From Nematopogon swammerdamellus (taxonomy: Eukaryota; Arthropoda; Insecta; Lepidoptera; Adelidae): a stretch of DNA of 64,000 bases. How positions within the stretch are numbered: the stretch's first letter is position 1; every line of letters begins with the position of its first letter. Positions 1-64,000 of the stretch are shown here, piece after piece. The notes under the pieces are model-generated. The model was not told the origin of the DNA. It searched no databases and was given only the letters and a program-made list of their open reading frames with translations. The DNA lies in contig OX336336.1 in assembly GCA_946902875.1 (NCBI GenBank), positions 27,979,558-28,043,557 on the forward strand, in the 5' to 3' direction. A program made the position numbers and the translations under genes.

Positions 1-84
1 TCTTCAAGTCCCGACCACGGAGAAGGAAGGTAGAGAGGATTCGTTGGTAGCTCCAATGCACAGTTCCCGGCAGCAAATAGTGCG

Positions 85-450
85 TTATTGTTGTTGTTGT
101 TGCTGCTGCTCTTGCTGTTGCTGCTGTTGGTGCTGTTGCTCCTGCTGTTGTTGGTGTTTCTATTGTTGTTGTTGTTGCTGCTGCTACTAACTTTGTTGGT
201 GTTGTTGATGTTGTTGCTGCTGCTGCTGTTGTTGCTGCTGCTGCTGCTGTTGTTGTTGTTGCTGCTGCTGCTGTTGTTGTTTCTGTTGTTGTTGTTGCTG
301 CTGCTGTTGGTGTTTCTATTGTTTTTGTTGTTGCTGCTGCTACTAATGTTGTTGTTGTTGATGCTGCTGTTGTTGTTGTTGTTGATGATGATAATGTTGT
401 TATTCTTGTTGTTATTGTTGCTGCTGCTGCAGCTGTTGTCGCTGTTGTGT
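85..450. repeat. Imperfect (CTG/TTG)n trinucleotide tract
   Basis: About 366 bp of TTG and CTG triplets with occasional interruptions (TTTCTATTG, ACTAAC). Read on the + strand it gives a leucine-only frame, which is a composition artefact and not a protein. Confidence 0.95.
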
Positions 451-954
451 ATGGTTTATCGAGCGTTTTTAACGCAGTTAAACTTCAATCGAGCTTGTGA
501 CAATTTGTTCTATCGATTACACCCACGAAGTAGAGCCGCGAAGAAAAAATTAAATAATTGTTTACACATAGAAAACAACTCTCTACATATTTTCTGCGTG
601 ATCCTAACGCAATAAGCGTCCTGTCTGCCTCGCGACATTACACGACCCCCCCTCCCCTCAACTCTGCCAACCCCCGCCACACCGGCCCGCCCCTCAAGTT
701 GGAGAGTTTGATAACTGAGTCAAGTTTGCGAGCGGCGCACGCAAATCCAGTTGGCCTACTCGCGTAACAAATTTGCCACGCGTCATCCATCAGTGACACT
801 TTAGCGGAGGCTCCGCCGCGCTGTCCGCCGGGGGCGGGGGGGAAGGGGGGATGTCCTGTAATTGATTGCTTATACAGCAAGTTGGTTGGATATATTTCAC
901 TTTATAGGGCTGTTATATGTAATTACTTCCACAGGGGAGTTATTATGGTTTTAC
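451..954. other. Unassigned, no gene seen
   Basis: AT-rich sequence followed by a C/G-rich patch (about 640-850) with C and G runs. No frame has a recognisable product and no repeat family from elsewhere in the window was recognised. Confidence 0.5.
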
Positions 955-1556
955 GCAGTGCTCGAATTGAACCGGAAAGCACCGGAACGCCGCACTATGG
1001 AAAATGGTAGGACAAGCCCAGATTAAAAATGATTTTTTACAAAAGCCGGCCAAGTGCGAGTCGAACTCGCGCACCGATCGCCATGTCATGGTCAGCGCCA
1101 CTCACGCCATCTATGGCGTGTTTTATGAAATGATGGAGCAGTTAAAATTCATGATAAGTTAAAATGCTCCGATGCAGCCACCCATACCGGATTACATAAA
1201 AATAATAAATAGATTGATAGATAGAAATACTTTATTGCTCCAAAAAACATTTAACATAAACAAACAATAAGAAATTTACATGAGGGGCAAAGGCGGACTT
1301 ATCCCTTACAGGGATTTCTCCCAGTCAAATATATTCTGTGAAAATTTCAACGGGCTACCTAAGGTTCAAGAGGTATAATCCTAGGACAGACGGACAGACA
1401 GACGGCGTAGGCTCCCGTAGTAATAGGGTCCCGTACAACGGATACGGAACCCTAAAAATGGACTAAAAAATTTAAATTAAATTAATTAAATTTATTTTTA
1501 ATCTGGGCTTGTTCTACTATTTTCCATAGTGCGGTGTTCCGGTTCAATTCGAGCAC
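955..1556. repeat. Inverted-arm composite repeat with nested fragments
   Basis: The ~70-bp arm at 955-1026 returns inverted at about 1500-1556 (CCATAGTGCGG and TTCAATTCGAGCAC are shared). Between the arms lie a minus-strand repeat E tail (about 1045-1130), a SINE-B 3' end with the ACCGGATTACATAAAA signature (about 1169-1203), a fragment related to 49255-49345, and a minus-strand repeat E head with GACAGACGGACAG units (about 1330-1457). Confidence 0.7.
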
Positions 1557-2000
1557 TGGTTTTAGGGTTCTGTCCTTCAAAAGAACTCGTGTCTGTCTGT
1601 CTGTTTGTCCGTCTGTCACAGCTTATTTTCTCCGAATCTATGGGACGAAAAACGTTTAAATTTAGTACATAAGTAGAGTTTGATGACCAAATCACGGACG
1701 TGTATAGCGTAAATGAACGAATTTCGATTTTGGAGGTAAAATTTGGGGATAATTTGGGTTATCAATGGAAAGGCCTCATAATAAGAAATACAAATATATT
1801 TTTTTTAGAAAATTGAGCATTCTCCCCTCCCGTCTTATCCACAGAACTACTGAGTCTAAATTTTTTAAAAAAATATCTAGGGAATAATAAGGATTATCTT
1901 ATATATTATCTAGTGTACAGAAAAACCTAAACGAAAATCCTACGCCTTAAAGTTCTCACGGAAAACGGAATGTAAGTAGGTACCGTGTGGAGCCTGTAAT
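1557..2000. other. Unassigned AT-rich stretch
   Basis: Begins with a short TCTGTCTG run that is probably repeat E debris. The rest is AT-rich, with no gene or recognised family. Confidence 0.5.
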
Positions 2001-2219
2001 TAAAAAGAATAACCCCACTGCATCTCTCCCCGTGCATATCGTAAATGGCAACTAAGGGATAAGGAAAAGACGCCGTGCTAAAGGGCGACAGCGTGGCCAC
2101 CCCTCACCTTGGCGCGGTCCTTCCACCGAGTCATGCAGCAGGTGGGTCATCATGTCTTACTAGCTGCTTGATATCTTGTCTTAAAACATCGATAAACTTA
2201 ATTTACAAGAGTACTTGCA
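2001..2219 (-). mobile_element. SINE-C fragment
   Basis: Carries the family's CACTGCATCTCTCCCCGTG end, the TCATGCAGCAGGTGGGTC segment and the CTTGCAGCAC segment, in the reverse of the sense defined by the tRNA-like head at 46778. It runs directly into a LINE-1 3' end at 2220. Confidence 0.7.
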
Positions 2220-2447
2220 GCACCGCTAGGGTGTGGAACTGTCTTCCGGCGAGTGTGTTTACCGAATACTTTAACCTGGGTGTCTTCAAACGTCGTATTA
2301 ACAGGCTACACAGCCTAGCAACTGTCCGAAAATCTGCTGGCATGGCACCTAAATGAGCGTGGTTTCGCGAGGAGAAGTGTTTTTGGCTCTGTCGAATGCA
2401 CCATTGGTCTCTCGGCACAGCCACCCATGTTGGTTTACATAAAAAAA
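2220..2447 (+). mobile_element. LINE-1 3' end, 5'-truncated
   Basis: Translates to the C-terminus of a jockey/CR1-group reverse transcriptase ORF: a TARVWNCLPASVF motif, then FKRRINRL and a KSAGMAP end. It continues through the GGCATGGCACCTAA 3' UTR to a TTTACATAAAAAAAA tail. The coding part is interrupted by substitutions. A dead copy. Confidence 0.8.
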
Positions 2448-2503
2448 AACGCAACACCGATTTCTCTGCTTATTCCGATTTTCGGGACACAGCGTGTGGT
2501 GTG

Positions 2504-2706
2504 TTACAGATGTTTTATCTCACGAGCGCGGATGAGCCACGCTTGTGTGTGTATTTACACACATTGCACATACATGCACACTGTCTTTGTCTAGGTAAGC
2601 TCGGGAGCGCTACCTGCGCTAACGCTACACACACAGGAGCGCGTGTCTATATGCATTACAACTACAAGTATGGCTCACCCGCGCTCGTGCGATAAAACAT
2701 CTGTAA
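2504..2706. mobile_element. Palindromic MITE, TA target site
   Basis: TTACAGATGTTTTATC begins the element and GATAAAACATCTGTAA ends it. The arms extend about 40 bp each (GAGCGCGG-TGAGCCA shared) around a spacer of about 120 bp. TA immediately outside the CAGATG ends fits a Tc1/mariner-type duplication. No coding capacity. Confidence 0.8.
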
Positions 2707-2934
2707 GTATTTTTGAGGACCTCGGATTGCATAAATACACATAAGCCAGTGTGTTGGCCTGTCAGCATAGTGAGGGCGGTTCGATCGGTCTAGAAGTGAC
2801 CTGAATCCGCGCGTCGACGACGGCGGCGGAGGCGGTGGCGGCGCGGTCGCCTGTACAGTTCACGTATAGATTGTAATGTAAATAGGCTGTGCCGTGATAA
2901 CTCGCGTCGCCGAGGGGAGGCAGGGGAGTGACGT

Positions 2935-3075
2935 AAGAGGAGAGGTGGGGGGAGGGTTGAGGTAAGAGGAGGGGGGGGAGGTAATAGGAGGGGGGAGGTA
3001 AGAACAGGGGGGGGGGGGTGTGAGGTGAGAGGAGGGGGGGGGAGGTAAGAGGAGGGGGAGGGGGTGAGGGGGGTC
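2935..3075. repeat. G-rich minisatellite (GAGGTAAGAGGAGGGGG-like)
   Basis: Several tandem copies of a roughly 20-30 bp unit combining GAGGTAAGAGGA with runs of 5-9 G. Strongly strand-asymmetric. A frame on the minus strand is proline-rich and is not a gene. Confidence 0.85.
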
Positions 3076-3147
3076 CTGTAAAAACTGTGCACGCGACTAG
3101 GAAGTCTAGCGCTAATTTATAGACTCTCCGTTGTAACTAGTGGCACA

Positions 3148-3284
3148 TTTTTTTTTATAGTAAGCGCGACATGTGGCGCCGAGCCACCCATAATGTATAA
3201 GGTGTCTAGCGATGCCCATGGACGTTCGGCCGTATGCCGGGGCTGCGAATGCCAGGCTGGCCTGACAGGTGCCCATTCTGGCCT
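3148..3284 (-). mobile_element. LINE-2 3' end
   Basis: Poly-T followed by GTAAGCGCGACATGTGGCGC, the reverse of the LINE-2 3' terminus. The copies at 34822, 43178 and 57618 have the same order: GAGCCACCCATAAGGTGTC, then ATGCCGGGGCTGCGAATGCC. Only the last ~135 bp is present. Confidence 0.75.
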
Positions 3285-3960
3285 CTTATTTTTTGTTAAA
3301 TTTCCTTTCGCTCCCCAACCAATTCAATATGCTTACCCCCTTTGAATTCCAGGTGCTTTCGGCGCGCCGCGGGCGTGCGGGCCGACTTGACATAACCTCA
3401 AATATTTCGTAAATTAGTGAAGTTAGGTCAATGAATTCGCGCAGATACCAGGGAAGGCTACTAAAGCACCAAATTTGGTATCCGCGCGGATACAAGGGAA
3501 GAGATCAGGTTAACGTTTATTATGGTGAGTTATATAACCTCCCAAAATATTCCCAGCTAATAAAGAGGCGCCTTATATATTTCTGTTGAATAAACATTTT
3601 ATAAACATTTACTTGAAATTTTATATTTACATAACTTCAAAACATTTAAAATAGGGTATACAATCAACTTTTTGTCCATTTTTTTATTCCTTAAAACATA
3701 ATAATGTATAAAGCGGCCGATATCGGCCGCTCCGTCGGAAAAGGGATGGCCGGATAACTATTTATGGGTGATCGTCCGATCAGTGAGGTTGTTTAAATTC
3801 CACGTAAAGCTGTAGATCCCTTGCATTATCACTAGGTGGTTCTGTTCTGCAAACTGTTTCAATCTGATTCTGATGGCGACGAGTAATATAATTTAATTTT
3901 ACTTAATTAAGTTCTTGTAACTTCTATTCAGTTGGTTTTATATTGTAAAATATATTTGTA
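3285..3960. other. Unassigned AT-rich stretch with a 20-bp perfect palindrome
   Basis: Mostly AT-rich. At 3712-3731 lies a perfect palindrome, AGCGGCCGATATCGGCCGCT. No coding signal. Confidence 0.6.
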
Positions 3961-4528
3961 TATACAGGGTAATTTTTTATTAAGTGAAGTCCTTTAAATG
4001 GTAGGTTCTATATCTGAAATGGATCACGTTTATGATGTTAATTTTACTTTACGTAACTAAAGTTAGATTTTTTTCTGGACATGCCACATAGTAGTGCCCA
4101 TGCATTCTAATACACCCTGAAAATTTCAACAAAATTGGTCCAGTACTTTCAGAGTTATTAATAAATGAAAAAAAATACATTTACGTGCATCTCATATGCA
4201 CGGGACACAGCTGGCGCGTGCGGCCTTGAGCTACTTTTTGATTCGCACGGGTCAACGACCGACCACCCAGCTGTCCCGCGCGAATGATGCGATGCGCGCA
4301 CGTAAATGTAAGTTTTTTTTTCATTATTTAATAACTCTGAAAGTACTGGACCGATTTTATTGAAATTTTCAGGATGTATTAGTATGCATGGGCACTACTA
4401 TGTGGCATGTCCAGAAAAAAATCTAACTTTAGGTACGTAAAGTAAGATTAACATCATAAACGTGATCCATTTCAGATATAGAACCTACCATTTAAGGGAC
4501 TTCACTTAATAAAAAATGACCCTGTATA
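3961..4528. mobile_element. Large foldback MITE (TATACAGGGT...ACCCTGTATA)
   Basis: The two halves are inverted copies of each other over about 225 bp per arm. For example CTTTCAGAGTTATTAATAAA on the left answers TTATTTAATAACTCTGAAAG on the right. The spacer of about 110 bp is GC-rich. The ends carry CAGGGT inside TATA, which suggests a TA target duplication. No ORF. Confidence 0.9.
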
Positions 4529-5204
4529 TGTAATTTATACATAAATATAACATAAATAGGCTAAATGTATTTTATTTTTATTTTTATTTTAGTTTCGACG
4601 ACAGGAAGTGCTTCTTTAAAATAATTTTGAAAGTGTGAACGGAAGAATAGAGACGGAGATTGTCAGGAAGCTGGTTCCACAGTCAGTCAGGGTGTAAGGG
4701 TGTAAGGTATGTTTCACGCTTTACTTTTGCACTGCATTGTCTGCCCTACCAGCTTCTCCACATCCCAAAGGTTAGATTGTAAATAATTCTACTTTGCATG
4801 AAACTCTCCTGTTGGGTTCCTTTTTATGGTGTAAAATAAAGTAAAATTTGATTTGATTTGATTTGATTTGGTGGGTTTTAACCCGCCCGAATTTGTATCA
4901 CCGAACATATTTTACGCACGAGGAATTTCCTCGCACGCCTTCTTTAAAATTTAGAAATAATATTTTATGAAAAATATTCCGGCCGAGTGTAAGCGATAAT
5001 TGATTACTTTTCACCAAAGCCATAATAAATCAATTGAGCTCTGCACGACAGGTGTACGTACGGTCAACAACGTATGGGGTGGTATGGGCGGCCGGATGTT
5101 AGGGTTGGCACATTTTCTCTGGTTCGATCCCGGACAAAAATACATGCAGCGTGGCAGTGTTATACACGGTGTTGCAGTTGCCCCCGTAATATTTTTAACT
5201 GACA
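4529..5204. other. Unassigned; small SINE-A scrap inside
   Basis: AT-rich, with a short GATTT run (about 4849-4870) followed by a SINE-A middle-domain scrap (about 4870-4906, GGTGGGTTTTAACCCGCCCG). Otherwise no gene or known repeat recognised. Confidence 0.5.
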
Positions 5205-5405
5205 TAAGGGGGTTGTTCTATATGTGAAACAAAACAACTTTTGTGGCGAAAAATTTTTTTTTTGGAACAAAAAAAAAATTTTATTTTCCATACAAATTTT
5301 AAATACTTATTCTCAAAATGTAAGGAGAAAAAAAATGTTTTTCTTCAAATTAAAATGTCGTAGAACAAAAGTTGTTCTATTTCACGCACAGAATCACCCC
5401 CTTTC
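5205..5405. mobile_element. Palindromic MITE (TAAGGGGGTTGTTCTA ends)
   Basis: About 40-bp inverted termini: TAAGGGGGTTGTTCTATATG on the left, and on the right GTTGTTCTATTTCACG leading to CACCCCCTTT. A very AT-rich core of about 120 bp lies between. No coding capacity. Confidence 0.75.
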
Positions 5406-6017
5406 GGGTTTTACGGTTGGGGTTGGAAGTGTTGGAACACCGTTCACTTGGATTATTATAATAGTTAGATATACATTCTTTATATTTCTATAAACAATAT
5501 TACACAGGTAGCGTACAGTGTGATACGGTCGGACTTATCTCTTATACATATTTATTCATGATTGAAGCATGTAAGAATTCTTTTTAATATTTATTTTAAT
5601 TATGAAGTGTATGATATTGTTGTAATTTTTTTTTATTTCTATAGTTTGAATTAATTTTAATGTTGTCTATCTATATTAGATAAGCGAACAACAAATGTCT
5701 AATGAATACCGTCCACAACTACCTCTGCGAGACAGATATTTCTAGTGCAGGGCATATGTTTATAAAATTAAATGTATGCTTAAAAAAAATTAAAGTTTAT
5801 TCCAGTCAAACTTTGGATGTTTGACACATTACACATATCTAAAACATCCAAAGGAAAAAGATCAAACATCCCATTGGGAGAACACCGAGTATAATAAAAA
5901 CTCGTTATTCCACACAAACTGTACACGAAAATAAACAAGAAAATATATGAGTGCACGACGCGGAATTATCACTACAAACGATTTATTACAGTCATCCTTT
6001 ACCATCTTTTTCCTTTT
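5406..6017. other. Unassigned AT-rich stretch
   Basis: I see no gene, no array and no family shared with the rest of the window. Confidence 0.5.
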
Positions 6018-6115
6018 TTAGTGGTTCCGTATCGCTGAAGGCCGGGGGGACTGGAGGAAAATTGGAGAGGTGTATGTCCAGCAGTGAACGCTTACACGCT
6101 GACTGATTTATTTTT
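6018..6115 (+). mobile_element. RTE-like LINE 3' scrap
   Basis: Encodes a W-F-R/T-A-E-G-R-x-D-W-R-K-I-G-E-x-Y-V-Q-Q-like C-terminus followed by a stop. The longer copy at 41690-41920 has the same ending. This C-terminus is typical of lepidopteran RTE-like reverse transcriptases. Only about 30 codons remain. Confidence 0.65.
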
Positions 6116-6214
6116 AGTAAGTAGTAGACAACAAAACAGTTGTAATGTAAATAACCTGAACTTAAAACATATTTTAGTAGATAAATGAATATTAGAGAAC
6201 GTTCAATTTTTACG

Positions 6215-6520
6215 TTTCCGTATCCCGTACGGAAGCCTATTACTAAGCCTACGCCGCCTGTCTGTCCGTCTATCTGTATGTCTGTCTGTCTGTCTGTCTG
6301 TCTGTCCTACTGCTGTATCTTTGGAACCGTAATAGCTAGCCGTTTGAAATTTTCACAGAATATGTGTTATTATGGCGGATATAACAACAAATAATAAAAA
6401 ATAGAAAAAGTAAAAAATTAAGAGTGGTTCCCATACAAGAAACGTGTTTTTTTTTCAATGTTTTTTTTGTGGTGCGGAAACCTCGGTGCCCGAGTTCGGC
6501 TCGCAGTTGGCCGGGTTTTT
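6215..6520 (+). mobile_element. Repeat E copy
   Basis: Family order seen in all fuller copies: a TTCCGTATCC-GTACGG start, a TCTGTCTGTCCG microsatellite, CTGTATCTTTGGAACCGTAATAG, GAAATTTTCACAGAATATGTG, TATAACAACAAATAATAAAAA, and a CTCGGTGC-CGAGTTCGGCTCGC end followed by GGCCGGGTTTTTT. A very common non-coding lepidopteran dispersed repeat. I cannot assign its class. Confidence 0.85.
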
Positions 6521-6604
6521 TATTATTATTCAAAGTTAAAAAAGTATTTTTCATTTTAATTTTAATCATTTTAATTAGATAAAGTGAAGTAAATATTATT
6601 CGTA

Positions 6605-6766
6605 GAGAGTCGTATTAACGGGCTAGACAGCCTAGCTACAGTCCGCAAATCTGCTGGCATGGCACCTAACTGAGCGTGGTTTTGCGAGGAGAGGTGATTT
6701 TGGCTATGTCGACTGCACCATTGGTCTCTCGGCACAGCCACACATGCTGGTGTACATAAAAAAATA
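6605..6766 (+). mobile_element. LINE-1 3' tail
   Basis: Starts in the FKRRIN-encoding region (CGTATTAACGGGCTAGACAG), passes GGCATGGCACCTAACTGAGC and CTCGGCACAGCCAC, and ends in GTACATAAAAAAAT. Confidence 0.8.
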
Positions 6767-6775
6767 TTATTCCCG

Positions 6776-7060
6776 GACGGGTGATAACCCTAGCCGATGG
6801 GCGGCGGAAGTGCTCGGGCGGCCGGCGGCAGCGAGGGCGGTTTGTAGGTCAGTCCGCGCCGCCCGGCGGCGCCGCCGCTTCCTTTCCATTTCAACGGAGG
6901 CGGCGCCGCGGCGGGCGGCGGCGGGGCGGCTCGCGGGTTTAATTACAAATTGCTTTTGTGATAGGGAAACAGTCCGACCGGAAGGAGCCGGGCTGCGATG
7001 ACAGGCTGCGTGCGGATGTACCGACACTTGGCGCGCGCCGGTGAGCCTTCGGAGGGCGTA
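6776..7060. other. CpG-rich island, no gene identified
   Basis: Runs of CGGCGG/GCCGCC and many CpG dinucleotides in an AT-rich neighbourhood. Open frames exist on both strands but are arginine/alanine-rich composition frames. It could be a host promoter or first exon, with no direct support. Confidence 0.3.
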
Positions 7061-7164
7061 CGTAACGACCACGTGACAAAATGGTTAAGGTGATGTGAGA
7101 CTGCTTCTGACTCGAATGTCAAGAAGTGTACCGCCAATATTACTCACCTGACAGATTCGATTTT

Positions 7165-7372
7165 AATATATGTAAAACTTCATCTATCAGCGCAGATCGA
7201 TAGCTTTTTGAAAACACGATTTGATTAACTTCGCACGATAGAAAAACATCACGAACATGCCTCTGAATTTAGTTATAAAAACGTATTTAAGGCAACGTGA
7301 CCAAATCAAGGCTTTGGAAAGAATATATTTTATTTGTTGAATCTAAGATAATAAGAATAAGAATAGATAAAA
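7165..7372. repeat. Repeat G, uninterrupted copy
   Basis: GTAAAACTTCATCTATCAGC through ATAGCTTTTTGAAAACAC to TTTAAGGCAACGTGACCAAA and TTTATTTGTTGAATC. The same sequence at 45690-46325 is split by a 456-bp insertion, so this copy shows the empty site. Confidence 0.8.
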
Positions 7373-7375
7373 TAA

Positions 7376-7668
7376 GTATAGTCCCACTGCATCTCTTCCC
7401 GTGCATGTCGTAAAAGGCGACTAAGGGATAACGACAAGATGCCGTGCATAAGGGCGACAGGCTAGCCACCTTGGCGCGCTCTTTCCACCTAATCATGCAG
7501 CAGGTGGGTCTTCGTGCCTTACTTGCTGCCTGATAGTTATCTTGTCCGAATACTTTGCTAAACGTGGTGGTCGGTGTTGTGCTGTAATTTACCAAAGTAC
7601 TTGCAGCACAAAACCGAGTACTCTGCTTACCCCGATTGTCGGGATACGGCGTGTGGTGTGTAGCAAAA
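7376..7668 (-). mobile_element. SINE-C copy
   Basis: Near-complete body in reverse orientation: CACTGCATCTCTTCCCGTGC, GCGACTAAGGGATAACG, ATCATGCAGCAGGTGGG, GTCGGTGTTGTGCTGTAATT, CCGATTGTCGGGATACG. No head is visible. Confidence 0.75.
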
Positions 7669-8319
7669 TTAAATATAAAATAAGAAATATTGCAAAGACG
7701 CTAAGCGGCGTCTCAAGGCACAATGGTCGGTGGTTCAGTAAGCCGAGAACCCCTAAAGGTCGAAGAAATCAGATACTCTGCGAGATCGGCATAAACGATC
7801 ATCCTCAAATCGAATCAGCTAGAAAACTGAAATACTAGCCAGCACTTTGGAGGCTTCCGCGCTCCAGTTTAGTATTCCGTACCAACATTGGAAAAACGGA
7901 ACACTTACGGCCTCGCACCGGCGGCGTCTGTTCGTTCGTCCGTCCGTGTGTCACAAACGGTAGAAGCTAGAGACTTGTTATTTGGCACAGTTAAAGCTGT
8001 ATAAGGCGGAAATAAGACTCAAACCGTGCCACCCGAGCACTGATGATTGAAACACGTATCGTATGCAGATGTAAATAGGTGCGAGATTCATTCTACTCGC
8101 GCGGTGGCTGATACGTCGCGCCGACGATGAACGTTTGCGCGAAAATCACACTATACAGGTTGTTCGGCACATGGACCGACAAAATTTTTTTGTAGGTAAG
8201 TTGGGTCATTTGCAAGGTTTTGACCTATGACACCTTTTGTCAGGTGTCACGTGGTATCGAGATACGATTTTTTTTCTTTATTTTTGAAAATTACCAAAAT
8301 CTTAGCTTTAACCCCTATT
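7669..8319. other. Unassigned
   Basis: Contains short CGTCCGTCCG-type microsatellite debris near 7935 and otherwise unique-looking sequence with no gene signal. Confidence 0.5.
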
Positions 8320-9071
8320 AACTTTTTTGTTTATGATTATATCTGCACGAAATAAAATTTATTTGATTTAACGATGTATCCTTGTTCTATAAAAAATATC
8401 ATTTGATGAAGTTAATACCGTGAAAAGGACTTATTACCTCCCAAAGTCCCGAGGACGAGTAAAAATATGTCAGAATGTTAATTTCTTAATTCATTAAACA
8501 AAAAACGGACAGCAATTGAGAGCTTCATTTTCATTTAAAAAGTTTGTTAGTTTACGCCCTTTCCAACGATATAACACATGTCATACAAATCATTCACTAT
8601 GTGGCCAAAATTAGGGATAATTTGCAAGAGTCTAAACATTAACAATGGAAGCAGTATTAGTTGGAATTGAACAGTACCCGCGCGACCGTTACATTTTCTA
8701 AATTTGAAAATGCCCCTGAAAACGCTCTCAATAAGTCGATAAGGTGGCCCTGTTACAAAGTTATTGTCGTTCTGTTCTGATCTCTGTCCCTAATTTTGGC
8801 CACATAGTGAAAGATTTGTATGGCATGTGGTATACCGTTGGAAAGGGCGTAACTTTTTAAAGGAAATTAAGCTTTTAATGCTCTCAGTTTTTTTAAATGA
8901 ATTAAGAAATTAAGATTCTGTCATATTTTTACTTGTCTTTGGGACTTTGTGAGGTCATAAGTCCTTTTTATGGTATTAACTTCATCAAATGATATTTTTC
9001 CTAGAACAAGGATACATTGTAAAACCAAATACATTTTATTTCGTGCAGATATAATCATAAACAAAAAAGTT
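8320..9071. mobile_element. Large foldback element (~750 bp)
   Basis: AACTTTTTTGTTTATGATTA at the left end is answered by TAATCATAAACAAAAAAGTT at the right end. Inverted matching continues through GCCACATAGT and AGGACTTAT segments for about 280 bp per arm, with a unique spacer of about 190 bp (8610-8795). There is no ORF, so it is presumably a non-autonomous DNA element. Confidence 0.85.
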
Positions 9072-9091
9072 ACTTAGGTACTTACTTAATA

Positions 9092-9136
9092 ACCCGTGGA
9101 CCCACCAGTGGGTCAAAACAGTGGGACCACGGGTAA
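9092..9136. repeat. Short palindrome (ACCCGTGG...CCACGGGT)
   Basis: ACCCGTGGACCCAC is followed within 15 bp by GTGGGACCACGGGT. Related half-sites (GTGGTCCCAC, TTGACCCACC) occur near 48770-48800. Confidence 0.6.
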
Positions 9137-9155
9137 ACGCTCAATTAAAACCCTA

Positions 9156-9215
9156 GTTTTTAGGGATCCGTATCCGTCGTACGGGACTCTATTAGTAAGC
9201 CTACGCCATCTGTCT

Positions 9216-9246
<31 letters not shown>

Positions 9247-9632
9247 CGAAGGCTGTATCTCTTGAACCGTAATAGGTAGCCTGTTGAAATTTTCACAGAA
9301 TATGTGTTATTATGGCCGATGTAACAACAAATAATAAAAATAAGAAAAAATTCACGGGGGTTACCATAGAAGAAACCAAAAAGTGTATGCGCGCGCCATC
9401 TACCGAATAGATTATGAAGCATTATAACTAATCATGACATTTAACTAATATGAAGCATTTCACAACACACCACAGATGGCGTAAGTGGCACTAGCCATAA
9501 TATGGCGATACGGAACCTTGGTGCGCGAGTTCGACTCATACTTGTCAGGTTTTTTCACAACGTTCAGTATCACAATGCATTGGTGTGGAACACTCATTGC
9601 GCGAGGTCCGACTCACACTTGACCGCTTTTCT
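9156..9632 (+). mobile_element. Repeat E copy with a second tail
   Basis: Full family order: head, TCTGTCCG microsatellite, GAAATTTTCACAGAATATGT, and a GCGCGAGTTCGACTCATACTTG tail at about 9540. A second, diverged tail (GCGCGAGGTCCGACTCACAC) follows at about 9583-9632. Confidence 0.8.
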
Positions 9633-9879
9633 TATTAAATTCCTCTCGTCGACTTATCTGATGCTATTTAAAGGCTTCCCCCCAGCACTAGTCGGAAATT
9701 ACTTTTCTGAAGCTATTTTTAGCTGCGTAACCTTCCTTCGTTCACGAGGTAATTTTCACTTTGAGGATCTTTATAGATCTCGCCCGCTCTCCGGTGACAG
9801 GTCTCTTGGGCCGATGTTGGAACGTCTTTGCCGAATGGTTTGAACTTTGAAATAAAGTTTAAATATTTTATATGGGTTT

Positions 9880-10200
9880 TTAAATTACCGTGGTTGTTAG
9901 ATATTATTTTTAAATCAAAACAGCTTTACTCACGGTTCTTCCCGAGCTATGTGGCTCGACGTTTCGGGCCAAGCGTATGGCCCATCTTCATGAGTACTCT
10001 GCCTTGTGCGACGGTTGGCAGAGAACTGTCAGATCTCCGTCCGTCGTTGGCGAAGATTGTAGCTGTGGCCAGTGCGGGTAGTTTCCGTAGACGAGGGTTC
10101 AGGTGCGTTTCGGATCTCGGCGGAGAGACAGAAGGCGCTGACGGTGTCCACTTCCGGCTGGTCGTGTCCGTCGTGTCTTTTTCTCTAGAACGACGCTATG
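9880..10200 (-). mobile_element. Repeat F copy, reverse
   Basis: Reverse complement of most of the element at 57141-57528. It shares the GAGCTATGTGGCTCGACG terminus, the internal ACGACGGACG region, and the outer ATTACCGTGGTTGTTAGA flank. Coding potential is broken. Confidence 0.75.
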
Positions 10201-10387
10201 ACTGGGTTCCACATCGGCGACAACTTGAAGGCGTCCTCCCGGTTCTTGATTTTATTTTATTTTATTTATTAGGTACGAAAAAGCAAACAGACAATAGAGC
10301 ATAGCAATCGGACGATGACGGTGACGTGACGGTTTTTCTGAGTTCACTCCCCATTTTCATAACGCAACTAAAGGAGTTCAATTTATT

Positions 10388-10668
10388 TCATAACGTCCGT
10401 ATGGGACTTTTGAGAACCCATCGGTTCTCTAAATCGTTTCTTTGTCGCAGCGCCAGGGTGTGAAACTATCTTCCGACGAATGTGTTTCCCGAATAATTTG
10501 ACCTGGATATCTTCAAACGTCGTATTAACGGGCTAGACAGCCTAGCAACAGTCTGCAAATCTGCTGGCATGCCGCCTAACTGAGTGCGGTTTCACGAGGA
10601 GAGGTGTTTTTGGCTCTGTCGACTGCACCATTGGTCTCTCGGAACAGTCACCCATGTTGGTTTCCTCC
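10388..10668 (+). mobile_element. LINE-1 3' end
   Basis: Encodes the R-V-W-N-C-like, F-K-R-R-I-N-G-L-D-S-L-like and S-A-G-M-like C-terminus with disabling changes, then the LINE-1 3' UTR up to CCATGTTGGTTT. The tail is lost at the junction with the next repeat. Confidence 0.75.
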
Positions 10669-10735
10669 TGTCCTCTTTTTTTTTATGGAAACTGACATCA
10701 CCTACAACATCCGTGATGTCAGCCCATGCCAGCTA
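10669..10735 (-). mobile_element. SINE-A 3' tail
   Basis: Poly-T, then ATGGAAACTGACATCACCTA and CATCCGTGATGTCAGCCCA: the reverse of the SINE-A 3' end. Confidence 0.75.
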
Positions 10736-10886
10736 CAAGGCGGACATAGAGGTCGTTGTCTAATTTATTAACACGCCTTTTGAAGATCCCAGGTTATAGG
10801 TAGTAGGGAACATCCTCGTCGGAAGACCACCGTTCCATATTTTCGCCGTACGACATAGGAACGATCCCTGTTTCCCTGTTGTACCG

Positions 10887-11602
10887 TGTGGGGCCGGTAC
10901 TTTAAAAGAATAGCCCCACTGCATCTCTCCCCGTGTATGTCGTAAAAGGCGACTAAGGGATATGACTCCCTTCTTATTATATTACTAGGTGGTTGGGTTT
11001 ATCCCGCCCGGGTTGATACCACCGCACTGAATGAAACGTCGGTCGAAACGGCTATGTAAATAGTTTGTGTTTTCCGACCAGTTCAGTGTAGCCGGCACGA
11101 TCAAAGGGGGAAGCACTGACATGGCACCTAGTTCACCCGGTGTTTTTTTTTTATGTAAACCAGCATGGGTGGCTGTGCCGAGAGACCAATGGTGCAGTCG
11201 ACAGAGACAAAATCACCTCTCCTCGCGAAACCACGCTCAGTTAGGTACCATGCCAGCAGATTTGCGGACTATTGCTAGGCTGTCTAGCCCGTTAATACGA
11301 CGCTTGAAGACACCCAGGTTAAAGGATTCAGGAAATACACTCGCCGGAAGACAGTTCCACACTCTAGCGGTGCGACAAAGAAACGATATAAAGAACCGAT
11401 GGGTTCTCAAAAGCCCAATGTCAACAACAAAAGGGTGCTGAGTCTCTCTGCGACGAGTCATGCGGAGGTAGGACGGGTGGCAGGGAATAAGGGATGCTAG
11501 TTCCACAGAGCAGCGTCCGTGATAGTATCTAGTTAAGGGCTGACATCACTGATGTTGTAGGTGATGTAGCCAACCGTATCAGTTTCCACAAAAAAAAAAA
11601 AA
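10887..11602 (+). mobile_element. SINE-A2, split by a LINE-1 insertion
   Basis: Starts with the replaced head (GTGTGGGGCCGGTACTTTAA, then CACTGCATCTCTCCCCGTG). It continues into the SINE-A body (ACCGCACTGAATGAAACGTC; TTCAGTGTAGCCGGCACGA) and breaks at CACCCGGTG (11140). It resumes at 11538 with GGGCTGACATCACTGATG and ends in poly-A near 11602. The break is filled by LINE-1 in reverse. The same head/body junction occurs at 28429 and 45070, so this is an amplified subfamily. Confidence 0.85.
11141..11530 (-). mobile_element. LINE-1 3' fragment nested in SINE-A2
   Basis: Poly-T and ATGTAAACCAGCATGGGTGG mark the reversed 3' end. The encoded C-terminus reads through R-T-H-R-F, R-T-A-R-V-W-N-C-L-P-A-S-V-F and F-K-R-R-I-N-G-L-D-S-L. 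The 5' truncation lies after GTGATAGTATCT, the same point as in the copy at 54674-55053. Confidence 0.85.
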
Positions 11603-11842
11603 CTTTCGAGAGGGGCGTTGCGTCGCGTCGCGGCGTGCCAGCATAAAGTAGGCGATATTTTCCGCCAAATGATGATGACCTGCTCCGTAGGAATCTGATC
11701 ACTGACGAGCTAAATTAACTGGAATGGCAATGTCTAACGTCTTATAAGGAGAACTTCCCTTCGATTTGAGGATATCAAAAATGTTTGACCAGCGTTGTTT
11801 GGTAAGAGGAGAGAAATAGCATTGATTTATTTTTATGATTCA

Positions 11843-12056
11843 CAAGCTGTGCCCGCGGCTCCGCCCGCTCTCATATTTCACTTCACTGCTAACCTCATAA
11901 GCCATTTAGCGTGATAGTAAGTAGCCTATAGTTGATGGGAAGAATCAAGCTATCCGTAGAATTTTGTTTTATTAAAATCGGTTCAGTGGTTCTCGAGTTA
12001 TAAGCGGACAGACAGACAGACAGACAGAAAGCAGACGTTGGATTTTATTATAGGTA
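11843..12056 (+). mobile_element. Repeat I copy
   Basis: CAAGCTGTGCCCGCGGCTCC start, then TAGCGTGATAGTAAGTAGCC, AAATCGGTTCAGTGGTTCTC, GACAGACAGACAG and a GGATTTTATTATAGGTA end. Copies of the same family form the foldback at 40068-41020. Non-coding, class uncertain. Confidence 0.8.
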
Positions 12057-12074
12057 AAGGATTAAACATTGTTT

Positions 12075-12630
12075 TTTAGGGTTCCGTAACGTAGTAACGA
12101 AGTCTATCCGTCTGTTTTACATTTAAAGGGCAGTATCTTTTGAACAGTAACCGGTTGAAATTTTCAAAGAATATGTTTTTTTGACTTCCCTGGATTGCTG
12201 GCTATACTGGACTAGACGAGAACACAACCGAGGCTGCTATGAGGCCATCTTACATCCAGTACGGTTGTACCAACCCAGTCGGCTACAATTTGAGCCTAGT
12301 AAGGGGCAAGGGAAGGAACATACAGTTTTACACCGGTTCCGAAAGGTGAAGCAGCAGGTGTAGGTATGCACGTGAACTTTTTCGTCAGAAAAAACTCATT
12401 GGTACACGCCGACCGTATTCGAAACCCGGCCCTCTCGCATGAGAAGCAACCAGTCGGCCACCCGCTGCTTGATGTGTTATTTATTATGGCGGATATCCTA
12501 AGAAATACTAATAAAACAAATTTTTACTAAATCTTTCTTAATTTCAATTTCTTGTTCATCATTAACAAGAAACGTGTTTTTTTGGGTTCCGTTATAGTTT
12601 CGCCATGTCCGTCCGTCTGTCTGTCCGCGG
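12075..12630 (+). mobile_element. Repeat E copy interrupted by SINE-B
   Basis: Head at 12075-12180 (TTAGGGTTCCGTAAC; GAAATTTTCAAAGAATATG). The family resumes after 12472 with TTATTATGGCGGATAT. The interruption is a reverse SINE-B. Confidence 0.7.
12181..12472 (-). mobile_element. SINE-B, 3'-truncated, nested in repeat E
   Basis: Reverse SINE-B from the CCCTGGATTGCTGGCTATAC part through the central domain (AACCCAGTCGGCTACAATTT) to the tRNA-like head (ATTCGAAACCCGG B-box region; GAGAAGC). The LINE-like tail is missing. Confidence 0.8.
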
Positions 12631-12764
12631 CTTAGCTCAGAGACCCTTAGTACTAGAAAGTGGTAAGATAAAAATTTTGAAATATTTTTTTTAGGGTTCC
12701 TCCCCTACACGTAAAGTGGGGATGAATTTTTTGCTCTTTTGTAACCACCATTGTAACAACGGTA

Positions 12765-12838
12765 ATACCGTTTTTGGCTCTGTCGACTGCACCAATGGTC
12801 CCTCGGCACAGCCACCCTTTTTGGTTTACATGAAAAAA
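12765..12838 (+). mobile_element. LINE-1 terminal scrap
   Basis: TTTTGGCTCTGTCGACTGCA, then CTCGGCACAGCCACCC and TTTACATGAAAAAA. Only about the last 75 bp. Confidence 0.7.
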
Positions 12839-13071
12839 GTACGTTACGTTCGGTTGCATGTTTGCCGACACTGTTCTCTGTTCAATGGCTCTAGAGGCTG
12901 TTGAGCCGTTGATAAATTTACGGGTGAGACGTGACATGTGCAGATATGGGGACGAGACGGCGCGACAGCTCGAGCGAAGAGCCTAGCGACTAGCGACACG
13001 GCAGCGGTGCGTATTAGTCCGCGCGCGAGCTCCGACGAATCGCAGGCTGTGAAAATAAATTTATTAGAGAA

Positions 13072-13440
13072 TAGCATTTGCCCGCGGCTTCGCTCGCGCG
13101 AAATTCGTATTTAAAAAGAAGAAATTAAGTGAGCCCGCGCTACCGTAGCTTTATTTCGGCGCGCGGAACAATTGGGTTTGCATGAGGGCCATCTTAGCCT
13201 AACCGGAACTGAATTTTATTTAGCCTATCCTGTGTCACGTCACGTATAGTTAAATAAGCTCGTACTAAGTTTCATCAAATTCGGATGATCATTTTAAGAG
13301 TTATGAAGGAACGTACATACATACATACAGAAAATATTTCTAAAAATTGTCTATTTAATTCTAGTATCATACATAGAGTCTACAAACGCAGTATGTCATA
13401 AAACAAAGTAACTTACTCCATGACCATACCTTACAGATTT
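13072..13440 (-). mobile_element. Repeat D copy, reverse
   Basis: GCCCGCGGCTTCGCTCGCGC start, TTTCGGCGCGCGGAACAATT, CATCAAATTCGGATGATC, then an ATACATACATAC run. In the sense orientation (43045, 49990, 62985) the family ends in CAAAAGCTAG or CAAACCTAG followed by T. That would suit a Helitron-like CTRR-T terminus, but I cannot prove the class. Confidence 0.7.
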
Positions 13441-13657
13441 ATTATTAGTATTGATATTGATTGATGATTGATTGATGATTTTTACATTGACATGAAATGA
13501 TTTATTTTTTCGTCACACAACAACTCAAATAATTACAAACACAAATAAACATATAACATGTCACGAAAAGGGGGACCACTCAGCTGACTCACTATCCGAG
13601 ATAGCGAAGCAGATTTTCAGGGGCTCCCTTATAAATTAGTATAATATAACTCGCAGA

Positions 13658-13661
13658 GTAT
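13658..13661. repeat. Target-site duplication (left), GTAT
   Basis: GTAT immediately precedes the TG of the left LTR. The same four bases follow the CA of the right LTR. Confidence 0.9.
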
Positions 13662-14055
13662 TGTGACGAATCACAACCTACCTCAATGAAAATAGCTAGC
13701 AATAGGACGTATGAAGGCTGGCTGGTAAAATGTTATAAGGCGTAGGAGTTAGTTTAGCGCCTGGGTAGTGAGTATAGCAATGAGACCGCGTTGCGTATAA
13801 ATTGTAGCGGGTGGCATGTAGTCAGGCGCAGATAATACAACTTGCATACATTTTGAACAGGAATAGCTAGCAACACCGTATAAGCGAGAAATGATGATAG
13901 ATAAGTATTATAGGTCGGCATGCAGTAAGATATAGGACGAATTGACTGTATTACATCTACTTTTGTGAATTCGTAGCATTTTTCAGAGATTAGTTACTGA
14001 AAGTTTTAGGGAAATATGGAACGCATTTTTAAGGAAATTTTCTTCAGGCATTGTG

Positions 14056-14152
14056 ATTGGTCGACCAATGGGAGACGCGGAAATGATGTTGGGGATGATT
14101 TCCGATTGGTCGTGGGGGTGAGGGTGGGAGTAAGAAAGCGAGGCTATTTAAG
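14056..14152 (+). promoter_or_regulatory. Predicted LTR pol II promoter
   Basis: A perfect palindrome ATTGGTCGACCAAT (14056-14069) gives two head-to-head CCAAT boxes. A further ATTGG lies at 14105-14109, then a G-rich GTGGGGGTGAGGGTGGG stretch, then a TATA-like TATTTAAG at 14145-14152. A start near 14172-14182 would make U3 about 0.5 kb and R+U5 about 2 kb. The identical block in the 3' LTR lies 11,707 bp downstream. Inference from motifs only. Confidence 0.6.
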
Positions 14153-14469
14153 GGCGTGTAACACGGTAGGAGCACTTTTTCTGCAGCTGCGAGCCTCGAG
14201 GGAACAACGTGCCTGAGCCCCGGTCATCTCTAAGTCGCATCGAGCGCCATTGTTTTCCGGCATCAACGCTTCGGTGAGTCTCGGACGCCGCGCGATATTT
14301 TGGAGTTTTCTAGTTGCAATTCGACCAGTTCTATTAAATTGCATTGTCTTGAAGTCTTCTTTTGGTGGCTGGGCTAGTTTTGGAAACAATACTGGCTTTT
14401 CAGAAATTATTTGCTAGTATTAGGGATGTGAAATATTTTTATATGGACCATCACTGGAGCACTGTGTGG

Positions 14470-14800
14470 GATGCTAGCTATGCTGAAATATGCATACATG
14501 CATACTATTACAGGGCTCTTTCCTTTTTGGAGCACTGGGTGAGGGAGCGGGTACGCTGAAATATGCATGCACGCCCACTCACGCAGAGTTCTTTCATGGA
14601 ATGTTGTGAGGGAAGCGGGTACGCTGAAATATGCATACACGCACGATCTCACAGGGTTCTTCCTTGGAACGTTGTATGTTGGTTGCGGGTACGCTGAAAT
14701 ATGCATGCGCGCGCACTCATGCGAGGTTCTTTTCCTTTCGATGGAATGTTGGGTGGCAACGCTAGCTATGCTGAATAAGCATACACGCTTGTTCGCACAA
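14470..14800 (+). repeat. Five-copy ~70-bp motif array inside the LTR
   Basis: The core GCTGAAATATGCAT starts at 14482, 14555, 14623 and 14693. A variant, GCTGAATAAGCAT, starts at 14770. Spacing is 68-77 bp. Between cores three TTC-N3/4-GAA palindromes occur (14593-14601, 14660-14669, 14737-14746). Each core is preceded by GGGTACGC or GCTAGCTAT and followed by ACACGC or a similar sequence. It lies downstream of the TATA box, so it could act as a DNA enhancer or as a structured leader RNA. Confidence 0.8.
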
Positions 14801-14954
14801 GATTCAGTTCATTCTCTATGATATCACGAGAAAATGCCTCGTGGTAAGAAGACGTAACATAATGTCGAAGAGCAACTGGAATTCTGGCTAAATTATCAAA
14901 TTAAAACGTGGGTAGTTAGGTTCTTCAAACACTAAATTCATATTGGTAGGTTAG

Positions 14955-15325
14955 TCATGTAGCTGTGTGAATTAATTCTCCTTAATCTTGCAAGGGAGAG
15001 AGGGTTCGCTTCGTGGGAACGAGTAGTATCATAGCGTGTAGTATTTAGTGAGGTAGGTACTAGGAAGACCAGGTAAGTACCCCTCAGTAATTCTCCTTAA
15101 TCCTGCTAGGCCGTGGGGACCTTTTCATTTTATTAGTATTAAAGTCATATGGTAGGTTAGCCATGTAGCTGTGTGAATTAATTCTCCTTAATCCTGCAAG
15201 GGAGAGAGGGTTCACTTCGTGAGAACGAGTAGTACCATAGTGTGTAGTATTTAGTGAGGTTAGGTACTAGGAAGACCAGGTAAATACCCCACAGTGGTTC
15301 TCCTTAGTCCTGCTAGGGGGAGAGG
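14955..15325 (+). repeat. Duplicated ~185-bp LTR module with donor-like sites
   Basis: GGTAGGTTAG-CATGTAGCTG through TGTGTGAATTAATTCTCC, GGGAGAGAGGGTTC and GTAGTATTTAGTGAGG to GGAAGACCAGGTAA occurs twice, at about 14951-15112 and 15151-15325. Each copy contains an ACCAG/GTAA site (GT at 15073 and 15280). The first, CAGGTAAGTA, is a full match to the metazoan 5' splice-site consensus. Confidence 0.75.
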
Positions 15326-15723
15326 TCCCGATTGTTATGATCTGTTAGAGCGATACCTATTCTATCTGGGCGAAGGAGTGGCGGTACTCTAAGGACCGGT
15401 GCAAGCTGAGCCGACCGTCTGAGGAGGAAACCTGTGGTAGCCTTCTTTCGATAGGCGGAGTCCGTCGGACAAAGTACTTCGAGGTCAGGATAGGGACCAC
15501 ACACACACACACTTACACACACACGCACGCCTTTAGGATTTGGGGTCCGCAGGGGCCCTAAATCATCCACATTACACCACGAATTTCATTTTAAATCTCT
15601 TCCTAAGAGAAACAGTTTCTTCACAGGATAGGAATCAAAGGGGGCCATTAGGTATACAAAATAGAGCTGCTGGTAGTAAAGCAGCCCTATATGGATGATG
15701 GCCACTGTGAGGAGCGTGGAGAG

Positions 15724-15785
15724 CCCGGGTGAGGAAACCCGGACTTGTGGAGCTCCTTACTTCCCCCTCCGGGGGGAAATTGTTT
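15724..15785 (+). other. Tandem stem-loops in the LTR
   Basis: CCCGGGT-GAGG-AAACCCGG forms one hairpin. TTCCCCC-TCC-GGGGGGAA forms a second a few bases later, both G/C-rich. Copied exactly in the 3' LTR. They could stall reverse transcriptase, stabilise the RNA or serve as a packaging structure; the sequence does not decide. Confidence 0.6.
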
Positions 15786-16219
15786 GAATAATTTGAAAAT
15801 TACTGGTGAACACAATCTCTGGGAGGAGAGAACACAGACAATTACAATGTGATGGAAGAGACATAGCAATATAGGAGAGGGGGACTTAGGCAGAAAATTA
15901 CATATGTAGTTAGAATATTATTCGAAGAACAAAGGTTAGGATAGAAAGCTAGGGATTGAGTTAGTACTCTGGGTTATACGGTTACACAACGCTTCCTCGA
16001 AGAGAGGAAGATACAGGGTCCATCTACACTTAATTCAGTGTATACGTATGTATACATTGATTGAGTTTACCTAGAGATCACTTGAATGCTAAACGCAGGC
16101 CATGTTTTATTTTAGAGGTTACTCGCGGAAGCGTGGAATTTCGGAATAATTATTCGACGACACCTATCAGGTGAAGTATAAATACAAAATATACTTTGGT
16201 GGGAGGCTAGTTCGTCGCA

Positions 16220-16465
16220 GTGGTGCCTAAGACCAGGATAGTTCCTATCTAAATCTAGGATACCTAGGGTTCAAAAAAAAAAAAAAACAAAAAAAAAATT
16301 GATTTAAAAAAAAAAATTATTAAATAAAAGGGAAAATTGAATAACAATCTAGTACGTTGAAGTGGAGCCTTAAGACCAGGCTAGATTCTATCCAAATCTA
16401 GGATACCTAGGGTTCAGAAAAAAAAAGAGGGAAAAATGGAAGAAAAATGTAGTTCGTTGCGGTAG
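16220..16465 (+). repeat. Candidate primer-binding zone, reiterated
   Basis: One base after the LTR, TGGTGCCTAAGACCAGG begins (16221), in the usual position and with the usual TGG start of a tRNA primer-binding site. I could not match it to a particular tRNA. The region from the LTR end through CTAGGATACCTAGGGTTC (16273) recurs diverged at about 16352-16418 (GAAGTGGAGCCTTAAGACC). A third, weaker copy of the LTR end is at about 16453 (TTCGTTGCGGTAGTTCAGGAC). A-rich tracts separate the copies. Confidence 0.55.
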
Positions 16466-17839
16466 TTCAGGACAATAATAGGGGTCTTATATACTCAAAA
16501 GCGATAGGAAAAAATCCAACTCATAGGGAGTAGCGATATAAGTAAATAGCGTTATAGGAAGTGATAATTCGGTGAGGAAATGTGTGAAAAGTGGTTCGTG
16601 GAACGCGGTGCTGACTGGCAGTTTCGCGAGAGAAGAGATTTGGACTCCCGCCTACGAGGCGGGAGGTTTCGCCGCTTGAAGCTGAGAGTGAGTACATATT
16701 TCATTTTCCGGCGCGAGTGCAGTCTGTGTACAATTAGTTAATTACAGAAATATTGTCTACAATTTGCCGACAATGTTGCTAGAAAACCGATTTTAACGTG
16801 ATCAAATTGTCACCAGAAAGTCGACTAGAGATTCATCTTTGAGTTCGTAAAAGAAAATTGCTTACATTTCCTTCTAGGAAGTTCATTATCATTGTTCTGC
16901 GGACAACTAGAAATAGTTAAGTGAAACCCAATTTTGACCAATGGGATGTGAGCGCCGGTGCGGGATGGCTAGAATGAGCAGCGCCGTGATAGGAAAAAAA
17001 AATCTGTTTGCACGAAGAATGTAGTCGGGTTGAGAGGTGATAGACTAAACAAAGTGGAAGTTAGGGGAATGGTATGTATGAATGGTGTGAGGCATATTTC
17101 TAAGCGGAATGTTAGCAACTTCGTAGAAGTAAGGTGGGGCCAAAGGGAAATATTTTATCCAGAGATTGTGAAACTAAAATCAATAATTTATTCCGGGTAC
17201 ACCGAGATATAGCAGGAAGAGGAAAATTTTTTTTATATGGGTTATCGGAAAAATTGTGCTATAAGCCTAAAAGCCAATTAATTAAGAATCCTAGAATGAG
17301 CTAAAATCAACAATATTGTAGTAAGAATATTCTATGAAAACCTTAGTTGTAAAATTGGATAGCCATTCTACTTAAGTTAAGGCACGCCAACTGAGCGCGG
17401 AGGGCTTCATACCTAAAACACTGAAGTTATGTTCGAAAATAATATTGTCATGTGTAATAATTAGGTACACTCGTGCGCGAAATAGTTTATCGGGGCCAGT
17501 TTGAGGTCAATAAAGGGAATTTTCTAGTTGTTTTTGTGGAAAGGAAGTTAGTTGGGGTGTAAGCTTCCTTTGTAAAATAAAAAAGCCGTAAAATATGTGT
17601 GTTTGAAAAGAGTGGTTATGTTTGACCGGGTTCCAACAGACTCATTTAATTTTTGGTTGGGATTGTCGCCGATGAATAAAAAGATTCGAATCTTTATTTC
17701 ATTTTTGTGGGAGCGAGAAGAATGAAACATGGCATTTTGGAAATGTATAATGGATGTTTAGTAAATAATTTGTGTAGTAGTGATAAGGTGTGAATTTTAG
17801 GCTCCAAAGTAGGTATTTCGCGAACTAGTAGCGAGCGAA
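16466..17839. other. LTR-element interior, unassigned; one strong hairpin
   Basis: No coding family recognised. At about 16646-16666, CTCCCGCC-TACGA-GGCGGGAG makes an 8-bp perfect stem, followed by GAGAGTGAGTA, which resembles a splice donor. The frames at 17030-17212 (+) and 17548-17730 (-) are short and unlike any family I know. Confidence 0.5.
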
Positions 17840-18600
17840 GGTATGGCACTTACTAGTAGGTGATGGTAGGTTAAGGTTAGGGGATCCCAGTTAATTGATG
17901 TGACTAATTAGGTGCCATGTACAAGTGAAGGTTAGTTGTAAAGTTGTGTATAGGTCTGACTTTTCGTGTGTGGGCAATATGGTACTTACTAGATTAGGTT
18001 AGTGGTAAATAAAGGTCATGTTGTACAAGTTGACCAGTGGAAGTAATTAGGTGCCTTGTACAATGTTGGTTAGGTCATGAGGTTGAGTCTTGGTCAGATT
18101 TTGTGTGTGTGTGGCGAATAGAGGCTCTTAGTGAACATGCCGAATACGTGGTTCATTTCGAGTGAGTGGTTTTGGGCTTGAATGTAGTGTTTGTTTATTG
18201 ATAGGGAATGGATTATTAAGTTTGTTTATTTTGGAGCTGATTGGCTGGTATGAGGAATGGGGGGTTCCAGTTGCTTGCTGTATGGGGAATGTATGAGTCA
18301 AAGGGTTAGAAGGGGGAATAAGTGCCATGTCGGAGAACGTACCGGACGAGATATTGAATTTTGGTCGGTCATGCATGAGTGTTTTGGGTCGGTCCGTGCG
18401 GAATGTGGGAGGTATGGATTATAAGGAGTATGGCAATTAGGTACCATGACAGAGGTCGAGGTTTCGATTTTAGGTTGCGGTCGTATGTATAGGTGTCAAA
18501 AGGTGAGAGGGCCAGTTGGTGAGTGTTGATGCGGATGGAGGTCGAATTAAACCTGTCGATTTGTGATCCATATCGAGTGAGTGGTTTTAGATTTGCCCAT
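17840..18600. repeat. Highly diverged tandem repeat zone
   Basis: Recurring blocks about 100-200 bp apart: (A)CTTACTAG-(A)GGT, AATTAGGTGCCATGTAC or AGTGCCATGTCGG, and TCGAGTGAGTGGTTTTGG or TCGAGTGAGTGGTTTTAG. Order is kept but sequence has drifted, so the unit length is not exact. G+T-rich on this strand. Confidence 0.5.
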
Positions 18601-18716
18601 AAATGTGTTTGCTTAATGAATTAGACTAATTTATATATCATATTTGATACATATGTAGGTACATGTTGCACGCGTTGAAAGTAAACAGTCGGGGTGGGCG
18701 GAGTGATTGGTGTTGT

Positions 18717-18775
18717 GCGGCGGGAGCTCTGGTGAATTGCAGCACAACGCCGAGCACCACGTGGTGCAAATTATT
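18717..18775 (+). repeat. Captured SINE-C-like scrap inside the LTR element
   Basis: GAGCTCTGGTGAATTGCAGC followed by ACAACGCCGAGCACCACG resembles the SINE-C segment at 49678-49720 (GAGCTTGGGTGAATTTCAGC, ACAACACGGACTACCACG). The match is short and diverged. Confidence 0.5.
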
Positions 18776-18825
18776 TTATACCTAAGTTTGGTTATTGTGC
18801 GGGCTACAAAGTTGTGTCAGGGGTT

Positions 18826-19215
18826 TCTAACTTTTCTAAAGGGAAGTGTCAGGGGTTACAAACCTTTTTCCAAATTTAGATTGTCAGGGATTTCGAAATT
18901 TTCCAAATTCATGATAAGTCAGGGGTGCTCAAACTTTTCTAAATTTATATTGTCAGGGATTTCGAACTTTTCAAATTCATGATAAGTCAGGGGTGCCCAA
19001 ACTTTACCAAATTTAGATTGTCAGGGATTTCGAAATTTTTCAAATTCATGATAAGTCAGGGGTGCTCAAACTTACCAAATTTAGATTGTCAGGGATTTCG
19101 AACTTTTTCAAATTCATGATAAGTCAGGGGTTCTCAAAAGTTTCCAAATTAAGTTTGTGTCAGGGATTTCGAACCATTTCAAAATCGTGGCATGTCAGGG
19201 GTTTACAACTTTATT
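18826..19215 (+). repeat. Tandem array 1, ~68-bp period
   Basis: TTGTCAGGGATTTCGAA recurs near 18881, 18949, 19018 and 19086. It alternates with AAGTCAGGGGTGCTCAAAC, so each ~68-bp period is made of two related ~34-bp halves. The frame running through it is repetitive and has no known domain. Confidence 0.85.
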
Positions 19216-19224
19216 TACAAAAAT

Positions 19225-20640
19225 ATTTTTTATTTAAGGGAGGTCTCAACATCCAAAAAATATTTTGGAGTCAGTGGTTCTCAGCTTTGAAAAATGTTTT
19301 TAAAATTTGAAATTTTAGGGTCTCAACTTTAGAAAAATATTTTATTTCACCTCAGGATATTTAAGGGAGGTCTTAACTTCCAAAATATTTTGAACTTAGC
19401 GGTTCTTAATTTTCAAAATTATTTTCAAATTTTGAAATTTTAGGGTCTCAGCTTTAGAAAAATATTTTATTTCACCTCAGGATATTTAAGGGAGGTCTTA
19501 ACTTCCAAAATATTTTGAACTTAGCGGTTCTTAATTTCCAAAAATATTTCCAAATTTTAAATTTTTTGGGTTCTCAATTTTTGAAAAATATTTTATTTCA
19601 CCTCAGGATATTTAAGGGAGGTCTTAACTTCCAAAATATTTTGAACTTAGCGGTTCTTAATTTTCAAAATATTTTCAAATTTTGAAATTTTAGGGTATCA
19701 GCTTTAGAAAAATATTTTATTTTCCTCAGGATATTTAAGGGAGGTCTTAACTTCCAAAATATTTTGAACTTAGCGGTTCTTAATTTTCAAAAATATTTTA
19801 AAATTTTGAAATTTTAGGGTCTCAATTTTTGAAAAATATTTTATTTTTCCTCAGGATATTTAAGGGAGGTCTTAACTTCAAAAAAAAAAAAAAAAAATTT
19901 GAACTTAGCGGTTCTTATTTTTGAAAAATATTTTCAAATTTTAAACATCTTAGGGTTCTCAATTTTTGAAAAATATTTTATTTTTTCCCTCAGGATATTT
20001 AAGGGAGGTCTTAACTTCAAAATATTTTGAACTTAGCTGTTCTTAATTTTCAAAAATAATTCCAAATTTTAAATTATTTTGGGTTCTCAATTTTTGAAAA
20101 ATATTTTTATTTTCCTCAGGATATTTAAGGGAGGTCTTAACTTCCAAACATATTTGAACTTAGCGGTTCTTATTTTTGAAAAATATTTTCAAATTTTAAA
20201 CATCTCAGGGTTCTCAATTTTGAAAAATATTTTTTTTTCCCTCAGGATATTTAAGGGAGGTCTTAACTTCAAAACATATTTGAACTTAGCGGTTCTTAAT
20301 TTTCAAAAATATTTTAAAATTTTGAATGTTTAGGGTTTCAACTTTAGAAAAATATTTTATTTTCTCAGGATATTTAAGGGAGGTCTTACCTTCCAAAAAT
20401 ATTTTGAAGTTAGACACTCTCAACTTTCAAAAATATTTTAAAATTTTGAATGTTTAGGGTTCTCAAATTTAGAAAAATACTTTCATTTTCCAGATTATTA
20501 AGGGAGGGTTCAAATTCCAAATATTTTGGACTAAGCGGTCCTCAGACTTTCAAGAATATTACCAAATTTGGAATGGTTTAGGGTTCTCAACTTTAGAAAT
20601 ATTTTAATTTTGGGAATGTTTTGGGAGGAGCCGGACTTCT
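19225..20640 (+). repeat. Tandem array 2, ~125-bp period, about 11 copies
   Basis: TATTTAAGGGAGGTCTTAAC recurs near 19235, 19359, 19488, 19611, 19737, 19860, 19998, 20126, 20254 and 20377, and degenerately near 20500. Within each unit GAACTTAGCGGTTCTTAATT, AAATTTTGAAATTTTAGGG and AAAAATATTTTATTT follow in order. Unit edges are phrased like array 1, so array 1 may be the ancestor. Satellite-like and AT-rich. Confidence 0.9.
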
Positions 20641-22559
20641 CAACTTTCAAAGTGTTTCGGATTTTGAATATTTCAGGGAACGTACAGAACGTTAGAGATG
20701 CTTTTATTCTTTTGGAATGTAAGGGAAGTGTGTTATGAAGATTGCACTTAACGCGAATCAAGAACACGGTAATGGACTATTAGAGATATTGTAAGTAATT
20801 ATAAATTTATACCGTGCAGCGCTCTCACTCGATGCTGGCAGTAGTGAACGAATTCGCTATTCGTTTGATTCCCACGATTAAAAAGGGAAGAAAAAAAGGA
20901 GAAACTTTGTTCTAATAAACACCAATACACACGGTCAAACAAAATATCAAATATTGTGTGTGTATACAGGTTCAACTCGAGGTTTGATTATTGGATAGAC
21001 TATCATGAATTGGATGTGATTTATTGTGTTAATTATTAGTTATTTTTAGTAATTTACTTTCTTATCTTTGAACTTAGCTATATCTGCTTTTGCATAGAGG
21101 ACATTTTCCCCACATGCGCAGGCATATCTGATCGTGTGCACGAATGATACTTGCGTACTTAGGAATCGGGAATACATTGGTGTTTGGGTGCGTGGGCGCA
21201 TATTTAATTGTTTACTTGTGTTACTTGTATGTCTATAGATACCTAATTGCGTGCGTACATGCGTGGATGCGTGCAGGCGTTCGTGCGCATATGTAATTGT
21301 GTGCGTACTTGCTGATTGGTATGACTATGCTTGCGTATCCGTGCGTACATGCATATTACGTGGTTACCTGCGTCGGTAGGGATTGATGTGGATGCGCGGG
21401 GACAGGCTTCGAACCCCGGACTGCGGGTGGTTCGTCACTCTTCGGTTTATGATCTGGCTACGTATTTGTGAGTGAGCTGAGTACATCTTAATATTATCCT
21501 ACTGGAAAAAAAAGAGTAAGAAGAGAAAAGAAAAAAAAAAATAACCAAAAGAATAACAAAAGGTAAGTGTATCTCGCAATATTATATTTTAAAATGATAG
21601 AACAAGGACTTATAGTTAAATAAGATGCTGATGAAATATTTTGCTACTACTCTCAACCATCCAGGGATTGACAGGAAGAAATTCTTATAATGGGATAAGT
21701 CCGCCTTTACGCCTCAGATAAATTATGTACCGTGCATGTTTCTGTGAGATGTGTCCGAACGGTTGGGAATTATTATTTATCTATTTATGTTAAATAATTT
21801 ATTTTCATGGATGAATACTAAACCACATATTTACATAGACTAATCACGTGTTTATAGGGCGTATACTTACATGGACTTAACTATATTTATATTTTTTTAA
21901 ATATCAATTCTATAATTAATTATTAGACCAAATAAGAGGTAGAGGATTTGAATATTGTTTTAATTATGATTTTTCCTTTTCAGGAAGATACTTATTCGTC
22001 TTTGAATAAATAGGTACTTGAGTGCGGTTAATGTTAACGTTTTATTTATAATGGGGCTTACATAAGTCTACGCATACCAAAATCAACGAATATTCTTCGA
22101 TGCACATACGGATTTCAATATTGCAGGGCAATATTGAATTATTATTAATTTATAATCAAGATTGAAAAAAATATATATATACGAATTAAACTTGGCGTTT
22201 TATTAGGTACACTGGACCATTTAAACGGTGCCCTGTATCTATTCTTATTAGAAGGTCCTATTGTCTCATATTATGATGGAACAGGTGGTAAAATGTTTCA
22301 AGTTATATATAAAATTACTTATAAAATAAGAATCTGGTTTTATTGTTCGGGTTGTGTGAAGCAGAATACTGTTACACACATCGCCTTGACATTGCGGGGT
22401 CTTTTATAAGTATCTTAAACGAGTATTGTACGTCGGGTTGATAAATGCTGTATGAGGTGACGAGTGTTGTGTAAAAAAGTTTTATCATCGTGCTAGCTGA
22501 AGGCGGGTAATGTTGAGCGGATCTTTATGCATTTGTTTTGGGTGGTGAGTTATTTAGGA
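20641..22559. other. LTR-element interior, unassigned
   Basis: No recognised protein or repeat family. About 21200-21360 is rich in TGCGTGCGTAC/ATGCGTG steps. At about 21405 a CTTCGAACCCC patch resembles a T-arm, without a convincing tRNA around it. AT-rich sequence follows. Confidence 0.5.
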
Positions 22560-24060
22560 GAGGTTGGGGTTGGGGAAGATACATTAATTTTATGGGAGGA
22601 TGAGCGATGGAGGATACGACGAATCTGGCGGGCGAACGGTGAGCGTTCAACAATCGTACTAACCTTTATGTTATGCATGTATACTATTATTTAGAACGCG
22701 GAATTTGGAAGGCGAAGAATTGGGAGAAGTTTGGTTTGACGTACAGTAGAGATTTCCTATTTATCTGGTAACTGAAAGGACGACTCCTTTACGGCGTACG
22801 CGCATCATATTGTGCCGTAACAAGAGCATACTTGTTGTCTTTAGGGTTACGGAATGCATATGTTTAGGCGGGCGAGAAAATGGAATAGGTTAAAATTAGA
22901 TAGAAAATAAAATAAATGTTATAGAATAAAATAGGTATGGTAATGATCAAAGATAAAAACTACCTTCTTATCGCAGTCTTAAGGGAATGCGAATCTGTAC
23001 GTGTAGAACATAGGTTTAGGGAGGGCCGTGATCGTCTAGTTGGTAGGACCCTACGTTGTTAAGTTAGTATTGCTACAGTGCGATACTGTTTAACTTAGAG
23101 CAGTAGTAGAATAATGATTTATTCACTGTTCACTACTGAAATTTCAGAATTGAAACTGATTTGGTTTGGTAAAATACGGTATAAGTGGTACGATTTGACT
23201 TGGTAAAATACAGTAAGTTGGTACGATTTGAATTGGTTTGGTAAAATACGGTATAAGTGGTACGATTTGACTCGGTTTGGTAAAATACGGTAAGGTGGTA
23301 CGATTTGACTCGGTTTGCTAAAATTCGGTAAGTTTGGTATGAGATGTCACGATTTAGTAAAATCGGGTACATGAAGATAGACTTGGAGAAGGTAACGTCT
23401 GGTCTACTGAACCGATTGGTCATAGGTATTGGCGTAGGAATTTGGTGAGAGTAGATACAACATAACAAAGATAAGTAAGCAGGAACAGAGGGAGCAGGAA
23501 CCTGAGTAAGGAATGCCGGGCGGTGACGAAGGAGTGAGCGATAATAGAGTAGTAAGGTTAGGTTAGAGGTTAGCCCCATAGGATTACAAAACCACGTAGT
23601 TGTCATAGGATAGGATAGTCCGGCAGGCGAGGTAGGATAATAGGTAGGTTATTTTTCGTATGTGCAATATAGGAAGGGAACCATTAGAGAACGATCAACA
23701 TTTGTTGGACGAGCTATAGAGTAAACATAGTTTGGCGGGCGTACTACTTGGGTTGTTACGCAGATAGAATATAGTAAAATAGGATAAGAGAGGAGTTTAT
23801 ATAGGGATAGATAGAGCGTGTACGAAAGATATTTCGGCTAAAATATCAGTTGAAACAAGTCATTTAATACAGAGCGTCATAGATTAATCACGGATTCTAC
23901 ATAGTCAGGCGGGCGAAAGAGTATGAAAATGAAGTAAAATTGGTAGTTGGGGCGTCGAACGTAGCCACGGATCATGTGTAGGTTGGCGAGTGAAATTATG
24001 CTGTCCGGAAGTAAGGACGAGTTAGGAGATACAATTGTAGATATAGATTCTTAGTATTAT
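22560..24060 (+). repeat. Degenerate long-period repeat marked by GGCGGGCG
   Basis: GGCGGGCGA or a one-base variant recurs near 22628, 22866, 23611, 23733 and 23909, and GGCGAGTGA near 23986, usually preceded by T-rich TAGT/ATCT. The surroundings resemble each other weakly (ATAGAATATAGTAAAATAGG-like). The motif appears again at 25359, directly against the 3' LTR. Confidence 0.45.
23160..23345 (+). repeat. Tandem array 3, ~45-bp period, 4-5 copies
   Basis: GGTTTGGTAAAATACGGTA and GTGGTACGATTTGACT alternate. The longest interior frame (23133-23606, minus, 157 codons) runs through this array as Y-H-L-T-V-F-Y-Q-T-like repeats and is not a credible gene. Confidence 0.85.
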
Positions 24061-25368
24061 TTTGGGGTTAATTAAAGGACGGAAACAGTAGAGACTATAG
24101 CATGTATATAGCTAGGAAATAGGAAGCTCTAACGAATAATACCCGCTACGGACAAATAGGAATAAAATCCTGTTCGGCGTGGGGGAGTTGAGCTATTGAT
24201 AAATTATGAACAAAAGGTTTTAAGACTTAGAATAGACTTGTTGGTAGATGCTGGGTTTGGATGGTTGTGTAAATACAGAAATACGCGAGTAAACCATTGG
24301 GTATTATAGTGTCTGTACTCGGTAGTGAAACTTCCTTCTAATGAGAGCAGAGCTCTGACCTGAAGGGACTTTTACAATGAATCAGGACACTTTGGTTTCG
24401 ATTTTTATTGCATTCCCCATACATTGCTCCGAAAGGAATGTGAACGTAAACTCAGTGTGTTGAACACACGAATGGGACTTGGAAAATGTGAGGTGAACAA
24501 AGCCATAGTGCAGAACTTTACATTTCATCGAGACCTTAATTTGTTCTCACTCGGGAGGGAAAATGTTATCATGTACCGAGGGCGTTCTACACTAAGCAAA
24601 AAGGGAGCGTTTAAAGTTAGTGGTGACATCTTCCGGTCTATGAAAAGTGATAGAACATAGCAATTTGAACCATTGACCGGAGCAATGTTGGATGAGATTA
24701 AAGTAGAGTCGTGTACAATCAGACTGGGCCCATCCATTTGTAAACGGGTGAGTTAGTTAGCAAAGGATATGATTCGGAAGAAGCAAAGTCAATTTAAAAT
24801 TTTATCAGTAATAATTTCCCAGTTTTCCTGTCTATAACTAGAAAGGTTAAGGTGTTGGAATGTGCGGCGTGTCTAAACCGGAGGTGGCAAGGTATGTTGT
24901 GCGCTCTCCCTGGAGAGAAGTACTGATCCGCCCTACCAGCGAGGGGTAAGACTACAGGTTTCCTGAGCTGGTGGGAAATCTTTCTATGGCATGAAACAGG
25001 GTATTAAGTGTTTAGTAATTTCATTTTGAGCTTCTGATGAGTCTAACCTGACTATACTAGGACGAATGCCCATATGTTGTGTTGTGTGGTCGGGACTGCT
25101 TAGCACCAAAATAAAATGCCACAATCATTCTGGTAAGGGAACAAACACCCTATTAGAAGAAGTTGTTGGTACTACGGACCTTCTGGACAGGGAACGAACA
25201 CCCTAACAGAGGCACATCTACGAAAAGCAGTACTGCAGCCATAGCATTAATATATGTTGGCGACAGACAGACATAGACTATAGTATGGTGTAGAGACGCT
25301 AGTCGCGATCATGGAAGGAGAAAATAGATTCTTTCCCATGCCGCGAAAATCGCCTCTAGGCGGGCGAC
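24061..25368. other. 3' part of LTR-element interior, unassigned
   Basis: An isolated frame at 24424-24660 (+, 78 codons) has no recognised domain. The 50 bp before the 3' LTR lack a continuous purine tract. The nearest candidate is GGAAGGAGAAAATAG at 25315-25329, about 40 bp away. The bases directly against the LTR are TAGGCGGGCGAC. Confidence 0.5.
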
Positions 25369-27926
25369 TGTGACGAATCACAACCTACCTCAATGAAAAT
25401 AGCTAGCAATAGGACGTATGAAGGCTGGCTGGTAAAATGTTATAAGGCGTAGGAGTTAGTTTAGCGCCTGGGTAGTGAGTATAGCAATGAGACCGCGTTG
25501 CGTATAAATTGTAGCGGGTGGCATGTAGTCAGGCGCAGATAATACAACTTGCATACATTTTGAACAGGAATAGCTAGCAACACCGTATAAGCGAGAAATG
25601 ATGATAGATAAGTATTATAGGTCGGCATGCAGTAAGATATAGGACGAATTGACTGTATTACATCTACTTTTGTGAATTCGTAGCATTTTTCAGAGATTAG
25701 TTACTGAAAGTTTTAGGGAAATATGGAACGCATTTTTAAGGAAATTTTCTTCAGGCATTGTGATTGGTCGACCAATGGGAGACGCGGAAATTATGTTGGG
25801 GATGATTTCCGATTGGTCGTGGGGGTGAGGGTGGGAGTAAGAAAGCGAGGCTATTTAAGGGCGTGTAACACGGTAGGAGCACTTTTTCTGCAGCTGCGAG
25901 CCTCGAGGGAACAACGTGCCTGAGCCCCGGTCATCTCTAAGTCGCATCGAGCGCCATTGTTTTCCGGCATCAACGCTTCGGTGAGTCTCGGACGCCGCGC
26001 GATATTTTGGAGTTTTCTAGTTGCAATTCGACCAGTTCTATTAAATTGCATTGTCTTGAAGTCTTCTTTTGGTGGCTGGGCTAGTTTTGGAAACAATACT
26101 GGCTTTTCAGAAATTATTTGCTAGTATTAGGGATGTGAAATATTTTTATATGGACCATCACTGGAGCACTGTGTGGGATGCTAGCTATGCTGAAATATGC
26201 ATACATGCATACTATTACAGGGCTCTTTCCTTTTTGGAGCACTGGGTGAGGGAGCGGGTACGCTGAAATATGCATGCACGCCCACTCACGCAGAGTTCTT
26301 TCATGGAATGTTGTGAGGGAAGCGGGTACGCTGAAATATGCATACACGCACGATCTCACAGGGTTCTTCCTTGGAACGTTGTATGTTGGTTGCGGGTACG
26401 CTGAAATATGCATGCGCGCGCACTCATGCGAGGTTCTTTTCCTTTCGATGGAATGTTGGGTGGCAACGCTAGCTATGCTGAATAAGCATACACGCTTGTT
26501 CGCACAAGATTCAGTTCATTCTCTATGATATCACGAGAAAATGCCTCGTGGTAAGAAGACGTAACATAATGTCGAAGAGCAACTGGAATTCTGGCTAAAT
26601 TATCAAATTAAAACGTGGGTAGTTAGGTTCTTCAAACACTAAATTCATATTGGTAGGTTAGTCATGTAGCTGTGTGAATTAATTCTCCTTAATCTTGCAA
26701 GGGAGAGAGGGTTCGCTTCGTGGGAACGAGTAGTATCATAGCGTGTAGTATTTAGTGAGGTAGGTACTAGGAAGACCAGGTAAGTACCCCTCAGTAATTC
26801 TCCTTAATCCTGCTAGGCCGTGGGGACCTTTTCATTTTATTAGTATTAAAGTCATATGGTAGGTTAGCCATGTAGCTGTGTGAATTAATTCTCCTTAATC
26901 CTGCAAGGGAGAGAGGGTTCACTTCGTGAGAACGAGTAGTACCATAGTGTGTAGTATTTAGTGAGGTTAGGTACTAGGAAGACCAGGTAAATACCCCACA
27001 GTGGTTCTCCTTAGTCCTGCTAGGGGGAGAGGTCCCGATTGTTATGATCTGTTAGAGCGATACCTATTCTATCTGGGCGAAGGAGTGGCGGTACTCTAAG
27101 GACCGGTGCAAGCTGAGCCGACCGTCTGAGGAGGAAACCTGTGGTAGCCTTCTTTCGATAGGCGGAGTCCGTCGGACAAAGTACTTCGAGGTCAGGATAG
27201 GGACCACACACACACACACTTACACACACACGCACGCCTTTAGGATTTGGGGTCCGCAGGGGCCCTAAATCATCCACATTACACCACGAATTTCATTTTA
27301 AATCTCTTCCTAAGAGAAACAGTTTCTTCACAGGATAGGAATCAAAGGGGGCCATTAGGTATACAAAATAGAGCTGCTGGTAGTAAAGCAGCCCTATATG
27401 GATGATGGCCACTGTGAGGAGCGTGGAGAGCCCGGGTGAGGAAACCCGGACTTGTGGAGCTCCTTACTTCCCCCTCCGGGGGGAAATTGTTTGAATAATT
27501 TGAAAATTACTGGTGAACACAATCTCTGGGAGGAGAGAACACAGACAATTACAATGTGATGGAAGAGACATAGCAATATAGGAGAGGGGGACTTAGGCAG
27601 AAAATTACATATGTAGTTAGAATATTATTCGAAGAACAAAGGTTAGGATAGAAAGCTAGGGATTGAGTTAGTACTCTGGGTTATACGGTTACACAACGCT
27701 TCCTCGAAGAGAGGAAGATACAGGGTCCATCTACACTTAATTCAGTGTATACGTATGTATACATTGATTGAGTTTACCTAGAGATCACTTGAATGCTAAA
27801 CGCAGGCCATGTTTTATTTTAGAGGTTACTCGCGGAAGCGTGGAATTTCGGAATAATTATTCGACGACACCTATCAGGTGAAGTATAAATACAAAATATA
27901 CTTTGGTGGGAGGCTAGTTCGTCGCA
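25369..27926 (+). repeat. 3' long terminal repeat, 2,558 bp
   Basis: Same sequence as 13662-16219 at a fixed offset of 11,707 bp. The one difference I noticed is GGAAATGATGTTGG in the left copy against GGAAATTATGTTGG here (about 25792), which changes the translation of the short frame at 25723 from GND to GNY. All promoter, array, donor-like and hairpin features are duplicated. Confidence 0.93.
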
Positions 27927-27930
27927 GTAT
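27927..27930. repeat. Target-site duplication (right), GTAT
   Basis: Follows the terminal CGTCGCA of the 3' LTR and matches 13658-13661. Confidence 0.9.
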
Positions 27931-28136
27931 ATTATAATCATCACAAAATGTTAATCTATATAAACATTCTATACACATTCTTTCCACAGCCACCGATTCC
28001 TCGGAGCTCGCGCGCGGACTGTACGCCTGACTAACCATGATGGATGTGTAGTTTTTTTTGTCAAATTAGTCTTACATGTGTATCGCCACGCCAGCTTTCG
28101 GATGAGGTCGAATGAATGATAATAAAGTAGTTAAAG

Positions 28137-28428
28137 AAAATTATTTCGCCCGTCGCCCCGCCTCCGCGCCGCACTACCTCCACCCCTAGTGTAGCCTGCG
28201 CGCCCAAGGCGCCGCCACCCTGCGCGTCACGTCTCATTAGTGCGCTGAGGTCGCCGACAGGTGGCGTCTGTGCATATTTCATGCGCTGGATCAACCGGAG
28301 TGCTTCTCGACCCGCGGGTAAGATCGGCGCTGGTGAGGCAACTTTCGGGGCCCTGTGTGCTAATTAATTTGAGACCTCCTTCCTCATACTGACATGTTCA
28401 AAGTTGTGTGAAGTGTCAATTTTAATGT
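28137..28428 (+). repeat. Local duplicate, copy 1
   Basis: CpG-rich segment (CCGCCTCCGCGCCGCACTAC ... GGCGTCTGTGCATATTTCAT ... GGGGCCCTG) repeated at 28762-29052. On the minus strand both copies keep an open frame encoding MKYAQTPPVGDLSALMRRD-like residues. On the plus strand both carry an exon-end-like GACCCGC(A/G)GGTAAGAT. Unidentified; could be duplicated host sequence. Confidence 0.75.
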
Positions 28429-28755
28429 ACCATGTGGGGCCGGTACTTTACAAGAATAGCCCTACTGCATCTCTCCTCGTGTATGTCGTAAAAGGCGACT
28501 AAGGGATATGACTCCCCCTTCTTATGTTACTAGGTGGTAGGGTTTAACCCGCCCGGGTTGGTACCACCGCACTGAATGAAAGGTCGGTCGAAACGGCTAC
28601 GTAATTAGTTTGTGTTTTCCGTCCAGTTCAGTGTAGCCGGCACGAACGAAGGGAAACACTGACATGGCACCTAGTTCACCCGGTGTTATGGGCTGACATC
28701 ACGGACGTAGCAGGTGATGTAGCCAACCGTGTCAGTTTCCATAAAAAAAAAAATA
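28429..28755 (+). mobile_element. SINE-A2, complete
   Basis: CCATGTGGGGCCGGTACTTT head, CTCGTGTATGTCGTAAAAGG, then the SINE-A body from TTACTAGGTGGTAGGGTTTA to GTGTCAGTTTCCATAAAAAA. It lies exactly between two copies of the flanking duplication. Confidence 0.85.
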
Positions 28756-28761
28756 TTTCGA

Positions 28762-29052
28762 CCGTCGTCCCGCCTCCGCGCCGCACTACCTCCTCCCCTA
28801 GTGTAGCCTGCGCGCCCAGCGCGCCGCCACCCTGCGCGTCTCGTCTCATTAGTGCGCTGAGGTCGCCGACAGGTGGCGTCTGTGCATATTTCATGCGCGG
28901 GATCAACCAGAGTGCTTCTCGACCCGCAGGTAAGATCGGGGGCTGGTGAGGCAACTTTCGGGGCCCTGAGCGCTAATTAATTTGAGACCCCCTTCCTCAT
29001 ACTGACATGTTTGACATGTTCAAAGTTATGTGAAATGTCAATTTTAATGTAA
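28762..29052 (+). repeat. Local duplicate, copy 2
   Basis: Same CpG-rich segment as 28137-28428, with a short extra TTTGACATG and scattered substitutions. Confidence 0.75.
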
Positions 29053-29084
29053 TACAAATTTCACGTTAGCTGCGATTGTCATCA

Positions 29085-29590
29085 TTGTAAATACATACAT
29101 ACATAGCGTCACGCCTGTTTCCCGGTGGGGTAGGCAGAGACAACGGATCTCTACGTGCCACGATCCTGACACACCTCTGCCGCCTCTTCCACTCTCATAA
29201 TGTTCTTCATGCATGCTCGTCGGTTACGGGCACTACGCACTTGACCCTTTTTGAGCACATGCCCGATCTGGTCCAGGTACGTGCATCTAGAACGACAGGA
29301 GGACCCTTCCCGACTCTTCCACTCACATTGCTCCATAAATTTCTTTCGTTAGTCTCCTATCATCCATTCTTTCAACATGACCGAACCACTGAAGCATATC
29401 TTTCTCAATCCTTGTCGCTATATCCTCTTTCAGACCACAGCGCTCTCGCACTACACTATATTTCAATCTATCTTTCATTGTAACTCCACACATACTCCTC
29501 AACGCGCGCACTCTTCAGCATTAATCCTGCTTTCATGCTACGTCTGCCATGCCCAACTTTCACTCCCGTACAATACAATACAGGGGTGGT
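29085..29590 (-). pseudogene. RTE-like LINE ORF, C-terminal fragment, frameshifted
   Basis: Two minus frames (29323-29511 and 29151-29336) together give the C-terminal tail seen in many lepidopteran RTE-like retrotransposons. The first has M-x-D-R-L-K-x-x-V-V-R-E-R-C-G-L, I-E-K-D-M-L-Q-W-F-G-H-V-E-R-M and R-R-L-T-K-x-I-Y. The second has T-Y-L-D-Q-I-G-x-V-L-K-K-G-Q-V-R-S-x-R-N-R-R-A-C-M and E-V-C-Q-D-R. The break between them near 29330 is a frameshift. The catalytic reverse-transcriptase part is absent. The exact clade is my recollection of the family. Confidence 0.75.
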
Positions 29591-29651
29591 TTAGAAAAAA
29601 GAAAATTAGGGAAAAAAAATATCTGTGAGCGCAGCCGCGGGCTTACCTAGT

Positions 29652-30165
29652 GTTTTTTTTTATGTAAACCAGCATGGGTGGCTGTGCCGAGGAACCAATG
29701 GTGCAGTCGACAGAGCCAAAATCACCTCTCCTCGCGAAACCACGCACAGTTAGGTGCCATGCCAGCAGATTTGCGGACTGTTGCTAGGCTGTCTAGCCCG
29801 TTAATACGACGCTTGAAGACACCCAGGTTAAAGGATTCAGGAAATACACTCGCTGGAAGACAGTTCCACACCCTAGCGGTGCGACAAAGAAACGATTTAG
29901 AGAACCGATGGGTTCTCAAAAGCCCAATGTCAACAACAAAAGGGTGTTGAGTCTCTCTGCGACGAGTCATGCGGAGATAGGACGGGTGGCAGGGAATAAG
30001 GGATGCTAGTTCCGCAGAGCAGCGTCCGTGATAGTATCTGTAAAACAGACTAAGCGAACCCACAAACCGTCTGTGACTCAGGGACTCCAGACCATCTGTA
30101 AGTTTCGGGTCACCAACAAGACGGATGGCTCGGCGCTGTATCGAGTCCAAGGATGCTAGCAGATA
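29652..30165 (-). pseudogene. LINE-1 3' end, longest copy in the window
   Basis: After a reversed poly-A and 3' UTR, the minus frame reads (N to C) L-D-S-I-Q-R-R-A-I-R-L-V, G-S-L-S-L-F-Y-R-Y-Y-H-G-R-C-S-A-E-L, R-T-H-R-F-S-K-S-F-L-C-R-T-A-R-V-W-N-C-L-P-A-S-V-F and F-K-R-R-I-N-G-L-D-S-L-A-T-V-R-K. This is the conserved C-terminal tail that follows the polymerase in jockey/CR1-group LINEs. No fingers/palm sequence is present. The frame itself is intact, so the copy is fairly young. Confidence 0.8.
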
Positions 30166-30184
30166 TGCTAGTGTATACATATAT

Positions 30185-30345
30185 ATTTTTATAGAATGCA
30201 CGTCACGTGGAGCCGAGCCACCCATGAGGTGTTTAACGACGCCTATGGCCATTCGGACCTATGCGGGGGGTTTTTTACGGGTTGCGAATGCCATGCCGGC
30301 CTGACAGGAGCCTTTTCACGCCCCTTTCGAAAAACCCCACGCTGT
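30185..30345 (-). mobile_element. LINE-2 3' end
   Basis: CGTGGAGCCGAGCCACCCAT, GCCATGCCGGCCTGACAGGA and CACGCCCCTTTCGAAAAACC, as in the copies at 32000 and 34822. It abuts the 5'-truncated end of LINE-1, so an intact-looking frame runs across the junction by chance. Confidence 0.7.
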
Positions 30346-30366
30346 ACCTTGGTAGGAACTTAAGAA

Positions 30367-30657
30367 TTTTTTTTTTTTTTTTTTTTATGTAATCCGGTAT
30401 GGATGGCTGAGTCGGAGGGGCCAAAGCGCATGCTCCGACCAGCCAATTTCACCTCCGAGAAGGTAGGTGCCATACTGGAGACTTCCCTGGATTGCTGGCT
30501 ATACTGGACTAGAGGAGAACACAACCGAGGTTGCTATGCGGCCATCTTACATCCAGTACGGTGGTACCAACCCAGTCGGCTACAATTTGAGCCTACCACC
30601 TAGTAAGGGGCAAGGGAAGGGACCTACAGTTTTACACCGGTTCCGAACGGTGAAGCA
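30367..30657 (-). mobile_element. SINE-B, head missing
   Basis: Long poly-T, then ATGTAATCCGGTATGGATGG, CATGCTCCGACCAGCCAATT, CCAGTACGGTGGTACCAACC and CACCGGTTCCGAACGGTGAA. The tRNA-like head is absent. Confidence 0.85.
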
Positions 30658-30780
30658 GTAATAGTATTTTTCACAGATTTTCGTTAATAGGCTCTTGGAG
30701 AAAATTCCCGATTACAAATAGCCTTTAAGTATTACATTCAATTAATGGTGACCCCGAATAAATTGATTCAACCGTATTTA
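30658..30780. other. Short unassigned spacer
   Basis: AT-rich, no feature. Confidence 0.5.
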
Positions 30781-31296
30781 CCTTCCCTAGCCCCTTACTA
30801 CGTGGTAAGCTCAAATTGTAGCCGAATGGGTTGATACTGCACTGGCAGTTTAAGTTTTTATACTTTTGGCCATAGAGACAATCTATGGTTTTCAAAATTA
30901 AAATATTTTAGTTTGTTTCGAATGTAATCCTGTTTTGTTCTTGTTATTGTTTTGCTTTGTAATGTGCAGTTCGGCCCTAGAGTTCTAAATCTCAACATGT
31001 AAACTCAAATTCTAACTTGGAATAAATGATTTCACTGCATCGCCTATCCGAGTTTCTTTCAAGACAGAGAACAAGAATATTAAGCATTCACTGGTGAAAG
31101 TAATCACCAGTGCAATACAACCGCACTGGATGTAAGATGGCCGCATAGCAGCCTCGGCTGTGTTCTCAAGTCCAGTATAGCCAACAATCCAGGGAAGTCC
31201 CATTATGGCACCTACCTTCTCGGAGGTGATATTGGCTGGTCGGAGCATGTGCTTTGGCCCCTCCGATTCAGCCATGCATACCGGATTACATAAAAA
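30781..31296 (+). mobile_element. SINE-B, interrupted by ~270 bp
   Basis: The central domain (TTACTACGTGGTAAGCTCAA, GCCGAATGGGTTGATACTGC) occupies 30781-30845. The 3' part (CCGCACTGGATGTAAGATGG to CATACCGGATTACATAAAAA) occupies about 31118-31296. The intervening sequence is unassigned; its ends are not clear. Confidence 0.65.
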
Positions 31297-31693
31297 GATG
31301 AGTTCATCTGCCCACTATAAGAAATCGGAAAATATCATCGTCCTTCCCCACCGAGCTACGAATTCCTCCGCCCCACAAATGCTAATCCGAAAGCCCGCGC
31401 CATTGCCACACGACACTGCCAAAGTTTTCCAAGGAGGAGCCAAAAAGGAGAACGTTAAGTCCCGATTGAGTTATACTCCTCAAACACGAACGTCCGAAGG
31501 TCATAGGGCGGGAGGTGTGTCGGCCGGGTGGAGAGGGCGCGAGGGTGTGGGGTTGTTAGGTACGTAGCAAGTGTAGTTATCTTCTAAATATAGGTTAATT
31601 TAATTCGCCCTGAAGAAGATAGGATCGCGACCGCGCTGTCGCTTCGCAGGGATTCGCACGAGAGTCAGCTCGAAAATTATGCCTGACATCTAC
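31297..31693. other. Unassigned
   Basis: Moderately GC-rich. A + frame extends from the SINE-B tail to 31567 but shows no known domain. Confidence 0.45.
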
Positions 31694-31915
31694 TAGAGTG
31701 TTTTTATTTTACGAAGGCACGAGGAGTAGGAAGTGATGTGAGACCGCGCGGAGCTCAGTAGGGAACGACTCGGTTCGACGGAGCGACGCGGCGACGTGTA
31801 CAACGTGTGTACCGACCTGGAATCGAGTTCGTTCTCTACTGAGCTCCGCGCGGTCGCCTCTTGCACCGCTTCCTACCTCGTACCCCTCGTGCCTTCGTAA
31901 AATGAAAACACTCTA
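31694..31915. mobile_element. Palindromic MITE, short form (TA target site)
   Basis: TAGAGTGTTTTTATTTTACG begins it and CGTAAAATGAAAACACTCTA ends it. Inside, GAAGGCACGAGG, AGGAAGTG and GACCGCGCGGAGCTCAGTAG are each repeated inverted. A longer member lies at 43869-44400. Confidence 0.9.
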
Positions 31916-31999
31916 CATTACCTTACTACTCACGTGATCCCAGCACATCACACCTTGATGAATTAGTGGCACCTAATTCACTCAGAGAGGCGCCATTTT

Positions 32000-32310
32000 T
32001 GTTTATGCATAGTGCGACATGTGGCATCCTTTCCCCTACAAATAGGTGTCTAACGATGCCCATGGACATTCTGTGATGCACGGCGATTGCGAATGCCATG
32101 CCGGCTTGACAGTAGCCTTTTCAAGCCCCTTTTGCAAAACCACCCGGTGTTATGGGCTGACATCACGGACGTTGTAGGTGATGTAGCCAACCGTGTCAGT
32201 TACCATAAAAAAAACCACAGGCTGTACTTGGGAGGAAATAAATGAGCAGGGGTGACTCATCCCCGGGGAGTGCGTTCCACATTTTTCCGGTTCTGTGAAT
32301 AAAAGAACCG
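32000..32310 (-). mobile_element. LINE-2 3' end, interrupted by a SINE-A tail
   Basis: GTGCGACATGTGGC to TTTTGCAAAACC, then (after 32213) ACAGGCTGTACTTGGGAGGA and TTCCGGTTCTGTGAATAAAA. This is the same order as the uninterrupted copy at 34822-35040. Confidence 0.7.
32140..32213 (+). mobile_element. SINE-A 3' tail nested in LINE-2
   Basis: CACCCGGTGTTATGGGCTGA, CATCACGGACGTTGTAGGTG and GTGTCAGTTACCATAAAAAA. A 5'-truncated insertion of about 70 bp. Confidence 0.8.
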
Positions 32311-32574
32311 GTTCGATAGGTCGTTCCAACCGAGAATTTTTACACCGGAATTTCCGGCCAGCGGTGGCGGTGGTAAATCGTATGGCACGTGAGTCGGCAC
32401 GAGTGTATCACCGGGCACACAGGTGCACACTATTCAGCTCCGGCCGGGGAATTCCGACCGGAATTTCCTTCTTTCGGGATTTCCTATTTTAGGGGCTCCG
32501 AGAACTCGATGGACTCAGCGACGACGACGGAAGGCACATTTTTCAGTGGTCAAATTTTTCATATTATTATTACC
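32311..32574. other. Unassigned; one half of a direct repeat
   Basis: 32497-32573 (GAGAACTCGATGGACTCAGC ... TTTTTCAGTGGTCAAATTTT) is repeated at about 33069-33140. The SINE-C copy lies between the two. Confidence 0.55.
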
Positions 32575-33055
32575 AATTGCCCCACTACATCTCTCCCCGT
32601 GCATGTCGTAAAAGGTGACTAAGGGATAAGGACAAGATGCCTTGCATAAGGGCGACAGGCTAGCCACCTCTCACCTTGGCACGGTGTTTCCATCGCGTCA
32701 TGCAGCAGGTGGGTCTTCATGCCTTACTTGCTGCTTGATCTGAGTTATCTTGTCCGAATACTTTGCTAAACGTTGTGGTTGGTGTCGTGCTGTTATTTAC
32801 TAGAATACTTGTAGCCCAATACCGATTACTCTTTTTTTTATGTAAACCAACACGGGTCGCTGTCTCGAGGGACCAATGGTAAAGTCGACAGAGCCAAAAA
32901 CCCCTCTCCTCGCGAAACCACGCTCAGTGAGGCGCATGGCCAGCAGATTTGCGGACTGTTGCTAAGCTGTCTAGCCCGTTGATACGACGTTTGAAGACAG
33001 CCAGGTTAAAGGATACTTTGCTTACCCCGATTGTCGGGATTCAGCGTGTGTGATA
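32575..33055 (-). mobile_element. SINE-C copy, split by LINE-1
   Basis: CACTACATCTCTCCCCGTGC to CCCAATACCGATTACTC, then a LINE-1 insertion, then CTTTGCTTACCCCGATTGTC. The order without the insertion is seen at 7376-7668. Confidence 0.75.
32833..33014 (-). mobile_element. LINE-1 3' fragment nested in SINE-C
   Basis: Poly-T, ATGTAAACCAACACGGGTCG, CCTCTCCTCGCGAAACCACG, ACGACGTTTGAAGACAGCCA. Truncated in the FKRRIN-encoding region. Confidence 0.8.
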
Positions 33056-33129
33056 TGTATGTATGTATGAGAACTCGATGGACCGAGCGACGGCGGAAGG
33101 AATATTTTTCAGTGGTCACATTTTTCATA

Positions 33130-34020
33130 TCTTTATTTTCACATTTTTATCTTACAATATTTATATTAATTTTTTATACATAATTAAAAATATTAAAAAT
33201 ATACAAAATTAATATAAACAGTAAAAAACAAAAACGGCATACCGCCGGCGGCGGGAGAAAAACCTCCAAGCACGCCGGCGGGTGCAGGCCGTGGCTACGG
33301 AGCTCTCCGAGACGACGCGAGGCAAGCTACGAGCGATAGGTGGTGGTACTAGACACGTAGGCCACCACCACCCCCATCTCGGAGAGCTCCGTATCCGCCG
33401 GACTGCACGGCGACATCGTCGCGCAGCTCTTTGAAGTCTTAATCTTCGCGCGCGCGTCGCCTCGTGGTCGCACGCACCACCGGTAGCGGGGGCACTAGAC
33501 GGGACGTGAAGTCCCGATGACCCCAAGCTGGCCGATGGTGGTCGTCGCCCTCGCCGTAGGTGTTGTGGCTCGGCCGACGTCAACGCTCCATCTTCGCCGT
33601 CGATGAAATTCACCGGCGGCTTGGAGCTGGGTGGTAGGGTGTGCGTTTGGTGTCCAAGAAGAACGGCGGCTCTCGTGATGGACGACCCGGGCGCGGCGAG
33701 GCCGGGCGACGCGTTGGGTGGAGGCAGTGCTGCTGCGGGCGAACGGTGGCGGCGGCGGCGGCGTCGAAGTCGAGCGCGGCGGCGGCGGCCAGCCGTCGCT
33801 GCAGAGCCCGCTCTCCATCACGCAGGTCGCGTCCCGGGTGGTCTGCAGCCGCTACTATCACCAGGCATGTCGAGTTGGGTGGAGTCGTGGTGGAGTAGTT
33901 CCCGAGGCGCCGAGCGGCGGCGGTGGTGATACCGGCACGGTACCTCCAACCGTGCGGGTCGTTGCGCCGCTGGAGAAAGGCCCGCGCGTGGCGGGGGCTT
34001 GATTGTTGCGCCCCAAGAAA
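33130..34020 (-). other. GC-rich block with AT-rich 3' flank; probable LINE 3' fragment
   Basis: On the minus strand a very GC-rich, proline/arginine-rich open region (33613 down to 33209, plus overlapping frames to 34030) is followed by about 100 bp of AT-rich sequence containing AATAAAGATAT. This resembles the layout of the RLE-type LINE at 50723-51214 (GC-rich end, AT-rich UTR, AATAAAGAGAT). I recognise no domain. A retroposed or genuine host exon is the alternative. Confidence 0.35.
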
Positions 34021-34089
34021 AATATTTCATATTATTATTACCAAATCGAATCCCAATGGATTGTGAAGATTTCTCAGCGACTTCTTCTT

Positions 34090-34300
34090 GACTAGCGGGC
34101 TAAGGTGTGAATCTCGCTCAGTTCGGACGGTGCGGAGCGGCGGAGGCGGCGGCGCGCTCGCGACGTGTTTGTAGTAGTTAGTTAGTATGTATATCTGCAG
34201 TGCGGCGGCGTGCTGCGCTGCGGAGTGCGGACCGCGACGCCTCCGCCGCCCCCGCCTCTTGTCGCTAAACTGTCGCTAAACTGTCGCTATACTGTAGCTA
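34090..34300. other. CpG-rich patch with TGTCGCTAAAC triplication
   Basis: GGCGGAGGCGGCGGCGCGCT and GCCTCCGCCGCCCCCGCC sit as loose inverted arms. At about 34259-34295 the unit GTCGCTAAACT is repeated three times (last copy GTCGCTATACT). No coding evidence. Confidence 0.4.
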
Positions 34301-34304
34301 CGAG

Positions 34305-34815
34305 ACTTACGTTGAAATTTTCACAGAATATGCGTTACTATGGCGGATATAACAACAAATAAGAACAATAAGTAAATGTTAAAAATTATGGGAGCCCCCA
34401 TAAAAGAAACGTACAATGAAATAGATTAGTCACACTATTGAATAATAGATGGCGCCACAGGATTTTATACATTGCAATGTTGAAAGAAAAAGATAGGCGG
34501 TTAATAGCGGATCTATTCTTGAATATTTACTTTTTCGAAATTTGAAAAAACAATTTCATTTTGGTTTTTTATTTTTTCATGACAGTTTGTTTTTACATTG
34601 ACGTATTTAATTTTCAAATATGGCGTCTTTGTTTAAATGTTGCATTTGCGGACATAATTGTTACCACAGTTCTGATTGTTTCCAGGGTTACGGTTACTTC
34701 CTTGGTTACCGTTGTTAGTTCCTTGGTTACCGCTTGGTTACGATTTTTGTACCAACAATCTTTTTATATTTAGATACGGAAACCTCAGTGCGCGAGTAAA
34801 ACTCGCACTTAACAG
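34305..34815 (+). mobile_element. Repeat E remnants
   Basis: GAAATTTTCACAGAATATGC and GGATATAACAACAAATAAGA at 34313-34370, and the tail GAAACCTCAGTGCGCGAGTA at about 34777-34815. The middle is unrelated AT-rich sequence. A short TTCCTTGGTTACCG tandem is at about 34690-34740. Confidence 0.6.
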
Positions 34816-34821
34816 ATTTTT

Positions 34822-35340
34822 TATAGAAAGCGCGACATATGGCTCCGTTTCAATTTCGAGTAGGTGACTCACGATGCCCATGGACATTCTGTGATGCACG
34901 GGGATTGCAAATGGCATGCCGGCCTGACAGGAGCCTTTCACGCCCCGTTTTGAAAAACCCCAGGCTGTGCTTGGGAGGAAATAGATGAGCAGGGAGTGCG
35001 TTCCACCTTTTCCCGGTTCTGTGAATAAAAGACCTACAGAACCGGTTGGTGCGCATCCTCGGTAGGTCGATTGTATAGGAGTGTATCCCCTGCCCAGTAC
35101 GCGTAGTGCGGAGGTGGAATGGGGACGATGGAATCGCGTTAAACAGCTCCTCCGAACACTCCGCGTGAAATAGACGATAGAACACACTTAGGGAGCCGAC
35201 GTCCCTACGAAGTTGAAGCGGTTCTAAGTCGCGGGACACCACAGGGTCATCCACAAGTCGCACGGCACGACGCTGGATTGAGTCTAGCGGCGCAAGCTGG
35301 TATTTAGCTGAGCCATCCCACAGGTGCGAGCAGTACTCTT
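34822..35340 (-). pseudogene. LINE-2 3' end (C-terminal ORF fragment)
   Basis: The minus frame at 34850-35263 reads (N to C) R-L-V-D-D-P, L-E-P-L-Q-L-R-R-D-V-G-S-L-S-V-F-Y-R-L-F-H, R-M-R-T-N-R-F-C-R-S-F, W-N-A-L-P-A-H-L-F-P and a degenerate end. The D-S-I-Q-R-R start of the conserved tail lies just upstream. The polymerase domain is lost. The 3' terminus GCGACATATGGCTCCG is present. Confidence 0.8.
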
Positions 35341-35397
35341 AGAAGTTTATGACTCTCCAGTCAGATAGTCAGCGTGTACGCATCAACTGCTGGACAT

Positions 35398-35640
35398 TTT
35401 TATTTATGTAATCCGGTATGGGTGGCTGAGTCGGAGGGGCCAAAGCGAATGCTCCGACCAGCCAACATCACCTCAGAGAATGTAGGTGCCATATCGGAGA
35501 CTTCCCTGGATTTCTGGCTATAGGAGAGACAACCACAAGAGGAGAACACAACCGAGGCTTCTATGCGGCCATCTTACATTCAGTACGGTGGTACCAATCC
35601 AGTAAGGGGCAAGGGTAATCACCTAGTAAGGGGCAAGGGA
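35398..35640 (-). mobile_element. SINE-B, internally rearranged
   Basis: ATGTAATCCGGTATGGGTGG to CTTCCCTGGATTTCTGGCTA, a short foreign GACAACCACAAG, then AGGAGAACACAACCGAGGCT. The element closes with CCTAGTAAGGGGCAAGGG, preceded by a partial second copy of GTAAGGGGCAAGGGTAATC. Confidence 0.75.
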
Positions 35641-35707
35641 AATATTCCTACCGCAAAAATATATACTATGCCATTTAACTCCTGTCGACTGTATGAGAAA
35701 TTTCACT

Positions 35708-36101
35708 TTAAGGCGCCTGTAACGCCAACGGCGTAGCGCGTAATCGTTTTCATAAGGGTTTTTTTCTTAAATAATTGCGATCCTTTGCATTAGAAGTTTG
35801 AAAAGCGTGTGATCGATAGATATAACAAAAAATGACGTCATTTTGCTATAAAAATTCCATACAAATTCTCTTTAGTTTCTGAGATCAAGTCTTCAAAGTT
35901 CACGCGGAAGAAAAAATCTACATTTGGTTACCTACCGTATAGTTTAAAAATTATAAAATTTTACAACCAAATACGTGTGATCCATAGACAACGAAATTGT
36001 TCGATATTTAATTTGCAGTAGTTTTTAGCCTTTAGATCGGTCTAGTTATCACGGGCTTCTTCTTCAAAAATCCACATTTGGCGTTACTATAGGCGCCTTA
36101 A
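35708..36101. mobile_element. TTAA-bounded MITE (TTAAGGCGCC termini)
   Basis: Left end TTAAGGCGCCTGTAACGCCA and right end TGGCGTTACTATAGGCGCCTTAA are inverted copies, with TTAA at both outer edges. AAATCTACATTTGG and AAATCCACATTTGG also recur inside. The TTAA edges suit piggyBac-type targeting. Confidence 0.75.
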
Positions 36102-36336
36102 ACTACAGTTAAGGGGTGGTACTAGGCTAAACATCACATCATTATTATCCTAACTATATCCATATTTCAATAGATATAACTATAATTTATATGCTTATAT
36201 AGTTAGGTAAAGATTCAAGGTATAATATTGTGTAATAGATTATTGTAATATAATCTTGCAAATTCTCTGAAGAATAAGTGGGTGAAAAGCGGTAAAAACG
36301 TTCGAAAATGCATTTGCTAGATTCGTTACAAATACG

Positions 36337-38075
36337 TTTTTTTTTTTTTTTTTTTATTGATACGCGAGACACTTGGCGCCGTCAGCATGGATTTTTGAGC
36401 CGACGACGCCCAAAAGCATTCGTTTTAGAACGGGGGCTGCGAATGCCGTCCCGGCGTGACAGATGCCTTTTTACGCGTCTCTTGAATGATCCCAAGTCAT
36501 ACACTGAAGGAAACACATCAGTAGGAAGTGCATTCCAGAGTTTCGCAGTGCGGAAGATAAAAGAAATACTGGAGCGCTTAGTCCGCACTTTAGGCAGCTC
36601 TACAGTATAGGGATGCATTCCCTGTCTGTTACGCGTGGACCTATGGTGAAATGGTGAAGTCGGAATTGTTTCGAACAGCTCCTCAGAGCATTCACCGTTG
36701 AACAGTCGATAGAACACACTTAGTGAACCTATGTCTCTACGGAGCTGCAAAGGTTCAAGTTTGCAGGACACTTCAAAGTCGTTAACTTGGCGAACTGCAC
36801 GTCTTTGGATCGAGTCTAACAAGCCAAGTCGATACTGAGCAGCCCCACCCCAAAGATGCGAGCAATACTCCACGCATGACCTCACCTGCGACTTATACAG
36901 CAGCAGGATTTGGTCAGGCGTAAAGTATCTCCGCGCCTTGTTCAGGACGCCCAGCTTTTTAGAGGCAAGCTTAGCTTTGTCCTCGATGTGACGGCCGAAG
37001 TTGAGTTCGCGGGTTAAGTCCACTCCAAGGATACTAAAGTGGTCATCGACGTTCAACCTTGTGCCCTGGAATTCGGGAGCTGAGCGAAATGGCGATTTTT
37101 TCGCACTAAACGCACACGCCTGTGTTTTAGTTGCGTTGAACTGTACCAGATTTTCCTGGCCCCATAATGAAATTAGGTGCAGGGTTTTCTCAATTTCAAC
37201 AACAACACTACGCCTGCCCTCCTCCACTTCCTCCTTACTGGCACTGGGGCGGCTGCCGTAGCGTCCGTGTACCGTGCTGTCATCTGCATAACAATGAATA
37301 TCACCAAGGGATAGTAAGTCATTGATATGCAGAAGGAACAGCGTAGGCGATATCACGGAGCCTTGTGGAACGCCAGCGTTCACAGCCATGGCATCGGAGC
37401 AGCAGCCGTCTACTAGGACCTGAATACTGCGGCCATGCAGGAAGTCGGCGATCCAGTCGCACAGATCGGAGGGGAGGCCGTAGGACGGCAGCTTGGATAG
37501 AAGTGCCTTGTACCAGACGCGGTCAAAGGCCTTTGATATATCTAGACCAATAGCCATAGCTTCACCAAAGTCTTCAAGCGATTGACCCCAGAGGTGGGTG
37601 ACGTACACTAGTAGATCCCCGGCCGAACGCTTTGGCCTAAAGCCGTATTGCCTGTCGGAGATGAGGTCATTGGTCTCTAGGTACGTCATTATTTGAGCGT
37701 TAATAACTCGCTCCATCACCTTGCAAAGCAGGGAGGTAACCGCTATCGGACGATAGTTGGCAAGGTCAGAACGATCGCCTTTCTTTGGGACCGGCTGGAC
37801 GTAGGCAGACTTCCAAGCCGATGGCACCTGGCCAGAGGAATAGGACAGGCGGAACAGGCGTGTGAGGATAGGGGCCAACTCAGGAGCACACATCTTCAGC
37901 ACCAGAGCGGGGATCCTGTCGGGTCCACTCGCTTTCCTGACATCCAGACCGAGCAGCTCCTTCCGTACGGTGCGTTGACGAAACTGCACCTTTGGCATGG
38001 AGCACTCGCATCTGGGGATTGACGGAGGTGACGCACCGTCCATACAAAAAACGCTCGCGCACGGCAACGGCCCAA
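36337..38075 (-). mobile_element. Jockey/CR1-group LINE, 5'-truncated, nested in MITE
   Basis: A 19-bp T run at 36337-36355 is the reversed poly-A. It is followed by a short 3' UTR (ATTGATACGCGAGACACTTG) and the RT ORF, ending near 38075 where MITE sequence resumes. No endonuclease domain is present. I could not identify a target duplication with confidence. Its tail resembles, but is not identical to, LINE-2. Confidence 0.85.
36382..38067 (-). CDS. Non-LTR reverse transcriptase, N-terminally truncated
   Basis: 561 codons, open from a non-ATG position to a stop. Motifs: S-G-P-D-R-I-P (residues 48-53), A-N-Y-R-P-I-A-V-T-S (103-112), Q-Y-G-F-R-P (140-145), the catalytic L-D-I-S-K-A-F-D (175-182), A-G-V-P-Q-G-S-V-I-S-P (231-241) and C-Y-A-D-D with the second catalytic pair (259-263). 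A thumb and the group's C-terminal tail (D-S-I-Q-R-R-A-V-R, L-W-N-A-L-P) follow. The polymerase looks enzymatically complete, but the upstream endonuclease and ORF1 are missing, so the copy cannot retrotranspose by itself. The family is the one usually labelled 'mobile element jockey' polymerase in insect annotations. The clade (jockey versus CR1) is not certain. Recent insertion is suggested by the undamaged frame. Confidence 0.88.
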   Translation of the reverse strand: MPCASVFCMDGASPPSIPRCECSMPKVQFRQRTVRKELLGLDVRKASGPDRIPALVLKMCAPELAPILTRLFRLSYSSGQVPSAWKSAYVQPVPKKGDRSDLANYRPIAVTSLLCKVMERVINAQIMTYLETNDLISDRQYGFRPKRSAGDLLVYVTHLWGQSLEDFGEAMAIGLDISKAFDRVWYKALLSKLPSYGLPSDLCDWIADFLHGRSIQVLVDGCCSDAMAVNAGVPQGSVISPTLFLLHINDLLSLGDIHCYADDSTVHGRYGSRPSASKEEVEEGRRSVVVEIEKTLHLISLWGQENLVQFNATKTQACAFSAKKSPFRSAPEFQGTRLNVDDHFSILGVDLTRELNFGRHIEDKAKLASKKLGVLNKARRYFTPDQILLLYKSQVRSCVEYCSHLWGGAAQYRLGLLDSIQRRAVRQVNDFEVSCKLEPLQLRRDIGSLSVFYRLFNGECSEELFETIPTSPFHHRSTRNRQGMHPYTVELPKVRTKRSSISFIFRTAKLWNALPTDVFPSVYDLGSFKRRVKRHLSRRDGIRSPRSKTNAFGRRRLKNPC

Positions 38076-38593
38076 AATTTTGAATGTTCAGTGAAAAACC
38101 ATTTATTCTGTAAGCGTTTTAATTTATTTAGATGATTCGTAGTCTTATTGACTCTAAGCTCAATGAAGCATTTTTGGTATTAGATGCATTTGTAAAAAAT
38201 GGCGAGGGAACTAGCAAAGGAATTTTTGAACGATTTTACCACTTTTCAACTACATATTTTTAAGGGAATTTATAAGATTAAATTATAAATAATGTATTCA
38301 CATTATACCTTGAATCATTACCTAACTATAGGCATATAAATTATAGTTAAATCACTGGAAATATGGGTAAGGTTAGGGAAATACGAAGTGTTTTTGCCTA
38401 GTACCCCCCTTAAATGTTATTCCCAGACGGTCCCGGCCCAAAACAGCTGCCTCTTGCAGTCTCGTTGCAACTCAGACTAAACTCGACACCGACTCGACTT
38501 CGGCGAGTGGGCAATTTGCTCATAGAGCGCGCGCCACTGTACATCGCTCCCACCCTCACTCGGTGCGGTGTATCTTGTTAAACTTGTGAACTT

Positions 38594-38765
38594 AGCCTCG
38601 GCAGCTCAGTGGTGCGGTCGGTGGACTGTTGTTAACATCGAGCGTTGTTAAGCACACTTGGGAGCGGTCAGTATCCGGACCGCTCGACCTTTGGAGGCTG
38701 ACCGTGGTTCGGATTCCACCTAAAACTGTAGTTCCCTTCCCTTCTACCTTACTAGGGTTTTACAT
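38594..38765 (+). mobile_element. SINE-A head (composite tRNA/5S type)
   Basis: AGCCTCGGCAGCTCAGTGGT (A-box side), GTTAAGCACACTTGGGAGCG (5S-like), TTTGGAGGCTGACCG and GTGGTTCGGATTCCACC (B-box side), then the start of the body. A partial internal repeat of the 5S-like part is present. 3'-truncated in the central domain. Confidence 0.8.
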
Positions 38766-39166
38766 GTATACAGGCCAGGGAGAACGTTCCAGAGTTTACC
38801 GGTTCTGTGGAGGAAATATCAGCTTTTATGAGCGAGACTGGTTGTTCAAAATATAACCTGTAGAGAGGTTGGCATGAAATTATTTATAGTTATAACTAGC
38901 TTTTGTCCGCGGCTTAGCTCGCGGTAGACTCGGTGTTCAGAAATGCATAATGAACATTGCCTTTACCTTCAAATATTTTCAAACTTGTCTTCTGCGACCG
39001 ACGGATGAGTGGTTACTACCCGCAGTTCGTTGGCGCGGGTTTTTTCTAATCGCTCGAGGCGAGGGCATTCGGATTCGAGCGTTCGTTCGTGGCTCGTCGA
39101 TTATCGAAGATTGCTTGCGCTCTCGCTGCCGCTACCGCTGCGCCGCAGTCGAGCCGTCTATCCTAG

Positions 39167-39274
39167 CCTCTCCATCGGGTGATCAAGTGCGTGTCGTGCT
39201 TCGTGAGTGTGAAGCCCAGGATCCTGGTGAAGAGCTGTGCCGCACGCATCCTGCGCCCGCCCGCGGAGAACCAG
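39167..39274 (+). CDS. Candidate host exon, product unknown
   Basis: An AG acceptor-like TATCCTAG precedes 39167 and a donor-like CCAG/GTACGT follows 39274. The 36 codons between are open in one frame (P-L-H-R-V-I-K-C-V-S-C-F-V-S-V-K-P-R-I-L-V-K-S-C-A-A-R-I-L-R-P-P-A-E-N-Q). Nearly every codon ends in G or C, which is unusual for this AT-rich window and typical of a coding exon. An in-frame stop lies just upstream, as expected if the acceptor is real. I do not recognise the protein. Confidence 0.4.
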
Positions 39275-39468
39275 GTACGTGGCCCTCTTTCGTTCGGTCG
39301 CATCATCTATCCATTTTCACTCATTGCTATTTCATTCATACAGTCCACTCTTTTAAGAAAATTCCAGCTACCGAGTTCTGCTGGGTCCCAAGGCAGAACT
39401 CCCCTTCACTCGGTTTAATAGCAAATATGATTTAAACGCAAATATGATAATAAACCATCGCTTCTTTA

Positions 39469-39472
<4 letters not shown>

Positions 39473-39504
<32 letters not shown>
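39473..39504. repeat. (TC)n microsatellite
   Basis: Sixteen uninterrupted TC/CT dinucleotides. Confidence 0.95.
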
Positions 39505-39506
<2 letters not shown>

Positions 39507-39687
39507 CCGTCCATAGTTTACTTTTTTTAAATACTGCTCAGCCCTAAGGCTATTTAGCGTGATGATATATATACTATGTGCCTATGTGTGATATAGTGTG
39601 CCTCAAGAACTACTCTTTTCATTGGTGCAAACCGCATCAAAATATGTTAGTGGTTCCGATGTTTACCTCAAACACACATACATAAAA

Positions 39688-39803
39688 ACTGCTGGCATGG
39701 CACCTAACTGAGCGCGGTTTCGCGAGGAGAGGTGATTTTGGCTCTATCGACTGCACCATTGGTCTCTCGGCACAGCCACCCGCATGGGTTTATATAAAAA
39801 AAA
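39688..39803 (+). mobile_element. LINE-1 3' tail
   Basis: CTGCTGGCATGGCACCTAAC, CGCGGTTTCGCGAGGAGAGG, CTCGGCACAGCCACCCGCAT, then TTTATATAAAAAAAA. About 115 bp, the minimum seen for this family. Confidence 0.8.
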
Positions 39804-40366
39804 ACATACAGACAGACGAAGTAGGGATTTTATAAGAAGTAGAGATTGTATGTATCCAGGTGCGCTGCAGCCTCAAATTAACCTAAATTTTATGAGGTCA
39901 GGGGTAAATTCAGCTTAGAAAGTTAAACGCTAATTCAAAATTATCTAGATTATATTTGCTTTAAAATTAGATAAATCCATAAAGTTGTTGGCGTTCATTT
40001 AGTCTGACAGGTTTGGAGAAATTTAATTTGGCAATTTTAAAGAGAACCTTGTCTATTTTATATGTTTACAAGCTGTGCCCGCGGCTCCGCCCGCTCTCAT
40101 ATTTCACTTCACTGCTAACCTCATAAGCTATTTAGCGTGATAGTAAGTAGCCTATAGTTGATGGGAAGAATCAAGGTATCCGTAGAATTTTGTTTTATTA
40201 AAATCGGTTCAGTGGTTCTCGAGTTATAAGCGGACAGACAGACACTCAGACACTCAGACAGAAAGCAGACGTTGGATTTTATTATAGGTAAGGATATGTT
40301 AGTACTAAGCACGTACTCGCTTTATATATTAGAAAAATGCAAATCGAAAATCATTGGAAAAAATAC

Positions 40367-40436
40367 ATGCCGACCAGGATTCGAACCTGGGTCTCTGGCT
40401 TGAGCCGCCAACGCGATAACCAACTACAGTTCGACT
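40367..40436 (-). tRNA. tRNA-like unit (pseudo-tRNA), minus
   Basis: Reading the minus strand: GTTGGTTATCGCG on the A-box side, a GGCTCAAGCC anticodon-arm-like stem, and AGGTTCGAATCCTGG, a perfect 5-bp T-arm with a consensus B-box. A functional acceptor stem is not obvious and the anticodon is ambiguous, so I treat it as tRNA-derived repeat sequence. Confidence 0.4.
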
Positions 40437-40501
40437 GTTCGCAAAAATTATGCGACATCATGAAGGTGCAATAGATCGAAAATTTTGAGATAATACGTAA
40501 C

Positions 40502-40571
40502 GGCCCGGTGGTGTAGTTGGTTATCGCTTTGGCGGCTCAAGCCAGAGACCCAGGTTCGAATCCAGGATGTA
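40502..40571 (+). tRNA. tRNA-like unit (pseudo-tRNA), plus
   Basis: GGTGTAGTTGGTTATCGC, GGCGGCTCAAGCCAG and CCCAGGTTCGAATCCAGG. It mirrors the unit at 40367-40436, with a T-arm mismatch here. Probably a SINE-type head rather than a working tRNA. Confidence 0.4.
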
Positions 40572-41199
40572 TTTTTTCCAATTATTTTCGATTTGAATTT
40601 TTCTAATCCTATTACTTTAACGAAAACTCTCTAAACGGTTTCTCGAAAACGGCTCTAACGATTTGGATGAAATTTATTATATAGATAATGTTTAGTTTTT
40701 TAAGTCTATGCGTAGACGCCGAGCGAAGCTCGGTCGCCCAGGTACTATATATAAAGCGAGTACGTGGTTAGTAGTAACATATCCTTACCTATAATAAAAT
40801 CCAACGTCTGCTTTCTGTCTGAGTGTCTGAGTGTCTGAGTGTATGTCTGTCTGTCCGCTTATAACTCGAGAACCACTGGACCGATTTTAATAAAACAAAA
40901 TTCTACGGATAGCTTTGATTCTTCCCATCAACTATAGGCTACTTACTATCACGTTAAATGGCTTATGAGGTTAGCAGTGAAGTGAAATATGAGAGCGGGC
41001 GGAGCCGCGGGCACAGCTTGTAAACATATAATATTATTAAAAACCTCAAGTCAACTTCTAGTGTCCGATGCCAAATACGACTTTGGTAACGACAGCAGCA
41101 TAAGGTTCAATGTGGAACCGTGCAAGTTGATTGTTCGCAAAAAAAAATATATATATGCGACACCATGAAGGTGCAACAGAACCTTTTCTTATTATAACG

Positions 41200-41442
41200 A
41201 CAAGCTGTGCCCGCGGCTCCGCCCGCTCTCATATTTCACTTCACTGCTAACCTCATAAGCTATTTAGCGTGATAGTAAGTAGCCTATAGTTGATGGGAAG
41301 AATCAAGCTATCCGTAGAATTTTGTTTTATTAAAATCGGTTCAGTGGTTCTCGAGTTATAAGCGGACAGACAGACATAAACTCAGACACTCAGACACTCA
41401 GACAGAAAGCAGACGTTGGATTTTATTATAGGTAAGGATAAG
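41200..41442 (+). mobile_element. Repeat I copy
   Basis: CAAGCTGTGCCCGCGGCTCC to GGATTTTATTATAGGTAAGG, with CAGACACTCAGACACTCAGA as the internal microsatellite. A third copy within 1.4 kb of the foldback, in forward orientation. Confidence 0.85.
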
Positions 41443-41689
41443 GATAAGGAAGGATATAAGGATTAAGACGAGACGGAAGTTAACTTTCTCCATACAAAAT
41501 GATCTTTCGGCATTTATATTTTTTACGCCCCTAAACCTTATCCGATTTTTGCAATTATTTTTTGTTGTAATAAGGACAGTTGAATCTACGTTCCTTTCTT
41601 TTTCTCTTGTTACCGAAGTAATATGGTGCGTAACGAGGCAATCCGCCGACGCACCAAAGTAGTCGATATTGGACACTGGGTGTTAGCTC

Positions 41690-41920
41690 ATGTGGCAGTG
41701 GGCTGGGCACGTCAGACGTTGAAGAGAAGAGAACAGTTGGAGTAACCGTATCCCACACTGGCGGCCGTGGACAGGAACATGGAGTGTGGGAAGATCACCA
41801 GCCAGGTGGGACGACGACATCAAGTACGTCGGCGGAAAGCAGTGGTTCCGTACCGCTGAAGGCCGGGAGGACTGGAGGAAAATTGGAGAGGCGTATGTCC
41901 AACAGTGAACGTATACTCGC
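41690..41920 (+). pseudogene. RTE-like LINE C-terminal fragment, frameshifted
   Basis: Frames combine to W-Q-W-A-G-H-V-R-R, then R-W-D-D-D-I-K-Y-V-G-G-K-Q-W-F-R-T-A-E-G-R-E-D-W-R-K-I-G-E-A-Y-V-Q-Q-stop. This is the standard C-terminus of RTE-like insect LINEs as I know the family. At least one frameshift separates the halves. Confidence 0.7.
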
Positions 41921-41974
41921 CGACTGACTAAGAATGGAACGATTTAAATATACTGCTCCAGCGAAGAGCCAACA

Positions 41975-42379
41975 GTGTTTTTTTATTAATTTTTTAATGG
42001 AAACTGACACGGTCGGCTACATACATCGCCTACAACATCCGTGATGTCAGCCCATAACACCGGTTGAACTAGGTGCCATGTCAGTGCTTCCCTTCGGTCG
42101 TGCCGGCTACACTGAACGGGACGGAAAACACAAACTATACACAAACAGCCGGTTTCGACTGACGTTTCATTCAGTGCGGTGGTACCAACCCGGGCGGGCT
42201 GACCCCTACCACCTAGTAAGCTAAGAAGGGAAGGGACCTACAGTTTAACGTGGACTTCGAACCACGGTCAGCCTCCAACGGTCGAGCGGTCACCTATTCA
42301 AGTACTGACCGGCCCAGCGTTGCTTAACAATCAATAGCAACAGTCTACTGTCTGCACCACTGAGCTATCGAGGCTGACA
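41975..42379 (-). mobile_element. SINE-A, full length
   Basis: Poly-T side with ATGGAAACTGACACGGTCGG and CCGTGATGTCAGCCCATAAC; body (TTCATTCAGTGCGGTGGTAC); head with CTTCGAACCACGGTCAGCC, ACTGACCGGCCCAGCGTTGC and CACTGAGCTATCGAGGCTGA. Both the B-box-like and 5S-like parts are present. Confidence 0.9.
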
Positions 42380-42636
42380 AATAGACAAATTTGCCTCCAC
42401 TCGCCTCCCGGGGGATATACATGAGATATCACATTACAATCGCTATTGTAACACACGGAGGCGGCAGAGCGATCCAGTTACAATAGTTACAATGGTACAA
42501 TGGGACAATAGGGAGAGATGCGACTTCGGTATCGAGTAACGAAGGACAATGGGGACACTTTTCCGTTCAATCGACATTTGGGGGGGGTAATGTTGCCGCG
42601 GGCTAAACTAAACACGTGGGAGATATTATTATTTTT

Positions 42637-43027
42637 AGGGTTCCGTATCAGGTACGGGACCCTATTACTAAGCCTACGCCGTCTGTCTGCCCGTCCGTCC
42701 GTCCGTCTGTCTGTCTGTCCGAGGGCTGTATCTCTTGAACCGTAATAGGTAGCCCGTTGACATTTTCACAGAATATGTGTTATTATGGCCGATATAACAA
42801 CAAATAATAAAAATAAGAAAAAGTAAAAAATTTACGGGGGTTCCCATAGAAGAAACCAATAAGTGTATGCGCGCGCGCCATCTACCGAATAGGTTATGAA
42901 GCATGACATTAACTAATATGACGCATTTCATAACACGCCATCTAGATGGCGGGAGTAGCGCTAGCTGTGACATGGCGATACGGGACCCTCGGTGCGCGAG
43001 TTAGACTTGCACTTGGCCGGTTTTTTT
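42637..43027 (+). mobile_element. Repeat E, full copy
   Basis: TTAGGGTTCCGTATCAGGTA to CGGTGCGCGAGTTAGACTTG and GGCCGGTTTTTTTAATAA. Internal CCGTCCGTCCGTCTGTCTG. A GGCGGGAGTAGCGCTAGC segment precedes the tail, the same place as in 9460-9500. Confidence 0.9.
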
Positions 43028-43044
43028 AATAAATAAATGCTAAT

Positions 43045-43815
43045 AATAAATCTATAAGGGACGGTTATGAAGTAAGTTATTTGGTTTTACGAGATATTGC
43101 GTTTGTGGACTCTGTGTGCGATACTAAAACTAAATTGACGAATTTTTAGAAATCTTTTCTGTATGTATGTATGTAGGGATGTCGGCTCCCTAAGTGTGTT
43201 CTATCGCTTATTCCATGGGGAGTGCTCGGAGGAGCTGTTTAATGCGATCCCGCCGTCCCCTTTCCACCTTCGCACCACGCGCACTGGGCAGGGATTGCAT
43301 CCCTACACGCTGGACTTACCGCGGATGCGTACCAATCGATTCTGCAGATCTTTCCTCTACAGAACCGGTAAACTCTGGAACGCTCTCCCTGCCCATATAT
43401 TTCCCCCCAAGTACAGTCTCGGGTCCTTCAAGAGGGGCGTGAATGGGCACCTGTCAGGCCGGCATGGCATTCGCAACCCCCGCATACGACCGAATGTCCA
43501 TGGGCGTCGTTAGACACCTTATGGGTGGCTCAGCGCCATATGTCGCGCTGTCAATAAAAAAAAAAAAAAAAATTTCCTCCATAACTCTTAAACCGATTAT
43601 CCGAATTTGATGAAACTTAGTACACTCACATTTTACTATACGCGACACAGGATAGGGTAAAAAAACGAAGTTCCGGTTACGCTAAAATTTTTGACTCTCA
43701 TACAAACCGAATTGTTCCGCGCGCCGAAATAAATGTACGGTAGGGGGTTTACTTAGTTTCTTCTTTTTAAATACGAATTTCACGCGAGCGAAGCCGCGGG
43801 CAAAAGCTAGTAAAT
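43045..43815 (+). mobile_element. Repeat D copy, split by LINE-2
   Basis: AAGTAAGTTATTTGGTTTTA to CTGTATGTATGTATG, then LINE-2, then CCTCCATAACTCTTAAACCG to CGCGGGCAAAAGCTAGTA. Uninterrupted copies at 49990 and 62985 give the same order. Confidence 0.85.
43178..43575 (+). pseudogene. LINE-2 3' end nested in repeat D
   Basis: Open frame to 43513 encoding R-D-V-G-S-L-S-V-F-Y-R-L-F-H-G-E-C-S-E-E-L-F-N-A-I-P, R-M-R-T-N-R-F-C-R-S-F-L-Y-R-T-G-K-L-W-N-A-L-P-A-H-I-F-P and F-K-R-G-V-N-G-H-L. The 3' UTR ends GTCGCGCTGTCAATAAAAA and a poly-A of about 16. An intact C-terminal tail with a clean poly-A suggests a young, heavily 5'-truncated insertion. Confidence 0.85.
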
Positions 43816-43868
43816 AAATAAATCTATACATACCACACGCTATATCCCGACAATCGAGGTAAGCAGAG

Positions 43869-44400
43869 TAGAGTGTTTTCATTTTACGAAGGCACGAGGG
43901 GTACGAGCAGGCCTCACGCACTCTATGTACTTGCGCGCGCTAACTACCTACCGCCCGACGGGCCGCCGGCGCCGGCGGTCTATTTCAGTGAAAATTCGTC
44001 AGCCGCACGAAGTATACATAGACGCTCACCCACACAACTGCGCGCAGCTGCAAAGCAATAATGCACTTTACACTCGATCGTTAAGGTACATTTTCGCACG
44101 CAGTGATTGGGGATGTGAATCAGTAGGCTATTAAAGCCCGAAGGTAGGAACATTTTCTATGGAGTGATTTATCTGTTATGAAGTAACTATTAAGTAATCT
44201 GTGGTACGAGGTAGGAAGTGGTGCGAGAGGCGACCGCGCGGAGCTCAGTAGAGAACGAACTCTGTGTCCGGTCGATAAACACGTTCTACACGTCCCCGCG
44301 TCGCTCCGTCGAACCGAGTCGTTCCCTACTGAGCTCCGCGCGGTCTCACACCACTTCCTACCTCGTACCCCTCGTGCCTTCGTAAAATGAAAACACTCTA
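43869..44400. mobile_element. Palindromic MITE, long form (TA target site)
   Basis: TAGAGTGTTTTCATTTTACG to CGTAAAATGAAAACACTCTA. The right two-thirds repeats the palindrome of 31694-31915 (ACCGCGCGGAGCTCAGTAG twice, inverted). About 300 bp at 43911-44205 has no counterpart in the short form. Confidence 0.85.
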
Positions 44401-44429
44401 ACAGAGAGAACAGAGTGACACAGTTCGTC

Positions 44430-44720
44430 AGCCTCGGTAGCTCAGCGGTGCGGTCGAACGACTGTTGTTAAGCAGCCCTGAGCGCGGTCAGTACTTAGAT
44501 GGGTGACCGCTCGACCGTTGGAGGCTGACCGTGGACCGTGGTTCGGATTCCACGTAAAACTGTATCTTACTAGGTTGTAGGGTTTATCCCGCCCGGTTGG
44601 TACAACCGTACTGAGTGAAAGGTCAGTCGAACGAAACGACTATGTTATAACACCTTGGATAACTAGGTGCCATGTCAGTGCTTCTCTTCGGTCGTGCCGG
44701 CCACACTGAACTGGACCAAA
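44430..44720 (+). mobile_element. SINE-A, 3'-truncated
   Basis: TCAGCCTCGGTAGCTCAGCG, GCGGTCAGTACTTAGATGGG, GTGGTTCGGATTCCACGTAA, then body to GCCGGCCACACTGAACTGGA. It keeps the long 5S-like match. Confidence 0.85.
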
Positions 44721-44737
44721 CCCTTTATTTTGATATA

Positions 44738-45490
44738 ATTTTAAGGAAACTGGCACGGTTGGCTATACGCCACCTATACAACATCCGTGATGTCAGCCCT
44801 TAACACCGGGTGAACAAGGTGCCATATCAGTGGTTACCTTCATTTTATGTCGGCTACACACGTGTCACGTCACGAAAAACACGAACGATTGAAGTAGCCG
44901 TTTTAAACAAAAAGTTTTCATTTTCATTCTGTGCGGTGGTACTAGCCAAACCCGGGCGGGTTAAACCCTACCACCTCCTAGTAAGGTAAGAAGGAAAGGG
45001 ACCTACGTGGAATCCGATCCACGGTCAGCCTTCAACGCTTGAGCGGTCACCCATCCAAGTTCCATTTTGTACTGTGTGGGGCCGGTACTGTACTGTGTGG
45101 GGCCGGTACTTTAAAAGAATAGCCCCACTGCATCTCTCCCCGTGTATGTCGTAAAAGGCGACTAAGGGATATGACTCCCTTCTTATATCACTAGGTGGTA
45201 GGGTTCAACCCGCCCGGGTTGGTACCACCGCACTGAATGAAAGGTCGGTCGAAACGGCTATGCAAATAGTTTGTGTTTTCCGTCCAGTTCAGTGTAGCCG
45301 GCACGACCGAAGGGAAGCACTGACGTGGCACCAAGTCCACCCGGTGTTATGGGCTGACATCACGGATGTTGTAGGTGATGTAGCCACCCGTGTCAGTTTC
45401 CGTAAAAAAAAAAAAGTACTGACCGCGCCAAGGTGTGCTTATGATTACGACGGACAGTCGACCCATCGCACCACTGAGCTATGTAGGCTG
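44738..45490 (-). mobile_element. SINE-A, split by SINE-A2
   Basis: The reversed 3' part and body fill 44738-45061 (AGGAAACTGGCACGGTTGGC to CGGTCACCCATCCAAGT). The reversed head resumes at about 45416 (GTACTGACCGCGCCAAGG) and ends CACTGAGCTATGTAGGCTGA. The break lies within the 5S-like part. Confidence 0.8.
45070..45414 (+). mobile_element. SINE-A2 nested in SINE-A
   Basis: GTGTGGGGCCGGTACTG appears twice in tandem at the start, then CACTGCATCTCTCCCCGTG and the SINE-A body to GTGTCAGTTTCCGTAAAAAA. The duplicated first ~25 bp is peculiar to this copy. Confidence 0.85.
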
Positions 45491-45689
45491 AAAATTTTCA
45501 TATATTGACGCGCGTTACACGGTCGGTCGCCCGTAGAAACTTCGCTTTGTTTATTAGGATCTTCAAATCGCGGGTTAATAGCCTTTCCCCACCGGCAATA
45601 GTCCACCTCCAAGCCGGGCTGGCACCTCCTCGGCGGCGGTGAAATTGGCTGCGCCTGGGGCTGCGACCTCGGGCAGAGCCACCCAGTTC

Positions 45690-46325
45690 TGTAAAACTTC
45701 ATCTATCAGCGCAGATCTATAGCTTTTTGAAAACACAATTTGATTGACGTCGCTCGATAGAAAAAAATCATGAACATGCCTCTGAATAATTTAGTTATAA
45801 AAAAATATAAAAACCGCCTTCAAAAATGTATGAAATAAAAAAATTTAAAATCGAACCCTAGAGTTGAAGGAGGTCGGTTATTTTTGCTTGCTTTAGCACC
45901 ACCGCCTTCAACTCTAGGGTTCGATTTTAATTTTTTTTATTTCATACATTTTTGAAGGCGGTTTTTATATTTTTTTAAATAGTTTTTTATTTCACAGTTT
46001 TTTTAGTAATTTTTATTTGCTATTAATGTACTCGGCGGAATCGCTCGGCCTTCGGCCTCGCGATTCCGCCTCACTTTCCAATCCGATCTTGACCAAAAAA
46101 AAAATTTGGACCACCTTGGAGCTAGACTGAACCGAACACAAAAAGAATCATCGAAATCGGTTCACAATTGGGGAAGATATTGCTGAACATACATAAAAAA
46201 AAATACATACAGCCGAACATAGAACCTCCTCCTTTTTTTAAGTCGGTTAAAAATGTATTTAAGGCAACGTGACCAAATCATGGCTTTGGAAAAAATTTAT
46301 TTAATTTGTTGAATATACTCGTATA
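45690..46325. repeat. Repeat G, split by a TIR element
   Basis: TGTAAAACTTCATCTATCAG to TTTAGTTATA, then the insertion, then TGTATTTAAGGCAACGTGAC to TTTAATTTGTTGAATATA. The two parts are collinear with 7165-7372. Confidence 0.85.
45799..46254. mobile_element. TIR element with an internal 180-bp palindrome
   Basis: The empty site at 7165-7372 defines the edges. The ends are AAAACCGCCTTCAAAAA and TTTTTTAAGTCGGTTAAAA (inverted, imperfect). Inside, 45803-45980 is a near-perfect palindrome around TTTGCTTGCTTTAGC (AACCCTAGAGTTGAAGG against CCTTCAACTCTAGGGTT). The rest includes GCGGAATCGC-TCGGCCTTCGGCCTC-GCGATTCCGC, another strong hairpin at about 46033-46070. Non-coding. Confidence 0.8.
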
Positions 46326-46777
46326 TCTAAATCCGTAGCTTTTTACTTTTTCGTTTCGATCCGTAGTTTTGGAATAAAAAAATAAAAACCAAATTTTTTA
46401 TTCATTGATTGTGTTGCATCCTACTCCAACCAGCGAAAGCGGCGCCTTGAAAGAGGAGTACGGGTGAATACGGGTTGACAGGGCCTTAAAACGCCCAATG
46501 ACAGTATGGCAAGTGGCAGAGCGCACCGCTTTGTCATAAAGATGTCAGTTGTGGCCGCTGTGACGAGACGGCCGGCTGTTTGTGACGGATGCACGGCACA
46601 TATCCACATCCGCAGCGCGGCAACGTACCGCGCTCCACGCTGGGAACTGCTGGGAACCGACCGGGGGACCCACGCTGACTCACCAGCAACTTCTCGATGG
46701 AACACTTGCAAGAAATTTGTTTTTATCCCTCGTCCCTTATACTAGGTTTACGAAGTAACTAAGTAATCTGTGGTTTA
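46326..46777. other. Unassigned
   Basis: About 46430-46720 is GC-richer and open on both strands (96 codons minus, 79 plus), without a recognised domain. Confidence 0.4.
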
Positions 46778-47097
46778 AGCCACGGGTGGCGTAGTGTTTT
46801 GGGCATCAGCTTCTCATGCGAGAGGTCCGAGGTTTGAATCTGGTCGGAGTGTACCGATGAGTTTTTTCTGACGAAAACATTTACGTGCAACCATCGGTGT
46901 TGTGCTGCAAGAACTCTGCTAAATTACAGCACAACACCGACCGCCACGTTTCGCAAAGTATTCGAACAAGATTCAATCGATCAAGCAGCAAGTAAGGCAC
47001 GAAGACCCACATGCTGCATGACTCGGTGGAAGCACCGTGCCAAGGTGAGAGGTGGCGAGCCTGTCGCCCTTTAGCACGGCATCTTGTCCTTACCCTT
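46778..47097 (+). mobile_element. SINE-C with tRNA-like head
   Basis: CACGGGTGGCGTAGTGTTTT, CTTCTCATGCGAGAGGTCCG and AGGTTTGAATCTGG make a tRNA-like A-box/B-box head matching SINE-B. After GTTTTTTCTGACGAAAA the body switches to ATCGGTGTTGTGCTGCAAGA and continues through CATGCTGCATGACTCGGTGG to TTAGCACGGCATCTTGTCC. This is the only copy in the window that shows the head and so fixes the family's sense strand. Confidence 0.8.
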
Positions 47098-47109
47098 TTA
47101 ATGTTTTTA

Positions 47110-47515
47110 TATATATATATAATCCGGTATGGGTGACTAAGTCGGAGGGGACAAAGCGCATGCTCCGACCAGCTAATACCTATCACCTCCGAGAAGGTAG
47201 GTGCCATACCGGAGACTTCCTTGGAATGCTGGCTATACTGGACTAGTGGAGAACACAACCGAGGCTGCTATGCGGCCATCTTACATCCAGTACGATGGTG
47301 CCAAGCCAGTCGGCTACAATTTGGAGCCTACCACCTAGTAAGTGGCTAAGGAAGGGATCTTCAGTTTTACACCGGTTCCGAACGGTGAAGCAGCAAATGT
47401 ATACACGTAATTTTTTTCGTCAGAAAAAGCTCATTGGTACACGCCGACGGAATTCGAACCTCGGACCTCTCGCATGAGAAGCCGATGCCCAAACCACCCG
47501 GCCGCCCGCCGCTTT
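47110..47515 (-). mobile_element. SINE-B, full length
   Basis: ATAATCCGGTATGGGTGACT, CTGGCTATACTGGACTAGTG, CCAGTCGGCTACAATTTGG, CACCGGTTCCGAACGGTGAA, then the head reversed (AATTCGAACCTCGGACCTCT, CCAAACCACCCGGCCGCCCG). Confidence 0.9.
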
Positions 47516-47864
47516 AGCCCAGGATAAATGTTTTTAAAACGAATCATTAATTAGTAACGTTCGTACTTACTGTTGGTGTGAGAATAGTGCTATCTAGAAT
47601 AACGTTTTAACGTTTAACGTTTATTTAAGATAAAGCAATAAATTTAGAGTTGCTTTTATCGCACCGGTATGATTGACGTGAGCAACAATGAACGCTAGGC
47701 AGCGATATAATTAATAGCTCAAGAGATAGACATTAATTAAGAGCAATATGGATGAATTTATAGCGATACAGATTAAATTACTAACGCCGGAGTTACCCAT
47801 CCAATGCCGTCAGGAGTAGCTTCGTATATGCGTGTTATTACGTAAAGATAGATATATAGGCAAT
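47516..47864. other. Unassigned AT-rich stretch
   Basis: AACGTTTAACGTTTAACG-like short repeats near 47600. No gene. Confidence 0.5.
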
Positions 47865-48128
47865 AGTTGTTGGTAGTAGTAGACTTGTTGACATTGGGTT
47901 TTTGATAACGCATCGGTTCTCTAAATCATTTCTTTGTCGCACCGCTGCTGCTAGAGTGTGGAACTGTCTTCCGGCGAGTGTATTTCCTGAATCCTTTAAC
48001 CTGGGTGTCTTCAAGCATGGCACCTAACTGAGCGTGGTTTCGCGAGGAGAGGTGATAGCTCTGTCGACTGCACCGTTGCGTTGGTCTCTCGGCACAGCCA
48101 CCCATGCCGGTTTACATAAAAAAAATTA
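47865..48128 (+). mobile_element. LINE-1 3' end with internal deletion
   Basis: TTGACATTGGGTTTTTGATA through TGTGGAACTGTCTTCCGGCG and CTGGGTGTCTTCAAG, which jumps directly to CATGGCACCTAACTGAGCG. The segment encoding R-I-N-x-L to A-G-M is deleted. Ends TTTACATAAAAAAAA. Confidence 0.8.
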
Positions 48129-48133
48129 GTGAA

Positions 48134-48757
48134 GGTAGACTTTGGTGGGTAGCAGCTATAGTAAAGGTAGACTTTGGTGGGTAGCAGCTATAGTAAATGT
48201 AGACTTTGGTGGGTAGCAGCTATAGTAAAGGTAGACTTTGGTGGGTTGCAGCTATAGTAAAGGTAGACTTTGGTGGGTAGCAGCTATAGTAAAGGTAGAC
48301 TTTGGTGGGTTGCAGCTATAGTAAAGGTAGACTTTGGTGGGTTGCAGCTATAGTAAAGGTAGACTTTGGTGGGTAGCAGCTATAGTAAAGGTAGACAGAC
48401 ATTTGTGGGTTGCAGCTATAGTAAAGGTAGACTTTGGTGGGATGCAGCTATAGTAAAGGCAGACTTTGGTGGGTTGCAGCTATAGCAAAGGTAGACTTTG
48501 GTGGGTAGCAGCTATAGTAAAGGTAGACTTTGGTGGGTTGCAGCTATAGTAAAGGTAGACTTTGGTGGGTAGCAGCTATAGTAAAGGTAGACTTTGGTGG
48601 GTTGCAGCTATAGTAAAGGTAGACTTTGGTGGGTAGCAGCTATCGTAAAGGTAGACTTTGGTGGGTTGCAGCTATAGTAAAGGTATACTTTGGTGGGTAG
48701 CAGCTATAGTAAAGCTAGACTTTGGTGGGTAGCAGCTATAGTAAAGGTAGACTTTGG
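48134..48757 (+). repeat. 32-bp minisatellite, about 19.5 copies
   Basis: The unit starts GGTAGACTTTGGTGGGTAGC and ends AGCTATAGTAAA. Most differences are one site, GGGTAGC versus GGGTTGC. One copy carries a small insertion near 48390 (GACAGACATTTG). It starts just after the LINE-1 poly-A, with the unit following AATTAGTGAA. Confidence 0.95.
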
Positions 48758-49254
48758 AGTGTGTGACTCGTGGTCCCACTAATTTGACCCACCAGGTGGT
48801 ACATTGTCTTTATCTTGTGGGTTCGTGGCCCCATTAGTCGGTGGTACAACCAGTTATAAAAACCAAGTCGTAATTTATGAGACTCGTAGTCCTCCCGACT
48901 GATGAAATACAGTTGTTCAAAAGAATTTAGGTAGGTTATATAGATAGATATCAATTGACGATATGGCACTATACACCAGATATAGGTAATGTAAATAGGC
49001 AGATTTTTCAGATTCGTGAGTATTCATGTTTATGCTGTAAATATGAATGCTCTTGTTAGCGGTAGTATGGGTTATATTATATTAATTATAGGTAAATTAT
49101 GTACTTCAATATAATAATTATAAGGTAATAACAAAACATTGTGACTTGCGAAATTTGTTTACCAGTTCTTCTTCGCATTTGAATTTAGAACTGGCGGAAT
49201 TTTCGACATGTCCAAGCGCAGGTTACCTACCTATGGATGAAATTATCACAATAA
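48758..49254. other. Unassigned; diverged GTGGTCCCAC/TTGACCCACC repeats
   Basis: Three loosely similar ~60-bp blocks (CGTGGTCCCACTAATTTGAC; CGTGGCCCCATTAGTCGG; CGTAGTCCTCCCGACTGATG) at 48767-48910, then AT-rich unique sequence. Confidence 0.5.
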
Positions 49255-49345
49255 ACAATGTTTTATTGCTACAAAAACTTTACAAAGAATTTGCATGAAG
49301 AGCACTGACTGGACATCCCTTACAGATATTTCTCCAAAGGTTGGA
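49255..49345 (-). repeat. Repeat H fragment
   Basis: TTTTATTGCTACAAAAACTT to CATCCCTTACAGATATTTCT resembles 1205-1328 (CTTTATTGCTCCAAAAAAC, TATCCCTTACAGGGATTTCT). Probably the reversed 3' end of another interspersed family. Confidence 0.5.
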
Positions 49346-49460
49346 TTGTCTATCTTTGGGTGTATGAGATTTGTACATTTATGTTGTGAAATTATTATTA
49401 AATAGCATTAAAAAGGCTTGAGTGTAGGATTGTAAAATATAATACTTATAAAAACATATA

Positions 49461-49935
49461 TAAATTCCATCACGCTGTAACCCGACAATCGGGGTGAGCA
49501 GATTAATCGGTGTTATGCTGCAAGAGCTTTGGTGTATTTCAGCACAACACGGACTATCACGTTTAATAAAATATTGGGACAATACAATACAAATTATCAA
49601 GCACCACGAAAGATTTAAATTCCATCACGCTGTAACCCGACAATCGGGGTGAGCAGAGTAATCGGTGTTATGCTGCAAGAGCTTGGGTGAATTTCAGCAC
49701 AACACGGACTACCACGTTTAATAAAATATTGGGACAATACAATACAAATTATCAAGCACCACGAAAGCGCAAAGGCAGTTACCTACTGCATGACTGTGGA
49801 AGGACCGTGCCAAGGTTGAAGGTGGCTAGTCTGTCGTCCTTTAGCACGGCACCTCGCCCTTACCTTCGAAAGTCGCCTAGTCGCCATTTACGAAATGCAC
49901 GGGGAGAGATGCAGTGGGGCTATTCTTTTCAAGTA
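49461..49935 (+). mobile_element. SINE-C body with a 155-bp tandem duplication
   Basis: TAAATTCCATCACGCTGTAA to CAAGCACCACGAAAG occurs at 49461-49612 and again at 49616-49768, offset 155. The second copy continues into the rest of the family (TGCATGACTGTGGAAGG, TTTAGCACGGCACCTCG, GGGGAGAGATGCAGTGGGGC). Confidence 0.8.
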
Positions 49936-49989
49936 CATACCGGGCCACGCACACAGTAAATATTATCTATCAATCTTCAATCATCATCA

Positions 49990-50325
49990 ATCAATACTAA
50001 TAAGTTACTTTGTAGTGAGATACTGCATTTGTAGGCTCTATGATACTAAAACTAAATTGACGATTTTTAGAAATATTTTCTGTATGTATGTATGTATGTT
50101 CCTCCATAACTCTTAAACCGATCATCCGAATTTAATGAAACTTAGTGCAAGCACATATACGGGACGGGACACAGGATAGGCTATTCAGTTCCGGTTACGC
50201 TAAGATCTGGCTCTCATACAAACCGAATTGTTCCGCGCGCCGAAATAAAGGTACGGTAGCGGGCTTACTTACTTTCTTCTTTTTAAACACGAATTTCACG
50301 CGAGCGAAGCCGCGGGCAAACCTAG
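49990..50325 (+). mobile_element. Repeat D copy
   Basis: AAGTTACTTTGTAGTGAGAT, CTGTATGTATGTATGTATG, AACCGATCATCCGAATTTAA, ACAAACCGAATTGTTCCGCG, and a GCGAAGCCGCGGGCAAACCTAG end. Confidence 0.85.
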
Positions 50326-50486
50326 TATTAGTATAAAAGTACTTGGGCGACCGAGCTTCGCTCTCTCGGCGTCTGTTTTTGTTTGTATTAAAACGGATAT
50401 CGTTGGGGATGATTGATACCTAACCTACCTATCTAGATAAACTGGAACGTAAAAGAATTTTCATCCAAATCGTTGGAGCCGTTTTT

Positions 50487-50632
50487 TTATGTAATCCGGT
50501 ATGGGTGGCTGAGTCGGAGGGGCCAAAGTGCATGCTCCGACCAGCCAATATCACCTCCGATAAGGTAGGTGCTATACGGGAGACTTCCCTGGATTGCTGG
50601 CTATACTGGACTAGAGGAGAACACATTTTCCG
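50487..50632 (-). mobile_element. SINE-B 3' half, reverse (copy 1)
   Basis: ATGTAATCCGGTATGGGTGG to ACTGGACTAGAGGAGAACAC. It stops there, where unique ATTTTCCGAG begins. Repeated at 51735-51880. Confidence 0.85.
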
Positions 50633-50722
50633 AGAAATCAATTATTTATGTAAGTATCATACATAATATATTATATATATACAAGTTTAGCTCACTTGCA
50701 GTAATAGGAGATAAATATAATA

Positions 50723-51214
50723 ATAATACAATATATTATAATATATACATATTGTGATAGTGGACCGGGAGGCGAGGCGCGCAACGCTCGTCGATATCGC
50801 CGTGCCGCACGATGGTAACCTTGTCAGTAAGGAAGCAGAGAAGATGTTAAAGTATCTGGACCTGCAGCACGAGGTTACCAAAATGTGGCCCGTCGACTCG
50901 ACGATCGTTGTGCCCATAGTCGTTTCGGCGCATGGGCTGATAGCGAAGAGCCTCGACGACCACCTTGAGAGGCTCTCGCTGAGTGGTTGGGTCAAGGGCC
51001 AGATCCAGAAGGCAGCCCTGCTGGACACTGCACGCATCGTCCGGAGATTTCTCTCTTTGGGACCCGACCATCGGTAGCCTGGGTTCCGCCCCAGCCGCCG
51101 CCGCCGGTGGTGGAAGCTCCGTTAATATTTTTTATATTAATTTTAGGTATATATTTGTATTTTTATACTTTGTATATGTAAAATTAATTTAAATATTGTA
51201 AATGTGTAAATAAA
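50723..51214 (+). mobile_element. RLE-type LINE 3' end (copy 1) with target duplication
   Basis: A shared 15-mer, GAGATAAATATAATA, at 50708-50722 and 51215-51229 brackets the insert. It contains the C-terminal ORF (to 51077), a 3' UTR with AATAAA just at the end, and no poly-A. Insertion into AT-rich, TAA-containing sequence fits R4/Dong-like habits. Confidence 0.75.
50753..51077 (+). pseudogene. C-terminus of RLE-type LINE polyprotein
   Basis: Reads I-V-I-V-D-R-E-A-R-R-A-T-L-V-D-I-A-V-P, then K-Y-L-D-L-Q-H-E-V, V-V-P-I-V-V-S-A-H-G-L-I and Q-K-A-A-L-L-D-T-A-R-I-V-R-R-F-L-S-L. The L-V-D-I-A-V-P stretch is the second half of the PD-x(12-14)-D restriction-like endonuclease motif of R2/R4/Dong-group LINEs. 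The first P-D is cut away by the 5' truncation. Codons are strongly GC3-biased. The reverse transcriptase is absent. Confidence 0.75.
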
Positions 51215-51282
51215 GAGATAAATATAATATACCTACTAAAAATAAGTAGGTACCCACATTAGATACCCATACCCACATTTGA

Positions 51283-51563
51283 GCGGCGGGTGGCCGAGTG
51301 GTTTGGGCATCGGCTTCTCATGCGGGAGGTCCGAGGTTCGAATCCGGTCGGCGTGTACCAATGAGTTTTTTCTGACGAAAAAATTTACGTGCATACCTAC
51401 ACCCGCTGCTTCACCGTTCGGAACCGGTGTAAAACTGTAGGTTCCTTCCCTTGCCCCTTACTAGGTGGTAGGCTCAAATTGTTGCCGACTGGGTTGGTAC
51501 CACCGTACTGGATGTAAGATGGCCGCAAGCAACCTCGGTTGTGTTCTCCTCTAGTCCAGTATA
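51283..51563 (+). mobile_element. SINE-B, cut by the duplication junction
   Basis: tRNA-like head (TGGCCGAGTGGTTTGGGCAT; B-box GGTTCGAATCC at 51335-51345), GTTTTTTCTGACGAAAAAAT, central domain, then CTCTAGTCCAGTATA where copy 2 starts. Confidence 0.9.
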
Positions 51564-52811
51564 GCAAACCTAGTATTAGTATAAAAGTACTTGGGCGACC
51601 GAGCTTCGCTCTCTCGGCGTCTGTTTTTGTTTGTATTAAAACGGATATCGTTGGGGATGATTGATACCTAACCTACCTATCTAGATAAACTGGAACGTAA
51701 AAGAATTTTCATCCAAATCGTTGGAGCCGTTTTTTTATGTAATCCGGTATGGGTGGCTGAGTCGGAGGGGCCAAAGTGCATGCTCCGACCAGCCAATATC
51801 ACCTCCGATAAGGTAGGTGCTATACGGGAGACTTCCCTGGATTGCTGGCTATACTGGACTAGAGGAGAACACATTTTCCGAGAAATCAATTATTTATGTA
51901 AGTATCATACATAATATATTATATATATACAAGTTTAGCTCACTTGCAGTAATAGGAGATAAATATAATAATAATACAATATATTATAATATATACATAT
52001 TGTGATAGTGGACCGGGAGGCGAGGCGCGCAACGCTCGTCGATATCGCCGTGCCGCACGATGGTAACCTTGTCAGTAAGGAAGCAGAGAAGATGTTAAAG
52101 TATCTGGACCTGCAGCACGAGGTTACCAAAATGTGGCCCGTCGACTCGACGATCGTTGTGCCCATAGTCGTTTCGGCGCATGGGCTGATAGCGAAGAGCC
52201 TCGACGACCACCTTGAGAGGCTCTCGCTGAGTGGTTGGGTCAAGGGCCAGATCCAGAAGGCAGCCCTGCTGGACACTGCACGCATCGTCCGGAGATTTCT
52301 CTCTTTGGGACCCGACCATCGGTAGCCTGGGTTCCGCCCCAGCCGCCGCCGCCGGTGGTGGAAGCTCCGTTAATATTTTTTATATTAATTTTAGGTATAT
52401 ATTTGTATTTTTATACTTTGTATATGTAAAATTAATTTAAATATTGTAAATGTGTAAATAAAGAGATAAATATAATATACCTACTAAAAATAAGTAGGTA
52501 CCCACATTAGATACCCATACCCACATTTGAGCGGCGGGTGGCCGAGTGGTTTGGGCATCGGCTTCTCATGCGGGAGGTCCGAGGTTCGAATCCGGTCGGC
52601 GTGTACCAATGAGTTTTTTCTGACGAAAAAATTTACGTGCATACCTACACCCGCTGCTTCACCGTTCGGAACCGGTGTAAAACTGTAGGTTCCTTCCCTT
52701 GCCCCTTACTAGGTGGTAGGCTCAAATTGTTGCCGACTGGGTTGGTACCACCGTACTGGATGTAAGATGGCCGCAAGCAACCTCGGTTGTGTTCTCCTCT
52801 AGTCCAGTATA
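51564..52811. repeat. Tandem duplication, copy 2 (1,248 bp)
   Basis: Identical in every part I compared to 50316-51563. Its terminal SINE-B runs on past 52811 to a natural poly-A, so this copy retains the original right side and copy 1 the original left side. Confidence 0.93.
51971..52462 (+). mobile_element. RLE-type LINE 3' end (copy 2)
   Basis: Duplicate of 50723-51214 by the 1,248-bp tandem duplication, not a second retrotransposition. The flanking 15-mer and the ORF (52002-52325) are carried along unchanged. Confidence 0.8.
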
Positions 52812-52933
52812 GCCAGCAATCCAGGGAAGTCTCCGGTATGGCACCTACCTTCTCGGAGGTGATATTGGCTGGTTAGAGCATGTGCTTTCCCCTCCGACTC
52901 AGCCACCCATACCGGATTACATAAAAAAAAAAA
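52531..52933 (+). mobile_element. SINE-B, complete
   Basis: About 403 bp from GCGGCGGGTGGCCGAGTGG to the poly-A. Order: tRNA-like head, GTTTTTTCTGACGAAAA linker, CACCGTTCGGAACCGGTG hairpin, central GGTGGTAGGCTCAAATTG...TTGGTACCACC, then the LINE-1-like tail (GGTATGGCACCTACC, GGAGGTGATATTGGCTGG, CAGCCACCCATACCGGATTA). The best reference copy of the family here. Confidence 0.92.
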
Positions 52934-53059
52934 AGATGTTATGACTATGTAAGGTGACATCTGAACAAGTAGGAAATTACAACGGAACCTTCTGTGTATG
53001 GAAAATGATCGCACTTACAGACATTTTATGTTCCGCAGCGCAAAGAAGCTCATCGCCGG

Positions 53060-54240
53060 GATTAACTACATTTAGCCCACATCGGAATGTGGCGGTGGCC
53101 GGAGGCACAGACGACGCCGCCGTCGTCGGCGCGGAGGCGTCGGCGTCGCGGCGCGTGGGCGAGTCTCGCTCGCTCGCCAAGTTCAAGGTCCTCGCGAAGG
53201 ACATAAACATGCCACATTATTGACTTCCGGCCGGCAAGGTCGCCAGGTGTTACATGCACGTACGCCGCCGTCGGCGCGTGGGAATACACCGGCACAGCTC
53301 ATCGCCCAGCTCTAGGAAGGCCTTCGAGTGCAATCGATTGAGCGGTGATTTGCTTTCTCTTGCCAGTGCCGGACTTGTACTGTTCTTATGTATAGGCCAC
53401 CTGACTTTCGTCGCCCGCGCAAGAGTATTACTAAGACGCAATGGGGACTTAAAACCTTTGCCCAAATGATATTTAGCATTTAATAGATCGAACAATCTAT
53501 CCACAAGTGACTTGCTTGAGTATTGCGTCCATAATCGCGCGCGAACTTGACGGCTTACACTATACCAAAGTGCAAGTGTTACGTGTAATATTCTTTAGCG
53601 CCTTCGGAAATCTGCCGCCCCCTGAAGTCTGCCGCCCCTAGGCCGCGGCCTATACGGCCTAATGGGAAATCCAGGACTGACTTGCAAGCTCGCACGGCGC
53701 GGCGCGGTGGCCGCGCGCTGCGGAGCGCGGTAACCGCTCGCAGTTGGAGATAGCGAACGGGCGAGAGCAAATACGGATAAAAGCACCAGCGGGCGACACT
53801 TACCGCTGCAGGAAGGCGTCGTCGATATGGCTCGCCGGCGCCGGCGTCGCGGCCTCGCTGCGTCGAGCTGGCGGCTGCCCCGGGCGTCCCGGCGTCGGCG
53901 GTGGGTCTGCACTTAGCACATATCCTCGGAGGCGGAGGGCGAGGCGGTGCGCGGCGCGGTTGGCACGCGGCGCGCGGAGGGACTACTCAGCTGTCGTCTG
54001 AGCGAGATTCGCCGGCGGACTGAGGCGCCGGGCTCGCGGCGCCGGGCGCGCGGTCCCCCACGCCCCGCGGCCCGCGCGCCCCGCCTCCCCCGCGCGCCGC
54101 CCTACTCCACGCACAATAAACAATCGAGTGATGCATTGTGGGCGGGGCGGGCGCTACGCTGCCTGGGCGGGCGGGCGGCTGTGGAGGGTCGCCGCACCGC
54201 ACGTGCCCCTACAATTAGTTCTGCGGTGCAACCAGCTCTC
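53060..54240. other. CpG island, candidate host promoter region
   Basis: The longest CpG-dense stretch in the window, densest at 53820-54190, with GGGCGGGGCGGGCG and GCGCGCC runs and no repeat-family match. The open frames on both strands reflect composition. One exon-like segment on the minus strand is listed separately. About 53590-53650 contains an AATCTGCCGCCCC / AGTCTGCCGCCCC tandem pair. Confidence 0.5.
53812..53930 (-). CDS. Candidate host exon with GTAAGT donor
   Basis: On the minus strand an open stretch encoding S-A-D-P-P-P-T-P-G-R-P-G-Q-P-P-A-R-R-S-E-A ... S-H-I-D-D-A-F-L-Q-R runs into CTGCAGCG/GTAAGTG (intron bases 53811-53806). The last ten codons are strongly GC-ending. No in-frame ATG lies close upstream, so the true start or acceptor is unknown, and the left boundary given is approximate. 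The product is not recognised. Confidence 0.3.
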
Positions 54241-54310
54241 GGAGTAGGTAATAAAAGGCTACATAAAACGCGCGTGTGCATGCCTTGCGAAGTGGCCTTG
54301 TGGTGAAATG

Positions 54311-54520
54311 TCATCCTCAGTAGCTCATAGGTGCGGTCAGTCGACTGTTGTTAAGTACACCTGGGCGCGGTCAGTACTTGGATGGCTGACCGCTCGCCCG
54401 TTGGAGGCTGACCATGGTACGGATTCCACGTAAAACTGTAGGCCCCTTCCCTTCTTACCTTATTAGGTGGTAAGGTTTATCCCGACCGGGTTTATAACAG
54501 CGCACTGGAATGAAACGTCT
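54311..54520 (+). mobile_element. SINE-A, 3'-truncated
   Basis: TCCTCAGTAGCTCATAGGTG, GGGCGCGGTCAGTACTTGGA, TTGGAGGCTGACCATGGTAC, and body to CGCACTGGAATGAAACGTC. The B-box region reads GGTACGGATTCC, so that promoter element is damaged. Confidence 0.8.
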
Positions 54521-54673
54521 AATACTTCACACTGGAATTTTTTTTCAATATGCACTTAAAGTCTATTTTACAAAAATGTTTGTTTACCACTTCTTAAACA
54601 CATACCGGATTATAAAACAAAATGAAGTTAGTACCGCGTCACAAAATAGCGATTGTTCCCGTCCTATTGTCAT

Positions 54674-55053
54674 TCTTTTTTTTTATGTAAACCAGCATGG
54701 GTGGCTGTGCCGAGAGACCAATGATACAGTCGACAGAACCAAAATCACCTCTCCTCGCGAAACCACGCTCAGTTAGGTGCCATGCCAACAGAATTGCGGA
54801 CTGTTGTTAGGCTGTCTAGCCCGTTAATACGACGCTTGAAGACACCCAGGTTAAAGGATTAAGGAAATACACTCACCGGAAGACAGTTCCACACTCTAGC
54901 GGTGCGACAAAGAAACGATTTAGAGAACCGACAAAAGCCCAATGTCAATGACAAAAGGGTGCTGAGTCTCTCTGCGACGAGTCATGCGGAGATAGGACGG
55001 GTGGCAGGGAATAAGGGATGCTAGTTCCGCAAAGCAGCGTCCGTGATAGTATC
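54674..55053 (-). mobile_element. LINE-1 3' fragment
   Basis: Poly-T, ATGTAAACCAGCATGGGTGG, ACGCTTGAAGACACCCAGGT, CGGTGCGACAAAGAAACG; truncated after GTGATAGTATCT. A small deletion removes the CGATGGGTTCTCA segment (near 54930). Confidence 0.85.
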
Positions 55054-55072
55054 TTCTAATCGAATTGTACCT

Positions 55073-55480
55073 TTTTTTTTATGTAATCCGGTATCAGGAG
55101 TCAGAGGGGCCAAAGCACATGCTCTGACTAGCCAATATCACCTCCGAGAAGGTAGGTGCCATACCGCAGACTTCCCTGGATTGTTGGCTATACTGGACTA
55201 GAGGAGAACACAACCGAGGTTGCTATGCGGCCATCGTACATCCAGTACGGTGGTACCAACCCAGTCGGCTACAATTTGAGCCTACCACCTAGTAAGGGGC
55301 AAGGGAAGGGACCTATAGTTTTACACCGGTTCCGTACGGTGAAGCAGCAGGTATAGGTATGCACGTAATTTTTTTCGTCAGAAAAAGCTCATTGGTACAC
55401 GCCGCCGACCGGATTCGAACCTCGGACCTCCCTCCCTTCATGAGAAGCCGATGCTCAAACCATTCGGCCACCCGCCGCTT
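55073..55480 (-). mobile_element. SINE-B, full length
   Basis: Poly-T, ATGTAATCCGGTATCAGGAG, CTGGATTGTTGGCTATACTG, CCAGTCGGCTACAATTTGAG, CACCGGTTCCGTACGGTGAA, GGATTCGAACCTCGGACCTC and CATTCGGCCACCCGCCGC. Confidence 0.9.
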
Positions 55481-55704
55481 ATCGCACCGTACCGTGTCTT
55501 GTCGTGCGTGCCGCGCACAAGCGCATGCGCTGCGCGCACGCATTGTGAAGGAATATCATTCAGGCAGACGTCAATTATTATGCAAAATATGGCATACGTG
55601 CAGAACCTGACGACAGGCACAGAACTCAGATCGCACAGCGACACCTGAATAGCATCGCACCCACTGCATTTCTCCCCGTGCATGTCGTACTGCACCGTCG
55701 TGCA

Positions 55705-56055
55705 CCCCGTACGGAAGCCTAATACGTCTGTCTGCCCGTCTGTCCGTCCGTCCGTCCGTCCGTTGCGATGGCTGTATCTTTTTAACCGACTTCAAAAAAT
55801 GGAGGAGGTTCTCAATTCGACGTATTTTTTTTTAACCGTAATAGCTAGTCGGTTGAAATTTTCACAGAATATGTGGATAATAATTAAAAAAAAACCGGCC
55901 AAGTGCGAGTCGGACTCACGCATCGAGGTTTCCGCACCACAAAAAAAAACATGAGTCCTCGTACAACAAACGTGTTTTTCAACGTCTTTTTCTTGTGGTG
56001 CAGAAACCTCGGTGCGCGAGTCCGACTCGCACTTGGCAGGTTTTTTATCTGTGCT
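55705..56055 (+). mobile_element. Repeat E composite
   Basis: Head with GTCCGTCCGTCCGTCCGTCC. An insertion of the TAACCGACTTCAAAAAATGG element end (about 55781-55835, related to the end of 45799-46254) sits inside. Then AACCGTAATAGCTAGTCGG and two opposed tails (GGCCAAGTGCGAGTCGGACT reversed, GCGCGAGTCCGACTCGCACT forward). Confidence 0.75.
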
Positions 56056-56074
56056 CTGTCAGCAGCGTCATATC

Positions 56075-56318
56075 CGATTCTATCTTATCCTATCCTATTC
56101 TATCCCATCCCATCCCATCGCATCCCATCCCATCCCATCCCATCCCATCCCATCCCACCCCATCCCATCCCATCCCATCCCATCCCATCCCATCCCATCC
56201 CATCCCATCCCATCCCATCCCATCCCATCCCATCCCATCCCATTCTATCCCATCCTACCCTACCCTATCCTATCCTATCCTGTCCTCTCCTGTCCCATCC
56301 TATCCTGTCCTATCCCAT
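56075..56318. repeat. (CCCAT)n pentanucleotide tract
   Basis: CCCATCCCATCCCATC and single-base variants (CTATC, CTACC, CTGTC) over about 240 bp. All three forward frames stay open through it as P-S-H-P-I-like repeats, an artefact of a 5-bp unit without stops. Confidence 0.95.
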
Positions 56319-56626
56319 ATATATGTATTGTACAACAGTAGCGAGGTGAGTTTCTAGCTTCAATACCATTTTAAAAATCTATAGAATATTTTCGGGCTTT
56401 CCGACTTCAGAAGGCGGCGAGAATAGCCAAGTCACTCTTTCGGTTGTGAACTTGAAAACGCAAAAATACGCGTCCATAAGGCTCGCGCGTCCCGCGGGAG
56501 TCAGAGACTGGCGGCGGCGGCGGCCCGAGGCGGGTGTGTTGCCAGATGGCGGAATAGAAAATGCGGGAACGGGGCGGGCGCGGCGCTTCAAAATTGCGGA
56601 ATTTCTTTTTGTAGCGAACCTTTTTA

Positions 56627-56815
56627 GGGTTCCGTATCCGGTACGGGACCCTAATACTAAGCCTACACTGTATGTCTGTCCGTCCGTTTGTCCGAGGGCT
56701 GTATCTCTTGAACATAACACGCCATAGATGGCGTGCGTGGCGCTAACCATGGCATGACGATACGGAACCCTCGGTGCGCGAGTTCGACTCGCACTTGACC
56801 GGTTTTTAATCATCC
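56627..56815 (+). mobile_element. Repeat E, internally deleted
   Basis: TTAGGGTTCCGTATCCGGTA, then GTCCGTCCGTTTGTCCGAGG. CTCTTGAACATAACACGCCA joins the head directly to the tail region; the GAAATTTTCACAG block is missing. Ends GCACTTGACCGGTTTTT. Confidence 0.85.
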
Positions 56816-57140
56816 ATGTTTTTAACACACGTTTGGTATAGGGACCTAACTCAGAAAAATTTAAACGCTCCTCATTGGCTGGGCAGCGCGTATCGTTGCC
56901 CATGTGAGTGAACGAGACATAGAGTACTAGAGAAGGGATCTATAGTGAGAGGGTCATCTATGAGAGTCTTTTGACGCGTACCGGATACGGAACCCTAAAA
57001 AGTGCAAAATTAAGGAGTCTCCATACAAAAGAATGTTCTCTTCAAAGTTTTGTTTTGTTTTTGATCTATCGTAAAAACGGTATACATGCACGCGTCAACA
57101 TGATGTATGATTATAGCGTAAACTCTAAAGTAAAACAACA

Positions 57141-57528
57141 AGGTTTCACTCCGAGCTATGTGGCTCGACGTTTCGGGCCAAGCGTATGGCCCATCTTCAT
57201 GGAGCGAAGAGAAGAAGACACGACGGACACGACCAGCCGGAAGTGGACACCGTCAGCGCCTTCTGTCTCCGCCGAGATCCGGAACGCACCTGAACCCTCG
57301 TCTACGGAAACTACCCGCACTGGCCACGGCTACAATCTTCGTCAACGACGGACGAAGATGTGACAGTTCTCTGCCAACCGTCGCACAAGGCAGAGTGCTC
57401 CATGAAGATGGGCCATACGCTTGGCCCGAAACGTCGAGCCACATAGCTCGGAGTGAAACCGTGAGTAAAGCTGATTGATTTAAAATAATGTCTAACAACC
57501 ACGGTAATTTAAAAACCCATATAAAACA
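57141..57528 (+). mobile_element. Repeat F with ~63-bp inverted termini
   Basis: GGTTTCACTCCGAGCTATGT through GCCCATCTTCATGGAG (57141-57203) returns inverted at 57398-57463. A frame between and across them (to 57363) ends G-H-G-Y-N-L-R-Q-R-R-T-K-M. A further ~65 bp to 57528 (CTAACAACCACGGTAATTTA) belongs to the family, since the reverse copy at 9880 also has it. Class uncertain; a Penelope-like or Ty3-like 3' fragment is possible. Confidence 0.7.
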
Positions 57529-57617
57529 ACAAGTAATAAAAACAGGCCAATGACGTAGTGATATGGAAGTTCGACTTGCATTTGGCCGGTTTGTATTTTA
57601 GATTGGTTTTGTATAAT

Positions 57618-57960
57618 TATTTTTTTTATTGTAAGCGCGACATGTGGCGCCGAGCCACCCATAAGGTGTCTAGCGACGCCCATGGACATTCGGTCGCATG
57701 CCGGGGCTGCGAATGCCATGCCGGCCCGACAGGTGCCCATTCACGCCTCTCTTGAAGGACCCGAGACTATACTTTGAGTTGAGGGGAAATATGTGGGCAG
57801 GGAGAGCGTTCCAGAGTTTACCGGTTCTGTTGAGGAAGGATCTGCAGAACCGATTGGTACGAATCCGCGGTAAGTCCAGCGTATTGGGATGCAATCCCTG
57901 CCCAGTGCGCGTTGTACGGAGGTGGAAAGGGGACGGTGGAATCGCGTTTAACAGCTCCTT
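57618..57960 (-). pseudogene. LINE-2 3' end
   Basis: TTTTTTTATTGTAAGCGCGA, CGAGCCACCCATAAGGTGTC. The minus frame (57894 to 57670) encodes R-I-R-T-N-R-F-C-R-S-F-L-N-R-T-G-K-L-W-N-A-L-P-A-H-I-F-P and F-K-R-G-V-N-G-H-L. Truncated within the F-N-A-I-P-encoding region. Confidence 0.85.
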
Positions 57961-58489
57961 ATAGTTTTTTTATTGTTTTATATTTTCAATACGGACAAAG
58001 TTAATTTTGAGATAAATGGCTAAATATGGAAATGAAAGGAATAATAATTAAATGCGGAAATGCGGAGTATCTGGCAGCACTGCGGCGAGGCGGGGCGGGG
58101 CTCGACGAGGCTCCTCGGGCGTCGGAACATGACCCTTGTCGACGGAGCCACAATAACATGAATAACGAATGAATTCGGCCTTCCTCATAATGGCCCGATC
58201 TCGGGGCCGAGCAATGTTGCCAGAGCTTCAGCGCAGGAATGCCGTATTAAAGCATCAACATTGCCGTATTTAGCTGCAATTTCCGCAAGCACACAATGAA
58301 AATTTTACATTCCTTGATACCATTCACCAGAGTTAACATACACATAAAACACCATTTAATCCTGATACCCAAGAATAATTTTTTTTTTCATGCCAAGATT
58401 GACAATTGAATTTATGTGTATAAGTGCCTTTTTATGAGCTGGAAATAGTTTGGGAGGGTTACTTATCAACGATAATAAACACGTTAAGA
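57961..58489. other. Unassigned
   Basis: A GC-rich patch (58080-58150), then AT-rich sequence. No gene or family recognised. Confidence 0.5.
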
Positions 58490-58725
58490 AAAAAAATCAT
58501 ATGTTTTGGCATTCGTTTTTGAGAAATTTAACAATACATGTTATGTTCTACACACTCAAACGTGCCACTAGGTACCTAAACAGATGATTATTTGAGGTTG
58601 TTGACTCTCCTCGCCGGGCCGCGTCCGCGCCGCACCGCGCATGTGCGTGTTTTGCTTGTGTAGAACATAGTATGTTTTGTTAAATTTCTCGATATCTAAT
58701 GCTACAAATATAATTTATTTTTTCT
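58490..58725. mobile_element. Palindromic element (TAAGAAAAAAAAT...ATTTATTTTTTCTTAA)
   Basis: GAGAAATTTAACAATACATG and ATGTTCTACACAC on the left answer TGTGTAGAACATAGTATG and TTGTTAAATTTCTCGA on the right. The centre is CpG-rich (GCCGGGCCGCGTCCGCGCCG). Confidence 0.7.
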
Positions 58726-59339
58726 TAATATAAACTATTATATTTAGTAATTTATATGTATTCATAAAAGTATAGCTTTTATATAACTAGCATTTACTTA
58801 CAAGTATTTTCTGTTTATTTACATATCGACCACACCGGCCACACTTTTTTAAAGCATCATTGAAATGAAATAAAAATATCATACACTGCAATAAACCAGT
58901 CTCCAGCACAAGACAATTTTTGTTTTGCAGAAAGACTTTTATAATAGGAAAGCTTGCTTGTAGTGTTACTGGCTGTATCTGATTGTACTACGGGTTCTTG
59001 GGCACAGTCACCATCCCAGTTTTCCTGACAAAAAAGAGGTCGTGCGAGTGAAAAAAAAAATCGGTCGAACTAGCATGGAGAGTCCCGTTTTCCTTAACAA
59101 CTTCATTCTGAGACGAAACGTTTTAAAATTGCAAAAAAAAAAAATATTTGTATTCTATATAACGAACTTTTAATAGATATTAGATTTGTCGCACGTGTAC
59201 TTGAAAAAAAAAAGGAATTTTTTACTTTTAAATTTGTCCCAAAAAATATAAATTCGCTCATTTATGCCATACGTCTGTGATTGGGTCATCCATCAAACTC
59301 TATATAATATGTACCAAATTTCATACTTTTTTTCGTTCA
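58726..59339. other. Unassigned AT-rich stretch
   Basis: Several A runs. No gene or recognised repeat. Confidence 0.5.
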
Positions 59340-59465
59340 CTAGATTCGGATAAAATAAGCCGTGACAAACGGACAGACAAACAGACAGACACAAGAGTGA
59401 TGCTATAAATGTTTCCGTTTTTTTCCTCATATGAGATACGGAACCCTAAAAATTATAAAAAAACC
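59340..59465 (-). mobile_element. Repeat E-like fragment, reverse
   Basis: ACGGACAGACAAACAGACAG, GATACGGAACCCTAAAAA and an AAACCGGC end. The rest is too diverged. A C-rich, CpG-containing unassigned stretch follows to about 59710. Confidence 0.5.
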
Positions 59466-59868
59466 GGCAATTGTCAACATTTAATTGGCAACACTGGAAC
59501 CGAGACGCGTTCGAACCCCTCCCCTGCACCGCCCGCCCTTCGACTTATGAAAAAACCACAAAGCTCTAGCCCCCCCTCCCCCCCTCCCTCCATCACCGAC
59601 CCGCGTTACGAGAGGAAAGTCGAATGTCGAAAGTCGGCTGGTTCGCCCACCAGCCTCCTCCGCCGACGCGCCGCCTCCTCCTCCTCCGCCGCGCCGTAGA
59701 ACCTCGCGCTGAGTGATTGATTCTCTAAGCATTTTTGCTTTAAATTGTTTAACTTTTCCTGATTAATTTTGTGAATACATTTATGAAAACAATCCTACAA
59801 GTAAAGCGTAATAAAAATAGAACGGTAGGTAGAGAAAATACACGTTATATCTTTTTTATTACTTACTA

Positions 59869-59910
59869 GCTTTTTCCCGCGGCTTCGCTCGCGGCTTTAT
59901 TTCGGCACGC
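59869..59910 (-). mobile_element. Repeat D terminal scrap
   Basis: ACTAGCTTTTTCCCGCGGCT, TCGCTCGCGGCTTTATTTCG. A similar scrap lies at 38895-38930. Confidence 0.6.
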
Positions 59911-59996
59911 GGAAATACTCATTGATGCCCTTGCATCTTCAATTCAGTTGAAATACATGTAAAGTATGCATATGTATAAGTATGTACCTATGTATA

Positions 59997-60147
59997 GTAT
60001 AATGCGCGGGGCGGATCTCGGCGTGTCGCCGCCGCAGCGGCTCGTCAGTGTTCTCCCTCGCACCCGCACCGTACTTGTATAGTGTATGCGCGTGGCGGGT
60101 CGCCCGCTGCGGCGACGACACGCCGAGATCCGTCCCGCGCATTATAT
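59997..60147. mobile_element. Short palindromic GC-rich MITE
   Basis: TATAATGCGCGGGGCGGATC and TCGGCGTGTCGCCGCCGCAG are mirrored by GCTGCGGCGACGACACGCCG and GATCCGTCCCGCGCATTATA. Arms of about 50 bp, loop of about 50 bp. Confidence 0.85.
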
Positions 60148-60588
60148 ATAGCAGTTAATGTAGGTAAAGCCTGACCAGGAATATATGAGAGCTGTCAATA
60201 TGGAGCCACTTTTTAGATTTATATAGCAGCATTCAGTATAGTACGCACATATTGAATTGGCCGATGTTTTTATTCAAAATGTACTTTTGCACTGAAATAC
60301 ACAATAAAATATATAAAATGTATTTTAATTTAATGCATCTTTTATATATATTTTGATGTCAATGTAAAAAGAACTAGCCTTGACATTTTCATGTTCACAA
60401 AATTTTTTCCATGTATCTGCAGATATGTCCTGAATGAAAGTGTATAAATTATTAGAAAAATAATAAATCGACCTTGCTGAAACACTAAACTTCTAAATAA
60501 AAATTCTAGTTCAGAAAAACTTAACCTAAGCTATTTTTATTCGGACGTTTCGTATTTCTGTAAAGTCAAAAAGTGTTTTTTGTTCTTA

Positions 60589-60735
60589 CATGCATCTCAC
60601 CTTGTACCATATGAAGAAGACGTGATTCCACGTCAGCTTACATGAATCCCACCTTGCAACATATGAATAAGACGTGATTCCACGTCAGCTTACATGCATC
60701 TCACCTTGTACCGTATGAGTAAGACGTGATTCCAT
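60589..60735 (+). repeat. 52-bp tandem repeat, three copies
   Basis: CATGCATCTCACCTTGTACC and ATATGAAGAAGACGTGATTCC recur with starts at 60589, 60641 and 60693. In the unit, GACGTGATTCCACGTC is itself a near-palindrome. Confidence 0.85.
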
Positions 60736-60990
60736 ATGTCAAAAACACAAACGAACAGCGTCACTCGTGAAGATTTGCTCGCACGCGAGTGTCGCGTTCG
60801 TTCGTCGCGTCGGTCGGTGGGTCGGCTGCATTGCGCCACAGGCATTGGCAGTGCAGCCTGATGCGACCGGGGCGTAATCACCTACCCTCCCGCCTGCCTC
60901 GAACACAGAACATACGCGGCGGGTAGAAGTGTCGCTATTACTTACAAAAATAAATTACAAATGAAAAAAAAAGCCTCGACACGTTTTGTC

Positions 60991-61577
60991 AGCCTCGGTA
61001 GCTCAGTGGTGCGGTCGGTCGACTGTTGTTAAGCAACCCTGAGCGCGGTCAGTATTTGGTTGGGTGATCGCTCGACCGTTGGAGGCTGACCGCAGTTCGG
61101 ATTCCACGTTAAACGGTAGGGTTTCAATTGTAGCCGACTGGGTTAGTACCACCGTACTGGATGTAAGATGCCCGCATAGCAGCCTCGGTTGTGTTCTCCT
61201 CTAGTCCAGTATAGCCAGCCAGCAATCCAGGGAAGACTCCGGTATGGCACCTACCTTCTCGGAGGTGATATTGGCTAGTCATGTGCTTTGGCCCCTCTGA
61301 CTCAGCCACCCATACCGGATTACATTAAAAAATAGTACCCTTCCCTTCTTACCTTATTAGCTGGTAGAGCTTATCCCGGCCAGGTTGATACCACCGCACT
61401 GAATAAAACGTCGTCGGTCAAAACGGCTATGTAAATAGTTTGTGTTTTCCTTTCAGTTCAGTGTAGCCGGCACGATCGAAGGGTAGCACTGACATGGCAC
61501 CTAGTTCACCCGGTGTTATGGGCTGACATCACGGATGCTGTAGGTGACGAAGCCAACCGTGTCAGTTTCCTTAAAAA
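60991..61577 (+). mobile_element. SINE-A split by a SINE-B 3' half
   Basis: Head 60991-61112 (GCCTCGGTAGCTCAGTGGTG, GGTCAGTATTTGGTTGGGTG, AGTTCGGATTCCACG). The body resumes at about 61328 (TACCCTTCCCTTCTTACCTT) and runs to GTGTCAGTTTCCTTAAAAAA. TAG occurs on both sides of the insert. Confidence 0.85.
61115..61327 (+). mobile_element. 5'-truncated SINE-B nested in SINE-A
   Basis: Starts inside the central domain (TTTCAATTGTAGCCGACTGG) and runs through the LINE-1-like tail to CGGATTACATTAAAAAAT. Same orientation as its host element. Confidence 0.85.
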
Positions 61578-61578
61578 A

Positions 61579-61814
61579 AGGTGGTAGTGTTAATCCCGCC
61601 CGGGTTGATACCACCGCACGCACTGAATCAAACGTCGTCGTCGGTCGAAACGCGTACATATGTAAATAGTTTGTGTTTTCCGCCCAGTTCAGTGTAGCCG
61701 ACATGAAACGAAGGGAAGCACTGACACGGCACCTAGTTCATCCGGTGTTATGGGCTGACATGACGGATGCTTTAGGTGATGTAGCCAAACATGTCATTTT
61801 CCATAAAAAAAAAC
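61579..61814 (+). mobile_element. SINE-A, 5'-truncated
   Basis: Starts at GGTGGTAGTGTTAATCCCG in the central domain, directly after the poly-A of the previous SINE-A. Ends TGTCATTTTCCATAAAAAAA. Head-to-tail with its neighbour. Confidence 0.85.
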
Positions 61815-62027
61815 GTGCGGTTCGTCGCGCCATTTCTACTCGCTTATATGTTCTGTGGACTCGGGCCTATAAACACCTACCGCCCGCACAGAGGCCCAGC
61901 CGCCCAAAACCGCAGTACACAACTACGGGCGGGCGGGGGGCCCTTGGGCGTGAATAACTTGTTTTAACTTAAACTTTATAGGCTGTGTTCGCATATGCAT
62001 TTTAATGTGGAAGTTATACTGCAGTGG

Positions 62028-62414
62028 TCAGCCTCGATAGCTCAGTGGTGCAGACAGTCAATTGTCGCTATTGAATGTTAAGCAACGCTGGGTGCGGTCA
62101 GTTCTTGGATGGGTGACCGCTGACCGTTGGAGGCTGACCGAGGTTCGGATTCCTCGTAAAACTGTAGGTCCCTTCCCTCCTAATCTTACTTGGTGGTAGG
62201 GTTTAACCCGCCCGGGTTGGTACCACCGCACTGAATGAAACGTCGGTCTAAACGGCTATGTAAACAGTTTGTGTTTTCCGACCAGTTCAGTGTAGCCGGC
62301 ACGATCAAAGGGGGAAGCACTGACATGGCACCTAGTTCACCCGGTGTTATGGGCTGACATCACGGACGTTGTAGGTGATGTAGCCAACGGTGTCAGTTTA
62401 CATAAAAAAAAAAA
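62028..62414 (+). mobile_element. SINE-A, complete reference copy
   Basis: 387 bp. Head: A-box-like TAGCTCAGTGGTGC at 62037-62050. A 5S-like block from GTTAAGCAACGCTGG (62077) through GTTCTTGGATGGGTGACCGC (62101-62120). B-box-like GGTTCGGATTCC at 62142-62153. Body: GGTGGTAGGGTTTAACCCGC...GGTACCACC hairpin, then GTTTGTGTTTTCCG, TTCAGTGTAGCCGGCACGAT and ACATGGCACCTAGTTCACCC. Tail: GGGCTGACATCACGGACG, GTGATGTAGCCAACGGTG and poly-A. Confidence 0.93.
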
Positions 62415-62451
62415 GTGGAGTTGGGCGGAATGTTGTAGTTGTTAAAACGCA

Positions 62452-62700
62452 CTTAGCAGGGATTGTATCCCTACACGCTGGAGTTACCGCGGATGCGTAC
62501 CGATCGGTTCTGCAGATATTTCCTCTACAGAACCGCTAACACCTCTGGAACACTCTCCCTGCTCATATATTACCCCCCCCCCCTTAGTACAGTTTCGGAT
62601 CCTTCAAGAGGGGCGTGAGTGGGCATCTGTCAGGCCGGCATGGCATTCGCAACCCCCGCATACGACCGAATGTTCATGCGCGTCGTTAGACACCTTATGG
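62452..62700 (+). pseudogene. LINE-2 3' end, disrupted
   Basis: GGATTGTATCCCTACACGCT, GATGCGTACCGATCGGTTCT, CTTCAAGAGGGGCGTGAGTG and CGTCGTTAGACACCTTATGG. A C run near 62572-62583 and other changes break the frame. Confidence 0.75.
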
Positions 62701-62850
62701 GAGACCCACCTGCTGCATGACTCGGTGGAAGGACCGTACCAAGGTGAGAGATGGCTGGCCTACCACCGTTTAGCACGGCACCTAGTCATTATACCTAAGT
62801 CGCTTTTTAAGACATGCTTGGGGAGAGATGCAGTGAGGAATTTTTTTTTA
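62701..62850 (+). mobile_element. SINE-C 3' part
   Basis: GACCCACCTGCTGCATGACT, GAAGGACCGTACCAAGGTGA, CCACCGTTTAGCACGGCACC, TTGGGGAGAGATGCAGTGAG. Confidence 0.75.
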
Positions 62851-62984
62851 CCGCCCCCTCACGGTAGGTAGATGTTATATATATTTGAATATACCTATAT
62901 TTGAAGGAAAACGATGTATGGATTTTGGTTTTGTTTTATTATATGTATATATTTTTTTTCTATTTGAACATTATTATCACCTGT

Positions 62985-63247
62985 AAATCTTTTCTGTATG
63001 CATGTATGTATGTACGTTCCTCCATAACTTTTAATCCGATCATCCGAATTCGATGAAATAAGAACATTTCGCTATACGGGACGCAGGATAGGCTAAATAA
63101 AATTCAGTTACGGTTACGCTAACATGTGGCTCTCATACAAACCGAATTGTTCCTCCCGCCGAAATAAAGGTACGGTAGCGGGCTTACTTACGTTCTAACT
63201 TTTTAAATACGAATTTCACGCGAGCGAAGCCGCGGGCAAAAGCTAGT
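62985..63247 (+). mobile_element. Repeat D copy
   Basis: TCTTTTCTGTATGCATGTAT, AATCCGATCATCCGAATTCG, ACAAACCGAATTGTTCCTCC, and ends GCGAAGCCGCGGGCAAAAGC followed by TAGT. Confidence 0.85.
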
Positions 63248-63289
63248 GCGGTAATAATTGTATGTACACAGCCTGTAATATCTGCACGT

Positions 63290-63515
63290 AATAAAGTTGC
63301 AGGAGTCCCTGCGGCCGGTAGGGATCAATCACTTTTCGCCCCCCTCACTCACTCACTCCGTCAACCCCCCCCCCCTCTCGCCCCTCACCCCCTCTCGCCC
63401 CTCCCCCCTCACACTCTCACCCCCGTCGGGCCCTTCACTCGCCTCACCTACCTCATCTCTCAGCCCCCTCCTCACGCCTCTCACCCCTCGCCATCCTAAT
63501 TTATTATTCCGGCTG
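63290..63515. other. C-rich low-complexity stretch
   Basis: CACTCACTCACTCC, CCCCTCACCCCCTCTCGCCC and related C/T runs. Then CATCCTAATTTATTATTCCG leads into a possible acceptor, CTGTCAG. Confidence 0.6.
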
Positions 63516-63603
63516 TCAGCGAGCGATAACGGAGCTGGGGACGGCGGCGGCGGTGGCGGCGGAGGCGGCGGCGTGTACACACACCACTCCGCTCACACTC
63601 TGC
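63516..63603 (+). CDS. Candidate host exon (Gly-rich), product unknown
   Basis: After TTCCGGCTGTCAG, a frame encodes S-D-N-G-A-G-D, a ten-glycine run and V-Y-T-H-H-S-A-H-T-L-Q. It is followed by CTGCAG/GTGTTT, a weak donor. The C-rich pyrimidine tract upstream helps the acceptor. The glycine run is also what a GGC microsatellite would give, so confidence is low. Confidence 0.25.
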
Positions 63604-64000
63604 AGGTGTTTACACATTGTTCATTCTGCACGTAATGCATTATCGTACCAAAGGTCTGAGCTTCCAATACGGGGGTAGCGGCAAAGAGGTATTATACTAG
63701 AGTTACCGCTCCGAAGAAATATACAAAAATAAGCGGTGTCCCAGCGGATGAGGTATGGGGTAGGGTAGCGGAGAGGCGGAGCGCAGAGTCGAGCGGAAGA
63801 CGGGAGCGCGCGCGGGGCGGGAAGCGTGTGGGAGACGGTCTTGCGACCGGTGTGGGGGGCTCGCGCGGGGCGGGAAGCGTGCGGGAGAGAGGTAAGGGGT
63901 AGTAAGAACAATCGATCTCGTGCGTCGGTGTGCATATTGTCTTTTCATTCTAACACTTTATATCTGGATTCGCGGCGAATTCGCCATCGCACCTTCGACT
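63604..64000. other. Unassigned, GC-rich in the middle
   Basis: GGGGCGGGAAGCGTG occurs twice (about 63814 and 63868) with GGGAG-CGGTCTTGCGACCGG between. No recognised gene. Confidence 0.45.

Follow-up and report, generated by a model that had tools for sequence, protein, structure and literature searches.

Noncoding and coding LTR elements with common LTRs are known from rice, where Dasheng and RIRE2 form a pair comparable to the one described here; to our knowledge, no BTB gene accompanies that pair. In Culex quinquefasciatus, 38 noncoding LTR families (cqUNK) with internal tandem repeats have been described, one of them 14,602 bp long (PMC3286476). LARDs are defined as noncoding elements with ~4.4-kb LTRs and a ~3.5-kb central domain, and TRIMs as elements of <1000 bp with LTRs of ~100-350 bp (PMC3532108). 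In the moth Scirpophaga incertulas, software classification assigned 273,987 entries and 8.84% of the genome to LARDs, which the available text of that report gives as a class total without element, partner or mechanism, unlike the case examined here (PMC10923946). With the Culex families and the moth LARDs on record, the present element is of a kind already known in insects, and the suggestion of an undescribed system in the preliminary description of this DNA is not supported. Less ordinary are the identified coding partner and its BTB gene, which among host proteins appears most similar to the Mod(mdg4)-like ones.

The element spans 14.3 kb at positions 13662-27926 of the window (the whole 64-kb stretch of DNA analysed), and all features apart from the target-site duplications are given on the + strand. 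The direct repeats of 2,558 bp each at an offset of 11,707 (5' LTR, 13662-16219; 3' LTR, 25369-27926), the inverted termini and the GTAT target-site duplications (13658-13661 and 27927-27930) were all confirmed, and the LTRs, previously called essentially identical, aligned with 1 mismatch in 2,558 bp (14085 G / 25792 T). The LTR termini, TGTGACGAA...TTCGTCGCA, form an inverted repeat with 1 mismatch and TG...CA ends, and the direct repeat continues 2 bases rightwards and 0 leftwards. Within the 5' LTR, TATTTAA at 14145-14151 is by motif a possible TATA-like promoter element, and a tandem duplication occupies 14933-15317 (14933-15110 / 15140-15317, 92%). The LTR length includes this internal 207-bp duplication, which the C19b copy, with LTRs of 2,350 bp (208 bp shorter), appears to lack. 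The primer binding site TGGTGCCTAAGACCAGGAT (16221-16239) is the complement of the tRNA-His 3' end apart from TAA replacing GT, and it matches a tRNA-His gene of the same genome. TAA stands where tRNA-His requires GT in 12 of the 13 5' copies compared, four of these 12 having one further mismatch to tRNA-His, and in the C29a copy (L023) the site is exact to tRNA-His over 18 bases. A repeat of the LTR end and leader (16207-16283 vs 16349-16426, 87% alike) covers 16207-16426. The leader (16220-20787) contains 68-bp and 125-bp tandem repeat arrays at 18866-20611 and is followed by a noncoding-only segment (20788-23156) and a 3' region (23157-25368) that starts with a 38-bp tandem repeat. The putative polypurine tract TAGGCGGGCGAC (25357-25368) adjoins the 3' LTR and is conserved at 69 such junctions of the family genome-wide (67 exact and 2 with 1 mismatch), yet it contains C and T residues.

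Near-identical LTRs, TG...CA ends, a short target duplication and a tRNA primer binding site together identify an LTR retrotransposon. At 14.3 kb with 2,558-bp LTRs, it falls outside the TRIM class. Long LTRs and a long noncoding interior are shared with LARDs, although the LTR is shorter and the interior longer than in the LARD type, with internal tandem repeats and an insect host (PMC3532108). The cqUNK families, as described in the available text, resemble it in having LTRs, a primer binding site, a target duplication and internal tandem repeats without coding capacity; they also have a polypurine tract, to which the putative tract at 25357-25368 would correspond, and their LTRs are likewise nearly identical (>98%), but at 125-931 bp these are far from 2,558 bp (PMC3286476).

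Sequence comparison identifies a coding partner sharing these LTRs within the same genome. The LTRs of this C30 copy are 98.2% identical to those of the window element, and the leader (92-96%) and the 3' region (with indels) are common to both. In the position of the window's 20788-23156, the C30 copy holds ~8.1 kb. This stretch contains frames of Ty3/gypsy type (gag-like, protease-RT and RNase H-integrase) and, in addition, a BTB/POZ ORF. The PR-RT-RNase H-integrase order of Ty3/gypsy elements is present in C30, and the window copy is without pol. Integrase DNA at least 96% identical was found in 11 copies, so that the family differs from the Culex type, which has no coding relative: the available text reports no master copy for cqUNK, whereas here coding copies carry the same LTRs (PMC3286476).

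Our results uphold the earlier statement that the 9.1-kb interior (16220-25368, 9,149 bp) holds no gag/pol/env-like frame. Open stretches of 60 aa or more number 27 in it, where 200 order-1 Markov shuffles gave 21.1 on average (sd 4.1); the longest, 171 aa, was matched in 2 of the 200 shuffles (mean longest 114) and overlaps the 38-bp tandem repeat. None of ten open stretches searched against Pfam (nine of the 27 in the interior and one of 11 in the LTR) approached a curated threshold (lowest E 0.082), GC per codon position is flat (0.367/0.368/0.367), and tblastn with the C30 frames found no remnant in the window element (best E 0.14). The open stretches, Pfam and tblastn gave no sign of a coding interior, and Rfam at gathering thresholds and ARAGORN gave no match in the 64-kb window. 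The large conserved interior without coding capacity is that of a LARD. The absence of any trace of the partner's frames also bears on whether the noncoding copies are dead relics of a decayed, formerly coding family that never moved in trans. Deletion of gag-pol did happen in the family (the C22 copy, which kept the extra BTB ORF), but the genome-wide data below add to the case against decay, which we consider very improbable.

Pattern counts over the 699-Mb genome found 71 5' junctions, corresponding to 69 elements after removal of two doubled leaders, distributed across many contigs. By junction patterns, 55 are noncoding, 10 are coding, one is gag-pol-deleted with the extra ORF and three are unclassed. 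Initial counts suggesting hundreds of copies (LTR, 681; segment, 619) were dropped in favor of the 71 junctions and 55 segment sites, and a start-of-LTR pattern proved too short for counting. In the C9 copy, a long interior that had a coding appearance contains a nested antisense BEL/Pao element. All 55 noncoding elements carry the same noncoding segment, marked by a 26-base word whose 55 sites all (55/55) lie within family elements, and full-length matches to 20788-23156 are 92-100% identical. The presence in 55 copies of a word from a single replacement segment speaks against decay. A search for 3' ends of the LTR with at most 2 mismatches gave 178 (reversed control, 0), and a 20-base LTR/PBS pattern had 0 matches in viral contigs. 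Solo LTRs and a coding relative with the same LTR ends, which the preliminary description had named as things to look for, are both present.

As had been proposed, the family of the window element has recently been active in the genome that carries it, probably that of a moth or butterfly. The C20 copy is 99.9% identical to it, with 8 mismatches and 2 gaps in the interior, and the two LTRs of an element are separated by 0 to 8 substitutions in the 12 pairs compared; near-identity at different sites and such similar LTR pairs both argue further against relics. The almost identical LTR pair could also be read as an assembly artefact, such as the duplication of 2.56 kb raised earlier, or as segmental duplication, but the C20 copy has flanks unlike the window's GTAT site and its own target duplication, TAAG. 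Moreover, 4-bp target duplications match in 10 of the 12 LTR pairs and in all three solo LTRs examined (the other two pairs, including coding C30, have a one-base mismatch), they mostly differ between insertion sites, and the 69 elements are spread over many contigs, leaving an artefact with a negligible probability.

Very probably, the window element descends from a Ty3/gypsy family as a LARD-like form that is noncoding and non-autonomous, presumably mobilised in trans. Most likely, a gene-less element is copied by the machinery of a rarer coding sister with the same ends, and the coding body was probably swapped once for the 2.37-kb noncoding segment, for which no donor was found. The noncoding form would have retained the parts needed in cis, namely the LTRs, the tRNA-His-type primer binding site, the 4.6-kb leader, the 3' region and the putative polypurine tract. 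Its LTR would drive transcription of a noncoding RNA, Gag of the coding copies would package that RNA, tRNA-His would prime its reverse transcription, and integration would yield the 4-bp duplications. Co-packaging would also permit recombination between coding and noncoding RNAs, for which mixed LTR clades are expected. In clade tests on the LTRs of two coding, one gag-pol-deleted and 12 noncoding copies, with hypotheses set after a first tree had been inspected, placing the noncoding LTRs on one side of a branch was rejected (log-likelihood 177.75 lower), with p-AU of 1.9e-52 and 8.4e-6 when the same noncoding/coding split was tested from its two sides, and grouping the two coding LTRs as a clade was likewise rejected (p-AU 1.9e-5). 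Label shuffles showed no clustering in either direction. Judged from these trees, coding and noncoding LTRs do not form separate clades and their lineages are mixed; gene conversion between copies could be an alternative source of this mixing. The helper might instead be a sister family rather than the own coding copies: five copies have an integrase region ~74% identical at the DNA level, the sister family agrees in its polypurine tract and in the first 9 bases of its LTR, and 13 PPT-LTR junctions run on into another LTR sequence, five of them adjoining these five copies. The own C30 copy, however, matches the window element in LTR, leader and 3' region over kilobases, and coding-copy LTRs interleave with noncoding ones, making a sister-family helper unlikely.

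Mod(mdg4) is a protein type of the gypsy insulator, and among host proteins those nearest to the BTB ORF of the coding copies appear to be Mod(mdg4)-like, a name that we infer. The ORF is stop-free in 10 copies, and when five copies were compared with one another, dN was below dS in each of the 10 comparisons. In protein comparison the nearest BTB proteins carry the name tramtrack; we prefer Mod(mdg4) because FLYWCH scored above cut-off in P0002 (below it in P0001) and because the available text of PMC9723646 points in this direction. Searched against the PDB, the BTB ORF and P0002 were placed among BTB domains only. Phalaenopsis likewise has large (25-kb) Ty3/gypsy elements with an additional ORF, but these are orchid elements with a demethylase-like domain; G-patch also occurs in plant gypsy elements, and the word BTB has 0 occurrences in the paper (PMC9289625). 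No BTB-bearing LTR element appeared in titles or abstract starts of the open-licence literature searched.

More tentatively, the family may form a three-tier system of coding copies, a gag-pol-less copy with BTB and a gene-less majority, in which a BTB domain captured from a Mod(mdg4)-like host protein acts on the element's own leader and LTR; we regard this as possible, though doubtful. If true, this domain could set chromatin or insulation at the repeat-rich leader and LTR in trans, satellites included. The BTB ORF itself would represent the capture, by a gypsy-type element, of a host-type gene from the very family linked to gypsy insulation. Since parasite and partner have their LTRs in common within a single genome (55 and 10, respectively, of the 69 elements), it offers a direct measure of parasite load, of recombination and of copy dynamics.

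The element at 13662-27926 carries a 5' LTR (13662-16219) and a 3' LTR (25369-27926) of 2,558 bp each, which on alignment differ at one position and have GTAT on either flank, bearing out the preliminary description of near-identical LTRs with GTAT duplications. Its view of the interior as free of proteins agrees with our analysis: in the 9,149 bp, open stretches of 60 aa or more number 27, compared with a shuffled mean of 21.1 (sd 4.1), and the longest of them (171 aa, matched in 2 of 200 shuffles) runs across a tandem repeat; ten open stretches, nine from these 27, gave no Pfam match near a family cut-off; GC did not differ across codon positions; and searches with proteins of the coding partner, the family copy on contig C30, turned up nothing in the window (lowest E 0.14). 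GC skew is positive throughout positions 13500-28000, with a maximum of 0.54, and above zero in 29 of 29 half-kilobase windows starting at 13500-27500 (0.008 to 0.543); three windows to the left of the element give 0.02-0.07 and three to the right are negative. The leader (16220-20787) includes, at 18685-18775, a 70-91 bp dispersed or tandem repeat (76-80% alike) with further copies at 7549-7639, 46893-46962, 49485-49562 and 49640-49717. Elsewhere in the window lie a 578-aa open frame on the minus strand at 36385-38118 with a reverse transcriptase match (RVT_1, 4.1e-29), two frames without Pfam match (29725-30258 and 34853-35338) that by eye resemble its C-terminal part, and a satellite array at 48127-48757 (32-bp unit, 19.6 copies, 93% matches).

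The window lies at C4:27979558-28043557 of a 699-Mb genome in 39 contigs. Searching this genome with the LTR gave at least 52 matches; of 681 first-look candidates, 40 were scored, and 30 LTR loci were taken with 1.5-kb flanks. Thirteen of these run on into G and the primer binding site (PBS), 13 have TAGGCGGGCGAC directly before them, one lacks the 5' part, and the search for solo LTRs yielded three, each a single LTR with matching 4-bp duplications. Substitutions within 12 LTR pairs number 0 (four pairs), 1 (three), 2, 3, 5, 7 and 8, and the 4-bp target duplication is identical in ten pairs, with a one-base mismatch in the C30 (AAAC/AAAT) and C29a (GTAC/GTAT) copies. A second copy was found at another site, on C20: its 5' LTR is separated from that of the window element by a distance of 0.0004, three compared interior pieces show 8 mismatches and 2 gaps, and the target duplication is TAAG; so similar a copy with a different duplication indicates that this 14.3-kb noncoding unit transposed recently, in keeping with the earlier claim of a recently active family.

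Genome-wide, 71 sites match the 5' LTR-PBS junction at up to two mismatches (reversed control 0), two of these being doubled leaders, which leaves 69 elements. For the junction of polypurine tract (PPT) and LTR the count is 82 (control 0), of which 67 match exactly, two differ at one base, and 13 differ at two bases and continue into different LTR sequence. A sister family with identical PPT and first nine LTR bases is seen at these 13 places; at C6:19612818, C11:915441, C13:22941070, C15:5374305 and C22:5804637 it adjoins in each case a 74%-identical integrase. LTR 3' ends number 178 (control 0), giving an estimate of roughly 40 solo or truncated LTRs (178-69-69, from patterns of unequal length). 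The noncoding segment (20788-23156) was traced through one 26-base word, which is found at 55 sites at up to three mismatches (control 0), and every one of the 55 follows a 5' junction of the family in the same orientation. The 69 elements comprise 55 noncoding, 10 coding, one on C22 that is neither but has a BTB frame, and three others (C9:16626685, with a 2.3-kb interior, C2:25562973 and C26:11356691); an eleventh coding copy, C20:7869859, is without a 5' junction at up to two mismatches. Junction-to-junction length has a median of 9.66 kb in noncoding copies (8.2-21.4 kb; n=54) and is about 15.3 kb in coding ones (14.4-45.4 kb; n=10).

In the window the 5' LTR is followed by G and then TGGTGCCTAAGACCAGGAT. 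Across 13 5' copies the PBS variant is TAAGACC in eight, TAAGTCC in four and, in L023 (the C29a copy), TGGTGCCGTGACCAGGAT, which is exactly complementary to the final 15 bases of tRNA-His together with CCA. The 21-base tRNA-His 3' end occurs ten times in the genome (control 0), and the one locus run through ARAGORN was called tRNA-His (gtg). The exact PBS of L023, a single case, hints at the trace expected from copying of the primer tRNA.

The coding relative with shared LTR ends that the preliminary description envisaged is the C30 copy (pieces L040 and L041), whose LTRs are identical to each other and 98.2% identical to those of the window, and whose leader matches up to 20787 and 3' part from 23157, with indels. 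The intervening window segment gave short matches alone to the C30 pieces (at most 31 bases at E<0.05), and its left break agrees with the window in nine noncoding copies (C20, C12, C27, C7, C25, C28, C6, C16 and C9). In its place C30 has a 244-aa frame with no Pfam match above cut-off, gag-like by position rather than profile; an overlapping frame with Pfam G-patch (2.7e-8), retropepsin (7.8e-6) and RVT_1 (5.9e-25), the G-patch standing ahead of the protease in this insect Ty3/gypsy pol (L040:4757-6526); then a frame matching both RNase H (2.8e-31) and the integrase family rve (2.6e-13); and further frames of 135 aa and of 352 aa, the latter with BTB/POZ (1.3e-23). G-patches are mentioned in type D retroviruses and also some plant gypsy elements (PMC9289625). 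Integrase DNA at least 96% identical is present in 11 copies, with 28 further matches at 71-74%. The nearest proteins include products without a name from Parnassius mnemosyne (44%) and Arctia plantaginis (43%), besides one from a metagenome (49%). The C9 copy (L042, L043) has an antisense BEL/Pao element nested in its leader repeats, with open frames of 878 and 1141 aa (Pao peptidase 1.7e-48).

Given lineages without any exchange and a segment of single origin, coding and noncoding LTRs would be expected to separate. In a tree where each element is represented by a single LTR (12 noncoding, 2 coding, 1 from C22; solo and partial LTRs excluded), and with the groups tested after sight of the FastTree tree, forcing the noncoding LTRs to one side of a branch was 177.75 log-likelihood units worse; tested from either side, that split gave p-AU 1.9e-52 and 8.4e-6, a discordance for one split such that the exact p should not be relied on. 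Grouping the two coding LTRs as a clade was also rejected (83.50 units, p-AU 1.9e-5), and the C30 LTR stands beside the window and C20 LTRs with support 83/75. The coding/noncoding label changed three times versus 2.9 in shuffles, showing no clustering in a comparison of little power with three odd rows. Recombination in shared particles is our preferred reading of this LTR mixing; gene conversion is another.

The BTB/POZ ORF lies downstream of pol in C30 (L041:3346-4401) and nine further copies, stop-free in all ten at 95-100% protein identity, with matches spanning residues 1-352 in five and starting from residue 18 or 19 in five; an eleventh, on C16, is split and partial. In C22, deletion of gag-pol and the 135-aa frame joins L040 position 4017 to L041 position 2503 at about 9 shared bases, and the BTB frame is open (281 aa; 80% identity over residues 21-158). 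Point estimates of dN fall below dS in 10 of 10 comparisons among five copies, with few changes in close pairs; dN/dS for C22 versus C30 is 0.068/0.298 over the first 107 residues and 0.361/0.724 over the remainder. Two 64% BTB relatives, on C24 and C23, contain stops. On C24 (C24:2914088 and C24:2917173), a single PPT-LTR junction, itself with one mismatch, and the 64% BTB frame containing stops stand about 3 kb apart; this is probably an old, decayed relative.

The nearest proteins to the BTB ORF are Galleria and Danaus "tramtrack beta isoform" (49% identity over 47% of the query; 81 of 167 residues identical to the Danaus protein), both with BTB and with FLYWCH above cut-off in Danaus and below it in Galleria. 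Mod(mdg4) is described with an N-terminal BTB and with FLYWCH in 27 of 31 variants (PMC9723646), and on this basis we regard both as Mod(mdg4)-like. The genome's own Mod(mdg4)-like host gene, C12:6880534-6881676, matches a Galleria mellonella protein in two stretches, at 99% and 93% identity, from which the genome is probably that of a lepidopteran. Queried with the retroelement frame, a C4 host locus labelled tramtrack-like by eye scored 90 bits, and the two C12 pieces 72 and 57, which speaks against this origin; but a probable intron cuts the C12 BTB, and aligned across it C12 reaches 136 bits versus 102 for the C4 locus. Judged from the break in the Galleria protein match, this intron would span about 108 bases, GT to AG. 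The retroelement BTB frame is unbroken at that place, which fits capture of the BTB from spliced RNA.

The window element belongs to the known LARD or noncoding LTR kind, and its earlier billing as an undescribed system gives way to precedents: Culex is reported to hold 38 families of noncoding LTR elements that contain tandem repeats and lack a master copy (PMC3286476), and a moth genome paper gives software-classified LARDs as 8.84% of the assembly (PMC10923946); according to an earlier ant paper, reports of LARDs had come from plants only (PMC3532108). Unlike these precedents, the window element has both long LTRs and a long interior, as well as an identified coding partner. The most surprising part, located outside the window, is the apparent capture of a BTB gene by that coding partner.
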